Below, one piece after another: positions 1 through 64,000 of a DNA stretch of 64,000 nt (position 1 is its first letter; each line of letters opens with the position of its first letter). Position numbers and translations under genes: made by a program. A model generated the notes under the pieces. That model was not told the DNA's origin. It made no database searches and was given only the letters and a program-made list of their open reading frames with translations. Location: contig CABYHW010000001.1 in assembly GCA_902518705.1 (NCBI GenBank), positions 50,270-114,269 of the forward strand, in the 5' to 3' direction. The stretch comes from an uncultured Alphaproteobacteria bacterium. GTDB lineage: Bacteria > Pseudomonadota > Alphaproteobacteria > HIMB59 > GCA-002718135.

Positions 1-1
1 T

Positions 2-505
2 GCATTCGCAGATAAATCAGAATTAAATGGCAGATATGTTGATACCACAAAGGATAATTTTATTAATTGTTTGGAAATATCATGTTTTTCATTAACTAGT
101 CTTGCAAGAAGTTTTGAAACTATAATGAATGATGGAGGAAGTATTCTTACCCTTACTTTTTATGGCTCAAATAAAGTTATACCAAATTATAATTTAATGG
201 GAATTGCAAAAGCTGCTTTAGAAACAAGTGTAAAATACTTGAGTGTAGATTTAGGCAAAAAAAATATTCGTGTTAATGCAATATCAGCAGGACCTATGAG
301 AACAATTGCTGGTGCAGCAATAAACAATGCTAGAGAGGTGTTTAAATTTACAGAAGAACATTCAGCATTGAAACGAAATGCACAACTAGATGAAATTGGT
401 AAATCTGCTTTATACTTTGTTAGTGATTTATCTTCTGCAGTTACTGGTGAAGTACATTATGTTGACTGTGGTTACAATATTATTGGGATGCCCAATAAGT
501 TCTAA
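2..505 (+). CDS. fabI: Enoyl-ACP reductase, 3' part (cut by window edge)
   Basis: This is the C-terminal ~167 residues of an NADH-dependent enoyl-[acyl-carrier-protein] reductase, which carries out the last reduction in each fatty acid elongation cycle in the cytoplasm. The frame is open from base 2, so the start lies outside the window. The FabI catalytic signature NYNLMGIAKAALE is present; its Tyr codon is at 188-190 and its Lys at 209-211 (Tyr-x6-Lys, the FabI spacing rather than the Tyr-x3-Lys of ordinary SDRs). The substrate-loop region RVNAISAGPMRTIAG and the C-terminal glycine-rich cofactor edge follow. It ends convergently with the glycerophosphodiesterase gene, overlapping it by 4 bp. 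The family call is firm. Confidence 0.93.
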   Translation, partial: AFADKSELNGRYVDTTKDNFINCLEISCFSLTSLARSFETIMNDGGSILTLTFYGSNKVIPNYNLMGIAKAALETSVKYLSVDLGKKNIRVNAISAGPMRTIAGAAINNAREVFKFTEEHSALKRNAQLDEIGKSALYFVSDLSSAVTGEVHYVDCGYNIIGMPNKF

Positions 506-1257
506 AATTTTCCCAATAAATCTATTGGATTATCAACAAATATACTATCTACACCTATTGAGAAAATATCATTAGCACTAGATAAATTTATATTTTTATC
601 TGAATAAACAGTAATTGAAATATTTGATTTTTTAATTTTTTTTATAATATCAGCTGTAATAAGATCTATATTTAATCCACAAATTTTTAAATCATTATTA
701 ATTGAGATATTAATTAAATCATCAATATTATATTCTTTAAAATCATCTAATAAAAAGCTTCGGAAAGACTGAGGGTAAATTTTTGATATTTCTAAAATAG
801 AAGTCATATCAAATGACGAGAAAAAAATTTCTACTTTGTTGATATTTTTTGTGAGTTTATAAATTTGATAAGTATTTTCTTTTTCAAAATTTTTATTGGG
901 TTTTAATTCAATATTTAAATTACCATTTTTATTATTACACAGAGTTAGAATATCTTCTAGCTTAGGAACAAAAATATTTGTATTTTTTTTATAAAAAAAT
1001 CTTCCCGCATCAAGTTTTTTTATGCTCTCATAATCATAATCAATTGCAAGTCCACTTCCATCAGTAGTTCTATCTAAAGTGTCGTCATGTAATAAAATTG
1101 GTACTTTGTCTCTAGAAATCTTAACATCTATCTCAACAAAATTTAACCCTATTTCGAATGCCCTAGCAATAGATTCTAAAGTGTTTTCTGGACACAGATC
1201 TTTTACACCTCTGTGTCCAATTAATTTAGGTAATTTAAGCGTTTTCTTCTGCGTCAA
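502..1257 (-). CDS. Glycerophosphodiester phosphodiesterase (UgpQ-like)
   Basis: A 251-residue GDPD-family protein that should hydrolyse glycerophosphodiesters such as glycerophosphoethanolamine to sn-glycerol 3-phosphate and an alcohol. The GHRG motif (residues 14-17), PENT (about 22-25), EIDVKISRD, the catalytic HDDTLDRTT stretch and LNIELKP are all visible, so the metal-binding and acid/base residues of the TIM barrel look intact. There is no signal peptide, which suggests a cytoplasmic enzyme. Its start overlaps the end of pnp by 23 bp, so it is probably translated from the pnp transcript. It is 40 kb from the Ugp-like transporter, so any link to that system is only by function. The exact substrate cannot be read from sequence. 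Confidence 0.88.
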
Positions 1258-3328
1258 CTGCTTTCATAGAAAGTTTTATTTTTCCTCTTGAATCGATATC
1301 CAGTACTTTTACTTTAACCATATCTCCTTCGCTAATAACATCTTCAACTTTCTCAACTCTTTCATTTTTTAATTGACTAATATGGACAAGGCCATCTGTA
1401 GATCCCATGAAATTAACAAAAGCACCGAAGTCCATTATCTTTATAACTTTACCATCATAAATTTTCCCAATCTCTGGTTCTTCGACAATACCTTTGATCC
1501 ATTCTAATGCATCATTTCCAGATTTTTGATCTACAGCAGCAATACTCACTAAACCTTCATCATTAATTTCGATTTTAGCTCCAGTTGTTTCAGATATTTC
1601 TCTGATAACTGCTCCTCCTTTACCAATAACTTCTCTAATTTTATCTTTATTAATTTGAAGATTAGTTATTGTTGGTGCGTATTTCGAAATTGATTGGTTA
1701 GGCTTGTCTATTGCTTTAGCCATTTCGCCAAGTATGTGGAATCGTCCATCTTTAGCTTGTGCTAATGCTTCTTCCATAATTTCAGCTGTAATACTAGTTA
1801 TTTTAATATCCATTTGTAATGAAGTTATTCCTTCAGAAGTTCCAGCAACTTTAAAATCCATATCACCAAGATGATCTTCATCACCAAGTATGTCTGATAA
1901 TATTACATATTTATCATTTTCTTTTATTAATCCCATCGCAATACCAGCTACTGGTCTTTCTAAAGGCACTCCTGCATCCATTAAAGACATTGAGGTACCA
2001 CAAACAGTTGCCATAGAGCTAGAGCCATTAGATTCTGTAATTTCAGATACAACTCTATAAGTATAAGGAAATTTTTCTTTAGAAGGTAACATTGGGTGAA
2101 TAGCTCTCCAGGCTAATTTTCCATGTCCTATTTCTCTTCTACTGGTTGAACCTATTCTTCCAACTTCTCCAACTGAGTAAGGTGGAAAATTGTAGTGCAA
2201 CATAAAATTCTCTGTATATTCGCCATCTATTGCATCTATTCTTTGCTCGTCTTGTCCAGTTCCTAAAGTTGAAACTACAAGAGCTTGTGTTTCTCCTCTT
2301 GTAAATAATGCTGATCCATGAGTTCTTTCTAAAACTCCCGTTTCACACACAATTGGACGTACTGTTTTTGTATCTCTTCCATCAATTCTATTCCCAGTAT
2401 TAATTAATTCTCCTCTAACTATATCTTTTTCTACATTTTTTATTGCATCAGAAACTAGTACTGGTGAGAGTGTTTCACTTACAAATTTTTCAGAAATTTC
2501 ATTTCTTAATGAAGATAGTTTTTCTGATCTTTTTTGTTTTTCAGTAATTTTATATGCATCTATAAACTCTTTACCAAATTCTTTATCAATCTTGGATGGT
2601 AAACTTTTAATTTCTTCATCTTTTTCTTTAAGGTCCCAAGGTTCTTTTGCAGCTTTTTTAGCTAAGGAGATTATTGCTTCGATCACTGATTTATAATTTT
2701 CTTGACCGAGAACTACTGCATCTAACATTTGTTTTTCTGAAAGCTCATGAGCTTCAGACTCGATCATTAGTACACCTTCCTTAGTCCCTGCCAATACTAA
2801 TTCTAGTTTAGAATTTGATAATTGACTCTTGCTGGGGTTAACAACAAACTCGTCATCTATAAAACCAATCTTAATTGCTCCAAGTGGGCCTAAAAATGGT
2901 AATCCGGATAAAGTTAATGCAGCACTTGCTGCTACCATTGCTACAATGTCTGAGTCATTTTCTTGATCATGTGATAATACAGTACAAGTAACTTGAGTTT
3001 CATTTTTAAAATCTTTATGAAATAATGGTCTAACTGGTCTATCAATCAATCGTGAAACTAATGTTTCTTTTTCAGTTGGTCTAGCCTCTCTTTTAAAAAA
3101 ACCACCTGGTATTTTTCCTACAGAATAATATTTTTCTTGATAATTTACTGTTAAAGGAAAAAAATCCATATCTGGATTTGCTTCTTTTGCAGCAACTACA
3201 TTACACATAACTGTTGTTCCACCATAAGTGGCTATAACTGTTGAGTCAGCCTGTCTTGCTATTTTTCCAGTCTCTAATTTAAGTTTTTTCCCAGCCCATT
3301 CAATTTCTACATTCTTTACATCAAACAT
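1235..3328 (-). CDS. pnp: Polyribonucleotide nucleotidyltransferase (PNPase)
   Basis: A 697-residue, full-length PNPase, the phosphorolytic 3'-5' exoribonuclease of the RNA degradosome. Two RNase PH-like cores are separated by an alpha-helical linker. The second core carries the active-site stretches [10 protein letters not shown] and [11 protein letters not shown], and [18 protein letters not shown] supplies the catalytic aspartates. A KH domain with the GxxG loop [11 protein letters not shown] (near residue 560) and a C-terminal S1 domain (about 625-690, with [20 protein letters not shown]) follow. The rpsO-pnp order and the 23-bp gap to rpsO match the usual co-transcribed pair. PNPase uses phosphate as a co-substrate, but nothing here suggests special regulation. 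The assignment is firm. Confidence 0.98.
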
Positions 3329-3351
3329 AATTATTATTTTTCCTCTTTTTT

Positions 3352-3621
3352 TTAACCTCTGATATTTAATTTTTTTATTAAATCTGAATATTCAGATTTA
3401 TTTTTTCTAGATAAATAATTTAATAATTTTTTTCTTTTATTTACCAATGATACTAACCCTCTTTTTGAGTGGTTATCTTTGTTATGAGATTTAAAATGTT
3501 CAGTTAAATTTTTTATTCTTTCTGTTAAAACTGCTATTTGAACACCTGTTGATCCAGTATCTTTATCATTTTTAGAAAATTCATTAATGAGATTTTTTTT
3601 ATTTTCTTTAGTAATCGACAT
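3352..3621 (-). CDS. rpsO: 30S ribosomal protein S15
   Basis: An 89-residue protein, the standard length for bacterial uS15, which binds the central domain of 16S rRNA early in 30S assembly. The family core is visible: [20 protein letters not shown] near residues 23-42, [11 protein letters not shown], and the C-terminal [20 protein letters not shown]. It lies 8 bp downstream of truB and 23 bp upstream of pnp in the same direction, the conserved truB-rpsO-pnp order. In E. coli the rpsO leader is autoregulated by S15 through a pseudoknot; the 8-bp gap here leaves no room for a dedicated leader, so expression probably follows the upstream operon. Confidence 0.98.
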
Positions 3622-3629
3622 CAGTTCTC

Positions 3630-4535
3630 CTATATTAGTATTTTATTTGGTTTAAACAAATTACCATCTAATTTGCCTATTGAGACAATGTCTCCTTTCT
3701 TAAATAAAAAAATATTTTTTTTATCTAAGTTTATTGACGAAGAATTTATGATTTTTTCTTCATCAATTTTAATAGATCTCCCAAAAGATAAATTTTTAAT
3801 ATCCATTTTTTCTTCAATTTCATAAGCCAAGATGTCGTCCAGCATAGAAATTGTAGGAGAGATAAAATTAATTCCTTCGTGCATTTGTCCTATTTTAAGC
3901 AGATCGTCCAGTAAAATCGAAGTTTTTTCTCTAAATTTACCTACTTTTGACCTTTTCAGTGAAGAAATATGACCATATGTTTTTAGGTCTAAAGCAAAAT
4001 CACGAGCAAAACTTCTAACATAAAAACCTTTTCCGCATAAAATTTTAAATAATGTTTTGTCTGTACTGTGTTTAGTGATACTTAAGTTTTCAACAAAAAC
4101 TTTTTTGGGCTCAATTGTAAATGTTTCGTTTTCTCTAAATAATTTATAAGCTCTTTCACCATTGATTTTAACTGCAGAAACTTTTGGCGGTGTCTGGGTA
4201 ATATAACCTAAGTAATTAATTATTTTGTTCTCTATTTCATTTTTTGTTGGGAAATAATTTGATTCAAATAGAATTTTACCACCTGAATCATCTGTTGTTG
4301 TTTGACTGCCCCAAGTTATTGTGAACTCATATTCTTTTTTCATAATACTAATATATGGAATCAACTTAGTTGCTTTTCCTATAGCAATAGGTAATACTCC
4401 CTCAGCCATAGGGTCTAGAGTGCCTGCATGACCAATTTTGTTAATTGAAAATTTTTTTTTAATAGAGTTTATGGCTTTAAAAGATGTAATATTTTTAGGT
4501 TTATATAAATTGATCCAACCCTGTTTTGAAATCAT
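3630..4535 (-). CDS. truB: tRNA pseudouridine(55) synthase
   Basis: A 301-residue TruB that isomerises U55 in the T-loop of most tRNAs. The catalytic aspartate is Asp41 in [15 protein letters not shown], followed by GKATKLIPY. The [18 protein letters not shown] stretch and [12 protein letters not shown] match the substrate-binding parts of the family. The C-terminal part is shortened and diverged relative to enzymes with a clear PUA domain, which fits genome streamlining. Its start shares one base with the rbfA stop, so translational coupling is likely. The order rbfA-truB-rpsO-pnp is the conserved translation operon. Confidence 0.96.
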
Positions 4536-4900
4536 TACTTAATATCTCTAAGGACATTTTTATTTAATAAAAGGTTTTCAATTTTTTCTGCTTCATCAAA
4601 TGTATCATCTAAATAAAAAGCAAGTTTTGGTGTAAATTTTGAATTGATTTTTGCTTTTGATAGAAATTTTTGAAAAATATATTTTCTTTCTTTTAAAACT
4701 TCTAAAATTTGGATTTTGTTCTTACCACCTAGAGGCATAAAATAGACGTTTGCAATTTTTAAATCCTTAGACATTCTAACAAATGATATTGTAATAGATG
4801 CAGAATTAAGATTTTCGTCAAAAAAATCTTCTTTTAATAAACAATCACTTAGTAATGACCTTATCAATTCACCAAATCTAATTTGCCTTTGTGTATCCAT
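4535..4900 (-). CDS. rbfA: Ribosome-binding factor A
   Basis: A 121-residue KH-fold assembly factor that acts late in 30S maturation near helix 1 of 16S rRNA. The N-terminus RQIRFGELIRSLLSDCL matches the conserved first helix. The central SITISFVRMSKDLKIANVYFMPL corresponds to the conserved VRxSxDL-A-VYV strand, and the C-terminal PKLAFYLDDTFDEAEKIENLL to the PELxFxxDxS motif. It sits 12 bp downstream of infB and overlaps truB by one base. Nothing is unusual apart from the low-GC codon use common to the whole window. Confidence 0.93.
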   Translation of the reverse strand: MDTQRQIRFGELIRSLLSDCLLKEDFFDENLNSASITISFVRMSKDLKIANVYFMPLGGKNKIQILEVLKERKYIFQKFLSKAKINSKFTPKLAFYLDDTFDEAEKIENLLLNKNVLRDIK

Positions 4901-4912
4901 CGTAAAAAAACA

Positions 4913-7153
4913 TTATAACTTTCTGCTTGTAGAAACTTCTTCAAATGTTTCAATAATATCACCGACTTTTATATCACTATAATTATCTAACATTACACCG
5001 CACTCAAAACCTGACTTAACTTCAGATACTTCTTCTTTAAATCTTTTAAGGCTGCTAATTTGACCTTTATGTATTACAATATTATCTCTTAAAATTCTAA
5101 TCTGTGATTTTCTTGAAATATGACCATCTTTAACCATGCACCCAGCAATATTTCCAACTTTAGATATATTGAATACTTCTCTAATCTCTACGTTACCTGT
5201 AATATTTTCAGAAATATCTGGTTTCAATAGACCAGTTAAAAGATTTTTTACATCATCAATAAGTTCATAAATAATTGAATAATATTTAATATCTACACCA
5301 TCCCTTTTAGCTATATCTCTAGCATGAGGTAGTGCTCTAACATTAAAACCAACAATAAAACCTTTTCCTGAACCAGCTAACGTAACATCACTCTCAGTAA
5401 TAGCACCTACACCTTTGTAAATGACATTTACCCTTACTTCATCAGTTGATAGTTTGGTTATTGAATTTTCAATTGCTTCTGCAGAACCCTGAACATCAGT
5501 TTTGATTACTACAGGTAGAGTTGTTGCTTCGCCTTTATTAATTTGAGCAAACATTTCCTCAACATTAGATTTAGCAACTGTATTTTTTTGAATTTGAATT
5601 TTACTTGATCTAAATTCTGCAATTTTTCTAGCAATACCCTCATTTTCAACGACAATAAAATCGTCCCCAGCTAATGGATTAGAATCAAATCCTAAAACTT
5701 CAACCGGTACTGATGGTTCAGCTTGCTTAATATTTTTACCTTTATCATCTATTAAAGCTTTTACTTTTCCCCACTCAGACCCCGATACGAAAATATCACT
5801 AACTTTTAATGTTCCTTTTTGAACTAATACTGTTGCAACTGAACCTCGGCCTTTTTCTAGCTTTGATTCAATAACAGAGCCTCTAGCTTTTCTATCAGGA
5901 TTTGCTTTAAGGTTAAGTAAATCGGCTTGTAAATGGATAGCCTCTTCTAGTTTATCTAAATTCGTTCCTTTAGTTGCGGATACTTCAATATCTAAAACTT
6001 CACCACTTAGTTTTTCAACAATTATCTCATGACTAAGTAATTCATTCCTAACCTTATCAGGGTCAGCTCCCGGAAGATCTATTTTGTTGATAGCAACTAT
6101 TATTGGTACTTCCGCAGATTTTGCATGAGCTATAGATTCAATAGTCTGAGGTTTAATTCCGTCATCTGCAGCTACAACAAGTATAACTATATCAGTTGTT
6201 TTAGATCCTCTAGCTCTCATGTTTGAGAAAGCAGCATGGCCAGGAGTATCAATAAATGTAATCTTTTTATTATTATTATTAATTTGGTAAGCGCCAATAT
6301 GCTGTGTAATACCGCCTGCTTCACCAGATACTACATTACTTTCTCTAAAAGCATCAAGTAGAGAAGTTTTTCCATGATCAACATGGCCCATAATTGTTAC
6401 TACAGGAGCTCTTTTTATAAGACTATCTTCATGGTCTTCAAAATCATTAATATCATTCAATACATCTTCATCTTTAACTACAGTCACTTTATGACCTAAT
6501 TCTTCTGCAACTAATTGAGCTGTATCAGACTCTAAAGATTGAGTAGCATTTGCCATAACACCCATTTTCATTAAGACTTTAACTACATCAGCAGTTTTTT
6601 CTGCCATTCTGTTGGCTAAATCTTGGACAGTAATGAAATCAGGAATGGAAATTTCTCTAGAAATTTTGCTTTCCTCTGATTCGTTTGCAGATTTTAGTTT
6701 TTCTTTTTCTCTAGCTCTTTTAATTTTGGCTAAACTTGGAAATTTATCAAATTCTTGTTCTTCTTGTTCTAATATTTTCTTTGCATCAGATTTACTAAAA
6801 TCATCTTCAAGTGGTCTTAGAGTTGATTTTTTTTGTTGGGTTTTTTTATCTACACTTTTCTTGTTTTTATTTTCAAAATTTCTAGTTTTATTTGGGGAGG
6901 AAAAATTTGGTTGTGGTGATGAATTTATTCCTGGCCTTGGTGTTCTTAGACTAGACGATCCTCTAAAGTTAGATTGGGCTGTAGATGAACTCTTCTGCTG
7001 ATTGTTTTTATTTTTAAAAACAATTTGTATTGTTTTTTTACTACCACTAGATCTTGCTTTATCACCTGCGGGACCAAGATTTTTTCTTATCTGTAATCTT
7101 CCAGATGAGGATAATTTTAGTGGTTTTTTTTTATTTCCTTTATTTTTTTCCAA
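4913..7153 (-). CDS. infB: Translation initiation factor IF-2
   Basis: A 746-residue IF-2, shorter than the ~900-residue enterobacterial form because the N-terminal extension is compact. Residues 1-150 are low-complexity, rich in Lys, Asn, Ser and Gln. An IF2 N-terminal segment ([32 protein letters not shown] in outline) follows near residues 170-200. The GTPase domain has G1 GHVDHGKT, G3 DTPGHAAF and G4 NKIDLP, and the C-terminal domains for fMet-tRNA binding follow. It starts 2 bp after the nusA stop. In most alphaproteobacteria a ylxR (DUF448) gene lies between nusA and infB; here it is absent. Confidence 0.97.
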
Positions 7154-7155
7154 TT

Positions 7156-8694
7156 TTAATCCTTAGTATTTTCAGTAAACCAGCTCTCTCTAGCTTTCAT
7201 AATCATTTTATTAACTGCTTCCTCGTCTATATCGATATTTTTTAAAATACCTTCGTCTTTATCAACTAGTTCAAATGTAGCTAGATCTGCAAAGTCATCT
7301 TTGGTTAAAATATTTGATCTAGCAAGTTGTGCTAATATTGCTGAAGTCATACCATCTAATTTTTTTAATTCTTCATCTTTGATTTTTTCATTTATAATTT
7401 TGTTATTTTCTTCATCCAATTCTTTTAAATAATTTTTTGCTCTTTCCAGGATTTCGCCTGCTAAAGCAGAGTCAAAACCTTCAATTTTTTCTATGTTTTC
7501 TATTGTTTCAAATGCAATTGAATCAATTGTTGTATAACCGTCTGTAACTAAAAGTTGAGCAATAACATCCTCAACATCCAATAACTCTGAAATTAATGAA
7601 CTTTTCTCTTTAAATTCTTGCTGTCTTCTCTCAGATTCTTCCTCTTCCGTTAGAATATCTATTTCAAGGTTTGTTAAGTTAGAAGCCAACTTTACATTTT
7701 GACCTTTTCTTCCTATTGCGAGACTTAGTTGATCATCTGGTATGACAACTTCAACTTTACTTTTTTCTTCAAATAGAAAAATTTTGGTAACCTCAGCTGG
7801 AGCCAAGGCATTAGCAAGAAAAGTCGCTTGATTTTCTGACCAAGTAACAATATCAATTTTTTCTCCTTGTAACTCGTTTACAACTGCCTGTACTCTTGAC
7901 CCCCTCATACCAACACAGGCTCCTACAGGGTCTATAGTTGAATCTTCTGTATAAACACTGATTTTTGCTCTAGAACCAGGGTCTCTAGCAACACTTTTGA
8001 CAATAATTATACCTTCATAAATTTCAGGGACTTCCTGAAAAAACAATTTTGATAAAAATTGAGGATGTGTTCTTGATAAAAAAACTTGATAACCTTTCAA
8101 ATCATTTTTTACTTCGTATATATATGCTCTAACTCTATCGCCATTTTTAAAAGTCTCTCTAGGAATTAATTCCTCTCTTTTGATTATTGCTTCGCTTTTG
8201 CCTAGGTCTAAAATTAAATTTCCAAATTCAATTCGTTTAACAATTCCAACTGCAATTTCCCCAACTTTGTCTTTATACTCTTCGTATTGTTTTGATTTAT
8301 CTGCTTCTCTAACTTTTTGAATGATAACGCCTTTGGCGTTTTGTGCAGCAACTCTTCCAAGTTCGATAGGAGGTAAATCTTTTATAATAAACTCCCCAAG
8401 ATTAATATTTGGATTAATCTCTTTTGCTTCATCTAAAAGAATTTGTCTTGATTGAAAAACTTCATCCAGTACTTGAACAACCTCTAAATATGATTTTAAT
8501 GAAATATCACCTGTAGATCTGTCAATTGAAACTCTGATATCAATTTCTTGCCCATATTTAACTCTTGCAGCTTTTTCTAATGCTTGTTCCATCGCTGAAA
8601 AAACTGAGTCTTGTTCAATGTTTTTTTCTAGCGCTACATTAGAAGCCACCTGAAGCATTTCTTCTCTAATTACGTTATATTTTTTTTTAGCCAT
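7156..8694 (-). CDS. nusA: Transcription termination/antitermination factor NusA
   Basis: A 512-residue NusA, which binds RNA polymerase and RNA to modulate pausing, intrinsic termination and antitermination. An N-terminal RNAP-binding domain (about 1-130) is followed by S1 (about 135-200, VGEIAVGIVKRIEFGNLILDLG), two KH domains (VGMRGSRVQAVVNEL and AIGRKGQNVKLASNL), and an acidic C-terminal region with two helix-hairpin-helix AR-type repeats. The ATG at 8694 gives the start MAKKKYNVIREEML, aligned with the family; Met13 is a possible alternative. The usual upstream partner rimP is missing: trmB lies upstream instead. A strong hairpin-plus-T-run terminator lies only 6 bp before this start codon (T-run 8701-8708), leaving no room for a promoter downstream of it. 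Confidence 0.96.
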   Translation of the reverse strand: MAKKKYNVIREEMLQVASNVALEKNIEQDSVFSAMEQALEKAARVKYGQEIDIRVSIDRSTGDISLKSYLEVVQVLDEVFQSRQILLDEAKEINPNINLGEFIIKDLPPIELGRVAAQNAKGVIIQKVREADKSKQYEEYKDKVGEIAVGIVKRIEFGNLILDLGKSEAIIKREELIPRETFKNGDRVRAYIYEVKNDLKGYQVFLSRTHPQFLSKLFFQEVPEIYEGIIIVKSVARDPGSRAKISVYTEDSTIDPVGACVGMRGSRVQAVVNELQGEKIDIVTWSENQATFLANALAPAEVTKIFLFEEKSKVEVVIPDDQLSLAIGRKGQNVKLASNLTNLEIDILTEEEESERRQQEFKEKSSLISELLDVEDVIAQLLVTDGYTTIDSIAFETIENIEKIEGFDSALAGEILERAKNYLKELDEENNKIINEKIKDEELKKLDGMTSAILAQLARSNILTKDDFADLATFELVDKDEGILKNIDIDEEAVNKMIMKARESWFTENTKD

Positions 8695-8700
8695 AGTTAT

Positions 8701-8726
8701 AAAAAAAAGGTGGGATAACCCACCTT
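8701..8726 (-). terminator. Intrinsic terminator between trmB and nusA, possible nusA attenuator
   Basis: On the minus strand a perfect 8-bp stem (AAGGTGGG / CCCACCTT, positions 8726-8719 and 8714-8707) closes a 4-nt loop and runs into eight T residues (complement of 8701-8708). This is the most canonical terminator in the window. It follows the trmB stop (8767) and ends just before the nusA ATG (8694). The position means that most nusA mRNA made from an upstream promoter has to read through it. Confidence 0.85.
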
Positions 8727-8766
8727 AATAATACTGCGTATATTAATATTTTACAAAATTTCAAGC

Positions 8767-9423
8767 TTATAATTTTCTCAAAATGAATAAAGATGGTTTT
8801 CTTTGAGAATTAATTGCTTTTTTATAATATTTTGTCTCAATATCAAAATAGTCTTTTATGTGTAAATTCATTTCTGATTGATTTAGCCATAAAAAATAAT
8901 CCTTACAATTGTAAATTGAATTTAAAATAAATCTTACATATATTGTTGAATCTGTAGCTATGTGTATTTCAGAACTCTGTTTTAAAACTTTATGAAGTTT
9001 TATTAAAAATTTACTTGTTATCAATCTTCTCTTAGCATGTCTATTTTTTGGCCATGGGTCAGGAAAAAATATCCATACAAGGTCAAAACATTTTCTATGT
9101 ATAGATTCTAAAATATCATATACATTTCCGTTATGTAATCGAATATTTTTTATTTTATTCTTTTCAATGTTTTTAAGTAAAATTATATTTCCATCAATGT
9201 ATTTTTCACAAGATATAACAACTTTATCTAAAAATTTATTTGCAAGAAATATACTAGTTTCACCATAACCAGTACCAATATCTAAAATATAATTTATTTT
9301 TTCATCGCAATTTTGAAACTGATATTTAGCTACTGTTTGATGATATTTTTTTAAATTAATTTTTTTCTTGCTTCTACCTCTTGTTCTTCCAAATAAACGA
9401 TTTCCATAATTCTTACTAAGCAT
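8767..9423 (-). CDS. trmB: tRNA (guanine-46-N7)-methyltransferase
   Basis: A 218-residue TrmB that uses SAM to make m7G46 in the tRNA variable loop. The Rossmann SAM-binding motif ILDIGTGYGETSIFLANKF is near residues 47-65. The family-specific catalytic stretch IFFPDPWPKNRHAKRRL is near 119-135, including the conserved Asp and the HxKRR segment. The C-terminal TKYYKKAINSQRKPSLF matches the tRNA-binding tail. It starts inside the last codons of lnt (8-bp overlap), so the two are probably translationally coupled. It is followed by a strong terminator. Confidence 0.94.
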   Translation of the reverse strand: MLSKNYGNRLFGRTRGRSKKKINLKKYHQTVAKYQFQNCDEKINYILDIGTGYGETSIFLANKFLDKVVISCEKYIDGNIILLKNIEKNKIKNIRLHNGNVYDILESIHRKCFDLVWIFFPDPWPKNRHAKRRLITSKFLIKLHKVLKQSSEIHIATDSTIYVRFILNSIYNCKDYFLWLNQSEMNLHIKDYFDIETKYYKKAINSQRKPSLFILRKL

Positions 9424-10867
9424 TTTTTCTTAAATAATAGAAAATACTAAATATAAAAATAATGAAAAAATATATTTTTAATATTGAATGAAAATTAATG
9501 AAATTATTATTTTTTTTAAATGATAATTTATAATTAAAATTTTCAGTTTTATTAAATTGGGTTCTAATTAGTACAGCGCCATTATTGTCTATCACTGCAG
9601 ATATTCCATTATTAGAAACACGAATAATTGGCTTATTAAATTCTGCAGCTCTAATTTTGGTGAGATAGAAATGTTGATAAGGACCTAGATAATCACCAAA
9701 CCAAAAATCATTCGTAATATTTACAATAAAATTACTTTCATTATTCAATTTATTTAATAGCTTCCAGTAAAAAACAATTTCATAACAAATGACAGGAATA
9801 AAACTCATATTATCAGATAGATTGATTATTCTTTCAACTTTACCTTTTGAATAATCATTTTGACCCACAATACTTTCTAAAAAAGTTAGTGAATCTCTTA
9901 ATGGAAGAAACTCTCCAAAGGGAACAAGTATTTTTTTATCAAAGTAAGTTACATTTACTAAATTAATATTTATTAAACTATTATAATATTTACTATTTTC
10001 ATATCTTGTAGCTCCAATAATTAATGTTTGATTTTCTTTTAAAGAATCTTTTATGATTTTAAGTTCAAGATCATCTAAAAGATAAGGAAAGTTATTTTCA
10101 CCAAAAATAAGCAATTCTGCAGTACTTTCATCTATATGTTTAATTATTCTTTGAAGTTTTTTTTCTGGTGTCAAAAATTGGTCATTATTTTTAAAATTTA
10201 ATTGGAAAATTTCCATATTAATTGTTTTAATTTTAGAATTATTTTTTTCTAGGCTAAAATTTGCAATTAATAAACTAATTATTGGCAGAGAAATAAACAG
10301 TCCTAGATATTTCAATTCTTGTTTAAAGTTTTCTTTAGTTAAAAAAATAAAAGGGATGCAAAATATCTGAATAACTAAATAACTTGAAAATAATGTTCCA
10401 AATGATTTTATTGAAAATAGTAAATATTCATTACTAGAGAGTAATAATGAAAATGTAAACCAAGGAAATCCATAAAAAAATATGGATATTATATATTCAC
10501 TAGATGTGAACATAAGTGGAATAAGAATGATTATTGGAATTTTTTTTCCTAATTTAAAAATTATTGTAAAGATTAAACCTAAAATTACAGATAAGAATAT
10601 TATCAGTAGTAAAAAAACCAGAAAAAATTTTTTAGTTTCTTCAAAAACAAAAAAAGGATTTTTGATCCAAAATAAATAACTAATAAAAAAACCAAACCCA
10701 AATATTGATAATTTAATAAAAATGTTTTTATCACTATAATTTTCTCTATTTGAATCTAATAAGAAACAAAGACATGGAAATATAATGAAACCTAGTGGTA
10801 AAAAAAAATATGGAGGAAATAAAAGTGAGGTTAAAAGTCCTAAGATAAAGTAAATTAAAATACTCAA
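9416..10867 (-). CDS. lnt: Apolipoprotein N-acyltransferase
   Basis: A 483-residue inner-membrane enzyme that adds the third acyl chain to lipoproteins. Residues 1-200 contain about six hydrophobic helices. The periplasmic nitrilase-like domain follows, with the catalytic Glu in LLIFGENNFPYL (about 255), Lys in KILVPFGEFLPLRD and Cys in FIPVICYEIVFYWKLL. A C-terminal membrane helix ends the protein. Translation appears to begin at a TTG (10867-10865), overlapping the stop of the full corC frame as TTGA. This overlap is only meaningful if the corC frameshift is repaired, and it supports corC and lnt being a real operon pair, as in other proteobacteria. Confidence 0.93.
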   Translation of the reverse strand: MSILIYFILGLLTSLLFPPYFFLPLGFIIFPCLCFLLDSNRENYSDKNIFIKLSIFGFGFFISYLFWIKNPFFVFEETKKFFLVFLLLIIFLSVILGLIFTIIFKLGKKIPIIILIPLMFTSSEYIISIFFYGFPWFTFSLLLSSNEYLLFSIKSFGTLFSSYLVIQIFCIPFIFLTKENFKQELKYLGLFISLPIISLLIANFSLEKNNSKIKTINMEIFQLNFKNNDQFLTPEKKLQRIIKHIDESTAELLIFGENNFPYLLDDLELKIIKDSLKENQTLIIGATRYENSKYYNSLININLVNVTYFDKKILVPFGEFLPLRDSLTFLESIVGQNDYSKGKVERIINLSDNMSFIPVICYEIVFYWKLLNKLNNESNFIVNITNDFWFGDYLGPYQHFYLTKIRAAEFNKPIIRVSNNGISAVIDNNGAVLIRTQFNKTENFNYKLSFKKNNNFINFHSILKIYFFIIFIFSIFYYLRKNA

Positions 10868-11053
10868 TTATTTTTATTTACTTCAACTATTTCAATTTTT
10901 CTATTGTTTGATTTAATAATCTTGATCCTAAGATCATTATTAAAATCAATTACTTCATTATTGTTTGGTATCCTATTTATTTTTTCATATACAAGCCCAC
11001 CTACAGAAGAGGTTTCATCATCTTCATTTCTTGGAATATTAATTGAAAAAAAA
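10864..11053 (-). other. corC: Out-of-frame C-terminal domain of corC
   Basis: Downstream of the T8 run the other frame encodes SINIPRNEDDETSSVGG, LVYEKINRIPNNNEVIDF and NNDLRIKIIKSNNRKIEIVEV, a typical CorC_HlyC transporter-associated domain, closing with TGA at 10866-10864. The TGA overlaps the TTG start of lnt. The coding signal is intact, with no further stops, so decay after the shift is not evident. Confidence 0.85.
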
Positions 11054-11713
11054 TTCTTCCAAATCTTCTACTCTATAACTAGCATCCACAGTTATTGAAT
11101 TATCTGATTTTTTATAAACTAATTCTTCATCATCTTCTGCGTCATGTTCATCTTCAATCTCACCAACAATTTCTTCAACTAAGTCTTCTATCGTTACCAA
11201 TCCATCAACACCTCCAACTCCATCAACAACTAGCCCTATATGAATCCTAGATGATCTCATGGTTTTCAGTAAATCTAAAATCGGAGATTTGGGAGCAACA
11301 TATAATACATCTCTTATTATTTCACTCATCTGAAATGTATCCTGTGAAGATTTAATAAAATCTTTTATGTGAAAAAAACCAATTACATTATCAATATTTT
11401 TTTTAAATACTGGAATTCTCGAATGTCCCTCTTCCTTAATAACTTCTAAAATTTCGTTGTAAGATTTATCATGGTCTAAGGCTACTATTTCACTTCTAGG
11501 TATCATTAAATCTTCAACACTTTTTTCATTCAAATTTACGATGTTTTTAATTAGATTTTTCTCATTATTATCATTTAGATCGTCAATATTTTTATTATCT
11601 TCATCATTAGCTATAAAATTTAAAATATCTTCTTTTGTTGAATCATTGGATAATAATTTTTTAATTATCCAATTTTTCCAGCTCGATGATTTATCAGCGT
11701 TATTTGTGTTCAT
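11039..11713 (-). CDS. corC: CorC/HlyC-type CBS-domain protein, frameshifted near its C-terminus
   Basis: A 224-residue open frame encoding the CBS-pair part of a CorC (YbeX/TlyC) protein. LNEKSVEDLMIPRSEIVALD and the second CBS motif RSSRIHIGLVVDGVGGVDGLVTIEDLVEEIVGEI are characteristic. The protein should end in a transporter-associated (CorC_HlyC) domain, but the frame stops after YRVEDLEEFFFN. Removing one base from the T8 run (A8 at 11046-11053 on the plus strand) restores INIPRNEDDETSSVGGLVYE and the rest of the domain to a stop at 10864-10866. The gene sits between ybeY and lnt, the usual ybeZ-ybeY-ybeX-lnt order. The break may be a sequencing error, transcriptional slippage or a true mutation. 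Confidence 0.9.
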   Translation of the reverse strand: MNTNNADKSSSWKNWIIKKLLSNDSTKEDILNFIANDEDNKNIDDLNDNNEKNLIKNIVNLNEKSVEDLMIPRSEIVALDHDKSYNEILEVIKEEGHSRIPVFKKNIDNVIGFFHIKDFIKSSQDTFQMSEIIRDVLYVAPKSPILDLLKTMRSSRIHIGLVVDGVGGVDGLVTIEDLVEEIVGEIEDEHDAEDDEELVYKKSDNSITVDASYRVEDLEEFFFN

Positions 11714-12192
11714 TAAATTGTGTAAGGATTGTTAATTCCAAATAATCCTAAAATTTTTATCTCCTCTCTTTTCATTTTTTTAAATTCTAAATTTTTTTTA
11801 TGATTATATCCATTAATATGCAATAAACTATGGATTAATAGATGGTTAAAATGATCATATATGCTAATTTTATTCCTACGTATATATTTTTCAATAGTAT
11901 CAATTGAGAAAAAAATATCACAATATAAAATTTTTCCAACATTTTTATTTGAGTTCTTTGTAATAAAAGTAAGAACATCAGTATCTGTTTGTTTATTTTT
12001 ATAGGTTTTATTAAGTTTAATCATTTTTGATTTATCTGTTAAAATTATATTCAGTTCAAATTTATGATCTCTTTTAAAATAAGAGTTCATTTTATTTATA
12101 GTCTTTTTTGTAATAGTCTTAATTTTAGGTATTCGCCTTGACCATTTTTTTGATTCAGAAAAAAAATCAACTTTTATGTTTTTCATATGCAT
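11713..12192 (-). CDS. ybeY: Endoribonuclease / rRNA maturation factor YbeY
   Basis: A 159-residue UPF0054 metalloprotein needed for 16S rRNA 3'-end processing and ribosome quality control. The zinc-binding triad HLLIHSLLHINGYNHKK (H-x3-H-x5-H) is complete, near residues 126-142, and the upstream TDVLTFITKNSNKNVGKILYCDI matches the TDVLSF-GDI region. The start may be ATG at 12192 or the second Met two codons later (12186). It overlaps the end of phoH by ~26 bp and shares one base with corC, forming the phoH-ybeY-corC-lnt operon. Confidence 0.95.
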   Translation of the reverse strand: MHMKNIKVDFFSESKKWSRRIPKIKTITKKTINKMNSYFKRDHKFELNIILTDKSKMIKLNKTYKNKQTDTDVLTFITKNSNKNVGKILYCDIFFSIDTIEKYIRRNKISIYDHFNHLLIHSLLHINGYNHKKNLEFKKMKREEIKILGLFGINNPYTI

Positions 12193-13126
12193 TAATAATT
12201 TTTTTGACTAAATCATGTCTAACGACATCCTTTTCTGATAATTCGATAAAACCTATATCGTTAACTTTATTTAATTTTTTTAATGCATCCTTAAGCCCGG
12301 AATCTTTTTCACTTACAAGATCGATTTGTGTAATATCTCCTACAACCACCATTTGACTATTTTTACCTAATCTAGTTAAAAACATTTTCATTTGTGTTTT
12401 TGTTGTATTTTGAGCTTCATCCAAAATTATAAAACAATCTTCAAGAGTTCTTCCTCTCATAAAGGCAATTGGTGCTATTTCTATTGTGTTGTTAAGTAAT
12501 TTTTTTTCAACCTGTTCATAGGGTAGCATTGAATATAAAGCATCATAGATAGGTCTCAAAAAAGGATCTACTTTTTCTTTTAAATCTCCAGGAAGAAAAC
12601 CTAATTTTTCTCCAGCTTCAACAGCTGGTCTGGATAAAATAATTTTATTTACTTTGCCATCTTGAAGGGCTGAAACTGCTTTAGCAACAGCAAGATAAGT
12701 CTTTCCTGTCCCAGCAGGACCAATAGCAAATGTAATATTTTTGGTATTTAGTAATTGAAGATATTTATTTTGTATTTCAGTTCTTGGTATAATTTTTCTT
12801 TTTTTAGTTTGAATAAATAAATCCATCTGTTTGTCTGACTTAATATTCATAGATATTAAACTTTTATTATCTCTAATTCTATCCTCATCTATTTCAGCAC
12901 CATTTTGTGCTTCTTTAAATAAGTTAAGAATAGTTTTCTTAGTTTCAAAAATTGATTTTTTATTACCTGATATTTTAATTTTATTTCCACGGTATTGGAT
13001 TTTAACTTGATTAATTTGTTCTATAAGAGATAAGTTTCTATCATTGATACCAAATAAGTTACTTAAAATTGTATTATCTTCTAATTCTAATTCTAAATTT
13101 TCGTTTTTATTTACTATATCTGACAT
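12167..13126 (-). CDS. phoH: PhoH-like ATPase (YbeZ)
   Basis: A 319-residue P-loop ATPase of the PhoH/YbeZ family, the usual partner of YbeY in RNA metabolism. The Walker A motif IGPAGTGKTYLAVAKA is near residues 136-151 and Walker B DCFIILDEAQNTT near 233-245. The remainder matches the family (LSRPAVEAGEKLGFLPGDL, MVVVGDITQIDL). An N-terminal KH-like region (about 40-75) precedes the ATPase domain. Despite the name, there is no PHO box in front of it, and its setting with ybeY and miaB points to the housekeeping YbeZ role. It overlaps the end of miaB by 13 bp. Confidence 0.94.
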   Translation of the reverse strand: MSDIVNKNENLELELEDNTILSNLFGINDRNLSLIEQINQVKIQYRGNKIKISGNKKSIFETKKTILNLFKEAQNGAEIDEDRIRDNKSLISMNIKSDKQMDLFIQTKKRKIIPRTEIQNKYLQLLNTKNITFAIGPAGTGKTYLAVAKAVSALQDGKVNKIILSRPAVEAGEKLGFLPGDLKEKVDPFLRPIYDALYSMLPYEQVEKKLLNNTIEIAPIAFMRGRTLEDCFIILDEAQNTTKTQMKMFLTRLGKNSQMVVVGDITQIDLVSEKDSGLKDALKKLNKVNDIGFIELSEKDVVRHDLVKKIINAYEKHKS

Positions 13127-14415
13127 TCAAGTGCAAAGTTAGTTGAGTTTGTAATTTTCACATTCATAATTTGATTTAAGAGATCTTTTTTAGAGTTAAT
13201 AAATGTACTTTGATTGTAGATTGTACGACCTATAAATTGATCTTTATGCCTGCCTACCTTTTCAAATAATACTTCCATCCCTTTATTAACAAATGATTTA
13301 TTAAAATTTATTTGTTGTTGTGTAAGTAAAGATTGCAAAGCGCTTAACCGAGCTTTTTTATCTAACAAACTAATATTATCTTTGTTTTGAGCAGGTGTTC
13401 CTGGTCTTGGACTATAAATAAATGAATAAGCAATAACAAAATTTACTTTTTCAATAAATTTCATTGTATGTTCAAAATCATTATCTGTTTCTTCCGGGAA
13501 ACCGACAATAAAATCTGATGAAAGAGCAATGTCAGGGCGAACATTTCTTATTTTTTCAACTATTCTTAAATAATCATCAACTGAATGTTTTCTGTTCATT
13601 TTTTTTAAAATTTTATCTGAGCCAGATTGAATGGGTAGATGAAGAAAAGGCATAAGTTTTGAATTATCAGCATGGGCATTTATGAGGGAATCTTTCATAT
13701 CTATAGGGTGGGATGTCATATATCTAATCCTTTTTATTTCTTCGATTTCACTGATTTTATTAATTAAGTAAGCTAGATCTTTTGATTTTCCATCTGATGC
13801 TACACCGTGGTAAGCATTAACATTTTGACCTAGCAAAATTATTTCTTTAATACCATTTGATACATATTTTTTTGTTTCTTCTACTATATCATCAACTGGT
13901 CTAGAAAATTCAGGTCCTCTTGTATATGGCACTACACAAAAAGAACAAAACTTATCACACCCTTCTTGAATAGATAAAAATTCAGAAGATAAATTAGAAG
14001 AATTGAAAATTAAGTTTTTAAATTTTTCATTTTGTAAAAACTCACTATTTTCAATTTCATCGACTTTATCAATCATATCAGGTAATTTGTGATAAGATTG
14101 AGGTCCAACGACATAATCAACTGAAGGAGATCTTTTTTTTATTTCAAGACCTTCAGCTTGAGCTACACAACCGGCAACTACTAATTTCATATTTTGTTTT
14201 TTGTCTTTAATTTTTTTTACTCTACCAATATCAGAATAAACTTTTTCAACTGCCTTTTCTCTAATATGACAAGTATTCAAAACAGTTAAATCTGCTTTAG
14301 AAATATCTTTTGTTATTTTATATCCCTTATTTGAGAACAAATCTTTAATACGATTACTATCATATACATTCATCTGACAGCCATAAGATTTTATATAAAT
14401 ATATTTATCAATCAT
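13114..14415 (-). CDS. miaB: tRNA-2-methylthio-N6-dimethylallyladenosine synthase
   Basis: A 433-residue radical-SAM methylthiotransferase acting on i6A37 of tRNA. The N-terminal MTTase domain (about 4-120) has cysteines in [22 protein letters not shown] and [11 protein letters not shown] for the auxiliary Fe-S cluster. The radical-SAM motif [15 protein letters not shown] (CxxxCxxC) lies near 157-171. A C-terminal TRAM domain (about 370-433) is shortened but recognisable. It overlaps phoH by 13 bp and the GNAT gene by 8 bp, all in one direction. Confidence 0.97.
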
Positions 14416-14887
14416 TATTAATATTTTTTATGAAGCATTTAGCATGAATATTTTTGTCATTATACCTATAATAGTTATGTCTAAAATTTAAAAAGACAAA
14501 GTTGTTTTTTTGATAAAAATTTATTGCTTCTACATTATCTTCAGCAACTTCAATGAAAATCTTTGAAAAATTAAGATTATTTGTTTCAATATAATTTAAT
14601 AATTTTGTTGCAATTTTTTTTCTTCTTTGATGTTTTGATACAAATAAAATATGTAATTCTAAATTATATTCTTTATCATTTTTAATTGTATCACCAATTA
14701 AGACTCCTACAAGATTATTATCCTTAAAATATCCAAGAGAGTAATTATTATTTTTGCTAAAATGACTTTCAATATTTTTTATATTCCATCCTATGTTTTT
14801 AAAATAATTAAATTCATCACTATTATCATTTATAAAATTGATTATTGATAATAAGTGTTCTTTATTTATTAAACTAATTCTATTCAA
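14408..14887 (-). CDS. rimI: GNAT N-acetyltransferase, probably ribosomal-protein-alanine acetyltransferase
   Basis: A 159-residue GNAT-fold protein. The acetyl-CoA loop is visible as [18 protein letters not shown] (motif A, Q/RxxGxG/A-like) near residues 85-102, and [23 protein letters not shown] matches the terminal motif B of RimI (AxxLYxxxGF). The position directly after tsaB, with a 4-bp overlap, is the classic tsaB-rimI arrangement, so RimI is the best guess. RimI would acetylate the N-terminal Ala of S18. GNAT substrates cannot be proven from sequence and the protein is quite diverged. Confidence 0.75.
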
Positions 14888-15495
14888 TTTAGTAATTGAT
14901 TATTTGATATATATATTGGTTCAATAATAATATTTTTTTTAAACGTAAAATTATTGTAATTGTTGTAAAATTCTTCAAAAAAAGAAAACTTCATTTGTTC
15001 TAGTTCATTTTTTTCATTTATTTTACTTTTATTAAAAAGAATCAAATCGATATTTTTTGGAATTGAATATTTATTATTTTCAATTTTATAGTATTTCATG
15101 TTGTGATCTTTAGTTTTATAACAAAAAAATTTCTGATTATTAGAAGAGGTTATAAAAACTCCCAAATTTTTTTTGAAATGTTTTATTGCGTTAAAGTTTA
15201 AGATATCCTCAATAGTTAGTGGGTAATAAGGAATATTACGGGAAATCATAAGACCAGAAATAAATGCCGAACCAACCCTTAAACTTGTGTAAGAACCAGG
15301 ACCAATAGTTGTAGAAATTTTTTTGAGATTTTTAGTTAAATTTAATCGTTTATCTATTTCTATATAGGATTGTATTATATTATCACTTAACTTATCTGTT
15401 TCAGATTTAGTAATTTTCTGTTGTAATATTATTTTGTTGTCATCAATTACACAAAATTCTGGTATTGATGATATAATATCTAGAAATAACAACAT
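14884..15495 (-). CDS. tsaB: tRNA t6A biosynthesis protein TsaB
   Basis: A 203-residue member of the Kae1/TsaB ASKHA superfamily, the non-catalytic partner of TsaD in making threonylcarbamoyladenosine at A37 of tRNA. The N-terminus [19 protein letters not shown] and the diagnostic [21 protein letters not shown] (near residues 61-81) are present. It is somewhat short, with a diverged C-terminal half. Its ATG directly abuts the ATG of the divergent polysaccharide deacetylase gene: the two start codons form CATATG at 15493-15498. Promoters for each must therefore lie inside the other gene, or the transcripts are leaderless. Confidence 0.9.
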
Positions 15496-15607
15496 ATGAA
15501 ATTACATAACTACATTTTATTGCTATTTTTAAAAAGTATTTCTTTAATTTTTTTATTAGTAAGTAGTGCTTTTGCTAATGAAGTAAAAAAACTCAGCAAC
15601 TGTATTT
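15496..15607 (+). other. Signal-peptide exon of the polysaccharide deacetylase, out of frame with the rest
   Basis: The ATG at 15496 opens a frame coding for MKLHNYILLLFLKSISLIFL, then LVSSAFANEVKK, a convincing Sec signal peptide with an AFA cleavage site. This frame ends at TAA 15617-15619. The deacetylase frame continues from KNSATVFMYHKFGV, one base off. The two join if the A7 run in the GAAGTAAAAAAACTC context (about 15584-15590) loses one A. Confidence 0.8.
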
Positions 15608-16525
15608 ATGTATCATAAATTTGGAGTTTCTAAATATCCCTCAACAAGTGTAACCATTGACCAACTTAATAGTCATATTGAAGAATTAACTAAAGAAAAA
15701 TATACTATTAAATCATTAGATTTTATTATTGATACAATTATTAATGATGGTGATCTTCCAGCAAATACTATTGGCATAAGTGTAGATGATGCTGATAAGT
15801 CTTTTTTAGAAGTGGGATGGCCTTTATTTAAAGAAAATAATATTCCCGTAACGTTATTTGTAACAACAGGGACGATTTCAAATAATAAAAAATATATTAA
15901 CTGGGATCAAATAAGAAAACTGAGAGAAGAAGGCGTAGTAATTGGTGCACACTCTCATACACATGCCCACATGCCAGATATTAGTATTGAAGAAGTAAGA
16001 GATGAAATAGAAACATCTAATAGAATCTTCTTAAAAGAGCTTGGGGAGATACCAACTTTATTTGCATTTCCTTATGGTGAGACAACAGATGAAATAATTG
16101 AATTAGTAAAAGAATTTAAATTTAAGGTTGCTTTTGGTCAGCATTCAGGAATAATTAATGAAACTTCTAACATGTATTATTTACCGAGATTTTCATTAAA
16201 TGAAAGGTATGGTGAAATAGATAGAGTAAAATTTGCTGCTTCTTCTAAAGGATTAGGAGTTTATGACTTTATACCTCAAAATCCAACTATTAAACAAAAC
16301 CCACCATTCATAGGTTTCTCTCTTCTAGATGATAAAAAAGTTAAATCTCTAGATTGTTTTATATTTGATAGCAAAGGGCAAGTTGATAGAGAAATTTATA
16401 AATTTAACGAAAGAATTGAAATAAGACTTTCACGAGAATTAACACCTGGAAGATCTAGAATGAATTGTACTGTTAAAGATGGTGAAGGTAATTGGAGATG
16501 GTTTGGTCACCAATTTTATTTTTAA
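15608..16525 (+). CDS. Polysaccharide deacetylase (NodB/CE4 family), frameshifted after its signal peptide
   Basis: A CE4 metal-dependent deacetylase domain of ~305 residues; the full gene probably runs from 15496 with a signal peptide, so the product would be exported. The first catalytic motif is GISVDDADKSF (family TFDDG, here ISVDD), motif 2 is GAHSHTHAHMP (metal-binding His-x-His-x-His pattern), and motif 3 is FAFPYGETTDEIIEL. The start MYHKFGV is the family core rather than a real N-terminus, since the residues SATVF directly before it are conserved too. The C-terminal ~90 residues (after LGVYDFIPQNP) form an extra beta-rich domain. Substrate is unknown. The frameshift lies in an A7 homopolymer. 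Confidence 0.88.
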   Translation: MYHKFGVSKYPSTSVTIDQLNSHIEELTKEKYTIKSLDFIIDTIINDGDLPANTIGISVDDADKSFLEVGWPLFKENNIPVTLFVTTGTISNNKKYINWDQIRKLREEGVVIGAHSHTHAHMPDISIEEVRDEIETSNRIFLKELGEIPTLFAFPYGETTDEIIELVKEFKFKVAFGQHSGIINETSNMYYLPRFSLNERYGEIDRVKFAASSKGLGVYDFIPQNPTIKQNPPFIGFSLLDDKKVKSLDCFIFDSKGQVDREIYKFNERIEIRLSRELTPGRSRMNCTVKDGEGNWRWFGHQFYF

Positions 16526-17509
16526 TTAATAAGAAATAGTTTTTTGATCAAAGATAGCAAAGTTATTAGTTTTAATAACTTGTCTTATTGTTTTAATATA
16601 ATTTTCATCTTCTGCGTAAGTGCTTAATTCATTAACAAGTAAGTTAACATTGGAAAAATTATTTCTTTTTCTCATAATATTCCGGATATCACGAAAATCT
16701 TCATATGCATAATGAGAGTTAATATTATCAAAATATGATTCAACACTGTTACTATATGAGCTAAATGATTTGATTAGATGAGTATCACCATTTTCTCTTT
16801 CAAGTGGGATAACGCCTTCCGAGTCATCATAAGTGTATTCCCCAAAAAGTGCGTTGTATTCTTTTGCAAATCTAGACTTACCCCATCCGCTTTCAATTAC
16901 TGCTTGGGCTAATACTATTGAATTAGGTATTACATCAACGTTTGAAAGTATTTCGTCAACTAAATCTAGTTTGTGTTTATTTTGATACTTAATATTATAC
17001 TTTTGAGCAATATCATTAAGTTTTCTTATTTCATTATTATTGAGAGTTCTAAAAGTTTCTAACTTACCTTTGAGCTCATTAACGAAACTTCTAATCATTA
17101 AAATATTTTGATTTTCATTGATAATTATTGGTAAAACAGTTTTTACGAATTCTTTTTTATTTGAATCAAGGTAATCAAAGTCTTTATCTGATAATGTTAA
17201 CTGCAAACTGGGATTGTTTTGCTCTTCAATCTTTGAAGTGATAATAGGATTAATAGGCTTTATTCTTACTTTAACAATTAATTTTTCATTCACTATTTCT
17301 GTAATAGGAGGGCCCTTAAGGGTAATTTCCTTTTCAGATGGTGTAATTTCTTTTTCAGAATATAATTTGTTTATTTGATTTGCGGTTTGAATGTTATTCT
17401 TACTATTGACAGTGTTATTTTCTACAAAGCCAACAAAGCCATTGCTTATAAAAATTAATCCAAGAAGTAATAGAGGAAAGCAAAAAAAATTATACAGTCT
17501 ATCCATCAA
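16526..17509 (-). CDS. Bax-like glucosaminidase (GH73), membrane-anchored
   Basis: A 327-residue protein with one N-terminal membrane helix (about 8-28), a Lys/Thr/Glu-rich linker, and a C-terminal glucosaminidase domain (about 150-327). The catalytic-type stretch VLAQAVIESGWGKSRFAKEYNALFGEY (in outline) and the SFSSYSNSVESYFDNINSHYAYEDFR region match E. coli Bax and other peptidoglycan-cleaving GH73 enzymes; the Glu of AVIESGWG is the likely catalytic acid. It should cleave glycan strands in the periplasm. Its start overlaps the end of nfuA by 11 bp. The stop lies directly after the stop of the convergent deacetylase gene. Confidence 0.83.
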   Translation of the reverse strand: MMDRLYNFFCFPLLLLGLIFISNGFVGFVENNTVNSKNNIQTANQINKLYSEKEITPSEKEITLKGPPITEIVNEKLIVKVRIKPINPIITSKIEEQNNPSLQLTLSDKDFDYLDSNKKEFVKTVLPIIINENQNILMIRSFVNELKGKLETFRTLNNNEIRKLNDIAQKYNIKYQNKHKLDLVDEILSNVDVIPNSIVLAQAVIESGWGKSRFAKEYNALFGEYTYDDSEGVIPLERENGDTHLIKSFSSYSNSVESYFDNINSHYAYEDFRDIRNIMRKRNNFSNVNLLVNELSTYAEDENYIKTIRQVIKTNNFAIFDQKTISY

Positions 17510-18062
17510 TAGGCCTTACTTCTTGTACTTCTGGAACATAGTGCTTTAGCATATTTTCGATACCCATTTTTAAAGTAGCAGTTGAACTTGGACAACCTGA
17601 ACAAGCACCTTGCATGTGGAGATATACGACACCATCCTTAAAACTATCATAAATAATATCACCGCCATCCATAGCAACAGCTGGTCTTACTCGTGTATCC
17701 AGTAATTCTTTAATTTGTTTTACAATATCGGTATCGTTTTCATCAATCTCTAATGATTTATCTTCACCTTTTTTAGTAATATTGATTGTTGCATCTCCAG
17801 AATTATAATGATCCATTATTGAACCTAAGATTAACGGCTTCATAACTTGCCAATCTAAAGATTGATTTTTTGTAATAGTAATAAAATCACTTCCAAAAAA
17901 CACTCCTTCAACTCCCTCGACATCAAATAAGCGTTTTGCAAATGGTGAGTCAGCTGCTTCATCAATATTTTGGAAAAAGGCCGTGCCATCATCCATAACA
18001 ACCTTACCGGGTAGAAATTTTAATGTTTGTGGATTCGGAGTTTGTTCAGTTTGTATAAACAT
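17499..18062 (-). CDS. nfuA: NfuA-type Fe-S cluster carrier
   Basis: A ~187-residue protein with an N-terminal NFU_N domain (FIQTEQTPNPQTLKFLPGK at the start, EGVEGVFFGSDFITITK near 50) and a C-terminal NifU domain with the cluster-binding CSGCPSST motif near residue 158. This two-domain form (Nfu_N plus NifU) is typical of alphaproteobacteria and mitochondria. It delivers Fe-S clusters to apoproteins. The start used is the ATG at 18062; a GTG two codons upstream (18068) is possible. It lies 73 bp downstream of trpS. Confidence 0.93.
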   Translation of the reverse strand: MFIQTEQTPNPQTLKFLPGKVVMDDGTAFFQNIDEAADSPFAKRLFDVEGVEGVFFGSDFITITKNQSLDWQVMKPLILGSIMDHYNSGDATINITKKGEDKSLEIDENDTDIVKQIKELLDTRVRPAVAMDGGDIIYDSFKDGVVYLHMQGACSGCPSSTATLKMGIENMLKHYVPEVQEVRPIDG

Positions 18063-18135
18063 ATGCACTATATATAGTTATTAATATGTCTTTAGTATGA
18101 ATTTTCTAAAAAAAAATTTAAAATTTGGGGAATTT

Positions 18136-19143
18136 TTAGGACAAAAAACCAATAATTTCTTTAGTTTTTTGCAAAACAGGTTCTGCTACTGCTATAGCAT
18201 TCTCTTTACCCTGATTTAAAATAGAATCGATGTAAGAAACATCACTCATGAGTTTATTCATTTCACTCGTAATGGGCTCTAATTTAGATACAGATAAATC
18301 GGCTAAATCTTTTTTAAAGGTGGAAAATTCTTTCCCTGCATAATCTTTTATAATACTCTCAATAGATGTGTCTTGTAAAGAAGCAAAAATCGAGATTAGG
18401 TTTTCAGCTTCTGGTCTTTTTTCTAAACCAGTTTTATCTTGTGGTAATGGTTCAGGATCTGTTTTAGCTTTTTTAATCTTTTGTGTAATATTTTCTGCTG
18501 TATCAGTTAACATGATTCTGGAATAATCAGAAGGATCTGATTTACTCATTTTTTTTGACCCATCGCGGAGACTCATCACTCTTGTAGCCTCTCCTAAAAT
18601 TAATGGTTCAGGAATAGGAAAAAAATCTGTCTTAAAATCATTATTAAATTTTTGTGCAATATCTCTTGTTAACTCTAAATGTTGTTTTTGATCATCACCT
18701 ACAGGAACGTGTGTTGCTAAATAAATTAATATATCTGCTGCCATTAATGTTGGATATGAAAATAAACCAACAGAAACATTCTCACTATTCTTTCCGGCCT
18801 TATCTTTAAATTGTGTCATGCGGTTTAACCATCCCATCCTCGCAACACAATTAAACAACCATCCAAGTTGTGCATGTTGAGGAACTTGTGATTGAACAAA
18901 AATATTATTTTTTTTTGGATCAATACCAGAGGCAATAAAAGCTGCAGTTACTTCTCGTGTTTTATTTGCTAAAACTTTAGGGTCTTGCCAAACGGTAATG
19001 GCATGTAAATCAACAACACAAAAAAAACATTCGTATTCTTTTTGAAGAGTAACAAAATTTTTTATGGCACCAAGATAATTTCCTAAATGGAGATCACCAG
19101 ATGGTTGAACGCCGGATAAAATTCTTTTTGTTGGTTTTTCCAT
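18136..19143 (-). CDS. trpS: Tryptophanyl-tRNA synthetase
   Basis: A 335-residue class I aminoacyl-tRNA synthetase of normal length. The HIGH-type motif is [15 protein letters not shown] (residues 16-30) and the KMSKS motif is [18 protein letters not shown] near 193-210. The central [14 protein letters not shown] and [18 protein letters not shown] segments bind tryptophan and ATP. The first residues [15 protein letters not shown] match the family exactly, fixing the start. It begins 1 bp after the murJ stop, an arrangement that suggests one transcript. Confidence 0.98.
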
Positions 19144-19144
19144 T

Positions 19145-20692
19145 TTATTTTTTTAAATATTCTCTTAACTGATTTACCGATAGGACTTTTAACACAATTA
19201 CTAATCCAAAATAAATAATTATAGCTAAAAAGATAATCAGAAGTAAAAGCGCGGAGTTTAATAACACTGAATTACCGCTAATATTAGTAAAGAACAGTCC
19301 ATTTAATAAGTATATTCCTACAAATAATAGGGACGAACTTAGTAAAATTTTAATGGAATTCCTTACTAATAGATCATCAAATTTCATATGATTCCTAATA
19401 GCTAAAAAGAGGTATAATAATAATGCATTTATCCATGCACTAATTGCTGTTGCAACAGCAATACCCATTTCTCTCATTGATCCAATTAAAAGTAGCGATA
19501 AGACAACGTTAGTAATCACACTGACAATAGATATGTATAGTGGTGATTTAGTATCTTCTCTTGCAAAGAAACAAGAAACTAAAACTTTAATTATAATGTA
19601 TGCAGGTAGACCTAAGGCAAAGTAACTTAATACTTTAGCAGTATAAAAAGTATCTTCTGCTACAAAGGCACCTCGTTCAAATAAAATTTGGATAATGGGT
19701 TCCGCTAAAATAAATAATCCAATGGCTGATGGTAAAGAAATTAATAACGAAAATTCAATAGATCTATTTTGAATATTATTTGTTGTTTCGTGATCTGATT
19801 GTTTAATAGCTTTTGATAAACTTGGTAAAAGAACTATGCCAAGTGCTATTCCAAATATAGCAAGTGGTAATTGGTTAAGACGATCCGCATAATAAATATG
19901 ACTGATTGCACCAACGGGTAAAAAAGAAGCAATAATAGTTCCAATAACAATATTTAATTGAATAACACCTGAACCAACAACACCTGGTAAAAATAATTTG
20001 AAAAACTTTTTTAATTTTTCATTTAAAACTGGAAGGATAATACGTGGTCGATAAAAATTTAAAACCGCTCTGTATAAATATAAAAATTGTAAAACTCCTC
20101 CTATTAATACACCATACGATAATGCGTGACCTGCAGTTGTCACAAAAGGTGTTAAAAAGAATAATGACAGAATAAAACTTATATTTAAAATAGCAGGAGC
20201 AAATGCACCAGCGGCGAAACGTTCATGAACATTATTAATTGAAGCAAAGTGAGCAGCTAAGGATATAAAAATAATATAGGGGAAAATTATTTTTCCAAAA
20301 TGCACAGCAAGTTCATAGGCTTCTTTATTATCAGTAAAACCAGGTGCTAAAACTTGAATGATATAAGGCATCCCAAAGAAGAAAATGATCGTTAAAACGA
20401 CCGTAGCAAATAGTAACATTGAGGTTGTGTTTTCAACAAAATCAGAAGCCTCGCGTTCATCTTTTGGATTGAGAACAACACCTGAGAAAACAGGGATTAA
20501 TGCAGCACTGTATGCTCCTTCTGCTAGGACACGACGAAAGAAATTAGGAATACGAAATGCTACGAAGAATGCGTCAGCAATGACTGTCGATCCAAGATAT
20601 CTTGCTATTAATATGTCTCGAATAAAACCTAATACTCGACTTAAAAATGTATAGAAGCTGACAGTAAAGAATGATCTAAAAAGACTCTTCAT
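19145..20692 (-). CDS. murJ: Lipid II flippase MurJ
   Basis: A 515-residue polytopic membrane protein with about 14 hydrophobic helices, as expected for the MOP-family flippase that moves lipid II across the inner membrane. The N-terminal [22 protein letters not shown] and [25 protein letters not shown] segments are MurJ signatures, with the essential arginines conserved. It directly precedes trpS. The DNA shows slightly more G+C than neighbours but nothing suggests transfer. Confidence 0.96.
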
Positions 20693-20746
20693 ATGGTGGT
20701 TTTATAGTTTGGTAAGTGATTTGTATAAGTGAAATTTATGGCTTAA

Positions 20747-21430
20747 TTACGAGCCAAAACAATATCCTGCTGATCTCACGGTTCTTATAAAATCTTCTTT
20801 TACGTCATTATTAATGGCCTTTCGCAGTCTTCTTATATGAACATCAACTGTTCGAGGTTCTACATGGGCCTCATTTTTCCAAACATGATTAAGTAATTGT
20901 TCGCGGCTAAAGACACGACCAATATTTTCCATGAAGAAAGCTAATAAATTAAATTCTGTTGGACCAAGATGAAGAGTTTCTCCATCTCGTGATGCTGAGT
21001 GAGATACAAGGTCAATTACTATTCCTTTATAAGTTAAAACTTCATCTACAAACATTGGTCTAATTCGTCGAAGAACAGCTTTTACTCTTGCCACTAATTC
21101 GTTAACCGAAAAAGGTTTTGTTATGTAATCATCTGCTCCAGTTTCTAAGCCACGAAGTTTATCTTCTTCTTCGCCTTTTGCTGTTAACATTATGATAGGA
21201 ATATTCTTATGTTCTTTATTTTTTCTAATTCTTCTACAAAGTTCAATTCCTGATAGTTTAGGTAACATCCAATCAAGAATAATTATGTCAGGTGGTTTAT
21301 ATAATATTTTTTCTAAAGCAGTTTCACCGTCCGTTGCAGTATCTATTTTATATCCTTCTTTATTAAAATTAAATTTAAGAAGATCTAGTAATGCTTCTTC
21401 ATCTTCGACGATAAGCATTTTTAGTTTCAT
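20747..21430 (-). CDS. phoB: Phosphate regulon response regulator
   Basis: A 227-residue OmpR/PhoB-family regulator. The receiver domain (1-120) has the acidic pocket, the phospho-acceptor Asp in PDIIILDWMLPKLSG (about residue 55), MLTAKGEEEDKLRGLETGADDYITKPFS with the conserved Thr/Lys. The winged-helix domain (about 130-225) has VEPRTVDVHIRRLRKAI as recognition helix, very close to E. coli PhoB. It lies downstream of phoU and is separated from it by 41 bp containing a good PHO box, so it is probably both read from the pst operon and autoregulated. Confidence 0.96.
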   Translation of the reverse strand: MKLKMLIVEDEEALLDLLKFNFNKEGYKIDTATDGETALEKILYKPPDIIILDWMLPKLSGIELCRRIRKNKEHKNIPIIMLTAKGEEEDKLRGLETGADDYITKPFSVNELVARVKAVLRRIRPMFVDEVLTYKGIVIDLVSHSASRDGETLHLGPTEFNLLAFFMENIGRVFSREQLLNHVWKNEAHVEPRTVDVHIRRLRKAINNDVKEDFIRTVRSAGYCFGS

Positions 21431-21452
21431 GAATCTCTACTATTAAATTTTT

Positions 21453-21470
21453 GTTACAATTCTATTACAA
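21453..21470 (-). promoter_or_regulatory. PHO box upstream of phoB
   Basis: The minus strand reads TTGTAAT-AGAA-TTGTAAC, two 7-bp direct repeats with an 11-bp period, 22 bp before the phoB start and just after the phoU stop. The arrangement (two direct repeats one helical turn apart) is what PhoB dimers bind. It is 17/18 identical to the box before the Ugp-like binding-protein gene. Confidence 0.7.
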
Positions 21471-21471
21471 T

Positions 21472-22182
21472 TTATTTTTTCTTTGGAAGAATTGCTTCCC
21501 AGGTTGGGTCTGGATTACCATCAAATAGGGGCTCACCAGAAACTGCATAATAAATATCTTCAGCTATATTTTGTACATAATCACCAATTCGCTCTAGGTC
21601 TTTAACCATATATAAAAGACTTGTACATGCTGTGATTCTTTTTGGTTCTTCCATCATGTAGGTTAATAGTTGTCTTAATATTCCAAGATATTCTTCATCA
21701 ATTTGTCTATCCATTAACCAAACTTTTTTTGCGGCTTGATCTGAAAATTCTAAAAAAGCTTTTATTACTTCACTAATCATTATATTTACTTGTGCACCCA
21801 TATTAATAATATCTCTCGAAGGTTTTTCTGGCAAAACTATTTCTGCTACTGCTACTCTTTTGGCAATATTTGTTGCATGATCTCCTATTCTTTCTAGATC
21901 TTTATTGATTTTAATTGCTGAAAAAATTGTTCGTAAGTCTGCAGCCATCGGTTGTCTTTTGCCAAGTATTTCAACTAAGCTTTGATCAAGAGTATTATAT
22001 GCTTTATCAATTACATCATCGTTTTCTATAATTTTTTCTGCAAATTCTGTATCTTTATCCTTTAAACATTGAAGTGAGTCTTTTAGTTGATTTTCAACTA
22101 AACTGCCCATATCAACAATATTATTTTTAATGTCTCTAATTTCTTCATCATATGATTTTACAATATGTCCTTCTTGTTTCAT
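21472..22182 (-). CDS. phoU: Phosphate transport regulator PhoU
   Basis: A 236-residue all-helical protein with the two-fold PhoU repeat. Each half carries a metal-binding DxxRIGD-type motif: KDLERIGDHATNIAKRV near residues 93-109 and KDLERIGDYVQNIAEDI near 195-211. PhoU links PstB activity to PhoR, keeping PhoR in its phosphatase state when phosphate is plentiful. It starts at the stop codon of pstB (one-base overlap) and precedes phoB. Confidence 0.96.
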   Translation of the reverse strand: MKQEGHIVKSYDEEIRDIKNNIVDMGSLVENQLKDSLQCLKDKDTEFAEKIIENDDVIDKAYNTLDQSLVEILGKRQPMAADLRTIFSAIKINKDLERIGDHATNIAKRVAVAEIVLPEKPSRDIINMGAQVNIMISEVIKAFLEFSDQAAKKVWLMDRQIDEEYLGILRQLLTYMMEEPKRITACTSLLYMVKDLERIGDYVQNIAEDIYYAVSGEPLFDGNPDPTWEAILPKKK

Positions 22183-22943
22183 TAACCAAATCTCCCTGTA
22201 ATGTAATCCTGTGTTTTTGTATTATCAGGATTTGTAAAAATTTTGTTTGTCTCACCCGTTTCTATTAATTCTCCTAAATGGAAGAAACATGTTTTCTGCG
22301 AAACCCTGGCTGCCTGTTGCATAGAATGAGTTACTATAATAATTGTATAGTTTAATCTTAACTCATCAATTAATTCTTCTATAATAGCAGTTGCTATTGG
22401 ATCTAAAGCAGAGCAAGGTTCATCCATTAGGATTATTTCAGGATTAACAGCAATTGCTCTTGCAATACATAATCGTTGTTGTTGACCGCCTGATAAACTT
22501 GTTCCAGGTTCATTTAATCGATCTTTTACTTCATCAAATAGACCTGCCTTTTTTAATGATGAATGTACAATTTCTTCTAATTCATTTTTTGAGTCAACTA
22601 AACCATGTATAGTTGGGCCATAAGCAACATTATCAAAAATAGATTTAGGAAAAGGATTTGGTTTTTGAAATACCATTCCAATTTTAGATCTTAGACTTAC
22701 AACATCGGTTTTTTCACTAATAATTTCTTCGTTATCTACTTTTATTGATCCCGATACTTTACATATTTCAATTAAATCATTCATTCTGTTTATACATCTT
22801 AAGAAAGTTGATTTACCACATCCTGAAGGACCGATTAATGCCGTAACTTCTTTCTCCTTGATATCCATTGAGATTCCAAAAAGAGCTTGTTTGGATCCAT
22901 AATATACATCTACACCATTTGCCAATATTTTAGAGTTACTCAT
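22182..22943 (-). CDS. pstB: Phosphate ABC transporter ATPase
   Basis: A 253-residue ABC ATPase with Walker [20 protein letters not shown], the PstB-specific CINRMND sequence, signature [16 protein letters not shown] and Walker [15 protein letters not shown]. It energises PstSCAB, the high-affinity phosphate importer. It lies 3 bp downstream of pstA and overlaps phoU by one base, within the phoR-pstSCAB-phoU-phoB run. Arsenate is a known alternative substrate of this system, which fits the arsC and aquaglyceroporin genes nearby. Confidence 0.97.
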
Positions 22944-22946
22944 GTT

Positions 22947-24227
22947 TTACCACTTCCTTTCAAATCTATTTCTTAAGAACACTGCAATGGCATTCATCAT
23001 AAACAAAAATATTAAAATTACCATTATTGCTGCGGCTGATTTTTCTTGAAAACCTCTTTCTGCACTTTCCACCCAAAGATATATTTGAACAGGTAGTGCT
23101 GCTGAAGGTTCTGTTAAACCAGTTGGAATATTAGGAATAAATGCAATCATGCCAATCATTATTAGTGGTGCTGTTTCTCCTAATGCTTGTGCTAATCCAA
23201 TAATAGTCCCTGTTAAAGTCCCTGGTAGTGCAAGGGGTACGACATGATGAAATACCGCTTGTGTTTTTGTTGCTCCAACTGCAAGTGCTCCTTCTTTAAT
23301 TGAAGGAGGAACAGCTTTCAATGAAGCTCGACAGGCAATGATAATGGTTGGTAACGTCATTAAGGCTAATACGGACCCTCCAACTAACGGTGTACTCCTT
23401 GGAAGACCAAAAACATTAAGCAATACCCCCAACCCAAGTAGTCCAAAAACTATTGATGGGACTGCTGCTAGATTTGAAATATTTACTTCTATTAATTCAG
23501 TTATTCTATTTTTTGGAGCAAATTCCTCAAGATAAACAGACGCTCCTATAGCAATTGGAAAAGATAAAATAAAAACAGTAAAAAGAGTAAATAATGATCC
23601 CATAAATGAACCAGCTACACCAGCAATTTCAGGATGCCTTGAATCTGCTTTAGTAAAAAAGAAATTATTAAAAACTTGTTTAACTCTATTTTCTTCAACT
23701 AATTGATCAACATAACTTAATTGAATATCATTTAATTTTCTTCTATCTTCTGGCACATCCCTTCTTGAATTACCTTTTAATAGTTGATCCACATCACTAT
23801 GGGCGGTTACCCAAATTTGTTGCTTAGTATTAATAACTTCAGGATTATCTAAGAAGTAGTCTTTAATTTCCTTATCTACATTTATAGAAAATAATTTTTT
23901 TACTAATTTAATATCTGATTTTGAGAGATCAGGGAAAAAATTTTCAATAGCCTGTTTTTTAACTCTAAAAAATTTTCCTTTTTCCATATCTTCATCTGAA
24001 GAGTCAGGTGTTAGTTTTAAAACCTCTTGATTATAATCAACTTCTAGGAGAACAATTGTTTTTTGAAAAGCAGTGTATCCTTTAGAAAATATTGTATACA
24101 AAAGAAAAACTAAAACTGCTAAAGATAAACACATAGCTGTAAAGCCGTAATACTTAAATCGCATATCTTCTAAGCTTCTCTTTTTTCTCAAAGAAACAAT
24201 TTTTTCTTTAGCAATAGAATTATTCAT
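22947..24227 (-). CDS. pstA: Phosphate ABC transporter permease PstA
   Basis: A 426-residue inner-membrane permease. An N-terminal helix (about 28-50) is followed by a long, probably periplasmic insert (about 50-205, rich in Lys, Asp and Glu) and the usual six-helix core with the EAA loop EGALAVGATKTQAVFHHVVPLALPG. E. coli PstA is ~296 residues; the longer form with the insert is common in alphaproteobacteria. It overlaps the pstC stop by 8 bp. Confidence 0.94.
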   Translation of the reverse strand: MNNSIAKEKIVSLRKKRSLEDMRFKYYGFTAMCLSLAVLVFLLYTIFSKGYTAFQKTIVLLEVDYNQEVLKLTPDSSDEDMEKGKFFRVKKQAIENFFPDLSKSDIKLVKKLFSINVDKEIKDYFLDNPEVINTKQQIWVTAHSDVDQLLKGNSRRDVPEDRRKLNDIQLSYVDQLVEENRVKQVFNNFFFTKADSRHPEIAGVAGSFMGSLFTLFTVFILSFPIAIGASVYLEEFAPKNRITELIEVNISNLAAVPSIVFGLLGLGVLLNVFGLPRSTPLVGGSVLALMTLPTIIIACRASLKAVPPSIKEGALAVGATKTQAVFHHVVPLALPGTLTGTIIGLAQALGETAPLIMIGMIAFIPNIPTGLTEPSAALPVQIYLWVESAERGFQEKSAAAIMVILIFLFMMNAIAVFLRNRFERKW

Positions 24228-25593
24228 AACGCTCCCTGTATCTCTTTACTATTTGTAGAGCTATAATGTTAAGAAATAATGTAATAACAAATAAAACTAA
24301 TCCTAAAGCAAATGCTGATAATGTTCTTGGGTTATCAAATTCTTGATCACCTATTAAGGCCACAACAATTTGAACTGTAACTGTTGTTACGTTTTCAAAA
24401 GGATTGCCCGTAAGATTGGGGGCTGTGCCTGCTGCAACTACAACAATCATAGTCTCCCCTATCGCTCTGGATATTGCTAATAAAAATGCTCCTACAATTC
24501 CAGGTAAAGCTGCTGGTAAAATTACTTTTTTAATAGTTTCTGCTTTATTAGCGCCAATACCAAGAGATGCTTCCCTTAGACTTTGTGGAACAGAGTTTAT
24601 TACATCATCAGATAAAGAAGAAATAAAAGGAATAATCATAACCCCCATTACCATGCCGGCTGCAAGAGCGCTTGTTGGTGAAGCATCAATTCCAATTGAT
24701 TGTCCAAATGCTTTAACGAAAGGTGCAACACTAACAAAAGCAAAGAACCCGTAAACTATTGTTGGTATCCCTGCCAAAATTTCGAGAAGAGGTTTAACTA
24801 TTTTTCTAACTCTTTGACTTGCGTATTCTGCTAAATAAATTGCTGTTAATAATCCAAGAGGTGCCGCAACACACATGGCTACTACCATTACTAAAAATGT
24901 TCCAGCAAATATTGGTACTGCACCAAAGGATCCCTCTGCAGCTGTTTGACCTTCTCTAATTGGAATAAAAGGATACCACTCAGTACTAAATAAAAATTCG
25001 AAGATTGATACTTCTGCAAAAAAGCGAAGGCTTTCAAATATTAGTGAAAAAACTATTCCTATTGTAGTGAAAATAGCAACAGATGAACAAAATATAAGTA
25101 TATATTGAATATATTTTTCAATTGTATGTTGAGCATGAAATTCTGGTTTTAATTTTTGTGAAGCGTATAAGGCTCCAAGTAACATTATAATGATTATTGA
25201 GGTATAAAAAGATATTTGACTTATTTGTCTTAAGGAAGAATAATGAGATGCAGCATTAATTATTTCTATAGATTTACCATCAGCAAAAGAAGGGTTATTA
25301 GCAACATTTCTAATCTCTGCTAACAATAATCCTTCGTTGTAAACTGCGCCCTCAATAAATTCAAAGTTACTAATAACTATGTTTTGAATAATCTGTTCTT
25401 GAAAAATAGCCCATGAAAAATAAACAATTAGTGCAGGAAACAAACACCACATTAAAACGTATTGTGCATAATAATTGGGAAGAGATTTGCTTTTCGTACC
25501 TTGTTTTTTAGAATTTAATTTAATTCTTGATCTTCCGTATATAAAGGATGAGAAAATTCCGACTGCAATTAAAACTAAAGACCAAAAAAACAT
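24220..25593 (-). CDS. pstC: Phosphate ABC transporter permease PstC
   Basis: A 457-residue permease, also longer than the ~319-residue E. coli protein because of an N-terminal extension with extra hydrophobic segments (about 3-20, 48-65 and 130-145). The core has FEFLFSTEWYPF, GSFGAVPIFAGTFLVMVVA and the EAA loop REASLGIGANKAETIKKVILPAALPG. It is separated from pstS by 63 bp containing an intrinsic terminator, an arrangement that usually gives more pstS than pstCAB mRNA. Confidence 0.94.
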   Translation of the reverse strand: MFFWSLVLIAVGIFSSFIYGRSRIKLNSKKQGTKSKSLPNYYAQYVLMWCLFPALIVYFSWAIFQEQIIQNIVISNFEFIEGAVYNEGLLLAEIRNVANNPSFADGKSIEIINAASHYSSLRQISQISFYTSIIIIMLLGALYASQKLKPEFHAQHTIEKYIQYILIFCSSVAIFTTIGIVFSLIFESLRFFAEVSIFEFLFSTEWYPFIPIREGQTAAEGSFGAVPIFAGTFLVMVVAMCVAAPLGLLTAIYLAEYASQRVRKIVKPLLEILAGIPTIVYGFFAFVSVAPFVKAFGQSIGIDASPTSALAAGMVMGVMIIPFISSLSDDVINSVPQSLREASLGIGANKAETIKKVILPAALPGIVGAFLLAISRAIGETMIVVVAAGTAPNLTGNPFENVTTVTVQIVVALIGDQEFDNPRTLSAFALGLVLFVITLFLNIIALQIVKRYRERYE

Positions 25594-25608
25594 TTATAAC
25601 TTAGTATT

Positions 25609-25634
25609 AAAAAAAAGGGGGCTTGTATGCCCCC
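25609..25634 (-). terminator. Intrinsic terminator between pstS and pstC
   Basis: On the minus strand a 6-bp G/C stem (GGGGGC / GCCCCC, positions 25634-25629 and 25622-25617) with a 6-nt loop is followed by eight Ts. It starts 22 bp after the pstS stop. Partial termination here would explain how a binding protein can be made in excess over the membrane components. Confidence 0.85.
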
Positions 25635-25656
25635 ATTTTATAAAAATTTAAGATTT

Positions 25657-26664
25657 TTATTTATAATTTGTTTGATTAGAAATAGCATCAAGAACAGCTG
25701 CTCTATCCGCAGGACTTAGTTGAACAAGTCCAGCATCTAGTAAGTAACCTTCTGTTGCTTCTTCACTTACAAACTCATTAACATAATCCATTAAACCAGG
25801 AATAACACCAATGTGTGCTTTTTTAATGTAGAAGAATAAAGGTCTTGCTATTGGATATGAATAATCTTGGATACCTTCCATAGAGATTTCAACACCGTTA
25901 ATCATTGACGCTTTAACTTTATCAGAATTGTTAGATACAAAACTATAACCAAAGATACCGAATGCACCTTGTTCTTTAGTTATATGCTCAACATACAGTT
26001 CATCATTTTCACCACCTTCAATAACATGGCCATCTTCACGATACGCTTGACAATCACCGTCAGCAACTAACATATCTTTAACACAACCCTTTTTCATTAC
26101 AAGTGAGTCAAATGCATCTCTTGTTCCAGAAGTTGGAGGAGGTGCCATGATAGAAATTTCAACTTTTGGTAATCTTTTATCTATTTCATACCAAGTTGTT
26201 GGAGCATTTGCATTATCTCTAGCCATTGCCTGCCAGATTTCTTCTTTAGTTAAATCAATGCCACCTTTCATTGTAGCACCGTTAGTATATTTCCATTCAT
26301 AATCTGCAGCGTATGCAAAAGCTATACCATCATTACCAACTCTAACTTCGATGATATCGGTTACACCACCATCTTGACAAAGTTTGAATTCTTTATCTTT
26401 TTGTGCTCTTGAAGAGTTAGTGATATCTGGATGTTCAACTCCAACACCTGCACAAAATAATTTGTGTCCTCCACCAGAACCAGTTGATTCAATTACGGGT
26501 GCTTTCATTCCTTCTGATGCCATTTTTTCAGCAACTAAAGTAGCGAAAGGATAAACTGTAGAAGATCCTACAATTGAAATATAGTCTCTTGCTGAAACTG
26601 AAGTAGTTCCAAATAAAGCAAGGACAGCAATTAATTTGATTACATTTTTCATATTAAGCCTCAT
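25657..26664 (-). CDS. pstS: Phosphate ABC transporter periplasmic binding protein
   Basis: A 335-residue PstS with a Sec signal peptide (residues 1-25, ending VSA-RD). ISIVGSSTVYPFATLVAEKM and VIESTGSGGGHKLFCAGVG contain the phosphate-binding loops, and PPPTSGTRDAFDSLVM supplies further ligands. It belongs to the alphaproteobacterial/marine PstS type (with ADIT-like NSSRA motif HPDITNSSRAQKDKEF) rather than the shorter enterobacterial one. It follows phoR by 30 bp and leads the pst genes. Confidence 0.95.
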   Translation of the reverse strand: MRLNMKNVIKLIAVLALFGTTSVSARDYISIVGSSTVYPFATLVAEKMASEGMKAPVIESTGSGGGHKLFCAGVGVEHPDITNSSRAQKDKEFKLCQDGGVTDIIEVRVGNDGIAFAYAADYEWKYTNGATMKGGIDLTKEEIWQAMARDNANAPTTWYEIDKRLPKVEISIMAPPPTSGTRDAFDSLVMKKGCVKDMLVADGDCQAYREDGHVIEGGENDELYVEHITKEQGAFGIFGYSFVSNNSDKVKASMINGVEISMEGIQDYSYPIARPLFFYIKKAHIGVIPGLMDYVNEFVSEEATEGYLLDAGLVQLSPADRAAVLDAISNQTNYK

Positions 26665-26693
26665 TTAAAATAAGGTTGTCCTACAGAATATAT

Positions 26694-26711
26694 ATTAAGG
26701 ATTTATTACAG
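26694..26711 (-). promoter_or_regulatory. Possible PHO box before pstS
   Basis: The minus strand reads CTGTAAT-AAAT-CCTTAAT, with the 7-4-7 geometry and the same ~30 bp distance to the ATG as other boxes here. The first half-site matches TTGTAAY at 6 of 7 positions but the second at only 4. It overlaps the last codons of phoR. Weak evidence on its own. Confidence 0.35.
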
Positions 26712-27747
26712 TTTGCTGAAATACTGGTAAAGAAATAGTAAATGTTGAACCCTTATCTACCTTGCTTTTTATCGATAATTTACCATTATGCCTATTAGTT
26801 ATATGTTTAACAATAGATAAACCCAAACCCGTACCGCCTTGATTTCGAGATCTATTTTTATCTACTCTATAAAATCTTTCAGTAAGTCTAGTTAAATGCT
26901 CTTTCGATATGCCTTCTCCCTTATCTATAAAACTTATTTGGCAAAAGGTGGTATTGTCATCAATTACACTCTCAAGCTCAATTTCAATAGTAGAATTTTC
27001 TTTGCTATATTTGATTGCATTATCAGTTAGATTTAAAAAAACTTGAATCAAAGCATCTTTGTTTGCTGATATTGTAGACTTATCAAAATCATCCTTGATT
27101 TGAACTTCAATTTTTTTTGCCATTAACTTGTTTTGTAAATTATCTACTACGCCATCAATTAATTGCCTTATATTCGCTTCTTGAAATTCTATCGGCTTAT
27201 CTTCAGTCTCATATTTACTTAGTAATAATAAATCTTCGACTAATCTAGTCATACGCCAAGCCTGATCTTCCATTGTGTCTAAAAATTTACCAACCGTTTT
27301 GTCTTTGTTCTTATCTTCATTGAGTGAATTTTTAATTGTTTCAACATAGCCTAGAATTGAGGAAAGAGGAGTTCTCAATTCATGGCTTACATTAGCCACA
27401 AAATCTGTTCGCATTTGTTCGTAGTTTTTAAGAAGACTTTGATCGTTTAGTGATATTAATAATTCTTCATAATCTTTTTCAACAAATATTAAGTCAGCAA
27501 TAAAATACATATCACTAAAATTAGATGGGGTGAATTCAAACCTAAAATCTTCTTTCTCCCTAAAGGCTTTATCAATAAAAGTATTTAACTCTGTTGATCT
27601 AATAATATTATTGAGATCTCTTCCTTCATCGATAAATAAAAATTTTTGTTTAGCTGCATTATTGTAAAAAATTATTTCCTTATTTGTATCAATTGCAATA
27701 ATAATCGAAGGTATCTTACTTAGACTTAGTCTTAGTTTTTTTTTCAT
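26695..27747 (-). CDS. phoR: Phosphate regulon sensor kinase, apparently without membrane helices
   Basis: A 350-residue histidine kinase. A PAS-like domain starts at once (IPSIIIAIDTNKEIIFYNNAA, residues 12-32). The HisKA motif FVANVSHELRTPLSSILGYVE places the phospho-accepting His at 122. The HATPase domain has N-box LNLTDNAIKYS, the G boxes KGEGISKEH and GGTGLGLSIV, and F-box RFYRVD. Position (before pstS) and sequence support PhoR. Unlike E. coli PhoR it has no hydrophobic N-terminal segments, and upstream DNA is occupied by the SET gene (32-bp overlap), so the missing segment is not just a wrong start. Confidence 0.92.
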   Translation of the reverse strand: MKKKLRLSLSKIPSIIIAIDTNKEIIFYNNAAKQKFLFIDEGRDLNNIIRSTELNTFIDKAFREKEDFRFEFTPSNFSDMYFIADLIFVEKDYEELLISLNDQSLLKNYEQMRTDFVANVSHELRTPLSSILGYVETIKNSLNEDKNKDKTVGKFLDTMEDQAWRMTRLVEDLLLLSKYETEDKPIEFQEANIRQLIDGVVDNLQNKLMAKKIEVQIKDDFDKSTISANKDALIQVFLNLTDNAIKYSKENSTIEIELESVIDDNTTFCQISFIDKGEGISKEHLTRLTERFYRVDKNRSRNQGGTGLGLSIVKHITNRHNGKLSIKSKVDKGSTFTISLPVFQQTVINP

Positions 27748-28216
27748 ATTTTTTTAATTTTGGCCAATCATTGTCACTTAAAATATAACCTACACAATTT
27801 CTAGAACCACACTTACAAATGTGATCCACAAAATCTGTATCAAAAGGATAACCATAGTTATAGAAAAGTTCGTCTCCTTTTTTTATTCGTTTAATGGAAG
27901 AAATCCAAATCTCATTATCTATGATGTCTACTTCACAATTCGGATTGCATGAATGATTAATAAATTTTGCAAAGTTATAATCAACATCACCGTCTATGTC
28001 GTATCGCTTGTTTAGTTCAAAAACATAGACCATGCCGTTATTTTTATCTTTTTTTGCTTTGCGGATTTGTTTATCTGCTCTTTTGTCACCCTCTCTTTTA
28101 GTAACTTTATCACCAATATATTGGATTACTTTCTGGCCTTTTTTAATATTAGTTTTTGCAAATAATCCAGAACCGTGAAGGGGTGATTTTTTTTTAAACC
28201 AAATTTTCTGCGTCAT
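27716..28216 (-). CDS. SET-domain protein (putative protein-lysine methyltransferase)
   Basis: A 166-residue, nearly pure SET domain. SPLHGSGLFAKTNIKKGQKVI opens it (residues 11-31), FINHSCNPNCE gives the SAM-binding NHSC pseudoknot motif (87-90), YNYGY (119-123) has the catalytic Tyr, and a post-SET zinc motif CKCGSRNC (134-141) follows. The tail is Lys-rich. The ATG at 28216 is chosen because the longer open frame upstream has no SET homology and runs into the divergent plcP region. It overlaps phoR by 32 bp and would be the first gene of the phoR-pst operon. Targets are unknown; no histone is expected here. Confidence 0.85.
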   Translation of the reverse strand: MTQKIWFKKKSPLHGSGLFAKTNIKKGQKVIQYIGDKVTKREGDKRADKQIRKAKKDKNNGMVYVFELNKRYDIDGDVDYNFAKFINHSCNPNCEVDIIDNEIWISSIKRIKKGDELFYNYGYPFDTDFVDHICKCGSRNCVGYILSDNDWPKLKKYEKKTKTKSK

Positions 28217-28265
28217 ACTGTTATTTTTATACAATACACACATATAATAATAAATTGTATTATAA

Positions 28266-28284
28266 AATGATACTTTTATGTATA
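28266..28284. promoter_or_regulatory. Possible PHO box in the SET-phoR / plcP divergent promoter
   Basis: Minus strand TACATA-AAAG-TATCAT resembles the E. coli phoB-type box (TACATATAACTGTCAC) at most positions; the plus strand reads ATGATAC-TTTT-ATGTATA. Both have the 11-bp period but match the local TTGTAAY consensus poorly. It lies in the 86-bp gap between two divergent genes expected to respond to phosphate starvation. Confidence 0.3.
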
Positions 28285-28302
28285 AGAACAAATCTTTAAT
28301 TA

Positions 28303-29115
28303 ATGAAATTTGAAAGTAATAAAAAATTTTACCGCACAATTTGCATTTCGGATACCCACCTAGGAACCAGTGGTTGTAAAAGCAAAATGCTTTTAGAATT
28401 CTTAGAAGAAACAGATTCGGAATATTTATTTTTAGTAGGCGACATTGTTGATGGATGGCGCATGCGTAAGAAAATGTATTGGCCACAAGAACATAACGAC
28501 GTGGTTCAAAAAGTTTTAAAGAAAGCGAAAAATGGAACTAAGGTAGTGCTTATCCCAGGAAATCATGATGAAGTATTAAAAGATTTTACAAATTTTTCCT
28601 TTGGAGAAATTTCAATAAAAAATGAAGATACGCATCAATTAGCTGATGGAAGGAAAGTGCTGATTACACACGGAGATGAATTTGATGCTGTGATCATTAA
28701 TGCGAGGTGGTTAGCCAAAGTGGGATCAGCACTTTATGAATATTTACTAAAGTTAAATAATGTATTCAATTTTATTCGACGAAAGATGGGCTTGTCTTAT
28801 TGGTCACTGTCTCAATATTTAAAAAAGAAAACTAAGCATGCAACAAACTTTATTAGTAATTTTGAGTTTGCTGTATCTGACAGAGCTAGAAGAGAAAATG
28901 CCGATGTTGTTGTGTGCGGGCATATACATAGACCAGAAATAAAGGAATTAAATGGTGTTCTCTATTGTAATGATGGTGACTGGATTGAAAGTTGCACAGC
29001 ACTCGTTGAAGATGAAATTGGCAATTTATCAATTCTTAATTGGCCCGAAGAAAGAGAAAAATTAAAATTAATTTCTTTAGAAGAAAGACGAAAAATAAAA
29101 GAGGATGCAGCCTAA
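28303..29115 (+). CDS. plcP: PlcP-type metallophosphoesterase (phospholipase C for lipid remodelling), copy 1
   Basis: A 270-residue calcineurin-like phosphoesterase with all metal motifs: ISDTHLG (16-22), VGDIVDGW, IPGNHDE, THGDEFDAV and CGHIHRPE. The pattern RTICISDTHLGTSGCKSKML and YCNDGDWIESCTALVE matches alphaproteobacterial PlcP, which removes phospholipid headgroups to give diacylglycerol under phosphate starvation, rather than true LpxH. It is about 70% identical by eye to the second copy at 35555-36361. It overlaps the glycosyltransferase gene by 11 bp; that pairing is the basis for choosing PlcP over LpxH. Confidence 0.85.
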   Translation: MKFESNKKFYRTICISDTHLGTSGCKSKMLLEFLEETDSEYLFLVGDIVDGWRMRKKMYWPQEHNDVVQKVLKKAKNGTKVVLIPGNHDEVLKDFTNFSFGEISIKNEDTHQLADGRKVLITHGDEFDAVIINARWLAKVGSALYEYLLKLNNVFNFIRRKMGLSYWSLSQYLKKKTKHATNFISNFEFAVSDRARRENADVVVCGHIHRPEIKELNGVLYCNDGDWIESCTALVEDEIGNLSILNWPEEREKLKLISLEERRKIKEDAA

Positions 29116-30106
29116 AAAAATCGCATTAATTAGTGATGCGTGGGTTCCTCAGGTAAATGGCGTAGTTACGACATTTCAAAGCGTTATACCTATTCTAGAA
29201 AAAAAAGGTTTTGAAATTAAAATATTACATCCTGAGATGTTTAATAATTTTAGTTATCCTAGGTACAAAGAAATAAAGATTTCTTACAACACTAAGAAAG
29301 TTACTGAAAAATTTTTTAAAGAATTTAATCCAGATATTGTTCATATAATGACTGAAGGTCCAGTAGGTTTTGCTGGTCGTAAGTACTGTCTTAATAATAA
29401 ACTACAATATACTTCTTCCTTTCACACTCGTTTTCCTGATTATATTAAACAAAGAGCTTTTATTCCAAAGAGATTTACTTATTCCATATTAAGAAAACTA
29501 CATAGTGATTCTGAAAGAGTTCTTGTTCCATCAGTTTCAATGCTAAATGAGTTAAAAAAATATAATTTTAAAAATTTAGTAGTTTGGAACAGAGGTGTTG
29601 ATACAGAATTATTTAATCCAAATAAAAGAGATATAAACAGCAAGGATACTCAGCTGACTTATGTTGGAAGAGTAGCAATTGAAAAAAATATTGAAGAATT
29701 TTTAAAACTTAAAGGAAATTATAATAAAATAGTTGTGGGGGATGGTCCTGAATTAGAAAAATATACTAATAAGTATCCTGAAGTAAATTTTGTTGGTTTA
29801 AAAACCGGAGAAGAATTAGCAAAGTATTATGCAAACGCAGATGTGTTTGTATTTCCTTCTAAGACAGACACTTTAGGAAATGTAATACTTGAAGCATTGG
29901 CTAGTGGAACACCAGTTGCTGCATATCCAGTAACTGGGCCTATAGATGTATTAACAGATGAGAAGATTAACACTTTAGATAATGACTTATTACAATCAAT
30001 TAAAAAAGCGCTTAAAGTAAAAAGGGTTGATTGTAGAAATTTTACACTTAATTTAACATGGGATAAATGTGTGAAAGAATTTTTAGAATACATGGTAAAC
30101 GTCTAG
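29105..30106 (+). CDS. agt: Agt-type glycosyltransferase (GT4), copy 1
   Basis: A 333-residue GT-B glycosyltransferase. The N-terminus IALISDAWVPQVNGVVTTFQ and the donor-binding C-terminal half (YVGRVAIEKNIEEFL, VVGDGPELEKY, FPSKTDTLGNVILEALASGTP) match GT4 enzymes paired with PlcP, which glycosylate diacylglycerol to make non-phosphorus glycolipids (glucosyl- or glucuronosyl-DAG). It overlaps plcP by 11 bp and is followed 20 bp later by an aquaglyceroporin gene. The sugar donor cannot be told from sequence. A paralogue lies at 34563-35558. Confidence 0.85.
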   Translation: MQPKKIALISDAWVPQVNGVVTTFQSVIPILEKKGFEIKILHPEMFNNFSYPRYKEIKISYNTKKVTEKFFKEFNPDIVHIMTEGPVGFAGRKYCLNNKLQYTSSFHTRFPDYIKQRAFIPKRFTYSILRKLHSDSERVLVPSVSMLNELKKYNFKNLVVWNRGVDTELFNPNKRDINSKDTQLTYVGRVAIEKNIEEFLKLKGNYNKIVVGDGPELEKYTNKYPEVNFVGLKTGEELAKYYANADVFVFPSKTDTLGNVILEALASGTPVAAYPVTGPIDVLTDEKINTLDNDLLQSIKKALKVKRVDCRNFTLNLTWDKCVKEFLEYMVNV

Positions 30107-30126
30107 TTATTTAGGGTAATTTTGTA

Positions 30127-30783
30127 ATGACATATTCTTTAAGACAAAAAATACTAGCAGAATTTATTGGGACATATTTTCTTGTACTAACAGTTGTAGG
30201 TAGTGGAATTATGGGAGAGTTAATGTCAAATGACCTTGGTATAATATTACTAGGAAACACAATTGCAACAGGTGCCATTTTATTTGTAATTATTTCTATG
30301 TTTATTAATATCTCAGGGGCATACTTTAATCCTGCTGTTGTATTAAGTGATATTATTCAAAAAAATATTCCTATTAATTATGGAATAATTTTTATTTTTA
30401 CTCAGATTATTGCTGGTATATTTGGTTGTTTAACTGCAAATTGGTATTTTGAATATCCCATAATTGAATGGTCACTCAATGAAAGAGTTGGTGTATTTAA
30501 ATTCTTTTCAGAAATAATTGCAACTGTTGGATTATTATTAACTATTTTTATATTAAAAGAGGTAAACAAGGAAAGAATAGCTATTGGTGTCGCTCTATTT
30601 ATTACTGCAGGATATTGGTTTACATCATCAACAAGTTTTGCAAATCCAGCAGTAACCATAGGAAGAATGTTTACAGATAGTTTTAGTGGAATAAGTCCAT
30701 CAAGCGTTATAGGTTTTATTTTAGCTCAGATTATTGGGGCTCTTATTGCTACAGTTACTGTTAGATTGTTTTTTAAAAATTAA
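30127..30783 (+). CDS. MIP-family aquaglyceroporin (AqpS-like)
   Basis: A 218-residue membrane channel with six hydrophobic helices and both NPA half-helix motifs: GAYFNPAVVLSD (about 60-71) and SFANPAVTIGRM (about 167-178). The length and second-motif context fit the AqpS/arsenite-channel type found in alphaproteobacterial ars operons. arsC lies 7 kb away in the same island. Working model (inference): arsenate that enters through Pst is reduced by ArsC, and arsenite leaves through this channel. Glycerol passage, relevant to glycerophosphonate use, is the alternative. It overlaps the convergent ppx gene by 4 bp. Confidence 0.85.
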   Translation: MTYSLRQKILAEFIGTYFLVLTVVGSGIMGELMSNDLGIILLGNTIATGAILFVIISMFINISGAYFNPAVVLSDIIQKNIPINYGIIFIFTQIIAGIFGCLTANWYFEYPIIEWSLNERVGVFKFFSEIIATVGLLLTIFILKEVNKERIAIGVALFITAGYWFTSSTSFANPAVTIGRMFTDSFSGISPSSVIGFILAQIIGALIATVTVRLFFKN

Positions 30784-31676
30784 TTCAACATATCATGTAA
30801 ATAACCTTCACGAATTCCATATCTTACAAAAATAATATTTTTAATATTATAAAATGAAGCAAGGCTAAATAAAATATATGTAGATAATTTTAATTTATCT
30901 AATCGATTGGGTTGAACAACATTCAATTTTTTAATTTGTTTTTTATCCATAGAGTATAATTTGTGATAGAATATTTCTAACTCTGAAAATGGTATCAGGT
31001 AGCCATGTAGTTTATTTTTCTTGATGCCATTTAGATGTAAATGTAGTTTTGCAAGATTGCGCCACATGCCTCCAATAACATAAATATTTCCTACGTTTTT
31101 AGAAAATTTAAGAGATTGGTTTTTAAATTTCGAAAATAAAAAATTATCAAATTTAATTTTAGTATTTTTGTACATATCAGATTCACTTCTTAAGATGCCA
31201 ATTTTTAAACTTTTAGTCTCAAGTATGTTCTTATTTTTTATTGAACTAAGTTCTAAACTTCCACCTCCCAAGTCTGCAACTAAACCGATTGGATTTTTTA
31301 TTGAACTAATTACACCTAGGGATCCACATTTAGCCTCATTTTTTGGTGAGAGTACTTCTACTCTTACTGACTTTCTTTTCTTGAAAGGTTCAATAATTTC
31401 TTTTCCATTTATTGTTTCACGAATTGCGGCCGTTGCAATTATATGAATATCTAAGGACTCATAATCTTTTGCAATCTTAATATATTCTTCTAAGCATTTT
31501 ATAGCTTCTTTTATTTTTATCGATGGGAGTTTACCTGTGTTAATACTTTCACCTAATTTTAAAAATTCTCTTTTTTGATAAAGTATTGGAAAAGGATAAA
31601 TAGCTTGCGCATATATAACCAGTCTAAATGTATTAGAACCTAGATCAATCACTGTTATGGGATTTTTGTTTTTCAT
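30780..31676 (-). CDS. Ppx/GppA-type exopolyphosphatase
   Basis: A 298-residue single-module Ppx/GppA phosphatase of the ASKHA fold, lacking the C-terminal HD extension of E. coli Ppx. VIDLGSNTFRLVIYAQ (residues 9-24) and VADLGGGSLELSSIKN (about 135-150) are the two phosphate-binding loops; ATAAIRETINGKE follows the family pattern. It should release phosphate from polyphosphate or hydrolyse pppGpp. Neighbouring sixA and ppk1 favour a polyphosphate role. It is divergent from sixA (41-bp gap). Confidence 0.88.
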   Translation of the reverse strand: MKNKNPITVIDLGSNTFRLVIYAQAIYPFPILYQKREFLKLGESINTGKLPSIKIKEAIKCLEEYIKIAKDYESLDIHIIATAAIRETINGKEIIEPFKKRKSVRVEVLSPKNEAKCGSLGVISSIKNPIGLVADLGGGSLELSSIKNKNILETKSLKIGILRSESDMYKNTKIKFDNFLFSKFKNQSLKFSKNVGNIYVIGGMWRNLAKLHLHLNGIKKNKLHGYLIPFSELEIFYHKLYSMDKKQIKKLNVVQPNRLDKLKLSTYILFSLASFYNIKNIIFVRYGIREGYLHDMLN

Positions 31677-31717
31677 TTTAGCCTTGGAAATGTATATATC
31701 TAAAGTATTAAACTCGA

Positions 31718-32176
31718 ATGCTACAAGTTTATTTATTACGTCATGCCAAATCTAGTTGGGATAATTTAGAGCTTGATGACATTGATAGACCTCTCAATAA
31801 AAGAGGTATGAGAAATGCAAAACAATTTTCTAAAATATTAGATAAAAGAAAATTTCAAATTGGTCAGATAATATGTTCTCCTTCTAAAAGAACAACTAGC
31901 ACATATAATATAATTTCTAACTCGTTTGATCGCTCAGTAAAATTTACAATTGATAACGATATTTATGAATGTCCATCAAATATACTTGTAAGAAAAATTA
32001 AAAAATTAAAAAAAAATACTCTTATCATTGGGCACAACCCTAGTTTGATAGAGTCAATTAATATTTTATGTAATTCAAATATTGAACATTTTCCGACCTG
32101 TGCTTTTGCTATAATATCCTTTAAAAATAGCTGGACTATTGATAAAATTTTAAAACCAAAAAATAAAAATTATTAA
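31718..32176 (+). CDS. SixA-like histidine phosphatase
   Basis: A 152-residue histidine-phosphatase-superfamily protein. YLLRHAKSSWDNLELDDIDRPLNKRG (in outline) has the RHG-type catalytic His near residue 8, ICSPSKRTTST the second Arg, and LIIGHNPSLIE the second His. It resembles SixA (phosphohistidine phosphatase) by length and by the RHAKSSW motif. It lies between ppx and ppk1, so a function in polyphosphate or phospho-relay handling is plausible but unproven. It is 60 bp upstream of ppk1. Confidence 0.85.
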   Translation: MLQVYLLRHAKSSWDNLELDDIDRPLNKRGMRNAKQFSKILDKRKFQIGQIICSPSKRTTSTYNIISNSFDRSVKFTIDNDIYECPSNILVRKIKKLKKNTLIIGHNPSLIESINILCNSNIEHFPTCAFAIISFKNSWTIDKILKPKNKNY

Positions 32177-32236
32177 AGAAATATGAATTTTTTATGAACA
32201 TGTTTTTTTTATACCTAAAAAATATAAAAAAAAATT

Positions 32237-34336
32237 ATGTTAAAAAAAAATACCACTTATAACTATGCAAACAGGGAATTGTCTTGGCTAAAATTCAATG
32301 AAAGAGTCTTAAGTCAGACATCTGATAGTAAAATTCCACTTTTAGAAAGGGTTAGATTTTTATCAATAGCATTCTCTAATTTAGATGAATTTTTTATGGT
32401 TAGAGTAGCAGGATTGAATGTTCAAAAATTTTCACGAAATAAAAGTTTTGATGGATTAACACCACAACAACAACTCAAGCTGATAGATAAAGAAACATCG
32501 AAGATGATTTCAAATATAAAATCAATATGGATAGATTTACTAAGAGAGCTTTCAGAAAACAAAATCCATATAGATGTAGAAAAAACACTGAAAACAAAAG
32601 ATAAAACATTTATTAAAAATTATTTAGAAGAAAATAATTGGGGGGTTTTAACGCCAATTATTATTGATCCATCTCACCCATTTCCTTTTATACCAAATAA
32701 AGAAACAACCTTAGTATGTCGTTTAATGAATAATAAAAAAACTTTTTATGGAATACTAAGAGTGCCAGAGGGATTAGAAAAATTTATTAAATTACCTGGT
32801 AAAAAAACACGTTTTGTATCTATGGAGACAGCCCTACTTATTTCTTTAAAAGAAATTTTCCAGTGTGATAGGGTTTTGGATAAAGGTATTTTTAGACCAA
32901 TTAGGAATAGTGAATTAGAATTAGGGGGTGAAGGAGAAGATTTATTTTTAGTATTTCAAAAAGCTATTTTTGAGAGAAGAAGACAAGAGGTAATAAGAAT
33001 TGATTTTGATGAAAGTATATCTAGTCACTTAATTAAATTCATAAATAAAAAACTTAACTATAAGGATGTAAATACATATAAACTGCCAATACCCGTTAAT
33101 CTTTCGAGTATAGAGTCAATTTTTTTGAAAGATTTTAAAAAATTATTTTTTCCAAAATTTAAGGTACGATTTCCTGAAAGAATTAAAGATTTTAAAAATG
33201 ATTATTTTAAAGCTATAGCAAATAAAGATATTGTTATTCATCACCCTTTTGAATCTTTTGAAGTAGTGACGCAGTTTATTGATCAAGCTGCAGATGATCC
33301 AAAAGTCTTATCAATAAAACATACTTTATACCGAACTACTGATGACTCACCAATAGAAGCAGGTTTAGTTAGAGCAGCACAAAAAGGAAAATTAGTAACT
33401 GTCATTATAGAGTTGCAAGCACGTTTTGATGAAGAGCGTAACTTAAAATGGGCAAAAGAATTAGAATTAGCTGGAGCGCAAGTTGTTTTTGGCAATATTG
33501 ATATGAAAACTCATGCAAAAATTACACTTGTAACAAGAAAGCAAATGAATTCTGTTGTAAATTACGCACATTATGGAACAGGTAATTATCACCCGAGAAA
33601 TGCAAGAGTTTATATGGATTTATCTTACTTCACCTGTGACAAAACATTAACAAATGATGCTGCAAAAATGTTTAATTATTTAACTAGTTATTCTGAACCA
33701 ACAACAATAAAAAAAATAGTATATTCTCCAATAACTGCAAGAAACAAATTAAATGAACTAATTAGAAATGAAATTACAAATGCTGGAAAAAATAAACCAT
33801 CTGGAATAGTATGTAAGTGTAATGCTCTTGTTGATAAACAAATTATTGATGAATTTTATAAAGCATCTCAAAAAAATGTAAAAATTGAATTGTTGATAAG
33901 AGGAATTTGCTCTCTAATACCTGGTAAAGAAAATCTATCAGAAAATATAGTTGTTAAAAGCATAATTGGTCGTTTTTTAGAACATACGAGAATATATTGT
34001 TTTTATAATGGTCATAAATTCCCTCATAGAAAAAATATCTTGTTTATTTCTTCTGCCGATTTAATGCAAAGAAATCTAGATAGGCGGGTTGAAACATTTA
34101 TTCCTATTGAAAATGAAACTGTACATGAACAAATATTAAATCAGATCTTAATTGCCAGTATGACAGATAATACAAATTCTTGGCAAATGTTAAGTAATGG
34201 CAATTATCAGAAAAAAGAAATATCAAGCAAAGAGAAAAAATTTTCCTCTCACAATTTTTTTATCAAAAATCCAAGCTTGTCTGGGAGGGGTTCAGCAAAA
34301 CTCAAATCTAGAGCTAAGTCTAATTTAAAAATTTGA
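32237..34336 (+). CDS. ppk1: Polyphosphate kinase 1
   Basis: A 699-residue PPK1 of standard size that makes polyphosphate from ATP. N-domain begins NRELSWLKFNERVLSQ. The catalytic domains contain SIKHTLYRTTDDSPI, LQARFDEERNLKWAKEL and YAHYGTGNYHPRNARVYMDLS, in which the HYGTGNYH segment matches the autophosphorylated-His region (usually HLGTGNYN). EHTRIYCFYNG and the SSADLMQRNLDRRVE motif follow. The C-terminal ~30 residues are basic and diverged. Together with ppx and sixA it forms a polyphosphate storage module inside the phosphate island. No PHO box is visible upstream. Confidence 0.96.
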   Translation: MLKKNTTYNYANRELSWLKFNERVLSQTSDSKIPLLERVRFLSIAFSNLDEFFMVRVAGLNVQKFSRNKSFDGLTPQQQLKLIDKETSKMISNIKSIWIDLLRELSENKIHIDVEKTLKTKDKTFIKNYLEENNWGVLTPIIIDPSHPFPFIPNKETTLVCRLMNNKKTFYGILRVPEGLEKFIKLPGKKTRFVSMETALLISLKEIFQCDRVLDKGIFRPIRNSELELGGEGEDLFLVFQKAIFERRRQEVIRIDFDESISSHLIKFINKKLNYKDVNTYKLPIPVNLSSIESIFLKDFKKLFFPKFKVRFPERIKDFKNDYFKAIANKDIVIHHPFESFEVVTQFIDQAADDPKVLSIKHTLYRTTDDSPIEAGLVRAAQKGKLVTVIIELQARFDEERNLKWAKELELAGAQVVFGNIDMKTHAKITLVTRKQMNSVVNYAHYGTGNYHPRNARVYMDLSYFTCDKTLTNDAAKMFNYLTSYSEPTTIKKIVYSPITARNKLNELIRNEITNAGKNKPSGIVCKCNALVDKQIIDEFYKASQKNVKIELLIRGICSLIPGKENLSENIVVKSIIGRFLEHTRIYCFYNGHKFPHRKNILFISSADLMQRNLDRRVETFIPIENETVHEQILNQILIASMTDNTNSWQMLSNGNYQKKEISSKEKKFSSHNFFIKNPSLSGRGSAKLKSRAKSNLKI

Positions 34337-34351
34337 AAATAGAATTTAATC

Positions 34352-34399
34352 CCACTCACAACAATTGGACATAGCAGGAAGAAATAATATTGTGAGTGG
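34352..34399. ncRNA. Conserved hairpin element, copy L
   Basis: CCACTCACAA (34352-34361) and TTGTGAGTGG (34390-34399) form a perfect 10-bp stem around a 28-nt loop. The loop shares AGCAGGA-GAAATA with the copy at 37362-37410. On the plus strand the loop holds a Shine-Dalgarno-like AGGAAGAAA and the stem holds a GTG that opens a 34-codon frame (34392-34496). It could be a structured leader, or on the minus strand the end of a transcript. No known RNA family is recognised. Confidence 0.45.
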
Positions 34400-34481
34400 T
34401 AAAGAGTATTTAAATTTTATTTTTTACAGACGTGTTAATAGAATATTAAGTTTTTATAAATTAAACTTATTTTTAAATTTA

Positions 34482-34538
34482 TTAGTTTTCAAATAAATTT
34501 TTTAGTTCTTTCAATTTAATAAAAATTAAGTCTCTTAC
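34482..34538 (-). pseudogene. arsC 3'-end remnant
   Basis: The minus strand encodes VRDLIFIKLKELKNLFEN and a stop; the intact ArsC at 37493-37912 ends VRDSIFDKLKELKNLFEN. Sixteen of 18 residues match and nothing of arsC remains upstream, where the sequence runs into the agt2 3' end within 25 bp. It is a truncated duplicate. Confidence 0.8.
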
Positions 34539-34562
34539 TTTTTAGTAACTATAATTTTAAAA

Positions 34563-35558
34563 TTAATTTTTTGCATTTACAATATTTGATAGAAATTGAT
34601 TTGCACATTTATCCCAAGTAAATTGCATTGCAAATTTTCTACAATCATTTCTATCAATCTTTAAAGCTTTTTTAAGTGATTTTTCAATATTGTTATCAAG
34701 GGTGTCAATTACTGTGTTTTTTAAAATATCTATAGGACCTGTTACTGGATATGCTGCCACTGGTGTGCCAGATGCTAATGACTCTAAAATTACATTTCCA
34801 AATGTATCTGTTTTAGATGGGAATACCAAGGTTTCAGCATTTGCATAATATTTTGCTAAGTCTTGACCTTTTTTCATACCTACAAAAGAAACGTAAGGAT
34901 ATTTCTTTTGTAATCGTTGTTTTTCTGGACCATCTCCAACAACAATTTTATCCATTTTGGTTTTAATTTCTAGGAATGCTTCAATATTTTTTTCTAGAGC
35001 AACTCTACCGATGTAAACAATGTACTTTTTCATTCCTTTTCTTCTTTTTAAAGGATGAAATAATTCAGTATTAACACCTCTTGACCAAATTTTAAGATTT
35101 TGAAATTGATATTTCGTTAATTCGTCACGCATAGATACTGTTGGGACCAATACATTGCATGCATTTTTATGAAAATTTTTTAAAAATGAATACCCAATTA
35201 TTTTTGGTATCATTATTCTTTGCTCTAAATATTCTGGAAATCTCGTATGAAAAGAGGTTGTATATCTCAACTTATTATTCTCACAAAATTTTTTCCCCGC
35301 TATTCCAACTGGTCCTTCAGTAGCGATATGTATAAAATCTGGATCAAAATTATTAAAAAAATTTTCTGTTATTTTTTTTGTATTAATTGCTAGTTTTATT
35401 TCTTTATACCAGGGATAGCTAAAATTAGTAAACATCATTGGGTGAAGTATGTCTATTTCATTCTTTTCTTTTAAAAATGGATTAATATGTTGATATGTAT
35501 TTACCACACCATTAACTTGGGGAAGCCAAGCATCGGTAATGATTGCTAATTTTTTCAC
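34563..35558 (-). CDS. agt: Agt-type glycosyltransferase (GT4), copy 2
   Basis: A 331-residue GT4 enzyme that is a close paralogue of the protein at 29105-30106. The same blocks occur: IITDAWLPQVNGVVNTYQ at the N-terminus, PWYKEIKLAINTKKITENFF, YIGRVALEKNIEAFL, VVGDGPEKQRLQKKYP and FPSKTDTFGNVILESLASGTPVAAYPVTGPIDIL (in outline). It should glycosylate diacylglycerol released by PlcP. It overlaps plcP2 by 4 bp and follows it on the minus strand, so each copy keeps the plcP-then-agt order. Keeping two pairs may give different sugar headgroups. Confidence 0.85.
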   Translation of the reverse strand: MKKLAIITDAWLPQVNGVVNTYQHINPFLKEKNEIDILHPMMFTNFSYPWYKEIKLAINTKKITENFFNNFDPDFIHIATEGPVGIAGKKFCENNKLRYTTSFHTRFPEYLEQRIMIPKIIGYSFLKNFHKNACNVLVPTVSMRDELTKYQFQNLKIWSRGVNTELFHPLKRRKGMKKYIVYIGRVALEKNIEAFLEIKTKMDKIVVGDGPEKQRLQKKYPYVSFVGMKKGQDLAKYYANAETLVFPSKTDTFGNVILESLASGTPVAAYPVTGPIDILKNTVIDTLDNNIEKSLKKALKIDRNDCRKFAMQFTWDKCANQFLSNIVNAKN

Positions 35559-36361
35559 ACTGCTACACTTTCTGGTATTTTGTTATATTTGTTGTGAAAA
35601 ATTTTTTCTCTTTCAATCGACCAGTCAATAAGAGATAATTGTCCCTCTTTATTTTCCACTAGCGCAGAACAACTCTCAACCCAATCACCATCATTGCAAT
35701 ATAACACTCCATTTAATTTTTTTATAACGGGCTTATGAATATGGCCGCAAACAACAACATCGGCATTTACTCTTTTAGCACTATCAGATACGGCAAACTC
35801 AAAGTTAGAAATAAAATTCGTGGCTCTTTTTGTTTGATGTTTGAGAAATTGAGATAATGACCAATAAGATAAACCTAGTTTTCTTCTGACAAAATTTAGA
35901 TAGTTATTCAACTTTAATATAAATTCGTATAGGGATGACCCAATACTTGCCAGCCATTTAGCGTTTAATATAACTGCATCAAATTCATCACCATGTAAAA
36001 CAAGGGCTTTTCTCCCATCAGCTAATTTGTGTGTAAACTTATTTTTTATTGATATATTCCCTAGTGAAAAACTTGTGTAACTTTTTACTAGTTCGTCATG
36101 ATTACCTGGGATAAATATTACTTTTGTGCCTTTTCTTGCTTTACGCAAAATCTTCTGGATAATGTCATTATGAGTTTGATGCCAATAAATTTTTTTTTTC
36201 ATTCTCCATGCATCAATAATATCGCCAACTAAAAATAAATATTTTGAATCTGTTGATCTCAAAAATTCAAGAAGCATTTCACTCTTGCTATTTTCTGTTC
36301 CAAGATGAAGATCAGATATCCATATAGTTCTATAATATGAAACTGATTGCTGATCTTTCAT
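35555..36361 (-). CDS. plcP: PlcP-type metallophosphoesterase, copy 2
   Basis: A 268-residue paralogue of the protein at 28303-29115, with ISDLHLGTENSKSEM, VGDIIDAWRM, IPGNHDE, LHGDEFDAV, YWSLSQFLKHQTKRATNFIS and CGHIHKPV all conserved; calcineurin-type metal ligands are complete. Role: phospholipid headgroup removal for lipid remodelling under phosphate starvation (family knowledge). A good PHO box lies 27 bp upstream of its ATG, in contrast to the poorer candidate before copy 1, so copy 2 may be the more tightly starvation-controlled pair. Confidence 0.85.
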   Translation of the reverse strand: MKDQQSVSYYRTIWISDLHLGTENSKSEMLLEFLRSTDSKYLFLVGDIIDAWRMKKKIYWHQTHNDIIQKILRKARKGTKVIFIPGNHDELVKSYTSFSLGNISIKNKFTHKLADGRKALVLHGDEFDAVILNAKWLASIGSSLYEFILKLNNYLNFVRRKLGLSYWSLSQFLKHQTKRATNFISNFEFAVSDSAKRVNADVVVCGHIHKPVIKKLNGVLYCNDGDWVESCSALVENKEGQLSLIDWSIEREKIFHNKYNKIPESVAV

Positions 36362-36388
36362 TTTATTAATAAATAATAGAAAGAATTT

Positions 36389-36406
36389 GTTAAAATTTTA
36401 TTTCAA
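36389..36406 (-). promoter_or_regulatory. PHO box upstream of plcP2
   Basis: The minus strand reads TTGAAAT-AAAA-TTTTAAC, a 7-4-7 direct repeat with one mismatch per half-site to TTGTAAY, 27 bp before the plcP2 ATG and in the 77-bp gap after the acyltransferase gene. Position and spacing match the boxes before phoB and the acyltransferase. Confidence 0.6.
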
Positions 36407-36438
36407 TTACATTAACTAACTTTTTTTTTACAGAAGTA

Positions 36439-37281
36439 TTAATTAAATATTGAGTTTTTATTACTTGGATCTAATCTATAAGTGCTATTCCTTAAAAATT
36501 TTGTAATCTCAATAAGATTGCCAATTTCTTTTATGGTTTCAAAGGATATTCTTTGTCCAATATGAACATCAATTTTTTTTCCCATTCTTCTTTTAAGTTC
36601 ATATATCATTAAAGAATATCGAAAGACTTGCCCAATTTTATCAGCAACATGAAAAAGTTCGCTATTTTGTCCTTCAAAAAAAATTGGGAGGACAGGTGAT
36701 TGAGTTTTCATTATTATTTTTGAAGTAAATTGTTTCCATTCACGATCTATTGCTTTGATTCCTTTTTTTAATTTTGGTTTCGTTGAAACTGATCCTGATG
36801 GAAAAATGATTAGTGCCCCATTATTTCTTAAGTGTTCTTCGCATTCTTTACGTGCAGCGATATTATTTATTAAAGCATTTCTATTTTTTGAAAAATCAAG
36901 AGGAATAATTTTATTCTTAATAAGATCTGCTCCTTGTAAAACTTTATGCGTAATAATTTTGTAATCTTGTCTAATTTTACTAATTAAAGAGCATATTGTA
37001 AGACCATCAGCTATTCCAAATGCATGGTTAGCGATTACGACAAGTTTGCCATTTTTAGGAATATTACTTTTAGAATGATAATGTGTCTGAATACGGAGAC
37101 CTAATCTTTCAATTGCATCATGCCAAAAATTCTCTGGAGGTAAATTTTCTCTTAAATAATCCTCATACAACTTACGTAACTTAATTTTACCCGTTCCCAA
37201 TTCGGTTAATTGAATAATAATCTTTCCAACAGGATTAACTTCGGAGTTAGAAAAGGTAAGCGCTGGTTTATTAATTTTCAT
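36439..37281 (-). CDS. PlsC-type acyltransferase, aminolipid/hemolysin-like subgroup
   Basis: A 280-residue lysophospholipid-acyltransferase-superfamily protein. The catalytic block is LVVIANHAFGIADGLTI (about residues 82-98), with His-x5-Asp spacing as in the COG3176 (ornithine-acyl/hemolysin) subgroup rather than the His-x4-Asp of PlsC; LIIFPSGSVSTKPKL gives the substrate-binding FPxG motif. There is no strong membrane helix. A PHO box 31 bp upstream and the plcP2-agt2 genes downstream suggest a part in making a phosphorus-free lipid, such as an ornithine-type aminolipid, under phosphate starvation. That role is inference; the superfamily call is firm. Confidence 0.75.
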   Translation of the reverse strand: MKINKPALTFSNSEVNPVGKIIIQLTELGTGKIKLRKLYEDYLRENLPPENFWHDAIERLGLRIQTHYHSKSNIPKNGKLVVIANHAFGIADGLTICSLISKIRQDYKIITHKVLQGADLIKNKIIPLDFSKNRNALINNIAARKECEEHLRNNGALIIFPSGSVSTKPKLKKGIKAIDREWKQFTSKIIMKTQSPVLPIFFEGQNSELFHVADKIGQVFRYSLMIYELKRRMGKKIDVHIGQRISFETIKEIGNLIEITKFLRNSTYRLDPSNKNSIFN

Positions 37282-37311
37282 AAAATTTACTTTAAATTCT
37301 TAATTTTATAA

Positions 37312-37329
37312 TGTTAAACAATTGTTAAA
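37312..37329 (-). promoter_or_regulatory. PHO box upstream of the acyltransferase gene
   Basis: The minus strand reads TTTAACA-ATTG-TTTAACA, an exact 7-bp direct repeat with an 11-bp period (TGTTAAA at 37312-37318 and 37323-37329 on the plus strand). It ends 30 bp before the start codon of the acyltransferase gene. Confidence 0.65.
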
Positions 37330-37355
37330 GTACTCGAAAAAGGAGAAATAAAAAA

Positions 37356-37551
37356 TTAATCCCACTCACAATTATTGGTAATTAGCAGGAGGAAATACTA
37401 CTGTGAGTGGTAAGAAACATTTAAATTTTATTGTTTACAAATAGATTAATGGAATATTAAATTTTTATAAATTTAATTAATTTTTAACTTCATTAATTCT
37501 CAAATAAATTTTTTAGTTCTTTCAATTTATCAAAAATTGAATCTCTTACTT
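37356..37551. repeat. Right copy of the imperfect ~200 bp direct repeat
   Basis: This is the partner of 34346-34542. It spans the hairpin element (37362-37410), an AT-rich spacer and the last ~20 codons of the intact arsC. It borders the agt2-plcP2-acyltransferase block on the right. The gap between arsC and the acyltransferase gene (37282-37492) holds this repeat and the PHO box and no other gene that I can support. Confidence 0.8.
37362..37410. ncRNA. Conserved hairpin element, copy R
   Basis: CCACTCACA (37362-37370) and TGTGAGTGG (37402-37410) form a perfect 9-bp stem around a 31-nt loop that contains AGCAGGAGGAAATAC, a strong Shine-Dalgarno-like sequence on the plus strand. A GTG in the stem opens a 13-codon frame (37403-37444) whose first residues (VSGK-x-x-LNFI) are shared with copy L. 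The stem is fully kept while the loop and flanks have diverged, which suggests selection on structure. On the minus strand it lies 82 bp beyond the arsC stop. Confidence 0.45.
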
Positions 37552-37912
37552 CTCTAAATTTATCTAATTGGTTTGAACTAAAATGATCTGATGCCGGATC
37601 ATCAAATGGTATTGAAAATATCTGAGCTTTGGAATTTAAAACTGGACATACCTCTTCTTTACAAAGCGTAAAAACGGTATTTAATTCATCTCTAAATTTG
37701 TTGTCTAAGCTTTCAAAATCTTTTGAATAATGTTTTGATATATCAATATCGATTTCACCCATAACCTCGATAGCATTAGGATTAACTTCTTTGGGCACTG
37801 ATCCTGCACTTTGAATAATGCAATTAGGATATAATTTTTTTGCAATTCCTTCAGCCATTTGACTTCTTGCTGAATTAGCAACACACATAAAAAGAATATT
37901 TTTATTTTTCAT
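37493..37912 (-). CDS. arsC: Arsenate reductase (thioredoxin-coupled, LMW-PTP fold)
   Basis: A 139-residue ArsC of the low-molecular-weight phosphatase fold. The P-loop CVANSARSQ (Cys10-x5-Arg16) and the relay cysteines Cys84 and Cys89 in TLCKEEVCP identify the thioredoxin-coupled arsenate reductase type rather than a protein tyrosine phosphatase. Arsenate enters through Pst and PiT, so this gene is expected in a phosphate-scavenging genome. It overlaps the small membrane protein gene upstream by 4 bp. Its 3' end is duplicated as a remnant at 34482-34538. Confidence 0.93.
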   Translation of the reverse strand: MKNKNILFMCVANSARSQMAEGIAKKLYPNCIIQSAGSVPKEVNPNAIEVMGEIDIDISKHYSKDFESLDNKFRDELNTVFTLCKEEVCPVLNSKAQIFSIPFDDPASDHFSSNQLDKFREVRDSIFDKLKELKNLFEN

Positions 37913-38136
37913 GTTAGCAAATAAATATATCCAAAAATAAATAGTGGGAGTTGTAAACCAAAGTTTGTGAGCAGAGCTCTATCTTTTGTCATATAACCAA
38001 CAATTGACCAACCAACAGCACCTGTACCGTGAATAATTATGTTAATTGGATACGCATTTAAATTGGTTAATAATATTCCTGATAAAATTAACGCGGTGCT
38101 AAACCACTTAATTCTATTAATTGATAAATCTGTCAT
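37909..38136 (-). CDS. Small two-helix membrane protein of unknown function
   Basis: A 75-residue protein with two hydrophobic segments (about 10-25 and 58-74) and a third weaker one around 30-45 rich in Gly. No catalytic motif is seen. It overlaps arsC by 4 bp and is read first, so it is probably co-expressed with it. I do not recognise it; it may be an accessory membrane protein of arsenate or phosphate handling, but this rests on position only. Confidence 0.6.
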   Translation of the reverse strand: MTDLSINRIKWFSTALILSGILLTNLNAYPINIIIHGTGAVGWSIVGYMTKDRALLTNFGLQLPLFIFGYIYLLT

Positions 38137-38202
38137 ATCTTCTCCTAAATTCTATAGATTGCGAATATTACACTTTACTTAAAGATAAAGATATTAATCA
38201 AA

Positions 38203-38220
38203 TTGTAACAAAAATTTAAC
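38203..38220 (+). promoter_or_regulatory. PHO box upstream of the DUF47-pit pair
   Basis: The plus strand reads TTGTAAC-AAAA-ATTTAAC; the first half is an exact match to the local half-site and the second keeps 5 of 7. It lies 39 bp before the ATG of the DUF47 gene, in the divergent gap with the small membrane protein/arsC genes, which it could also control. Confidence 0.55.
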
Positions 38221-38259
38221 ATTTCTTTCTTTTTTTTTGAAAAGTTCTATAAGCACGCC

Positions 38260-38922
38260 ATGTTTGGATTAAAAAGTGCATCATTATTTGGTGATACCAA
38301 AAAGCTTGAAAGAGAAATTGATGAGTTTGTTGATATTGTCTCTGAAGTGGGCTTAGTATTTAAATCGATAGTTCCAACTTATCTCAATCATTCCGCCAAT
38401 GGTAAATTTGAGGAAATGGTTGAAAAAGTTAAAGAAATGGAAAGTAAGGCCGACAAAATTACAAAAGATGTTGAGCATACTCTTTATGAAGAAACACTAA
38501 TCCCAGATGCAAGAAGTGATGTGTTACGACTTCTAGAACACATCGACGAATTAATTGGAATGTACCAAGGAAATTGCTATCACTTCTCTATTCAAAAACC
38601 TAATTTTCCAAAAGAATTTCATGAAGATCTTATTGAGTTAACAGAGACTGTTGTAAATTGTGTTGAGTCACTTTGTTTGACTGTCCGATCATTTTTTAGA
38701 GATATTAAATCTGTTAGAGATAATGCTCATAAAGTAACTTTTTATGAAAAAGAATCTGATATAAAATTTAGTTCACTTGCAAGAAGAATTTTTGATTCTG
38801 AATTACCTCTAGATCAAAAAATGCATCTTCGATATTTTGTAGAAAAGATTGATCGTATTTGTGATCAAGCAGAAGACATAGCTGACGAGGTTCAAATTTA
38901 CGCTATTAAACGTTCCATTTAA
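38260..38922 (+). CDS. DUF47 (PhoU-like) regulator of PiT transport
   Basis: A 220-residue all-helical TIGR00153/DUF47 protein. The N-terminal MFGLKSASLFGDTKKLEREI, SKADKITKDVEHTLYEETLIPDARSDVLRLLEHIDEL (in outline) and the C-terminal RYFVEKIDRICDQAEDIADEVQI are family hallmarks with the PhoU-like acidic/metal-binding pattern. DUF47 proteins are typically co-encoded with PiT transporters and are thought to control them. Here the pit start is 6 bp downstream. Confidence 0.9.
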   Translation: MFGLKSASLFGDTKKLEREIDEFVDIVSEVGLVFKSIVPTYLNHSANGKFEEMVEKVKEMESKADKITKDVEHTLYEETLIPDARSDVLRLLEHIDELIGMYQGNCYHFSIQKPNFPKEFHEDLIELTETVVNCVESLCLTVRSFFRDIKSVRDNAHKVTFYEKESDIKFSSLARRIFDSELPLDQKMHLRYFVEKIDRICDQAEDIADEVQIYAIKRSI

Positions 38923-38928
38923 TTTTCA

Positions 38929-39981
38929 ATGGAAATTACAATTCTAATTTTTTTATTTGGTGGTCTTTTTTTAGGTTGGTCACTTGGTGCCAATGATGCA
39001 GCAAATGTTTTTGGAACTGCAGTTGGAACACGAATGGTTAGTTTCACAAGTGCAGCAATAATTTGTAGTGTCTTTGTTATTCTAGGTGCAATTATTAGCG
39101 GAGCAGGTACAACAGAAACCTTAGGAAAGTTAGGTGCTATTAATGCATTGCCTGGTGCTTTTGCAGCATGTGTTGCTGCAGGAATATCTGTTTATTTAAT
39201 GACTAAAGTTGGCTTGCCTGTTTCAACAACGCAAGCGATTGTTGGAGCAATTGTTGGTTGGAATTTATACACGGGATCTTCAACTAATCTTCAAGTTTTA
39301 ATTACTATTTTAGGAACATGGATACTCTGTCCTATTATTGCAGGAGTTATTGCAATGGGTTTATTTACTTTTACAAAAAGAGTTATACTCAATAGAAAGT
39401 TACATATTCTCAGACTTGATGCCTATACAAGAACAGCTTTACTTTTAGCGGGTGCTTTTGGTGCTTATAGTTTAGGTGCAAACAATATTGCCAATGTAAT
39501 GGGTGTCTTCGTACCTATATCACCGTTTACTGATGTTACTATTGGAAATTTATTTGTCTTTTCCTCAAAAGAACAATTATTTCTGCTGGGTGGTTTAGCA
39601 ATAGCTGTTGGTGTTTTTACTTACTCGAAAAGAGTTATGTTTACCGTGGGTAATGATCTCTTAAAAATGACACCAGTGGCAGCATTTATTGTTGTTATAT
39701 CGCATTCTATTGTTTTATTTTTATTTGCATCCCAGGGTATAAGTGCTTTTTTACAATCTATAAATCTTCCCTCTATACCTTTGGTACCAGTATCAAGTTC
39801 CCAAGCTGTTGTCGGCGGCGTAATTGGAATTGGTCTTTTAAAAGGAGGAAAAGAGGTTCAATGGTCAATTGCAGGTAGAATTTCTTTGGGTTGGATGACG
39901 CTACCTATAATTGCAGCTTTAATTTCTTTAATTGTTTTATTTATTCTAGAAAATATTTTTAATTTAACGGTCTCTTTTTAA
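38929..39981 (+). CDS. pit: PiT-family inorganic phosphate transporter
   Basis: A 350-residue low-affinity phosphate:cation symporter with about ten hydrophobic helices. The duplicated PiT signature is present in both halves: GWSLGANDAANVFGTAVG (about 16-33) and YSLGANNIANVMGVFV (about 180-195). GLPVSTTQAIVGAIVGW and VPVSSSQAVVGGVIGIG are the other repeated pair. It forms an operon with DUF47 behind a PHO box. Its stop overlaps the convergent phosphatase gene by 4 bp. Confidence 0.95.
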   Translation: MEITILIFLFGGLFLGWSLGANDAANVFGTAVGTRMVSFTSAAIICSVFVILGAIISGAGTTETLGKLGAINALPGAFAACVAAGISVYLMTKVGLPVSTTQAIVGAIVGWNLYTGSSTNLQVLITILGTWILCPIIAGVIAMGLFTFTKRVILNRKLHILRLDAYTRTALLLAGAFGAYSLGANNIANVMGVFVPISPFTDVTIGNLFVFSSKEQLFLLGGLAIAVGVFTYSKRVMFTVGNDLLKMTPVAAFIVVISHSIVLFLFASQGISAFLQSINLPSIPLVPVSSSQAVVGGVIGIGLLKGGKEVQWSIAGRISLGWMTLPIIAALISLIVLFILENIFNLTVSF

Positions 39982-40502
39982 TTAACTGCTCGATAAGAAA
40001 AAATAAAATCTTCTTGGATTTTTGACTCAATAGCTCCTTTTCTTCTTGATCGTACTAGATCAATAGCTTCTTGTTTTTCATAATTAAATTCAACAAGTAA
40101 AATAGCAGCTATAGTGCCAGCTCTTCCTTTTCCTCCACGGCAATGTAAAACTATGTTTTTATCATCTATCAATTCGTTCTTTAATAAAACTTTTGTTGTT
40201 TCCCATTTATATTTAAAATCTTTATCTGGTGCTCCCATGTCATAAATGGGTAAATGGTACCAATGTAATTTATGTTCATAAATATTTTTGACAAACAAAG
40301 TTTTATCACACAATTTTTCAAATTCGCTATCTTCAACAAAAGAAGTAATAGAACTACAATTATTATTTTTAAATATTTCTAATTCGTTTGCTAAAATTGT
40401 TTCTTCAAATAAACCATTAGAGTTAAGACCTGGGAAAGAAGTTAATATAATTTTGCCTGCAAATGACTTAGAGTCAATAAAATCATAATTGCTAAATTGC
40501 AT
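39978..40502 (-). CDS. Dual-specificity / CDKN3-like protein phosphatase
   Basis: A 174-residue protein with the Cys-based phosphatase signature LHCRGGKGRAGTIAA: Cys121-x5-Arg127, followed by Ala-Gly instead of the common Ser/Thr-Gly. IYDMGAPD upstream (about 87-93) can supply the general acid. It starts directly after the stop of the PhnZ-like gene and is probably co-transcribed with it. Whether it acts on phosphoprotein or on a small phosphate ester is unknown; in this phosphonate setting a small-molecule substrate is worth considering. No signal peptide. Confidence 0.8.
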   Translation of the reverse strand: MQFSNYDFIDSKSFAGKIILTSFPGLNSNGLFEETILANELEIFKNNNCSSITSFVEDSEFEKLCDKTLFVKNIYEHKLHWYHLPIYDMGAPDKDFKYKWETTKVLLKNELIDDKNIVLHCRGGKGRAGTIAAILLVEFNYEKQEAIDLVRSRRKGAIESKIQEDFIFSYRAVN

Positions 40503-41078
40503 TTACGCTTGTTTAGCTAAAAAAGACTGTCTTGCTTCTTCTAAATAGGGGCGGAAATGTTCAACATCGGGAGTTTTTTTATCTAGAATTTTTGCTAAAT
40601 CATCAAATCTTCTAAGCTCTACTGCTTCATCCATAAAAGGTTTGCTTATAAACGCATCTGCTTCTTCTTTTGTGAAAGGACCACCTTGAACTTTTAACGA
40701 AAGTTTCGATGCTTCTGATAGACTATCATAATAACCTTCTTCAACACTTGATAAATATCTTTTTGAGTCAACATGTGCTCTAATTGGTAGAATAACATCC
40801 TCACCAAAATATTTTTTTAAAAAATCAGCACCTAAATTTTCATGATGACCATCTTTCCCTTCATGAATGGGATCGCCGTCCTCATAGATAAGGTGGCCAA
40901 CATCATGCAGTAATGCTGCAGCAATTGTTGGTCCTGGTAATTTATGTTTTTCAGCAAGTTCAGCACATTGGAGTGCGTGCTCAAGCTGGGTCACATCCTC
41001 ATTACCATATTGAATATCAGCACCTTTTGTTTTCAAAAGATGTAAGAGATAGTCTACAATATTTTCTTCCATTTTCAT
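40503..41078 (-). CDS. PhnZ-type HD-domain mixed-valent di-iron oxygenase
   Basis: A 191-residue HD-domain protein that lines up with PhnZ along its length. The predicted di-iron ligands fall at PhnZ-like positions: His34, His58-Asp59, His79, His102 and Asp159. The PhnZ-specific Tyr24 and Glu27 and a Lys in HVDSKRYL (106) are also kept, as are SEASKLSLKVQGGPF and FRPYLEE. PhnZ-type enzymes use O2 to cleave the C-P bond of 1-hydroxyphosphonates (hydroxy-AEP to glycine and phosphate; relatives act on hydroxymethylphosphonate or the trimethylated analogue). The partner 2-oxoglutarate dioxygenase (PhnY*/TmpA type) is not in this window, so the exact substrate is open. Confidence 0.82.
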   Translation of the reverse strand: MKMEENIVDYLLHLLKTKGADIQYGNEDVTQLEHALQCAELAEKHKLPGPTIAAALLHDVGHLIYEDGDPIHEGKDGHHENLGADFLKKYFGEDVILPIRAHVDSKRYLSSVEEGYYDSLSEASKLSLKVQGGPFTKEEADAFISKPFMDEAVELRRFDDLAKILDKKTPDVEHFRPYLEEARQSFLAKQA

Positions 41079-41166
41079 TTATAATTAACTTATTAGAAAA
41101 TAAATTCAATTCCAACTTTAATAAGATTGATCAAATTTATAATAATATTTATTAAGTAAATATTTA

Positions 41167-42264
41167 ATGGATAAAAAATTATTAACCCCTGGTCCTCTCA
41201 CGACATCGATGTCAACAAAAGAGGCTATGCTTCATGATTGGGGTTCGAGAGATACAAAATTTATTGATCTCAATGCATCAATTAGAGATTCCCTTGTTAA
41301 ATTAATAGACGGTGAAGATAAATATCAATGTGTTCCAATGCAGGGAAGTGGAACTTTTGCCGTAGAGTCGATGGTAAGCTCTCTTACTCAAAAAGATTCT
41401 AAAATTCTGATTCTGATCAATGGTGCTTACGGACAAAGAATGAAAAAAATGTGCACATATTTAGGGAGAGATTTTATTGAATATGAAGTTGCTGAACATG
41501 AAGTACATGACATCAATAAAATTGAAGACTTAATTGATAGCAACAACTTAACACACGTCTTTGCTGTATATTGTGAAACAACATCGGGTATTTTAAATCC
41601 TATTGAAGACATTGCAAAATTGGTTGAGGGGAAAAATTTATCGTTATTCATCGATGCAATGAGTGCCTTTGGTGCATTACCCTTAAGTTCTAAAACAATT
41701 ACTTTTGATGCTGTAGCCGCTTCATCAAACAAATGCTTAGAAGGTGTGCCAGGTGTTGGTTTCATTCTTGTTAAAAATGAAGTTATTCAAAATGCAAAAG
41801 GCAATAGTCACTCACTAAGTCTAGACTTGTATGATCAATGGCAAGCAATGGAAAAAAATAAACAATGGCGATTTACACCTCCAACACACGTATTAGCTGC
41901 ATTCAACCAAGCTATTGAAGAACATAAAGAACAAGGCGGTGTAAAAGGAAGAGGTAAAAGATATAAAAAAAATTGTGAAATTATTTGTAATGGAATGAAA
42001 GAGTTGGGATTTGAGCAACTACTTCCTGATAATTTACAAGCACCAATTATTATTACGTTTAAACAACCTAATGATCCTAAATTTAACTTTGAGAAATTTT
42101 ATAATGCTCTTAGTGAAAAAGATTTTTTAATTTATCCAGGAAAACTAACAGTGGCAGAAACTTTTAGAATTGGGTGTATTGGTAATTTAGATGAACAAGA
42201 CATGATGGATACAATAAAAGCTGTAAAAGAAGTCGTTACTGAATTGGGATTAACATTAAACTAA
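41167..42264 (+). CDS. phnW: 2-aminoethylphosphonate:pyruvate transaminase
   Basis: A 365-residue fold-type I PLP aminotransferase. The N-terminus LLTPGPLTTSMSTKEAMLHDWGSRD, the PLP aspartate in LFIDAMSAFG (Asp163) and the Schiff-base lysine in ASSNKCLEGVPGVGFIL (Lys189) are those of PhnW. It converts 2-AEP and pyruvate to phosphonoacetaldehyde and alanine. There is no phnX in the window; the product would go to PhnY and PhnA (48.5-51.2 kb). It leads a plus-strand operon with an AllA-like gene (7-bp gap) and a GpdQ-like gene (8-bp gap). It is divergent from the PhnZ-like gene. Confidence 0.95.
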   Translation: MDKKLLTPGPLTTSMSTKEAMLHDWGSRDTKFIDLNASIRDSLVKLIDGEDKYQCVPMQGSGTFAVESMVSSLTQKDSKILILINGAYGQRMKKMCTYLGRDFIEYEVAEHEVHDINKIEDLIDSNNLTHVFAVYCETTSGILNPIEDIAKLVEGKNLSLFIDAMSAFGALPLSSKTITFDAVAASSNKCLEGVPGVGFILVKNEVIQNAKGNSHSLSLDLYDQWQAMEKNKQWRFTPPTHVLAAFNQAIEEHKEQGGVKGRGKRYKKNCEIICNGMKELGFEQLLPDNLQAPIIITFKQPNDPKFNFEKFYNALSEKDFLIYPGKLTVAETFRIGCIGNLDEQDMMDTIKAVKEVVTELGLTLN

Positions 42265-42271
42265 CAAAATA

Positions 42272-42904
42272 ATGACAAAAGAAATTGAAATACCATTAGT
42301 TAAAGCAACAAATGAAAATCTTAAAGGATACGGATATTTAATCGATAGTTTTGAAAATAGTGATATTGAAATTGTTACTTGGCCAAAACAAGGATGGCGC
42401 GACATAGAAGAGGGAACTGGTAATGAAGGTGGAACTACCGAAGGTTCTTTTGATACCTGGTGGCAAGGTGATGTGCTTTATGGACAAAATAATGCTGTCC
42501 AACATAAGAGCGATTATGAAGTAGATGGAAAATATATACTGGGTTATGCCAATAACCCCGATCAAGAATTGCAAAAAGATAAATATTCAGATCCAACAAA
42601 AATATTTCTATGGCATGCAAATTATCATCCTGATGGAGGTCAGCTTTTTTTTCCTGCAGAAAATAAACCATTTATTTGTCCTTTAGCTTTACCAACAGAC
42701 GACATCGAACCAGAACATTTCAAAGCATTTTATTGTGATGGATCAAAAGGTTTGTATATTCATCCAAACATTTGGCATGAAGGGGTGTTTCCAGTTAAAG
42801 AAAAACAATCATTTCATGGAAAACAAGGTAAAGTACATGCAAGAGTTAGCATCGACTTAAAAGAGGAATTTAATAAGTATATTTATTTTAAAACTGCGAT
42901 CTAA
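42272..42904 (+). CDS. Ureidoglycolate lyase (AllA)-like cupin protein in a phosphonate operon
   Basis: A 210-residue protein resembling the ureidoglycolate hydrolase/lyase family, mainly in its second half: FKAFYCDGSKGLYIHPNIWHEGVFPV and HARVSIDLKEEFNKYI correspond to the AllA NYHRNVWHHPLF and C-terminal segments. The first half carries an extra ~40-residue insert (about 30-75, rich in Gly, Asp and Trp). No other allantoin or ureide gene is near. Its place between phnW and a phosphodiesterase, with gaps of 7-8 bp, suggests an uncharacterised step in AEP ester use. I cannot assign a reaction. Confidence 0.75.
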   Translation: MTKEIEIPLVKATNENLKGYGYLIDSFENSDIEIVTWPKQGWRDIEEGTGNEGGTTEGSFDTWWQGDVLYGQNNAVQHKSDYEVDGKYILGYANNPDQELQKDKYSDPTKIFLWHANYHPDGGQLFFPAENKPFICPLALPTDDIEPEHFKAFYCDGSKGLYIHPNIWHEGVFPVKEKQSFHGKQGKVHARVSIDLKEEFNKYIYFKTAI

Positions 42905-42912
42905 TTATAAAT

Positions 42913-43713
42913 TTGTATAAAATAATGAAAATTATTCATCTTTCAGACCCTCATATTTATATAGATAAGATTCATGGCATAGATCCTGTCAGTAAATTTA
43001 AAAAAGCATTAAGTCATATAAAAAATAATCATGGTGATGCGGATTTATTTGCCATCACTGGTGATATTACAGACTTAGGTGATAAAGATTCTTATCAGTT
43101 ATTTACAAAAATAATTGATGAAGCAGATCTGCCAAAGAATTTAAATCCTCAACTAATTATAGGTAATCATGATAACAGAGATGAGTTTAAAATAAACTTT
43201 CCTAATATTGAAACCGATCCAAATGGATTTATTCAATACTTTAAGGATATAGATAATAAACGTTTAATTTTTATAGATACTAATCTGATTAACACTCACC
43301 AAGGACATTACTGTGAAGAGAGGCAAGAATGGTTAAATAATATTTTAAGTAAGACTAATACAGATACGTATATCTTTATGCATCATAATCCACTAGCATT
43401 AGTAAAAGAGGAAAGTGATGGAATAGGATTACAACAAAAAAAAGAGTTTCAACAAATTTTAACTAAAAATAACAAGATAATAAAACATATTTTTTTTGGT
43501 CATCAACACATTACAAGTTCTGGCTCTTATTGTGGTATTACTTTTTCTTCCCCAAGAAGTACTTGGTCTCCTCTAATACCTAACTTTTCAAATGAATATC
43601 GTTTAGGAACTGCTAATACAGATACAAATTATAATGTTGCAATAATTCGATCTGACGCCTTAATTATTCATACAGAGGATTTTTTAAAAACAGAAATTAA
43701 TTGGTTTAAATAA
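42913..43713 (+). CDS. GpdQ-like class III phosphodiesterase
   Basis: A ~266-residue calcineurin-like phosphoesterase; Met5 (ATG at 42925, IMKIIHLSDPHIY) is a likely alternative start. Metal motifs are complete: SDPHIYID, TGDITDLGD, IGNHDNRDEF, FMHHNPLAL and FGHQHITSSG. This set, with the MHHNPL stretch, matches the GpdQ/CpdA class, whose members hydrolyse glycerophosphodiesters and phosphonate monoesters. It lies in the phnW operon and the locus also encodes a Ugp-type importer. I infer that it cleaves an imported ester of AEP, such as glyceryl-AEP, releasing AEP for PhnW. Cyclic nucleotide hydrolysis is the alternative. Confidence 0.8.
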   Translation: MYKIMKIIHLSDPHIYIDKIHGIDPVSKFKKALSHIKNNHGDADLFAITGDITDLGDKDSYQLFTKIIDEADLPKNLNPQLIIGNHDNRDEFKINFPNIETDPNGFIQYFKDIDNKRLIFIDTNLINTHQGHYCEERQEWLNNILSKTNTDTYIFMHHNPLALVKEESDGIGLQQKKEFQQILTKNNKIIKHIFFGHQHITSSGSYCGITFSSPRSTWSPLIPNFSNEYRLGTANTDTNYNVAIIRSDALIIHTEDFLKTEINWFK

Positions 43714-43717
43714 AAAA

Positions 43718-44824
43718 TTATTTTTTTTCGATTACAAATATTTCATTGTTAAAATAAAGACCTTTATTTTTAGCAACAATGTTTTGAACAATTTTTTCAT
43801 AGTTTTTGGTTTTTTCTACTTTCATTACTTTTTCGTCATCCATTTGATTGACATATATGGAGGCATTCCAAGCAGAAAAAACTAATGATGTCGCTATACC
43901 TCCGCTGATTTCTGTTGGTAGAGCTCTCAATTTACATTTGATAATTCTTTTTTCTCCAAAAGATAAACCTCTTAATAAATCTTTATCTAAATTTTTCTTA
44001 AGATAAGAAATGATGCTATTTCCAAGAGAAGGAAATGGGTCTTCTTTTGGCCAAATTTTACGAATTATTTCATTAGCAGGATCTTTTCCTGAAGCATGAA
44101 TAGTTAATAATTTCCCTTTTGATTTTAACGCTCTAATCATTGGTTCGATGACATATTTTGATTTCTTTTCTGCTGTGATTCTTGAACGATAAGGCTGTGA
44201 AGCAATAATAAGATCAAATTTATTATCTGATTTTTTTTTGGTAGGTATTAATTCATTTACATTAAATTCTTGATCTTCGCGGTAGATAACCATGACTGAA
44301 GGCTCTTTATAAGTATGGTTACCTGACTTTTTATTAATTTCTATATTCCATTTTTTTTCTAAAAATTCATTTTGTTTTCTTAATTGTTGGGCAAATTCAA
44401 GAGAAGTGTCACCTTTTAATTTAATAATATTCCAATTAATTTTTTTCTGTTTAACTTCATTTTTTGATTTTAGGTTTGCGGCTTCAGCGTAGTGTAGATT
44501 TGAAATAACAAAAACAGTATTCTTATGTTCAACAAACCTATCGGGTAATTTTTCTAAACCTAATCTTACATCTTCTATGCTTATTTCTTTTGTGCAAACT
44601 AATAAAGGTACGTTAGGATTAGCCTCGTGGCACTGACGCATAACATTCATAAGTAAGGAACCATCACCCATACCAGCATCAAATATTTTTATACCAGGTT
44701 TTTGAGGTTTAATTTTATTTACGTGAGGGCGTATCGCATCAGCAATTTGATTTTTTTCATTTGTTGTTGTGACAAATAATAAGTATTTTTGTCTGTTATC
44801 ATAAAACCTGAAATTTTTTTTCAT
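43718..44824 (-). CDS. SAM-methyltransferase-like protein of unknown function
   Basis: A 368-residue protein with a class I methyltransferase-like glycine-rich motif IFDAGMGDGSLLMNVMRQC (about 44-62) and a later FDLIIASQPYRSRI segment (about 205-218) that resembles the D/N-PP-Y catalytic region of N-methyltransferases (here ASQPYR). RALKSKGKLLTIHASGKDP follows as in post-methyltransferase strands. I do not recognise the family. It is last in the tight run binding protein-metE-like-Fe-ADH-this gene (2-bp gap to the ADH), so it may modify a phosphonate or its carrier, but that is only from position. Confidence 0.6.
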   Translation of the reverse strand: MKKNFRFYDNRQKYLLFVTTTNEKNQIADAIRPHVNKIKPQKPGIKIFDAGMGDGSLLMNVMRQCHEANPNVPLLVCTKEISIEDVRLGLEKLPDRFVEHKNTVFVISNLHYAEAANLKSKNEVKQKKINWNIIKLKGDTSLEFAQQLRKQNEFLEKKWNIEINKKSGNHTYKEPSVMVIYREDQEFNVNELIPTKKKSDNKFDLIIASQPYRSRITAEKKSKYVIEPMIRALKSKGKLLTIHASGKDPANEIIRKIWPKEDPFPSLGNSIISYLKKNLDKDLLRGLSFGEKRIIKCKLRALPTEISGGIATSLVFSAWNASIYVNQMDDEKVMKVEKTKNYEKIVQNIVAKNKGLYFNNEIFVIEKK

Positions 44825-44826
44825 TA

Positions 44827-45939
44827 CTAATAAAGTCCCATTGATTTAGCAGAAGAGATGAAGGCTTCTTTATTGCCAATAAAGTTTTTACCTCGTTCCC
44901 CTAAAAACGCATCATCTACTATATTATTCCATTCTTGAACAGGAACTTTTATTTCATTTAAGTTAAGAGGAACCTCTAAAGAACGCATAAATTCACTCAG
45001 ATGATTTGCGGCATTCTCTAGGTTATCGTTAAAAATTAGTTTTAGTCTTTCTTCAGCTACACTATCAATTCCAACCATACTTTTAGTAATCATGGGTAAT
45101 GTAAATGAGCAAGCAATACCATGTTGAATGCCGTAATTGAGCGTCACAGGGTATGATAGATTATGCGCAATAGCAGTTTTTGTATTGGAAAATGCTAAGC
45201 CAGCATGAACGCATGCCAGTGCAATGTTTGAACGTAATTCAACGCTTCTTAAATCTTTAGCGAGAAGTGGTAAATTTTCTAATACTAATTTTGATGCTTG
45301 TATTGCATGAGAAGCAGAAATTGGGTTTGCATTAATATTCCAAATACTTTCCATTGAATGAGAGAGAGCATCTAAACCTGTTGAAATGGTCAAGCCTAAA
45401 GGCTTATCAACCATAATTGATGGATCGATAATTGCTTTTTCTGCATAAAGAGACTTATGCGCCAAAGATAATTTATTGTTTTTTTCTTTATCCCAAATTG
45501 TGGCCCAACACGTAAGCTCACTTGATGTTCCTGAAGTTGTAGGTATTGCGATAATCTTGATTGGATTTTCGACTCTTGGACTTTTCTTATTGCGAACGAA
45601 ATCTGTTAGATATTCTTGTTTATCTTTAAAAGCAGCAATTGCTTTAGCTGTGTCTGTAACAGAGCCACCACCTATAGCTAAAATATAATCTACCGATTCA
45701 TTGATTGAAGAAAATTTTTTTTGTAGCTCTAAAATATCCTTATAATCTGGATTAGGCTGAACATCCGTCATAATGGATAGTGGTGGATTTGAAGAAGATT
45801 TTAATTCATCGCTATATTTTTTAAAAATTTCTTCTGGATGAGTGATTATGATGTAGTTCTTATTTTTAAGAGCATCATGTACTTCTTTAAATCTATTTTC
45901 TCCAAAGATAATTTCAACAGGATTAAAATAATTCCACAT
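44827..45939 (-). CDS. Iron-containing alcohol dehydrogenase, phosphonoacetaldehyde-reductase-like
   Basis: A 370-residue group III Fe-ADH. The opening WNYFNPVEIIFGENRF is typical of phosphonoacetaldehyde reductases of the PhpC type. NAD-binding GGGSVTDTAKA (90-100) and metal ligands Asp190, His194, His259 and His273 are intact. PhpC reduces phosphonoacetaldehyde to 2-hydroxyethylphosphonate in biosynthesis. No PEP mutase or decarboxylase is present here, and PhnY-PhnA are, so the reverse reaction (oxidising 2-hydroxyethylphosphonate to feed PhnY) is my preferred role. It lies 4 bp after the MetE-like gene. Confidence 0.8.
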   Translation of the reverse strand: MWNYFNPVEIIFGENRFKEVHDALKNKNYIIITHPEEIFKKYSDELKSSSNPPLSIMTDVQPNPDYKDILELQKKFSSINESVDYILAIGGGSVTDTAKAIAAFKDKQEYLTDFVRNKKSPRVENPIKIIAIPTTSGTSSELTCWATIWDKEKNNKLSLAHKSLYAEKAIIDPSIMVDKPLGLTISTGLDALSHSMESIWNINANPISASHAIQASKLVLENLPLLAKDLRSVELRSNIALACVHAGLAFSNTKTAIAHNLSYPVTLNYGIQHGIACSFTLPMITKSMVGIDSVAEERLKLIFNDNLENAANHLSEFMRSLEVPLNLNEIKVPVQEWNNIVDDAFLGERGKNFIGNKEAFISSAKSMGLY

Positions 45940-45943
45940 TATA

Positions 45944-47023
45944 TTAAATTGATTTTGCCGCTTTAGTTAAAATTGTCATTTTCTCAATTGCTTGTTCTCG
46001 AGTAAAGAAACCTAAACCACAATCTGGTGCAGCTATTAAGCGGTGTTCATCAATATGTTCAAGTGAATCTTTGATACGAACTCTTACTTCTTCAACAGAT
46101 TCCATTCTGCTTTTTGCAATATCAATAAATCCAAAAATTACTTTTGTTTTAGTAAATTTTTCTAAAAGATTTAAATCATTATGCCTATGTGAATCTTCTA
46201 AAGATACTTCATCAATAGTTGAATCATCTACAAGTGATGCAATTCTATCATAAGCATCTAAATCAGCCTTTTTATAACCTGCTGAATCTAATGAATTAGG
46301 ATAACCACAACAAATATGGCAAACACGTTGCACTTCTTTAGGTATACCATGCATCATTCTTTCTAAATTTTCCATACCATATGAATGAGCTTCATCGGGC
46401 TTTCTAGCAAATACTGGTTCATCAATTTGAATATACTGACAACCTGCATCTACAAGTGCTTTAACTTCTTTATTAAGGGCTAATGCTAAATCAAAACCAA
46501 GTTTTTTCATGTCATCATAGTAGTTGTTCGCAATTGAATCTGTTATTGTCATTGGTCCAGGTAGGGTAATTTTAACTGGATTTTTTGTAAATTGTTGTGC
46601 GCTCTTCCAGTCTAGATGCATACGTATTTCTTTACTTGAAATCGGTGCAACAATAGTTGGAAGATCAGCTTCGAACGCGCCTTGTCTTACTGACTTATGT
46701 GTAACTTCTTTAAAGCTTACTCCATTTAAAAATCGACATTGATATAATACGTAACTCTCACGTCTGACTTCTCCATCTGTTGGAACATCAATACCCGCAT
46801 TTACCTGATCAGTTATAACTTCTTTAATTGCTGCTAAAAATAATTTTTCAGCATCTGCACCTGCAGACTCTAACGCTTTTTCATATGCGCCAGGTGACCA
46901 ATTTGATAATAATCCTTTTGACGCTTTTCTCTCTTCTTCTGATTTTGTCCCTAAAAACCAATCTTGAATAGGTGTTTGTTTCGGTTTTGGATAAGCACCT
47001 ATGGTAGTAGTTGTAAGAGGCAT
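45944..47023 (-). CDS. Core-MetE (cobalamin-independent methionine synthase C-terminal type) protein
   Basis: A 359-residue protein equivalent to the catalytic C-terminal barrel of MetE, without the N-terminal tetrahydrofolate-anchoring half of the ~750-residue enzyme. Zinc ligands are visible: His236 and Cys238 in VCHICCGYP, Cys335 in APDCGLGFF, and a likely Glu in EVSLEDSHRH. DEPVF (about 201-205) is also conserved. Such core proteins transfer methyl groups to thiols from varied donors. It lies in a run with the Ugp-like binding protein and Fe-ADH genes, so a role with methylated phosphonates is possible; ordinary methionine synthesis is the conservative reading. Confidence 0.82.
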   Translation of the reverse strand: MPLTTTTIGAYPKPKQTPIQDWFLGTKSEEERKASKGLLSNWSPGAYEKALESAGADAEKLFLAAIKEVITDQVNAGIDVPTDGEVRRESYVLYQCRFLNGVSFKEVTHKSVRQGAFEADLPTIVAPISSKEIRMHLDWKSAQQFTKNPVKITLPGPMTITDSIANNYYDDMKKLGFDLALALNKEVKALVDAGCQYIQIDEPVFARKPDEAHSYGMENLERMMHGIPKEVQRVCHICCGYPNSLDSAGYKKADLDAYDRIASLVDDSTIDEVSLEDSHRHNDLNLLEKFTKTKVIFGFIDIAKSRMESVEEVRVRIKDSLEHIDEHRLIAAPDCGLGFFTREQAIEKMTILTKAAKSI

Positions 47024-47052
47024 CTATTTTTACTCCCATTTAAATTTAAAAT

Positions 47053-47080
47053 AAAACAGCGGCTTTTATAAAGCCGCTGT
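47053..47080 (-). terminator. Intrinsic terminator after the Ugp-like binding-protein gene
   Basis: ACAGCGGCTT (47056-47065) and AAGCCGCTGT (47071-47080) form a perfect 10-bp stem with a 5-nt loop. Read on the minus strand it is followed by TTTTATTTT. It starts 30 bp past the binding-protein stop (47111) and 32 bp before the MetE-like start, so it would make the binding protein more abundant than the downstream enzymes. Confidence 0.8.
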
Positions 47081-47110
47081 AATAAAAAGTTAATAATAAA
47101 TAATCTCAAA

Positions 47111-48364
47111 TTACATAAGATCGTTTATTTCTTCCATCATTTCTTCTTGGAGATCACCCATATCATCAGCGTCGCCTGTAGCAATTTCTTCTGTGTAATC
47201 ATAGATTACCTGTGTAACAGCTAATCCATTTTCTCCAGGATATGCAAACCAATCTGCAAGAAGTGGAAGTTGTTCAACAGCAGTAAGTTTATTAGGGTTT
47301 TTACTATAGAAATCTCCTAATAATTCATTCGCTGCTTTGTTTGGTGGAACATATCCAGTTGTTTCAGCAACTAATGCAGCACCGATACCTGATGTAATGA
47401 ACTTTAAGAAAGTCCATGCAGCATCAACTCTTGCTGGATCATCAGATGTAGACACTAACATTGCAGCGTTTCCACCTGCTGGTAATCTTGCTGGTGTTCC
47501 ATTGTTAACTCCAGCCATTCCAGGGAATGGTGCAGTTTTTAAAACAAAGTCTGCCTTTGCAGCATTAACTGAACCCAAGCTTGAAGTAGACCAGAACATC
47601 ATACCAATAGTACCAGCGTTAAACGCAGCTTGACCATCAGCAATTGAATAGTTTGGCATATTACATCCGCTCATGATTGATTTCATTTGCTCTAACGTTG
47701 CAAGTCCTGCATCACCACCCATATTTACAGCTCCATCTTTAACCATTGGAACATTCTGAGTATGCATTAATGCTTGGTGGAACCAGTTACCTGTAATGTT
47801 CCAACCAAAGTATAGAGTTCCTTTACCTGCTGCTTCCAATTTATTACATGCTGCAATAACTTCGTCCCAGTTAGTTGGAATACTATCTACACCTGCTTCA
47901 GCTAATAGATCCATGTTATAATATCCAACTGGTGTTGATACAGAAAATGGTAATCCATAAACTTCACCACCGAATGTTGAAAGACTTAACATAGCAGAAT
48001 GGTAACCATCTTTTTCAAAAGCTGCCTCTTTTGCAATAAATGGCTCTAAAGACTTAGCAATACCTTTATCTACTAGAGGTGCTTGTCTGTTAAGACCTTG
48101 CATTGTTACATCTGGTAAATTACCTGAAGTAGACTCTCTGAAGATTGTTGCAGTTGCATCTTCATAGTTTTCATAAGTTGCTCTAAATTTAACTTGAATA
48201 TCTGGATGTGCTTTTTCAAACTCTGGCATAATAGCTTGAAACGTAACATCGAATAATCCTGAATAAGGATAAGCTACTTCTATTTCAATAGACTTAGCTG
48301 AATTAACAGAACCATAAAAACCGAAAGCTAATACGGCTGCCAATCCTGTAATTAATTTTTTCAT
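47111..48364 (-). CDS. UgpB-like periplasmic binding protein
   Basis: A 417-residue type I-CUT1 binding protein with a Sec signal peptide (about 1-22, ending VNSA). GLPFSVSTPVGYYNMDLLAEAGVD (about 117-140, in outline) is close to UgpB LSQPFNSSTPVLYYNKDAF and GKGTLYFGWNITGNWFHQALM matches its SGWQGW ligand region. UgpB binds sn-glycerol 3-phosphate and glycerophosphodiesters. With the permeases and ATPase at 51.4-54.3 kb this completes a Ugp-type importer, split around the phnYA genes. A PHO box precedes it. The likely ligand is a glycerol phosphate or phosphonate ester; sugars cannot be excluded. Confidence 0.85.
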   Translation of the reverse strand: MKKLITGLAAVLAFGFYGSVNSAKSIEIEVAYPYSGLFDVTFQAIMPEFEKAHPDIQVKFRATYENYEDATATIFRESTSGNLPDVTMQGLNRQAPLVDKGIAKSLEPFIAKEAAFEKDGYHSAMLSLSTFGGEVYGLPFSVSTPVGYYNMDLLAEAGVDSIPTNWDEVIAACNKLEAAGKGTLYFGWNITGNWFHQALMHTQNVPMVKDGAVNMGGDAGLATLEQMKSIMSGCNMPNYSIADGQAAFNAGTIGMMFWSTSSLGSVNAAKADFVLKTAPFPGMAGVNNGTPARLPAGGNAAMLVSTSDDPARVDAAWTFLKFITSGIGAALVAETTGYVPPNKAANELLGDFYSKNPNKLTAVEQLPLLADWFAYPGENGLAVTQVIYDYTEEIATGDADDMGDLQEEMMEEINDLM

Positions 48365-48416
48365 TTAATCCTCCCGATTGAATATAATAATTTAATCTAA
48401 CATGTAGCTAGAAAGG

Positions 48417-48434
48417 GTTACAATTTTATTACAA
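48417..48434 (-). promoter_or_regulatory. PHO box upstream of the UgpB-like gene
   Basis: The minus strand reads TTGTAAT-AAAA-TTGTAAC, two near-identical half-sites with an 11-bp period, 52 bp before the start codon. It is the best box in the window and differs at one position from that of phoB. Confidence 0.72.
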
Positions 48435-48500
48435 AAATATTACTAAAAAATAAGCTTATTTTTCCACAGAAATAAAAAAATTAGAGAAAAACTTGTTTTT

Positions 48501-49943
48501 TTACCAAGGTAGTGAGAAAGTTTTTACATTAGTAAAGCTTTTCATTGCTTCAATTACACCTTCTTTATAACCAAGACCTGAATCTTTAATTCCTCCAAAA
48601 GGAGACATTTCAATTCTATAGCCTGGAACCTCCCAAATATTTACTGTACCAACATTTAAACCTTGAATATATTTTTTTGCTCGCATGAAGTTATTTGTAC
48701 ATACACCAGATGATAATCCGAATGCGGTTGAATTAGATATTTTCATTACAGCTTCATCGTCATTAGGCACACGAATGATTGGGATAACTGGACCAAATGT
48801 TTCTTCTAAAACTAATTCACTTTTAGGATCAACATGATCTACAACTATTGGAGGTAACAAAGCACCCTCTCTTCCAGGGTGGTATAAAATTTTTGCACCA
48901 TCTTCTTCTGCCATTGAAACTCTTTTATCAAAAAGTTCTGCAGCTTGAGCATTAACAACCGTACCTAAGTCTGTTTCCATATTCATGGGATCACCAAATT
49001 TAATTTTCTTAGCACGCTCAAGAGCCATTTCAACAAATTGATCTGCAATGGATTCTTGAACCAGTATTCTTTTAACAGCTGTACAACGTTGACCAGAGTT
49101 TTTCGTTGCTCCAGTAACAGCTAGCTCAACAGCTTTTTTAAGATCATCACCATCTAAGTCATTTAAAACAATTAATGGATCATTACCACCAAGCTCAAGA
49201 ACTGTTCTTTTGTATCCAGCTTGTTCAGCGATTAATTTTCCTACACCTACACTGCCTGTGAAAGTAATTAGATCAATGTTTGGATTTTTGATCATTTCTG
49301 ATCCGATATCTTGAGGCCAGCCTGTAACAACTGAAAACATTTCTGGTGGTAAACCAGCTTCATATAAAACATCAGCAAGAACCATTGCGGTTAAGGGAGT
49401 TAACTCTGTCTGCTTACAAACAGTACAATTGTTTGTTGCAATTGATGGAGCAATTTTATGTGCTACCATATTCAAAGGATGATTAAATGGAGTGATTGCT
49501 GAGATTGCCGTTAAAGGTTCTCTTATGGTAAATATTTTTCTGGCTTTTCCATGTGGAGTTAAATCACAAGAAAATATTTCTCCATCATCAAGAATACAAA
49601 GTTGAGCCGTTAATGAAAATACATCGAAAGCTCTTCCTACTTCGTATAAAGAATCTTGTTTTGAGATACCAAGTTCTAAAGTAATAATATCAGAAATTTC
49701 TTCTTTTCTTTTAACAAGTACTTCTGCAGCAGTTTGAAGAATTTTTTGTCTCTCATATCTTGTAAGTTTAGGTTGGTAATTTGCAGCAATATCTAGAGCC
49801 TTTCTTGCATGCTCAGCAGTACCGGCAGGGACCGTACCGATTACTTCACCTGTAAAAGGGTACTCAACATTTATTGTTTTATCAGAAGTAACTTTTTCTC
49901 CAGCAATACGCATTGCTTCATTAATCATTTTTTTGTGCATCAT
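48501..49943 (-). CDS. phnY: Phosphonoacetaldehyde dehydrogenase
   Basis: A 480-residue NAD(P)-dependent aldehyde dehydrogenase. The general base Glu250 in [10 protein letters not shown], catalytic Cys287 in [14 protein letters not shown] and the [12 protein letters not shown] cofactor loop are all present. The sequence is of the ALDH type found beside phnA, and its start overlaps the phnA stop by 4 bp, so PhnY (phosphonoacetaldehyde to phosphonoacetate) is the best assignment. MMHKKM gives two closely spaced possible starts. Another aldehyde specificity cannot be excluded by sequence alone. Confidence 0.88.
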
Positions 49944-51181
49944 AGGGCTCCGTTAATTGCATAGTAAAATGCATCATAGTTATATAATTGTTTGCTAGTA
50001 TCTATGTTTTGTAATTTTAAATTTGATATGAATGGCACTTCTCTTTCATGAAGTCCACCGTGTGAACGTAAAGGTTCATTTAATCCAGAAAGATTGTGTT
50101 TATCTTCCGATGAACCAATGGTCATAAATTCTGAAGACATACATATTATGTCTCCCATTCTATCAGGGGGTAAATTATAAGTAGAGCATCCTTCGTCTTT
50201 TGTTAAAACAACTTCTATATCTTTTATTTCTTTGATAGCATTTACAACTGAATCTATCTTACTTTTGTCTTCTAAATAAATTGTTGCAAAAGAACCAAGT
50301 GAACCATGATGTACGACATATGGATCTGTAATTGGTAGAATAACTTTAGCCATGTTTTGTTCAAATTTATTATCTAAATAATCTTGTAAAAATATTGCAT
50401 TGGGTGAACCATCTTCTTTTGATTTTGGTTTCATACCGTGATCTGCTGTAATAATTATAGAAACATTCTCCTTATTTAAAAGACCAATATATTTATCAAA
50501 CATTGCATAAAATTTATTTGCTGTTTCATTTCCTGGTGCATATTTGTGTTGAATGTAATCCGTAGTCGATAAATACATGATATTTGGTTTAAACTCTTCA
50601 AGAAGCTTTACACCTGCAGCCATTACAAATTCAGAAAGTCCTTCAGAATATACTTCTGGCACTGGCATCCCCAACCAATCGTTTACATTATCTATACCAT
50701 TAAGATCTTTTGATGCTTGATCAGATTTTTCAGCAGAAAAACAAATAGCTCTCTCATCATCAAAACTTAATCCGTTTCCTAAAAGTGTTCGCAGCTTATC
50801 TTTTGCAGTAACAAGAGCAATTTTAGAACCAGAATTGTAAAATTTTTCAAAAATAGTTGGTGCTCGCATATATTTTGGGTCATTCATCATTACTTCTTCA
50901 CCAGTCTCAGGTGTATAAAAGAAGTTTCCGCATATACCGTGAACAGAACTTGGTTGGCCTGTTACAATCGAAATGTTATTTGGATTTGTAAAACTTGGAA
51001 TAGCGCTGTGAACTAGTAGGTTTTCACCACTTGCAATTAGTTTATCAAGATTTGGTGTAAGATTGGATTTTGATGCTTCTTCGAGATACTCTTTTTGACT
51101 ACCATCAAGGCAAATCACAATAGCAGTTTTTGAGAAATTACTTGGATATTCTCTTTTATTAATTTCTAAGTTATCGGACAC
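49940..51181 (-). CDS. phnA: Phosphonoacetate hydrolase
   Basis: A 413-residue alkaline-phosphatase-superfamily enzyme that splits phosphonoacetate into acetate and phosphate. Zn ligand Asp26 in [13 protein letters not shown] and nucleophile Thr65 in [24 protein letters not shown] (in outline) match known PhnA, followed by [26 protein letters not shown] and the C-terminal [14 protein letters not shown] with further zinc ligands. Translation starts with GTG at 51181. With PhnW and PhnY it completes the hydrolytic 2-AEP route. It is divergent from the ugpC-like gene across a 176-bp region with a PHO box. Confidence 0.95.
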
Positions 51182-51357
51182 AATTTCATCTAATATATAT
51201 TATTAAAAATAAGAATTTATAGTTATCTGCTTGTTAAACTCAATGATAATTTGAATATTTGTTAATAAAATTGAAATAAAACTGAAATAAATAGATTTAA
51301 AATATTCTCAAATTTAATAAAATTTTGTAGATTAAAGTTAACATAGAGGGGGGATGA
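51182..51357. promoter_or_regulatory. Divergent promoter region phnA / ugpC-like
   Basis: A 176-bp AT-rich intergenic region between two divergent GTG-started genes. It contains a PHO box (51271-51288) and, directly before 51358, the strong Shine-Dalgarno AGAGGGGGGA. An out-of-frame ATG at 51354 opens a 7-codon frame overlapping the GTG start. I see no hairpin or other gene. Confidence 0.6.
51271..51288 (+). promoter_or_regulatory. PHO box in the phnA / ugpC-like region
   Basis: The plus strand reads TTGAAAT-AAAA-CTGAAAT, a 7-4-7 direct repeat with an 11-bp period, 69 bp before the ugpC-like start and 89 bp from the phnA start. Its half-sites differ from TTGTAAY at one or two positions. Confidence 0.55.
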
Positions 51358-52491
51358 GTGGGGACTATATCACTTAAAAATATTTCAAAGTCATTTGGGT
51401 CTACACAAGTACTTAATAATTTGAATGTTGATATAAATGATGGAGAATTCTTAACATTAGTTGGTCCATCTGGTTGTGGTAAATCTACGTTACTTAGAAT
51501 AATTGCAGGATTGGAACAACAAACTTCAGGCGATGTTTTAATAGATAATAAAAATGTAAATAGAGTTAGAGCCAGTGAAAGAGATTTGGCAATGGTATTC
51601 CAGTCATATGCTCTTTATCCTCATCTTACAGTAAGAAGAAATTTGGAAACTCCATTAAGACTAAGAGATTATAATGCATTTGAAAGACTTCCCTTAATTG
51701 GTAATTTTTCTCCAAGCAAAAAAGAGAAAACAGAATCTATAAATCAATTAGTAAATAAAACTTCTGAAACTCTAAAAATTTCAGAACTATTAGATAGAAA
51801 ACCTGGACAATTGTCAGGCGGTCAAAGACAAAGAGTTGCTCTTGGTCGTGCTATGGTTAGAGAGCCTGTTGCCTTTTTAATGGATGAACCTCTTTCAAAT
51901 TTAGATGCAGCTTTGAGAGTTCACATGCGATCCGAACTATCTGAACTTCATAATTCACTTAAAACTACTTTTGTTTATGTAACACATGATCAAGCAGAAG
52001 CGTTAACTATGTCTTCTAGAATGGCTGTTATGATTGATGGAAATTTATTACAACTAGATACGCCTCAAGAAGTATATGACAATCCTTCCTCATTAAGTGT
52101 AGCTCAATTTGTTGGAAGTCCAAAAATAAATATATTTAAAGGAACTGCGGACTCTGGTGGGACGGTAAGTTTTCTCAACGTTAATCTTAAAAGAAAAAGT
52201 TCTGAAAGTAATACAGATTTACATATTGGTATTCGACCAGAACATTTAGAAATTACAAATGAAAGTAATGAAAATACATTTAGTGGAACGGTTGCATATA
52301 GAGAAAATTTAGGTTCAGATATTTTCTTTCATGTAAATATTGATGACGGTTCAAATAAAATAATTGTAAGGGGCTTACCACAATTTACACACCAAATTTC
52401 AAACGGTTCTAGTGTAAATATAAAAAGAGTTTCAGATAAAGCATTACTATTTAATCAAGCAGGAATGAGAGTTCAATTTACTAATGCATAA
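51358..52491 (+). CDS. UgpC/MalK-type ABC transporter ATPase
   Basis: A 377-residue CUT1-family ATPase. Walker [10 protein letters not shown] is at 36-44, signature LSGGQRQRVALGRAM near 157, Walker B PVAFLMDEPLSNLDA near 177, and a C-terminal TOBE/OB domain with GIRPEHLEI near 290. An insert around residues 105-125 (FERLPLIGNFSPSKKEKTES) is longer than in E. coli UgpC. Start is the GTG at 51358, with a strong Shine-Dalgarno just upstream. It overlaps the permease gene by 8 bp. It should energise the Ugp-type importer. Confidence 0.88.
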   Translation: MGTISLKNISKSFGSTQVLNNLNVDINDGEFLTLVGPSGCGKSTLLRIIAGLEQQTSGDVLIDNKNVNRVRASERDLAMVFQSYALYPHLTVRRNLETPLRLRDYNAFERLPLIGNFSPSKKEKTESINQLVNKTSETLKISELLDRKPGQLSGGQRQRVALGRAMVREPVAFLMDEPLSNLDAALRVHMRSELSELHNSLKTTFVYVTHDQAEALTMSSRMAVMIDGNLLQLDTPQEVYDNPSSLSVAQFVGSPKINIFKGTADSGGTVSFLNVNLKRKSSESNTDLHIGIRPEHLEITNESNENTFSGTVAYRENLGSDIFFHVNIDDGSNKIIVRGLPQFTHQISNGSSVNIKRVSDKALLFNQAGMRVQFTNA

Positions 52492-53440
52492 TTCAAAAGC
52501 TCACATATGGTTTATTGCACCAGCAATCATACTGATGATAATTATTTTAATCTTTCCTCTTTTTCTTGCAGGAGGAATTTCTTTTACTGACTATAATTTA
52601 GGAAACAAAACATTCGAGTGGGTTGGACTAGAAAATTATGACAAAATGTTCAATCGAAAAACATATGTCAAAATGATTTGGGCCACAGCAACGTATGTTA
52701 TTGTTGTCGTTCCAATTTCTGTTGTACTTGGATTATGTGCTGCTATGCTCTTAAATTCACTAAGGTTTGGCGCTGATATATATAAAACAATTTTCTTTCT
52801 TCCAGTTATGGCAACTCTTCTTGCCATGGCAATTGCATGGGAATTTACTCTTCATCCAACATTAGGAATTGTAAATAGTTTTTTAGCAAATGGGTGTGGA
52901 GGAGTTAGAGAATTCATTCTTGGTTTTCATTGGTTACCGTGGGTAGACTCACAAGAAAGCTGGTATGCTGTAGCATGTGCAAACAACATGGATTTTCCAT
53001 ATTGGTTAAAACAAAAAAATACTGCGATTTGGACAGTATGTTTCATAGGAATTTGGCAGGCTTTTGGTTTTAACATGGTTTTATATTTAGCTGGCTTAAC
53101 AAGTATACCAAGAGAGTTATACCAAGCTGCAGAAATGGATGGAGCTAAATCTACTTGGGAGCAATTTAAACTTGTTACATGGCCAATGCTTGGTCCAACA
53201 ACGTTGTTTGTTGTCACTATTACTACAATTAGAACGTTTCAAGTATTTGATACCATCGAAATACTTACTAAAGGTGGTCCGTCAAAAACAACGTATGTCA
53301 TGATGTATGCAATCTTTGAAAAAGCTATTCAACAAAACTTAACAAGTATCGGCGCAGCAATCACTGTTGTCTTTATTGGATTTATTCTTGTGTTAACGTT
53401 TTTCCAAAGATATGTCATTGAGAAGAGGGTTCATTATTAA
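52484..53440 (+). CDS. UgpA-like ABC transporter permease
   Basis: A 318-residue CUT1 permease with six hydrophobic helices. The EAA loop reads YQAAEMDGAKSTWEQFKLVTWPMLGP (in outline), and the N-terminal AHIWFIAPAIILMIIILIFPLF is typical. An extra ~40-residue segment around 125-170 (NGCGGVREFILGFHW onward) lies in the periplasmic loop between helices. It forms the heterodimeric channel with the next protein, whose start shares one base with this stop. Confidence 0.87.
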   Translation: MHNSKAHIWFIAPAIILMIIILIFPLFLAGGISFTDYNLGNKTFEWVGLENYDKMFNRKTYVKMIWATATYVIVVVPISVVLGLCAAMLLNSLRFGADIYKTIFFLPVMATLLAMAIAWEFTLHPTLGIVNSFLANGCGGVREFILGFHWLPWVDSQESWYAVACANNMDFPYWLKQKNTAIWTVCFIGIWQAFGFNMVLYLAGLTSIPRELYQAAEMDGAKSTWEQFKLVTWPMLGPTTLFVVTITTIRTFQVFDTIEILTKGGPSKTTYVMMYAIFEKAIQQNLTSIGAAITVVFIGFILVLTFFQRYVIEKRVHY

Positions 53441-54333
53441 TGGAAGCTAAGCAATATATTGGAGAAGGTTGGAAACATGCAATCCTAATTATTGGTGCAA
53501 TCGTAGTGATGCTCCCTTTTTATATGATGGTTTCTATGTCATTAAAATCTCAGCAAGAAATCCAATCAATTTCTGGAGGTCTTATTGGTGCGCAAGAAAC
53601 TCAAACGTTTCCCGTATGTGTTAAAACTGGTTATTCAGAAGAAACATGTACAATGAAGCCATATCAATACAACTATTGGTTTGCTTTTGAAAAAGCTCCT
53701 ATTCCTAGATACTTAATGAATGGTGTCATTGTTACTTTATCAATCTTCATCATTCAGGTTTTAGTCGCTTTACCGTGCGCGTACGCACTTGCCAAGTTAC
53801 GGTTTTACGGACGAGAATTTGTTTTCTCGATGGTTTTATTTTGCTTGCTCATTCCTGTTCACGGAATTGCACTTCCATTGTATGTTATGTTGGCCCAGGC
53901 AGGATTAGTTGACACCTATTCCGCCTTAATACTCCCCTGGATCATATCGGTGTTTGGAATCTTTTTAATGCGGCAATTCTTTATGACTGTTCCAGATGAA
54001 TTAATTGATGCCGCCAGGATGGATGGCATGGGAGAGTACGCAATCGTATGGAAAGTAATGCTTCCAACTGCAATACCAGCGTTACTTGCTTTTGCAATAT
54101 TCTCAGTTGTTGCGCACTGGAATGATTATTTCTGGCCTCGAATGGTAATAACAGGAAATAGAGATCTCTTTACTCCGCCGCTTGGTATTAGAGAATTCAG
54201 AGGTGGAATTGATAGTGACGAATTTGGTCCAATGATGGCTTCAATAGTTACTGTAACTGTTCCTCTTATTGTTGCTTTTATAATCGCGCAAAAACGATTT
54301 ATTGAAGGAATTACTTTGACAGGCATGAAGTAA
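53440..54333 (+). CDS. UgpE-like ABC transporter permease
   Basis: A 297-residue CUT1 permease, second channel subunit. EAA loop: IDAARMDGMGEYAIVWKVMLPTAIPALLAF (in outline, residues ~188-217). About six hydrophobic helices; the loop after helix 1 carries an insert with two Cys residues (FPVCVKTGYSEETCTM) that could form a periplasmic disulfide, not typical of UgpE. The DNA around 53770-54330 is slightly richer in G+C than its neighbours. It ends the ugpCAE run, 14 bp before an EamA exporter gene. Confidence 0.87.
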   Translation: MEAKQYIGEGWKHAILIIGAIVVMLPFYMMVSMSLKSQQEIQSISGGLIGAQETQTFPVCVKTGYSEETCTMKPYQYNYWFAFEKAPIPRYLMNGVIVTLSIFIIQVLVALPCAYALAKLRFYGREFVFSMVLFCLLIPVHGIALPLYVMLAQAGLVDTYSALILPWIISVFGIFLMRQFFMTVPDELIDAARMDGMGEYAIVWKVMLPTAIPALLAFAIFSVVAHWNDYFWPRMVITGNRDLFTPPLGIREFRGGIDSDEFGPMMASIVTVTVPLIVAFIIAQKRFIEGITLTGMK

Positions 54334-54347
54334 ATTCTTATCTACTG

Positions 54348-55196
54348 ATGACATTGTCAGTAAATTTTATTTTTATCTTAATTCTTGTTTCTGCTCTATG
54401 TCATGCAGTTTGGAGTGCTATAATAAAATCAAGCAAGAACCCTTTATCGTTAATGGGTATAACATCTGTCTTGGAAGTTACTATTTTTTTACCTTTAACA
54501 TTTACTGTTCCATTTCCAACTTTAGAGGTTTGGTATTTTTTAATAGCAACCGTAATCATTCATGTCTTCTACAGACTAAATGTTATCTACTCATATAGGT
54601 ACGGTGATCTCTCTTACATATATCCAATTTCTAGAGGAAGTTCATGTTTGTTTGTAGCGATCATTAGTATTTTATTTTTAAGTTCTGATATTAGTGTTGC
54701 TGGTTTCGTAGGAATTTTAATTGTTTGTATTGGGTTATTTTTAATTTCTTATTCTAAAAATTTATCTTTTAACTTCAGAGGTTTTGCTCTCGCAATATCA
54801 ACGGCTATTCTAATTACTGCTTACACTTTAGTTGACGGAGTCGGGGTGAGACTTTCTGAAAATGGTTTTTCCTATATTTACTGGCTCTTCACACTTAATG
54901 GAATACCTTTGCTAATTATTGGTTTGATCTCGAAAGATGGTTTACGAAAAAGAGAAACATACACATTTAGATCGGGGATTGCTGCTGGTGTATTTGCAAC
55001 AAGTAGTTACGCAATTGTTGTTTGGAGTATGCAATTTATAGAAATAGCTTATGTCTCTAGTATTAGAGAAATAAGCATTGTGTTTGCTGCAATTATTGGA
55101 ATGCTTTTCTTATTTGAGAAGAATGCAAAATCTCGAATAATACCTTCTATTTTAATAGTGAGTGGTATTTCGGTTGTTTATTTTCAAATTCTTTAG
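54348..55196 (+). CDS. EamA/DMT-family transporter
   Basis: A 282-residue membrane protein with about ten hydrophobic helices and the duplicated EamA fold (N-half about 1-135, C-half about 145-282). ALCHAVWSAIIKSSKNPLSLMG and the second-half ALVDGVGVRLSE-like stretches are DMT features. It lies 14 bp after the UgpE-like gene in the same direction and may be co-transcribed, so export or uptake of a phosphonate-derived metabolite is possible. The substrate cannot be predicted. Confidence 0.82.
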   Translation: MTLSVNFIFILILVSALCHAVWSAIIKSSKNPLSLMGITSVLEVTIFLPLTFTVPFPTLEVWYFLIATVIIHVFYRLNVIYSYRYGDLSYIYPISRGSSCLFVAIISILFLSSDISVAGFVGILIVCIGLFLISYSKNLSFNFRGFALAISTAILITAYTLVDGVGVRLSENGFSYIYWLFTLNGIPLLIIGLISKDGLRKRETYTFRSGIAAGVFATSSYAIVVWSMQFIEIAYVSSIREISIVFAAIIGMLFLFEKNAKSRIIPSILIVSGISVVYFQIL

Positions 55197-55231
55197 TTAA
55201 AAAACATAGACATTTTGGGTTAAAATTTTAT

Positions 55232-55402
55232 ATGAGTTTTATGGCAGATGATATTGTTGAAGTTGATCCTAAAACTGAAACTATCTCTTGCGATGGTGGT
55301 GAAGATGGTTTAGGACATCCCGCAGTTTATTATACCTTTAATAACGAGAACAAAATTGTCTGTGGTTATTGTGGTAAAATATTTATAAGAAAAGAAGAAT
55401 AA
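55232..55402 (+). CDS. Small NDUFS6-like zinc-finger protein (zf-CHCC)
   Basis: A 56-residue protein too short for a typical ORF cutoff. ISCDGGEDGLGHPAVYYTF and VCGYCGKIFIRKE give the Cys-His-Cys-Cys zinc pattern of the NDUFS6/zf-CHCC family widespread in alphaproteobacteria. It starts at ATG 55232 (second Met two codons later possible) and lies 1 bp before the FYDLN gene. In mitochondria the relative is a complex I subunit; the role of the bacterial form is not settled. Confidence 0.85.
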   Translation: MSFMADDIVEVDPKTETISCDGGEDGLGHPAVYYTFNNENKIVCGYCGKIFIRKEE

Positions 55403-55403
55403 A

Positions 55404-55757
55404 ATGTACAAAGAATCCTGGGGTAATAAAAGAACGTGTCCGTGTAATAAGATACAATATTATGATCTTAATTTAGATAAAATGGATTGTCCTGAATGTG
55501 GTAAAGAAATTGAGGTAACAACACTAGCTAGACCACGTAGAGGTAGAAAACCAGGAAGTACAAATGCGGCGCCGCTCGCTAATCCAATTCCGCCAAAACC
55601 AAAAGAAAAGGATGATGATCTTGATATTGATAGTTTGGATGTAGATAACAATGAAGACAATCTTGAGGATGATACTGTTTTATTAGAAGACGAAACAGAA
55701 ATTGATCCAATAGCCGAAGGTATTAAGCCTAAAGACGACGGCGAAGAAGAATACTAA
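55404..55757 (+). CDS. FYDLN-acid (TIGR02300) zinc-ribbon protein
   Basis: A 117-residue alphaproteobacterial protein. The N-terminus WGNKRTCPCNKIQYYDLN (residues 6-23, family FYDLN motif) and MDCPECGKEI provide two Cys pairs for a zinc ribbon. A basic ARPRRGRKPGS segment follows, and the C-terminal half is very acidic (Asp/Glu-rich), as the family name says. Function is unknown. It is read with the small zinc-finger gene. Confidence 0.92.
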   Translation: MYKESWGNKRTCPCNKIQYYDLNLDKMDCPECGKEIEVTTLARPRRGRKPGSTNAAPLANPIPPKPKEKDDDLDIDSLDVDNNEDNLEDDTVLLEDETEIDPIAEGIKPKDDGEEEY

Positions 55758-55779
55758 AATTTTAATAAAAATTTAGAAG

Positions 55780-57018
55780 ATGTTTAAGGTACTACAAAAC
55801 ACTTGGGCCCTTTTTTTTGGCTTTGCTTTAATTAGTCTTGGTCACGGTCTGCAAGGAACACTTATCGGTGTTCGTTCTGTTTTAGAGGGTTTTAGTTTTT
55901 TTGCATCAGGACTTATTATAGCTGGTTATTACGTTGGATACTTAACTGGCGCATTAACAATTCCAATTTTTTTACAACGTGTTGGTCACATAAGAGTTTT
56001 TGCCGCTTTAGCATCGCTTGCTTCTATCGCTATATTATTACACTCTGTATTTGTTCATCCGTATTCATGGATGTTTATACGAATATTAACTGGTTTAAGT
56101 CTTGCTGGGATTTATGTAATCATGGAGAGTTGGTTAAATGAAAAATCAACTAATCAAACTCGGGGTCAATTACTTTCCGTTTACATGATTATTACTTTTG
56201 TATTTGTTGGAGCAGGACAATTTTTATTAAATTTAGGCGATCCAGCTAAAGTTGATTTATTTATTTTAGTATCAATTTTATTATCATTCGCACTTCTTCC
56301 TATTCTTTTGTCTTCAACAGAACAACCTAATACAGAAAGTCCTAAATTTTTTTCTTTAAGAGAATTTTATACTGTTTCACCTCTAGGTTTTGTTGGCGCG
56401 TTAGCAACTGGTTTATCACATAGTGCAGTTTTTGGTTACGGTGCAATTTATGCATCATCTATTAATTTAAGCTTATTTGAAATTTCTCTCTATATGATGA
56501 TTATAACATCAGCTGGTGCCCTATCTCAATGGCCTATTGGATATTTGTCAGATAGAATTGATAGACGTGTTATTCTTATTGGTGTTTCTTTTATGGCTTC
56601 AGGTTTGAGTTTATTTTTTGTTTTTGCAAACTTTATGCCTCTAACGTTGTTCTTAATTTTTACTGGTCTTTTTTCAGTTGCATGTTTACCAATGTATTCA
56701 CTTACAGTTGCTCATACAAATGACTTCTTACAACCTAATGAGATAGTATCAGCAAGTGCAACCTTTGGTATACTGATTGGTATTGGATCAATTATCGGAC
56801 CTTTGTTTGTTTCTGGATTCATGGAAATTTTGGGAGCGGTAGGTTTTTACATTTATTTATTTTTAATACATGGACTACTAGGACTGTTTGGTTTGTATAG
56901 AATGACACAAAGAACTAAGCCACGTGATCTTGAATCACAATATAATCCTTTACCACGAAATATTAGTCCTGCCGGTATGGAAATGAACCCCGTCACTGAG
57001 CCAACTGAGGACGAGTAA
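55780..57018 (+). CDS. MFS transporter (YcaD-like)
   Basis: A 412-residue major facilitator with twelve hydrophobic helices. The loop 2-3 region and GYLSDRIDRRVILIGVSF (helix 8-9 loop, family A-motif repeat) are recognisable. It resembles the YcaD/UMF-type group of MFS permeases with ESWLNEKSTNQTRGQLLSVYM near residue 110. The substrate is unknown. Its last 26 bp overlap the convergent msrQ gene. Confidence 0.85.
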   Translation: MFKVLQNTWALFFGFALISLGHGLQGTLIGVRSVLEGFSFFASGLIIAGYYVGYLTGALTIPIFLQRVGHIRVFAALASLASIAILLHSVFVHPYSWMFIRILTGLSLAGIYVIMESWLNEKSTNQTRGQLLSVYMIITFVFVGAGQFLLNLGDPAKVDLFILVSILLSFALLPILLSSTEQPNTESPKFFSLREFYTVSPLGFVGALATGLSHSAVFGYGAIYASSINLSLFEISLYMMIITSAGALSQWPIGYLSDRIDRRVILIGVSFMASGLSLFFVFANFMPLTLFLIFTGLFSVACLPMYSLTVAHTNDFLQPNEIVSASATFGILIGIGSIIGPLFVSGFMEILGAVGFYIYLFLIHGLLGLFGLYRMTQRTKPRDLESQYNPLPRNISPAGMEMNPVTEPTEDE

Positions 57019-57598
57019 GTCTTTTAAATATTCTGTGAAGTAATAAGAGTATAATTATTCCCATATAAATGACTGGTTCAGTTTTATCAGCACGAACTAA
57101 AACATAAAAATGCAAACTAGCCAGAATGGCTACTGGGTAAATTAAATAATGAATTTTCTTCCATAATTTAAAACCTAATCGTTTAATCATATTGTTTGTT
57201 GAAGTGCTAGCGAGCGGGATTAAAAAAAGAAAACTTATAAAACCAAAAGTTATAAATGGTCTTTTTATAATATCTTGTATGATAAATTGCATATCTAGAA
57301 AATGATCTAGAATTATGTAAGTAGAGAAATGCAAACAAACATAATAGAACGCAAAAAGTCCAATCATTCTTCGTAATACAACTATCGATTTTATAGATTT
57401 AATATTTGATAGAGTAGTAATCATAAGAGTTATTATTATTAATCTGAGTGCCATTAGACCTAATTCATCCATTAGTTTTTCAATTGGATTTACTCCAAGA
57501 TTTCCAGTAACAAATTGAAACGCCCAAAGTAGACTTGGAAATAGAATTAAAATAAATAAGACAGGTTTACTGCGGTTAAAATTTTTTGTTGAAAACAT
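56993..57598 (-). CDS. msrQ: MsrQ heme-binding membrane subunit
   Basis: A 201-residue six-helix ferric-reductase-like protein, the membrane partner of MsrP. Heme-ligand histidines lie in YVCLHFSTYII (about 87-97), KKIHYLIYPVAILASLHFYV (about 148-167) and similar. MsrQ takes electrons from the quinone pool or flavins and passes them to MsrP for repair of oxidised periplasmic methionine. It follows msrP by 3 bp. GNLGVNPIEKLMDELG is the family N-terminal signature. Confidence 0.92.
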   Translation of the reverse strand: MFSTKNFNRSKPVLFILILFPSLLWAFQFVTGNLGVNPIEKLMDELGLMALRLIIITLMITTLSNIKSIKSIVVLRRMIGLFAFYYVCLHFSTYIILDHFLDMQFIIQDIIKRPFITFGFISFLFLIPLASTSTNNMIKRLGFKLWKKIHYLIYPVAILASLHFYVLVRADKTEPVIYMGIIILLLLHRIFKRLTRPQLAQ

Positions 57599-57601
57599 TC
57601 A

Positions 57602-58519
57602 TTAATAAAATTTAGTCAAATCTAAATCTTTATAGAGATGTGCTACTTCTTCTTCATAACCATTAAACATAAGTGTTTCTCTTCTTTTAAACTCTCCAAT
57701 TCGTCTCTCTGTTCCTTGACTCCACCTTGGATGATTAACATTAGGATTAACATTAGCATAAAAACCATATTCCCAAGGAGCTAAAGTTTCCCAAGATGTT
57801 TCAGGTTGAGTATCTAAAAATCTAATTTCTACAATTGATTTAATTGATTTGAAACCATACTTCCATGGAACAACTAATCTTATGGGTGCACCATTTTGAT
57901 TAGGCATTTCATGACCATACAATCCAGTTGCTAATATTGTTAGAGGATTCATTGCTTCATCCATTCGAAGCCCTTCTCTATATGGCCAAATGATTGTTCT
58001 CTTTTGCTGACCAGGCATTTCTTCCGGCCTGAATACAGTTACAAACTGAACATACTTTGCTGAACTTAAAGGTTCGGCCATTTTTATAAGTTCAGATAAC
58101 TGAAAACCCTGCCAAGGAATAACCATGGACCATGCTTCAACACATCTCAATCTATAAACCCTATCTTCTATTGTTACATTTGATAAAATTTTTTCTAAGT
58201 CAAATGTTTGAGGCTTTTTCACAAGACCATCTATTTTTATTGTCCATGGCCTAGGTTTAAAATTTCCAGAATTTAAATGAGGATGTTTTTTATGAGTCCC
58301 AAACTCATAAAAATTATTGTACGTTGTGATTTCTTCGTAAGAATTAAGTTTGTCGTTTTCATTTAGGTTTTTAGTATAAATTGAAAGACCACTATCGTGG
58401 TTTGCAAATGCTGTTGAGGTAACCGTTGCTAGCATGGCGCTAGCTAAAGATCCCTTTATAAACTTACGTCTATTTAAATATGTCTTATAGGGTGTGATTT
58501 CAGATCCTAAAATTTTCAT
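57602..58519 (-). CDS. msrP: MsrP protein-methionine-sulfoxide reductase catalytic subunit
   Basis: A 305-residue molybdopterin enzyme of the sulfite-oxidase fold. The Tat signal NRRKFIKGSLASAMLATV (about 16-33) directs it folded to the periplasm, and VYRLRCVEAWSMVIPWQGF contains the Mo-binding Cys (about 132). GLYGHEMPNQNGAPIRLVVPWKYGFKSIK (in outline) matches YedY/MsrP. With MsrQ it repairs methionine sulfoxide in envelope proteins. It lies 51 bp downstream of a cytochrome c gene. Confidence 0.95.
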   Translation of the reverse strand: MKILGSEITPYKTYLNRRKFIKGSLASAMLATVTSTAFANHDSGLSIYTKNLNENDKLNSYEEITTYNNFYEFGTHKKHPHLNSGNFKPRPWTIKIDGLVKKPQTFDLEKILSNVTIEDRVYRLRCVEAWSMVIPWQGFQLSELIKMAEPLSSAKYVQFVTVFRPEEMPGQQKRTIIWPYREGLRMDEAMNPLTILATGLYGHEMPNQNGAPIRLVVPWKYGFKSIKSIVEIRFLDTQPETSWETLAPWEYGFYANVNPNVNHPRWSQGTERRIGEFKRRETLMFNGYEEEVAHLYKDLDLTKFY

Positions 58520-58570
58520 AATAATAATATATATCTTAAATATTAAAATTGAAGATTTGCTTTAATAATC

Positions 58571-58978
58571 TTAGCTTTTAAAATGGGAGTTATATTTATT
58601 TAGTATCTTTTCTGGCCATGTACTTTTGATAAATTCAAGAATAGACCAAACATCTTCATCTGATAACGCATCATTACCAAGCATTTTACCTTCGTAATCA
58701 GGATTTGATTTTTTAAAACCATATTTAATGACATGAAATAATTGTGCAGGAGAGTGGTGCCAAGTATGCCCAGTGCCATTAAGAGGAGGTGCTCTTCTAT
58801 GACCATCTTCATCTAACGATTTATCCCACTCTTCATGACCTGCTAAATTACCCATATGACACCCTGCACAATTTTCAGCATATAGTTTCATACCTTTAAA
58901 AATATCAACTTCTGCTGCATGAATACTATGTCCAATAAATAATATTATAAGTACCGAAATTAATTTAAGGGTTTGCAT
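58571..58978 (-). CDS. Periplasmic c-type cytochrome
   Basis: A 135-residue class I cytochrome c with a Sec signal peptide (about 1-21, SIHAA). Heme motif CAGCH at 37-41; the distal Met is probably in EGKMLGNDALSDEDVWSILEFI. It lies upstream of msrP-msrQ in the same direction with a 51-bp gap; whether it serves that system or general electron transport is not clear. Conserved sequence after the heme motif (RAPPLNGTGHTWHHS) resembles DoxX-type or thiosulfate-linked cytochromes only loosely. Confidence 0.88.
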   Translation of the reverse strand: MQTLKLISVLIILFIGHSIHAAEVDIFKGMKLYAENCAGCHMGNLAGHEEWDKSLDEDGHRRAPPLNGTGHTWHHSPAQLFHVIKYGFKKSNPDYEGKMLGNDALSDEDVWSILEFIKSTWPEKILNKYNSHFKS

Positions 58979-59046
58979 TCTATTTATATAATTTTTTAAA
59001 TTTATATTTCATTACAAATCTATCTTTTTTTTGATAGGATATATTT

Positions 59047-60837
59047 ATGAAAAAATTTCTAATCGCATTTGCCATTTTAACTTCAATAATTGCACTTAAC
59101 AAACATGCGTACAGTGAAAAAGTTCACGGTATTGCAATGCATGGAACACCAAAGTATGCCAGTGATTTTGAAAATCTAGATTATGTAAACCCAAATGCAC
59201 CTAAAGGTGGGGTAGTAAAATTTGGATCATATGGTTCTTTTGATAATCTAAATAGAGTAGCTTTTAAAGGTTCTAAAGCTGCTGGTCTAGGGTATGTTAA
59301 TGATACGTTAATGAGAAGAGTATGGGATGAAGCATTCTCTCTCTATGGTTTAATAGCTGAAAAGGTAGAATTGCCTGAAGATAGATCGTCTATAACTTTT
59401 TATTTAAATTCAAATGCAACCTTTCATGATGGCTCACCAATAACACGCGATGATGTATTATTTAGTCTAGAAACGTTTCAAACAAAAGGTACTCCAAATC
59501 AGAAAAAAACTTATGGCAAAGTTATTAAAACTGAATTGATTGGAAATGATGGAATAAAAATGATTTTTGAAAATAATGAAGATAAAGAATTACCTCTTAT
59601 TATTGCAGGCTTTCTTCCAATCATTCCAAAAAAGTTTTATGAAAATCTTGATGTTACAAAAACATTTTTAGATATTCCTCTAGGCAGTGGTCCATACCAA
59701 GTTAATAGTCTCGATCCAGGACGTCAAATAAAATACAAACGCGTTGAAAATTATTGGGCAAAAGATTTACCGGTAAATAAAGGTCTCTATAATTTTGATA
59801 CAATTATTTATGATTATTACAAAGACTCAAATGTCTTAGTTGAAGCTTTTAAGGTTGGTGAATACGACTTTAGAAGAGAGTACAATGTTAAACGTTGGTT
59901 ATCAGAATATGATTTCAAAGCTGTCCAGAATGGTGAAGTAATATTGACAGAAATGAATAACGATAGACCTGTTGGAATGAATGGTCTTGTGATGAATACA
60001 AGACGTGACATATTTAATAATAGAAATGTAAGACTTGCTTTAAGTTATGCCTATGATCATGAATGGATTAATAAAACGATATATCAAAATGCTTATGTGA
60101 GAACAGATAGTTATTTTGATAATTCACCATTAGCTTCTTCAGGCTTACCGTCAAAAAATGAATTAGAATTGTTGAATGTATGGAAAGATGAAATTCCAGC
60201 AGAGGTATTTACGGAAACATTTACTCCACCTATTACGGATGGCAGTGGTAATGACCGTAAAAATTTATTGAAAGCAAAAGAAATACTTGAAAAAGAGGGA
60301 TGGTTTGTTGAAAATGGAAAACTGGTAAAAGATGGAAAAGAATTCAAGTTTGAGTTCTTGATTGTCAGTCCATCTGATGAGAAAATTGCCTTAGCCTATC
60401 AAAGTAATTTAAAAAAACTTGGCATTACAATGGATGTAAGAACTGTTGATTCATCACAGTATCAAGAACGTTTGTTAAGTTATGATTTTGATATGATTAA
60501 AAGATATTGGGGAGTCAGTTTAAGCCCAGGAAATGAGCAACAATTTTATTGGGGATCAGAAGTTGGTCAAAAAGATGGAAGCAGAAATTATCCTGGTATC
60601 AATAGTCCAGCAGTTGATGCATTAATTGAAAAACTAATTAGTGCAACAAATAGAGAAGAATTAACAACGGCGATCCACGCACTTGATAGAGTATTGTTAT
60701 GGGGTCACTATGTTGTTCCTCTTTATCATAGCAACAAAGACAGAATTGCTTATTGGGATTTTTTTGAATACCCAGACGAAATTCCACTTTACGGAATTGT
60801 AATTGAGTCTTGGTGGATTAATAAAGATAAACAATAA
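59047..60837 (+). CDS. Peptide ABC transporter binding protein (YejA-like)
   Basis: A 596-residue SBP_bac_5 protein with a signal peptide (about 1-23, KHAYS-EK). HGIAMHGTPKYASDFENLDYVNPNAPKGG (in outline) at the mature N-terminus is the YejA/microcin-C-type signature, and FNNRNVRLALSYAYDHEWINKT is the family middle. It should bind oligopeptides or related compounds in the periplasm. No permease or ATPase genes for it lie in the window, so it is either an orphan or its partners are elsewhere. Confidence 0.9.
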   Translation: MKKFLIAFAILTSIIALNKHAYSEKVHGIAMHGTPKYASDFENLDYVNPNAPKGGVVKFGSYGSFDNLNRVAFKGSKAAGLGYVNDTLMRRVWDEAFSLYGLIAEKVELPEDRSSITFYLNSNATFHDGSPITRDDVLFSLETFQTKGTPNQKKTYGKVIKTELIGNDGIKMIFENNEDKELPLIIAGFLPIIPKKFYENLDVTKTFLDIPLGSGPYQVNSLDPGRQIKYKRVENYWAKDLPVNKGLYNFDTIIYDYYKDSNVLVEAFKVGEYDFRREYNVKRWLSEYDFKAVQNGEVILTEMNNDRPVGMNGLVMNTRRDIFNNRNVRLALSYAYDHEWINKTIYQNAYVRTDSYFDNSPLASSGLPSKNELELLNVWKDEIPAEVFTETFTPPITDGSGNDRKNLLKAKEILEKEGWFVENGKLVKDGKEFKFEFLIVSPSDEKIALAYQSNLKKLGITMDVRTVDSSQYQERLLSYDFDMIKRYWGVSLSPGNEQQFYWGSEVGQKDGSRNYPGINSPAVDALIEKLISATNREELTTAIHALDRVLLWGHYVVPLYHSNKDRIAYWDFFEYPDEIPLYGIVIESWWINKDKQ

Positions 60838-60858
60838 AATAAGTAATCAAATATTTTT

Positions 60859-61743
60859 ATGAGTCATACAAGAGCTAACATACTCATTTTAATTGCCTCA
60901 CTTATATGGGGAACAGCTTTTGTCAGCCAAACTACTGGAATGGGAGCCATAGGTCCTTTTACTTTTAGCTTTGGAAGATTCTTTTTTGCTTTTTTAACAG
61001 TAATTCCATTTGCGATTTATCTAGAACAACAAAATATTGTTAAAATATTAATTGATAGAAAAAAAGTTTATCTTTGTTTAGCTACAGGTTTTTTTCTTTT
61101 TGGTGGTATGGGTCTTCAACAATACGCTTTACAAAAATCATTAATATCAAATGCTGCTTTTCTTAGCACTCTTTACGTTCCCTTTGTTGGTATAATTTCA
61201 AGATTCATAATTAAAAAACAGGTACACTGGATTATCTGGATTGCCATTTTACTTTGTTTGTATGGATCATATCTTTTGTCCTCTAATCAATCAGTTGAAA
61301 TTCAACAATCAGATTCACTCTTGTTTATTGCTGCTTTATTTTTTGCCTTACATATTATTTGTATCGATATTTTTATGAAAGAACTTAACAGTCCTTTTTT
61401 ATTTGGAAGTATTCAGTACTTCATTGTTTTTGTTTTATCTATGATCTTAGCTTTTATGTGGGAGGAACCAAAGCTGTCAAATATGCAAATTGAATGGTTT
61501 GAAATTTTATATACAGGTATTTTTTCTGCTGGCATTGGATATACACTTCAAATTATTGCTCAACATAAAGCTAATCCTGCTCCTGCTGCTATTATTTTAT
61601 CAATGGAGTCAGTCTTTGCTGCAATAGCAGGTTGGATACTTTTAAATCAAATTTTAGACACACAAAAAATACTTGGATGCCTTGCAATATTTGTTGGAGT
61701 CATTATAGTACAATTAGTACCTATAATAATTAAACAAAAATGA
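60859..61743 (+). CDS. EamA/DMT-family transporter
   Basis: A 294-residue ten-helix DMT protein. ILILIASLIWGTAFVSQTTGM at the N-terminus is the classic EamA opening, and HKANPAPAAIILSMESVFAAIAGW (in outline, about 235-258) the second-repeat signature. It lies 21 bp after the YejA-like gene and overlaps the PfkB gene by 4 bp (ATGA), so these are probably one transcript. The substrate is unknown. Confidence 0.86.
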   Translation: MSHTRANILILIASLIWGTAFVSQTTGMGAIGPFTFSFGRFFFAFLTVIPFAIYLEQQNIVKILIDRKKVYLCLATGFFLFGGMGLQQYALQKSLISNAAFLSTLYVPFVGIISRFIIKKQVHWIIWIAILLCLYGSYLLSSNQSVEIQQSDSLLFIAALFFALHIICIDIFMKELNSPFLFGSIQYFIVFVLSMILAFMWEEPKLSNMQIEWFEILYTGIFSAGIGYTLQIIAQHKANPAPAAIILSMESVFAAIAGWILLNQILDTQKILGCLAIFVGVIIVQLVPIIIKQK

Positions 61744-62714
61744 GTGATAAATTAGATGTAGTTGGAATTGGAAATGCTATGGTAGATGCCATAATTCCTT
61801 CCAATCAAAGTGAAATTGAAAAGCATGAAATTAATAGAGATTCTATGAATCTTATTGATGAAAACTTAAAAAATAATTTGCATGAAAGTTATTCCATCAG
61901 AGAAATGGCAGGCGGAGGTTCCCTTGGTAACTCCATGTTTGGTATTACCTCTTTTGGCGGCAATGGAAGTTTTATCGGAAAAATTAAAAATGATGAAGTT
62001 GGAATTTTTCTTCAAAAAGATATGGTCAGAGAAGGTTTACAATTTCCATTAGGGTTTACTTCGCCAGATATCTCTACAGGATGTTGCACAATTTTTGTTG
62101 AGGAAGATGGGACAAGAACAATGTGTACTTTTCTAGGTGCAGGAACTTTAATCGGACCAGATGATATTAATGATCAACACATAAAAAATCACAAAATAGC
62201 TTATTTAGAAGGTTACTTATGGGATAATGAAAATGCAAAAAAAGCGATGAAAAAAATGGTTGATATTTGTAAAGCAGACAATCAACAAATTGCTTTTACT
62301 TTGTCAGATTTATTTTGTGTTGATAGGCATAGAGATTCATTCAAAGAATTAATTGAGAACGATGTAGATATTCTTTTTGCAAACGAGGATGAGATTAAAG
62401 CTCAGTCTGAAGAAACTGACTTTGACAATGCTATTGAATATGCAAAATCATTAAATATGACTGTTGCAATTACAAGAGCAGAGAAAGGTTCAGTTATTGT
62501 AGAAAAAGATAACATAATTGAGATTAATCCAATTCAAGTTGACAAAGTTGTTGATACAACAGGAGCGGGTGATCTTTATGCAGCTGGACTTTTGTTTGGG
62601 ATTGCCAGAGGTAAAGATATTTCTACTTGTGGAAATTATGCTAGTGTTGCTGCTGCAGAAATAATTTCACATTATGGCGCAAGACCTTTAGTAAAATTAT
62701 CTAATTTAATTTAG
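61740..62714 (+). CDS. PfkB-family kinase, probably adenosine kinase
   Basis: A 324-residue ribokinase-fold enzyme. DVVGIGNAMVDAI (N-terminal), AGGGSLGNSMFGITSFGG (glycine-rich substrate site, about 58-75) and DTTGAGDLYAAGLLFGIARG (about 272-291, catalytic Asp and anion hole) are present. The pattern GxGNAxVD and the LAAGGSxxN-like block are those of the alphaproteobacterial adenosine kinase group. It overlaps the convergent adenosine deaminase gene by 14 bp, which supports a purine salvage role. Other sugar kinases are possible. Confidence 0.85.
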   Translation: MSDKLDVVGIGNAMVDAIIPSNQSEIEKHEINRDSMNLIDENLKNNLHESYSIREMAGGGSLGNSMFGITSFGGNGSFIGKIKNDEVGIFLQKDMVREGLQFPLGFTSPDISTGCCTIFVEEDGTRTMCTFLGAGTLIGPDDINDQHIKNHKIAYLEGYLWDNENAKKAMKKMVDICKADNQQIAFTLSDLFCVDRHRDSFKELIENDVDILFANEDEIKAQSEETDFDNAIEYAKSLNMTVAITRAEKGSVIVEKDNIIEINPIQVDKVVDTTGAGDLYAAGLLFGIARGKDISTCGNYASVAAAEIISHYGARPLVKLSNLI

Positions 62715-63681
62715 ATAATAATTTATTTTTATTTTCTTCATCACAAAAAGAATACTTAATTGCGTTATGAGTAAGTGAAGTAAGTTCTTTTTCATTTAAA
62801 CCTAAATCTTCCATAACCTTATACTCACCGTTTATTGTTGCATTGAAAAAAGGAGGGTCATCCGAATTGACTGTTACTTTTACCCCTTGATCAAATAATG
62901 TTTTCACAGGATGATCTACATAATCTTCATAAATCTTAGTTGCAATATTACTTGTTGGACAAGTTTCTAGAATAATATCTTTCTCAATTATTTCTTTGAC
63001 TAAATCAGGATCCTCTATTGATCGAACTCCGTGACCTAATCTTGTTGGATGCAGAAGATTAATAGCATTTCTTATATTAACAGGACCATCCCATTCACCT
63101 GCATGAACAGTAATTGGAAAATTTTCTTTTTTTAACATATCAAATGTTTCAACGAATAAATTTGGTGGAAAATGCAATTCATCCCCAGCTAAACCAAAAC
63201 CAACTAAACAAGGATGAGGATTATTTAAAACTTCTTTTGCAGTTTCTTGTACTGACTCTGGTCCTAAATGTCTGATCCCATTCATTATATAACGTGAAAC
63301 AATACCAAAATCCTCTTCAGCTTTTTTGGAAGCTTCATAGACTCCTTCAATAAAAGAATGATAAGTCATGCCTTTTTCTTTAGCATGAGTTGAGGAAATC
63401 ATCGCTTCGACATAAAGAACATTATTAGAGGCACAATCTTTTAAATATTCATACGTTAATTCAAAATAATCTTCTGGCGTGTGTATGACAGAAGTAACTA
63501 CATCATATTTTTTTATAAAATCATAAAAATCATCCCATTGGTATGCGTACTTTGAGCCAAACATTTCTTCAGGTATTTCATGATTATTTCGTTTAGCAAA
63601 TTTCTTACATAAATCGGGCGTAATGGTTGCCTCTAAATGAACATGAATTTCTGCTTTTTTAACTGAATTAAAAATATTCAT
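62701..63681 (-). CDS. add: Adenosine deaminase
   Basis: A ~326-residue metal-dependent deaminase that converts adenosine to inosine. KKAEIHVHLEATITPDL (metal His-x-His, residues 8-24), VGFGLAGDE, ITVHAGEWDGP (His and catalytic Glu region), RLGHGVRSIED and TVNSDDPPFF (metal Asp) are complete. The start chosen is ATG 63681 because the open frame upstream encodes a hydrophobic, low-complexity stretch foreign to the family and runs into the divergent M48 gene. Adenine-deaminase activity cannot be excluded. Confidence 0.9.
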   Translation of the reverse strand: MNIFNSVKKAEIHVHLEATITPDLCKKFAKRNNHEIPEEMFGSKYAYQWDDFYDFIKKYDVVTSVIHTPEDYFELTYEYLKDCASNNVLYVEAMISSTHAKEKGMTYHSFIEGVYEASKKAEEDFGIVSRYIMNGIRHLGPESVQETAKEVLNNPHPCLVGFGLAGDELHFPPNLFVETFDMLKKENFPITVHAGEWDGPVNIRNAINLLHPTRLGHGVRSIEDPDLVKEIIEKDIILETCPTSNIATKIYEDYVDHPVKTLFDQGVKVTVNSDDPPFFNATINGEYKVMEDLGLNEKELTSLTHNAIKYSFCDEENKNKLLSKLN

Positions 63682-63710
63682 ATAAATGAAATTACCTATA
63701 TAATAATAAT

Positions 63711-64000
63711 ATGGAAGCAAGAATAAATAGAAGAAGCTTTGTTTTTGGTGCAAGTTGCTCTTTATGTGGTTCGATGATTTTACCTTCTTGTACACAAGTA
63801 CCATTAACAAATAGAAGTCAGTTAAATTTGTATGATAGCAATCTACCTATAATTTTAATGGGTGGTGGTGTAGCAGGTCTTCCAAAAATTTATCCTAATG
63901 AAAAAGCTCTTAATCAAGAAGTTGATAAAACATATTCAAGATTTTTATCTAAAGCTAAAGAAGATAAAATTCTTTTAGATAACACAGATGAGTCAAAAAA
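63711..64000 (+). CDS. M48-family metalloprotease lipoprotein, 5' part (cut by window edge)
   Basis: The first 96 codons of a gene running out of the window. The product begins MEARINRRSFVFGASCSL, with a twin-Arg-like RRSF signal, and a lipobox-type LPSC near residue 26, then TQVPLTNRSQLNLYDS, which resembles the CxxxPxTGRxQL mature start of M48 (BepA/LoiP-like) peptidases. The zinc-binding HExxH is beyond the edge, so the family call depends on the N-terminal pattern only. It is divergent from add across 29 bp. Confidence 0.6.
   Translation, partial: MEARINRRSFVFGASCSLCGSMILPSCTQVPLTNRSQLNLYDSNLPIILMGGGVAGLPKIYPNEKALNQEVDKTYSRFLSKAKEDKILLDNTDESK

Follow-up and report, generated by a model that had tools for sequence, protein, structure and literature searches.

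R-HAEP is a known substrate of the HD-domain oxygenase PhnZ, and ocean surveys count PhnZ as evidence for oxidative AEP use. Among the representatives of this family with solved structures are PhnZ of the uncultured bacterium HF130_AEPn_1 (PDB 4MLM, 4MLN, 4N6W, 4N71), which is partnered by PhnY*, and TmpB of Leisingera caerulea (PDB 6NPA). In both proteins, a tyrosine and a glutamate (Y24/E27 in PhnZ and Y30/E33 in TmpB) belong to a substrate-sensing loop, the glutamate of which contacts the substrate amine (PMC8177086). A homologue of phnZ was reported in 24 of 75 phnWAY clusters, never together with pbfA, and its presence there was read as a means for the disposal of R-HAEP, which is not properly processed by PhnW–PhnX (PMC8154272). 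The PhnHD proteins of the TIGR03276 type, found for example in Achromobacter phosphonatase operons, have been discussed as enzymes without PhnY*, with HAEP as the predicted substrate favoured by an in silico ligand prediction (PMC11203657). Co-occurrence of phnZ with phnA or phnX was recorded at 30–50% (PMC9381506), and the publication on the phosphate/phosphonate island of HIMB59 leaves phnZ unmentioned (PMC10734472).

The phnZ gene analysed here is located in a window of 64,000 nucleotides (the whole stretch of DNA under study) from an uncultured, streamlined marine alphaproteobacterium of the order HIMB59. Its locus resembles the phnWAY clusters with phnZ in that phnW, phnY, phnA and a phnZ homologue share one neighbourhood and no pbfA was recognised among the neighbours, as far as their annotations tell; it differs from them in that phnZ and phnW are divergent and have genes for a cupin-like, a phosphoesterase and a phosphatase-like protein attached. 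With the TIGR03276 PhnHD proteins it shares the full ligand set, the neighbours from phosphonate catabolism, the lack of PhnY* and the proposed HAEP; unlike these, it stands beside phnW and a phnYA block rather than phnX. The original prediction described a PhnZ-type oxygenase that faces phnW and has no visible hydroxylase partner. The arrangement is real, but it is less odd than was implied: the TIGR03276 family has been modelled, and an orphan phnZ beside phnW is an arrangement already published, both as phnWAY–phnZ clusters and as PhnHD without PhnY* (PMC8154272, PMC11203657). The order-wide distribution of phnZ, the quantified lack of a hydroxylase in its subgroup and the link to AepXVW are the additions of the present analysis.

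Results

The reading frame of phnZ is intact and begins with ATG (Table 1). The best curated model for its product is TIGR03276, "phosphonate degradation HD-domain oxygenase"; the score of 201.5 bits is just under the cut-off of 214.6, while NF049941 (TmpB) and NF052439 (HMP dioxygenase, PhnZ1) give 154.5 and 152.5 bits, respectively, against cut-offs of 300. Among the PDB sequences, the matches are TmpB (2.6e-32) and PhnZ (7.5e-29 and 1.2e-28), each at ~36% identity, and the next one has an E-value of 0.15. All the residues on which the PhnZ-type identity had been based were confirmed in the protein: the diiron ligand set H...HD...H...H...D is complete (H34, H58, D59, H79, H102 and D159), Y24 and E27 make up the YxxE loop, which is kept in 10 of 10 aligned sequences of the order, and K106 lies within HVDSKRYL. 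The ligands, YxxE and the lysine are invariant in the alignment of the order, and the dN/dS values of 0.04–0.12 against close relatives indicate that phnZ is under purifying selection.

An AlphaFold2 model, for which 48 homologues were used and residue 1 was omitted from the sequence, reached a mean pLDDT of 93.3 and a pTM of 0.90. The ten best Foldseek matches of this model in the PDB are chains of TmpB, which ranks at the top, and PhnZ (TM ~0.85), with E-values from 5e-13 to 5e-11. Rank 11 is occupied by myo-inositol oxygenase (MIOX, E 0.024), which is the third known HD oxygenase, and HD hydrolases appear at E 0.2 or worse. Judged by its sequence and predicted fold, the phnZ product can be placed firmly in the PhnZ/TmpB family; a grouping with plain HD phosphohydrolases, named beforehand as the refuting outcome, is found in neither comparison, and the fold search led to the rejection of a plain HD phosphohydrolase.

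A variant of the hydrolase reading supposes that the protein is an HD phosphohydrolase or phosphodiesterase which acts on an intermediate of a phosphonate pathway, for example replacing PhnP in C–P lyase operons. Genes of the TIGR03276 type are indeed located directly behind phnM in many alphaproteobacterial C–P lyase operons (L089, L097, L098, L101 and others), and the ligand motif occurs also in some bimetallic HD hydrolases (PMC11203657). However, the Foldseek ranking, with TmpB and PhnZ followed by MIOX, the retained YxxE loop of the PhnZ/TmpB oxygenases and the independence of phnZ from C–P lyase in its own order, where no more than 12 of the 162 genomes, the host not among them, have PhnJ, make this variant very improbable.

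Table 1. Features of the phnZ locus in the window
Feature	Position	Strand	Evidence
phnZ, PhnZ/TmpB-family HD-domain mixed-valent diiron oxygenase (predicted)	40503-41078	-	191 aa, nearest model TIGR03276 Phn-HD
Divergent intergenic region phnZ–phnW, 88 bp, AT-rich	41079-41166	.	Sequence; probably both promoters
phnW, 2-aminoethylphosphonate:pyruvate aminotransferase	41167-42264	+	NF010006 511 bits (cut-off 296), TIGR03301 465 bits (cut-off 360.8)
Cupin-like protein, like C-terminal half of ureidoglycolate lyase	42272-42904	+	PF04115 8.6e-11 over residues 119-182
Calcineurin-like phosphoesterase, SpdA-like, third gene of phnW operon	42913-43713	+	PF00149 6.1e-17; NF050112 175.6 bits (under cut-off 400)
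Tyrosine/dual-specificity phosphatase-like protein	39978-40502	-	PF22784 7.7e-13
Phosphonate-associated Fe-alcohol dehydrogenase (PsrA-like)	44827-45939	-	TIGR03405 362 bits (under cut-off 423.7)
phnY, phosphonoacetaldehyde dehydrogenase	48501-49943	-	TIGR03250 797.6 bits (cut-off 635.65)
phnA, phosphonoacetate hydrolase	49940-51181	-	TIGR02335 469.4 bits (cut-off 407.55)
UgpB/MalE-like ABC substrate-binding protein beside phnYA	47111-48364	-	NF008211 66 bits, under cut-off; candidate uptake system
ABC transporter ATPase and two permeases	51358-54333	+	Three consecutive ORFs, ABC-transporter-like sequence; possible partner of the 47111-48364 protein

The gene order was described correctly in the original prediction: phnZ faces phnW on the opposite strand and lies back to back with the hydrolytic PhnWYA route, phnY and phnA being nearby, and all three of these genes exceed their curated cut-offs. 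The expression of phnZ and phnW may be coregulated from the region between them. The gene for the phosphatase-like protein joins the 3′ end of phnZ at a TAAATG junction. In 19 of 20 loci from the order it follows phnZ in the same orientation, and the two genes are probably cotranscribed.

On the other side, the cupin-like gene starts 8 bp past phnW, a position which is kept in the order, and its product is possibly an unrecognised phosphonate enzyme. A relative with 51% identity was seen ~7 kb from a phnZ–TauD pair in a gammaproteobacterial MAG (L204). As an alternative hydroxylase the cupin was set aside, because its relatives are placed only loosely near phnZ (7 kb off in L204, partial in L185).

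AepX (TIGR03261) was not found in the host genome, which is 70.75% complete. The phnYA genes are flanked by the gene for the UgpB/MalE-like binding protein and by the ABC transporter genes, and since no AepX was recognised, these may represent a phosphonate importer. The phosphonate block also contains a gene for a MetE-like protein (cobalamin-independent methionine synthase C-terminal; 45944-47023, minus strand), which is under all equivalog cut-offs. Elsewhere in the window, a metallophosphoesterase–glycosyltransferase gene pair is present in two copies of opposite orientation (28303-30106, plus strand, and 34563-36361, minus strand) around a polyphosphate-kinase-like gene.

In the order, phnZ was detected in 94 of 162 genomes, that is, in 94/110 genomes of the host family and in 0/52 genomes of the other (sister) family, for which the PhnA counts are 97/110 and 26/52. 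Both PhnZ and PhnA are present in 87 of the 110 host-family genomes (Fisher p 0.003, uncorrected for kinship and completeness). The phnZ block is repeated across the order, including the records of isolates AG-893-E11, AG-337-D08 and AG-470-M17 (L196–L198), and the same gene order in independent records and in other genomes rules out an artefact of assembly or binning. In the relatives, phnZ is further accompanied by genes for the AEP transporter AepXVW, for a phn_DUF6 membrane protein and for the aminophosphonate oxidoreductase TIGR03329; in all 13 host-family genomes having both genes, aepX is located within 1.1 kb of phnZ.

Placement of the phnZ product was addressed with a wide tree of 157 sequences, in which it is grouped with neither the TmpB clade nor PhnZ but lies among 65 sequences, including some from C–P lyase operons and some linked to phnWAY. 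When 2OG dioxygenase genes within 1.5 kb of the phnZ-like gene were counted, none was found in the 24 loci of the order or in the 55 other loci of the subgroup, in contrast to 34 of 36 loci of the TmpB clade; the remaining loci gave 17/54. The difference between 0/79 subgroup loci and 34/36 TmpB-clade loci is supported by a Fisher p of 4e-27, which ignores kinship, and the 0/24 count for the host order is independent of the tree. A tree of 51 rows likewise puts the phnZ product outside the TmpB and PhnZ groups, the latter being separate (100/98*). The best trees unite it with the TIGR03276 sequences, although the cut-off of this model is reached by no member of the order and the AU tests reject neither its joining with TmpB (p 0.15) nor with PhnZ (p 0.33) and do not confirm the strict TIGR03276 subgroup (p 0.09). 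From the sequence comparisons, we favour as the best reading that the protein belongs to a hydroxylase-free TIGR03276-like subgroup. For this probable subgroup, the orphan state is normal.

Two bacterial gene fusions came to light among the sequences compared. One of them (L172:1172-2491, plus strand) encodes a PhnZ–PhyH protein of 439 aa, HD followed by PhyH, in a gammaproteobacterial MAG; it groups with PhnZ in the tree and recalls the fungal PhoF fusion. The other (L185:6741-8492, plus strand) encodes a TauD–HD (TmpA–TmpB-like) protein of 583 aa.

The lack of a hydroxylase partner was confirmed beyond the window, with one correction. No such gene is present at the locus and none dedicated to this role was recognised elsewhere in the genome or in the order, but five other 2OG dioxygenases (three of the PhyH type and two of the TauD type) are encoded in the host genome. 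None of the five appears to be a convincing partner, although an unlinked PhyH may act as such. The proposed whole-genome search for PhnY* and TmpA homologues returned no PhnY*, which distinguishes the host from HF130_AEPn_1: with the PhnY*-type domain of the L172 fusion as the query, no match came up in the host genome (70.75% complete), the highest score in the order was 38 bits, and no close relative of PhnY* was found in its 162 genomes. The model NF052437 (methylphosphonate hydroxylase/PhnY, cut-off 500) gave at most 61 bits in 18 relatives; the L172 fusion protein scores 164 bits. For TmpA, the search yielded one TauD of the host (L006), the best NCBIfam match of which is TmpA at 317 bits, under the cut-off of 400.

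A complete oxidative route with an unlinked hydroxylase, in which a PhyH or a TauD encoded elsewhere hydroxylates AEP or TMAEP, could draw on the five dioxygenases of the host, on the TmpA score of this TauD and on the PhyH enzymes (up to 14) of near-complete relatives. Yet the TauD clusters with an L185 TauD that is unpaired and is separated from the Z-paired ones (99*; long branches), and its relatives at 48–52% identity are present in most genomes of the sister family, where PhnZ was not found. This disfavours it as an unlinked partner, and it is probably not TmpA; nor is there any TauD in the phnZ locus that would suggest a TmpA–TmpB pathway. Among the PhyH proteins of the host, one (PHYH1) is PHYHD1-like (1.3e-53), and a 93% complete genome (G109) combines PhnZ with a single PhyH, also of the PHYHD1-like type. 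Taken with the low scores of the PhnY model, these data render the unlinked route quite unlikely.

Three near-complete relatives (G011, G078 and G037) have 11–14 PhyH-type dioxygenases each per 1.6-Mb genome, which is unexpected for a streamlined lineage. In L192, a PhyH gene whose product is 39% identical to a host PhyH is located upstream of phnZ; it was not counted as a pair because of the gap of ~1.2 kb with an opposite-strand ORF in between.

Discussion

We suggest, with a probability of roughly 58%, that the phnZ product is an oxygenase acting on an imported C1-hydroxylated phosphonate, most likely R-HAEP, and that it serves PhnWYA as a tributary. In this model, a phosphonate already hydroxylated at C1 would be imported, R-HAEP most likely arriving together with AEP. 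The tyrosine of the YxxE loop would cap Fe2 until it is displaced by substrate binding, and the glutamate would meet the substrate amine; O2 would then bind to the freed Fe2 of the FeII/FeIII centre, the C1 hydrogen would be abstracted, and cleavage of the C–P bond would release phosphate and a carboxylate, which in the case of R-HAEP is glycine. AEP itself would be handled by the adjacent PhnW, PhnY and PhnA.

Of the two alternatives offered by the original prediction, the better fit is a substrate that carries its hydroxyl group before it reaches the enzyme. The other, in which both C–P cleavage chemistries operate as two complete AEP routes, is unsupported, since PhnY* was not found and AEP has no entry into the oxidative route without it. 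As to the substrate, an AEP-like amine suggests itself because the companions of phnZ in this lineage are phnW, AepXVW and the aminophosphonate oxidoreductase, and a separate enzyme for R-HAEP makes sense given that PhnW–PhnX does not properly process this compound.

Several points weigh against this explanation. R-HAEP is poorly documented in nature, and neither its measurement in seawater nor an assayed member of the TIGR03276 subgroup was found in the literature searched. Many relatives from the subgroup belong to C–P lyase operons and are not next to phnW. The substrate-binding residues are common to PhnZ, GmPhnZ and TmpB (PMC11203657) and thus do not discriminate between substrates. Finally, the host genome is incomplete and has no recognised AepX, and one of the mostly unassigned PhyH proteins known from near-complete relatives could hydroxylate a phosphonate.

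The substrate may also be another exogenous 1-hydroxyphosphonate, for example a longer 1-hydroxyalkylphosphonate or hydroxymethylphosphonate (HMP), which a PhnZ-type oxygenase would convert into formate and phosphate. In 15 of the 55 subgroup members outside the order, Glu27 is replaced by S, A, T, Q or H, and an amine may therefore not be obligatory for the subgroup; its hydroxylase-free members in C–P lyase operons point to a broad phosphonate setting, and GmPhnZ cleaves HMP as well as R-HAEP (PMC10574752). However, all aligned members of the order keep Glu27, their genes are linked to AEP genes and not to C–P lyase, and the HMP dioxygenase model is matched only far below its cut-off, which makes such a substrate somewhat unlikely for the protein in the window. 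It is unlikely that the hydroxylase-free subgroup as a whole is a distinct class for some other natural 1-hydroxyphosphonate, different from R-HAEP, HMP and hydroxy-TMAEP; if true, this would imply an unmeasured pool of dissolved hydroxyphosphonates.

Since phnZ-like genes occur without a hydroxylase in this lineage and in its probable subgroup, the phnZ counts obtained in ocean surveys may not report AEP oxidation and may instead show a capacity for the use of already-hydroxylated phosphonates. Should R-HAEP be the substrate, as we prefer to think, the phnZ genes of these bacteria would hint, at the genome level, that surface seawater contains a pool of hydroxyaminophosphonate.
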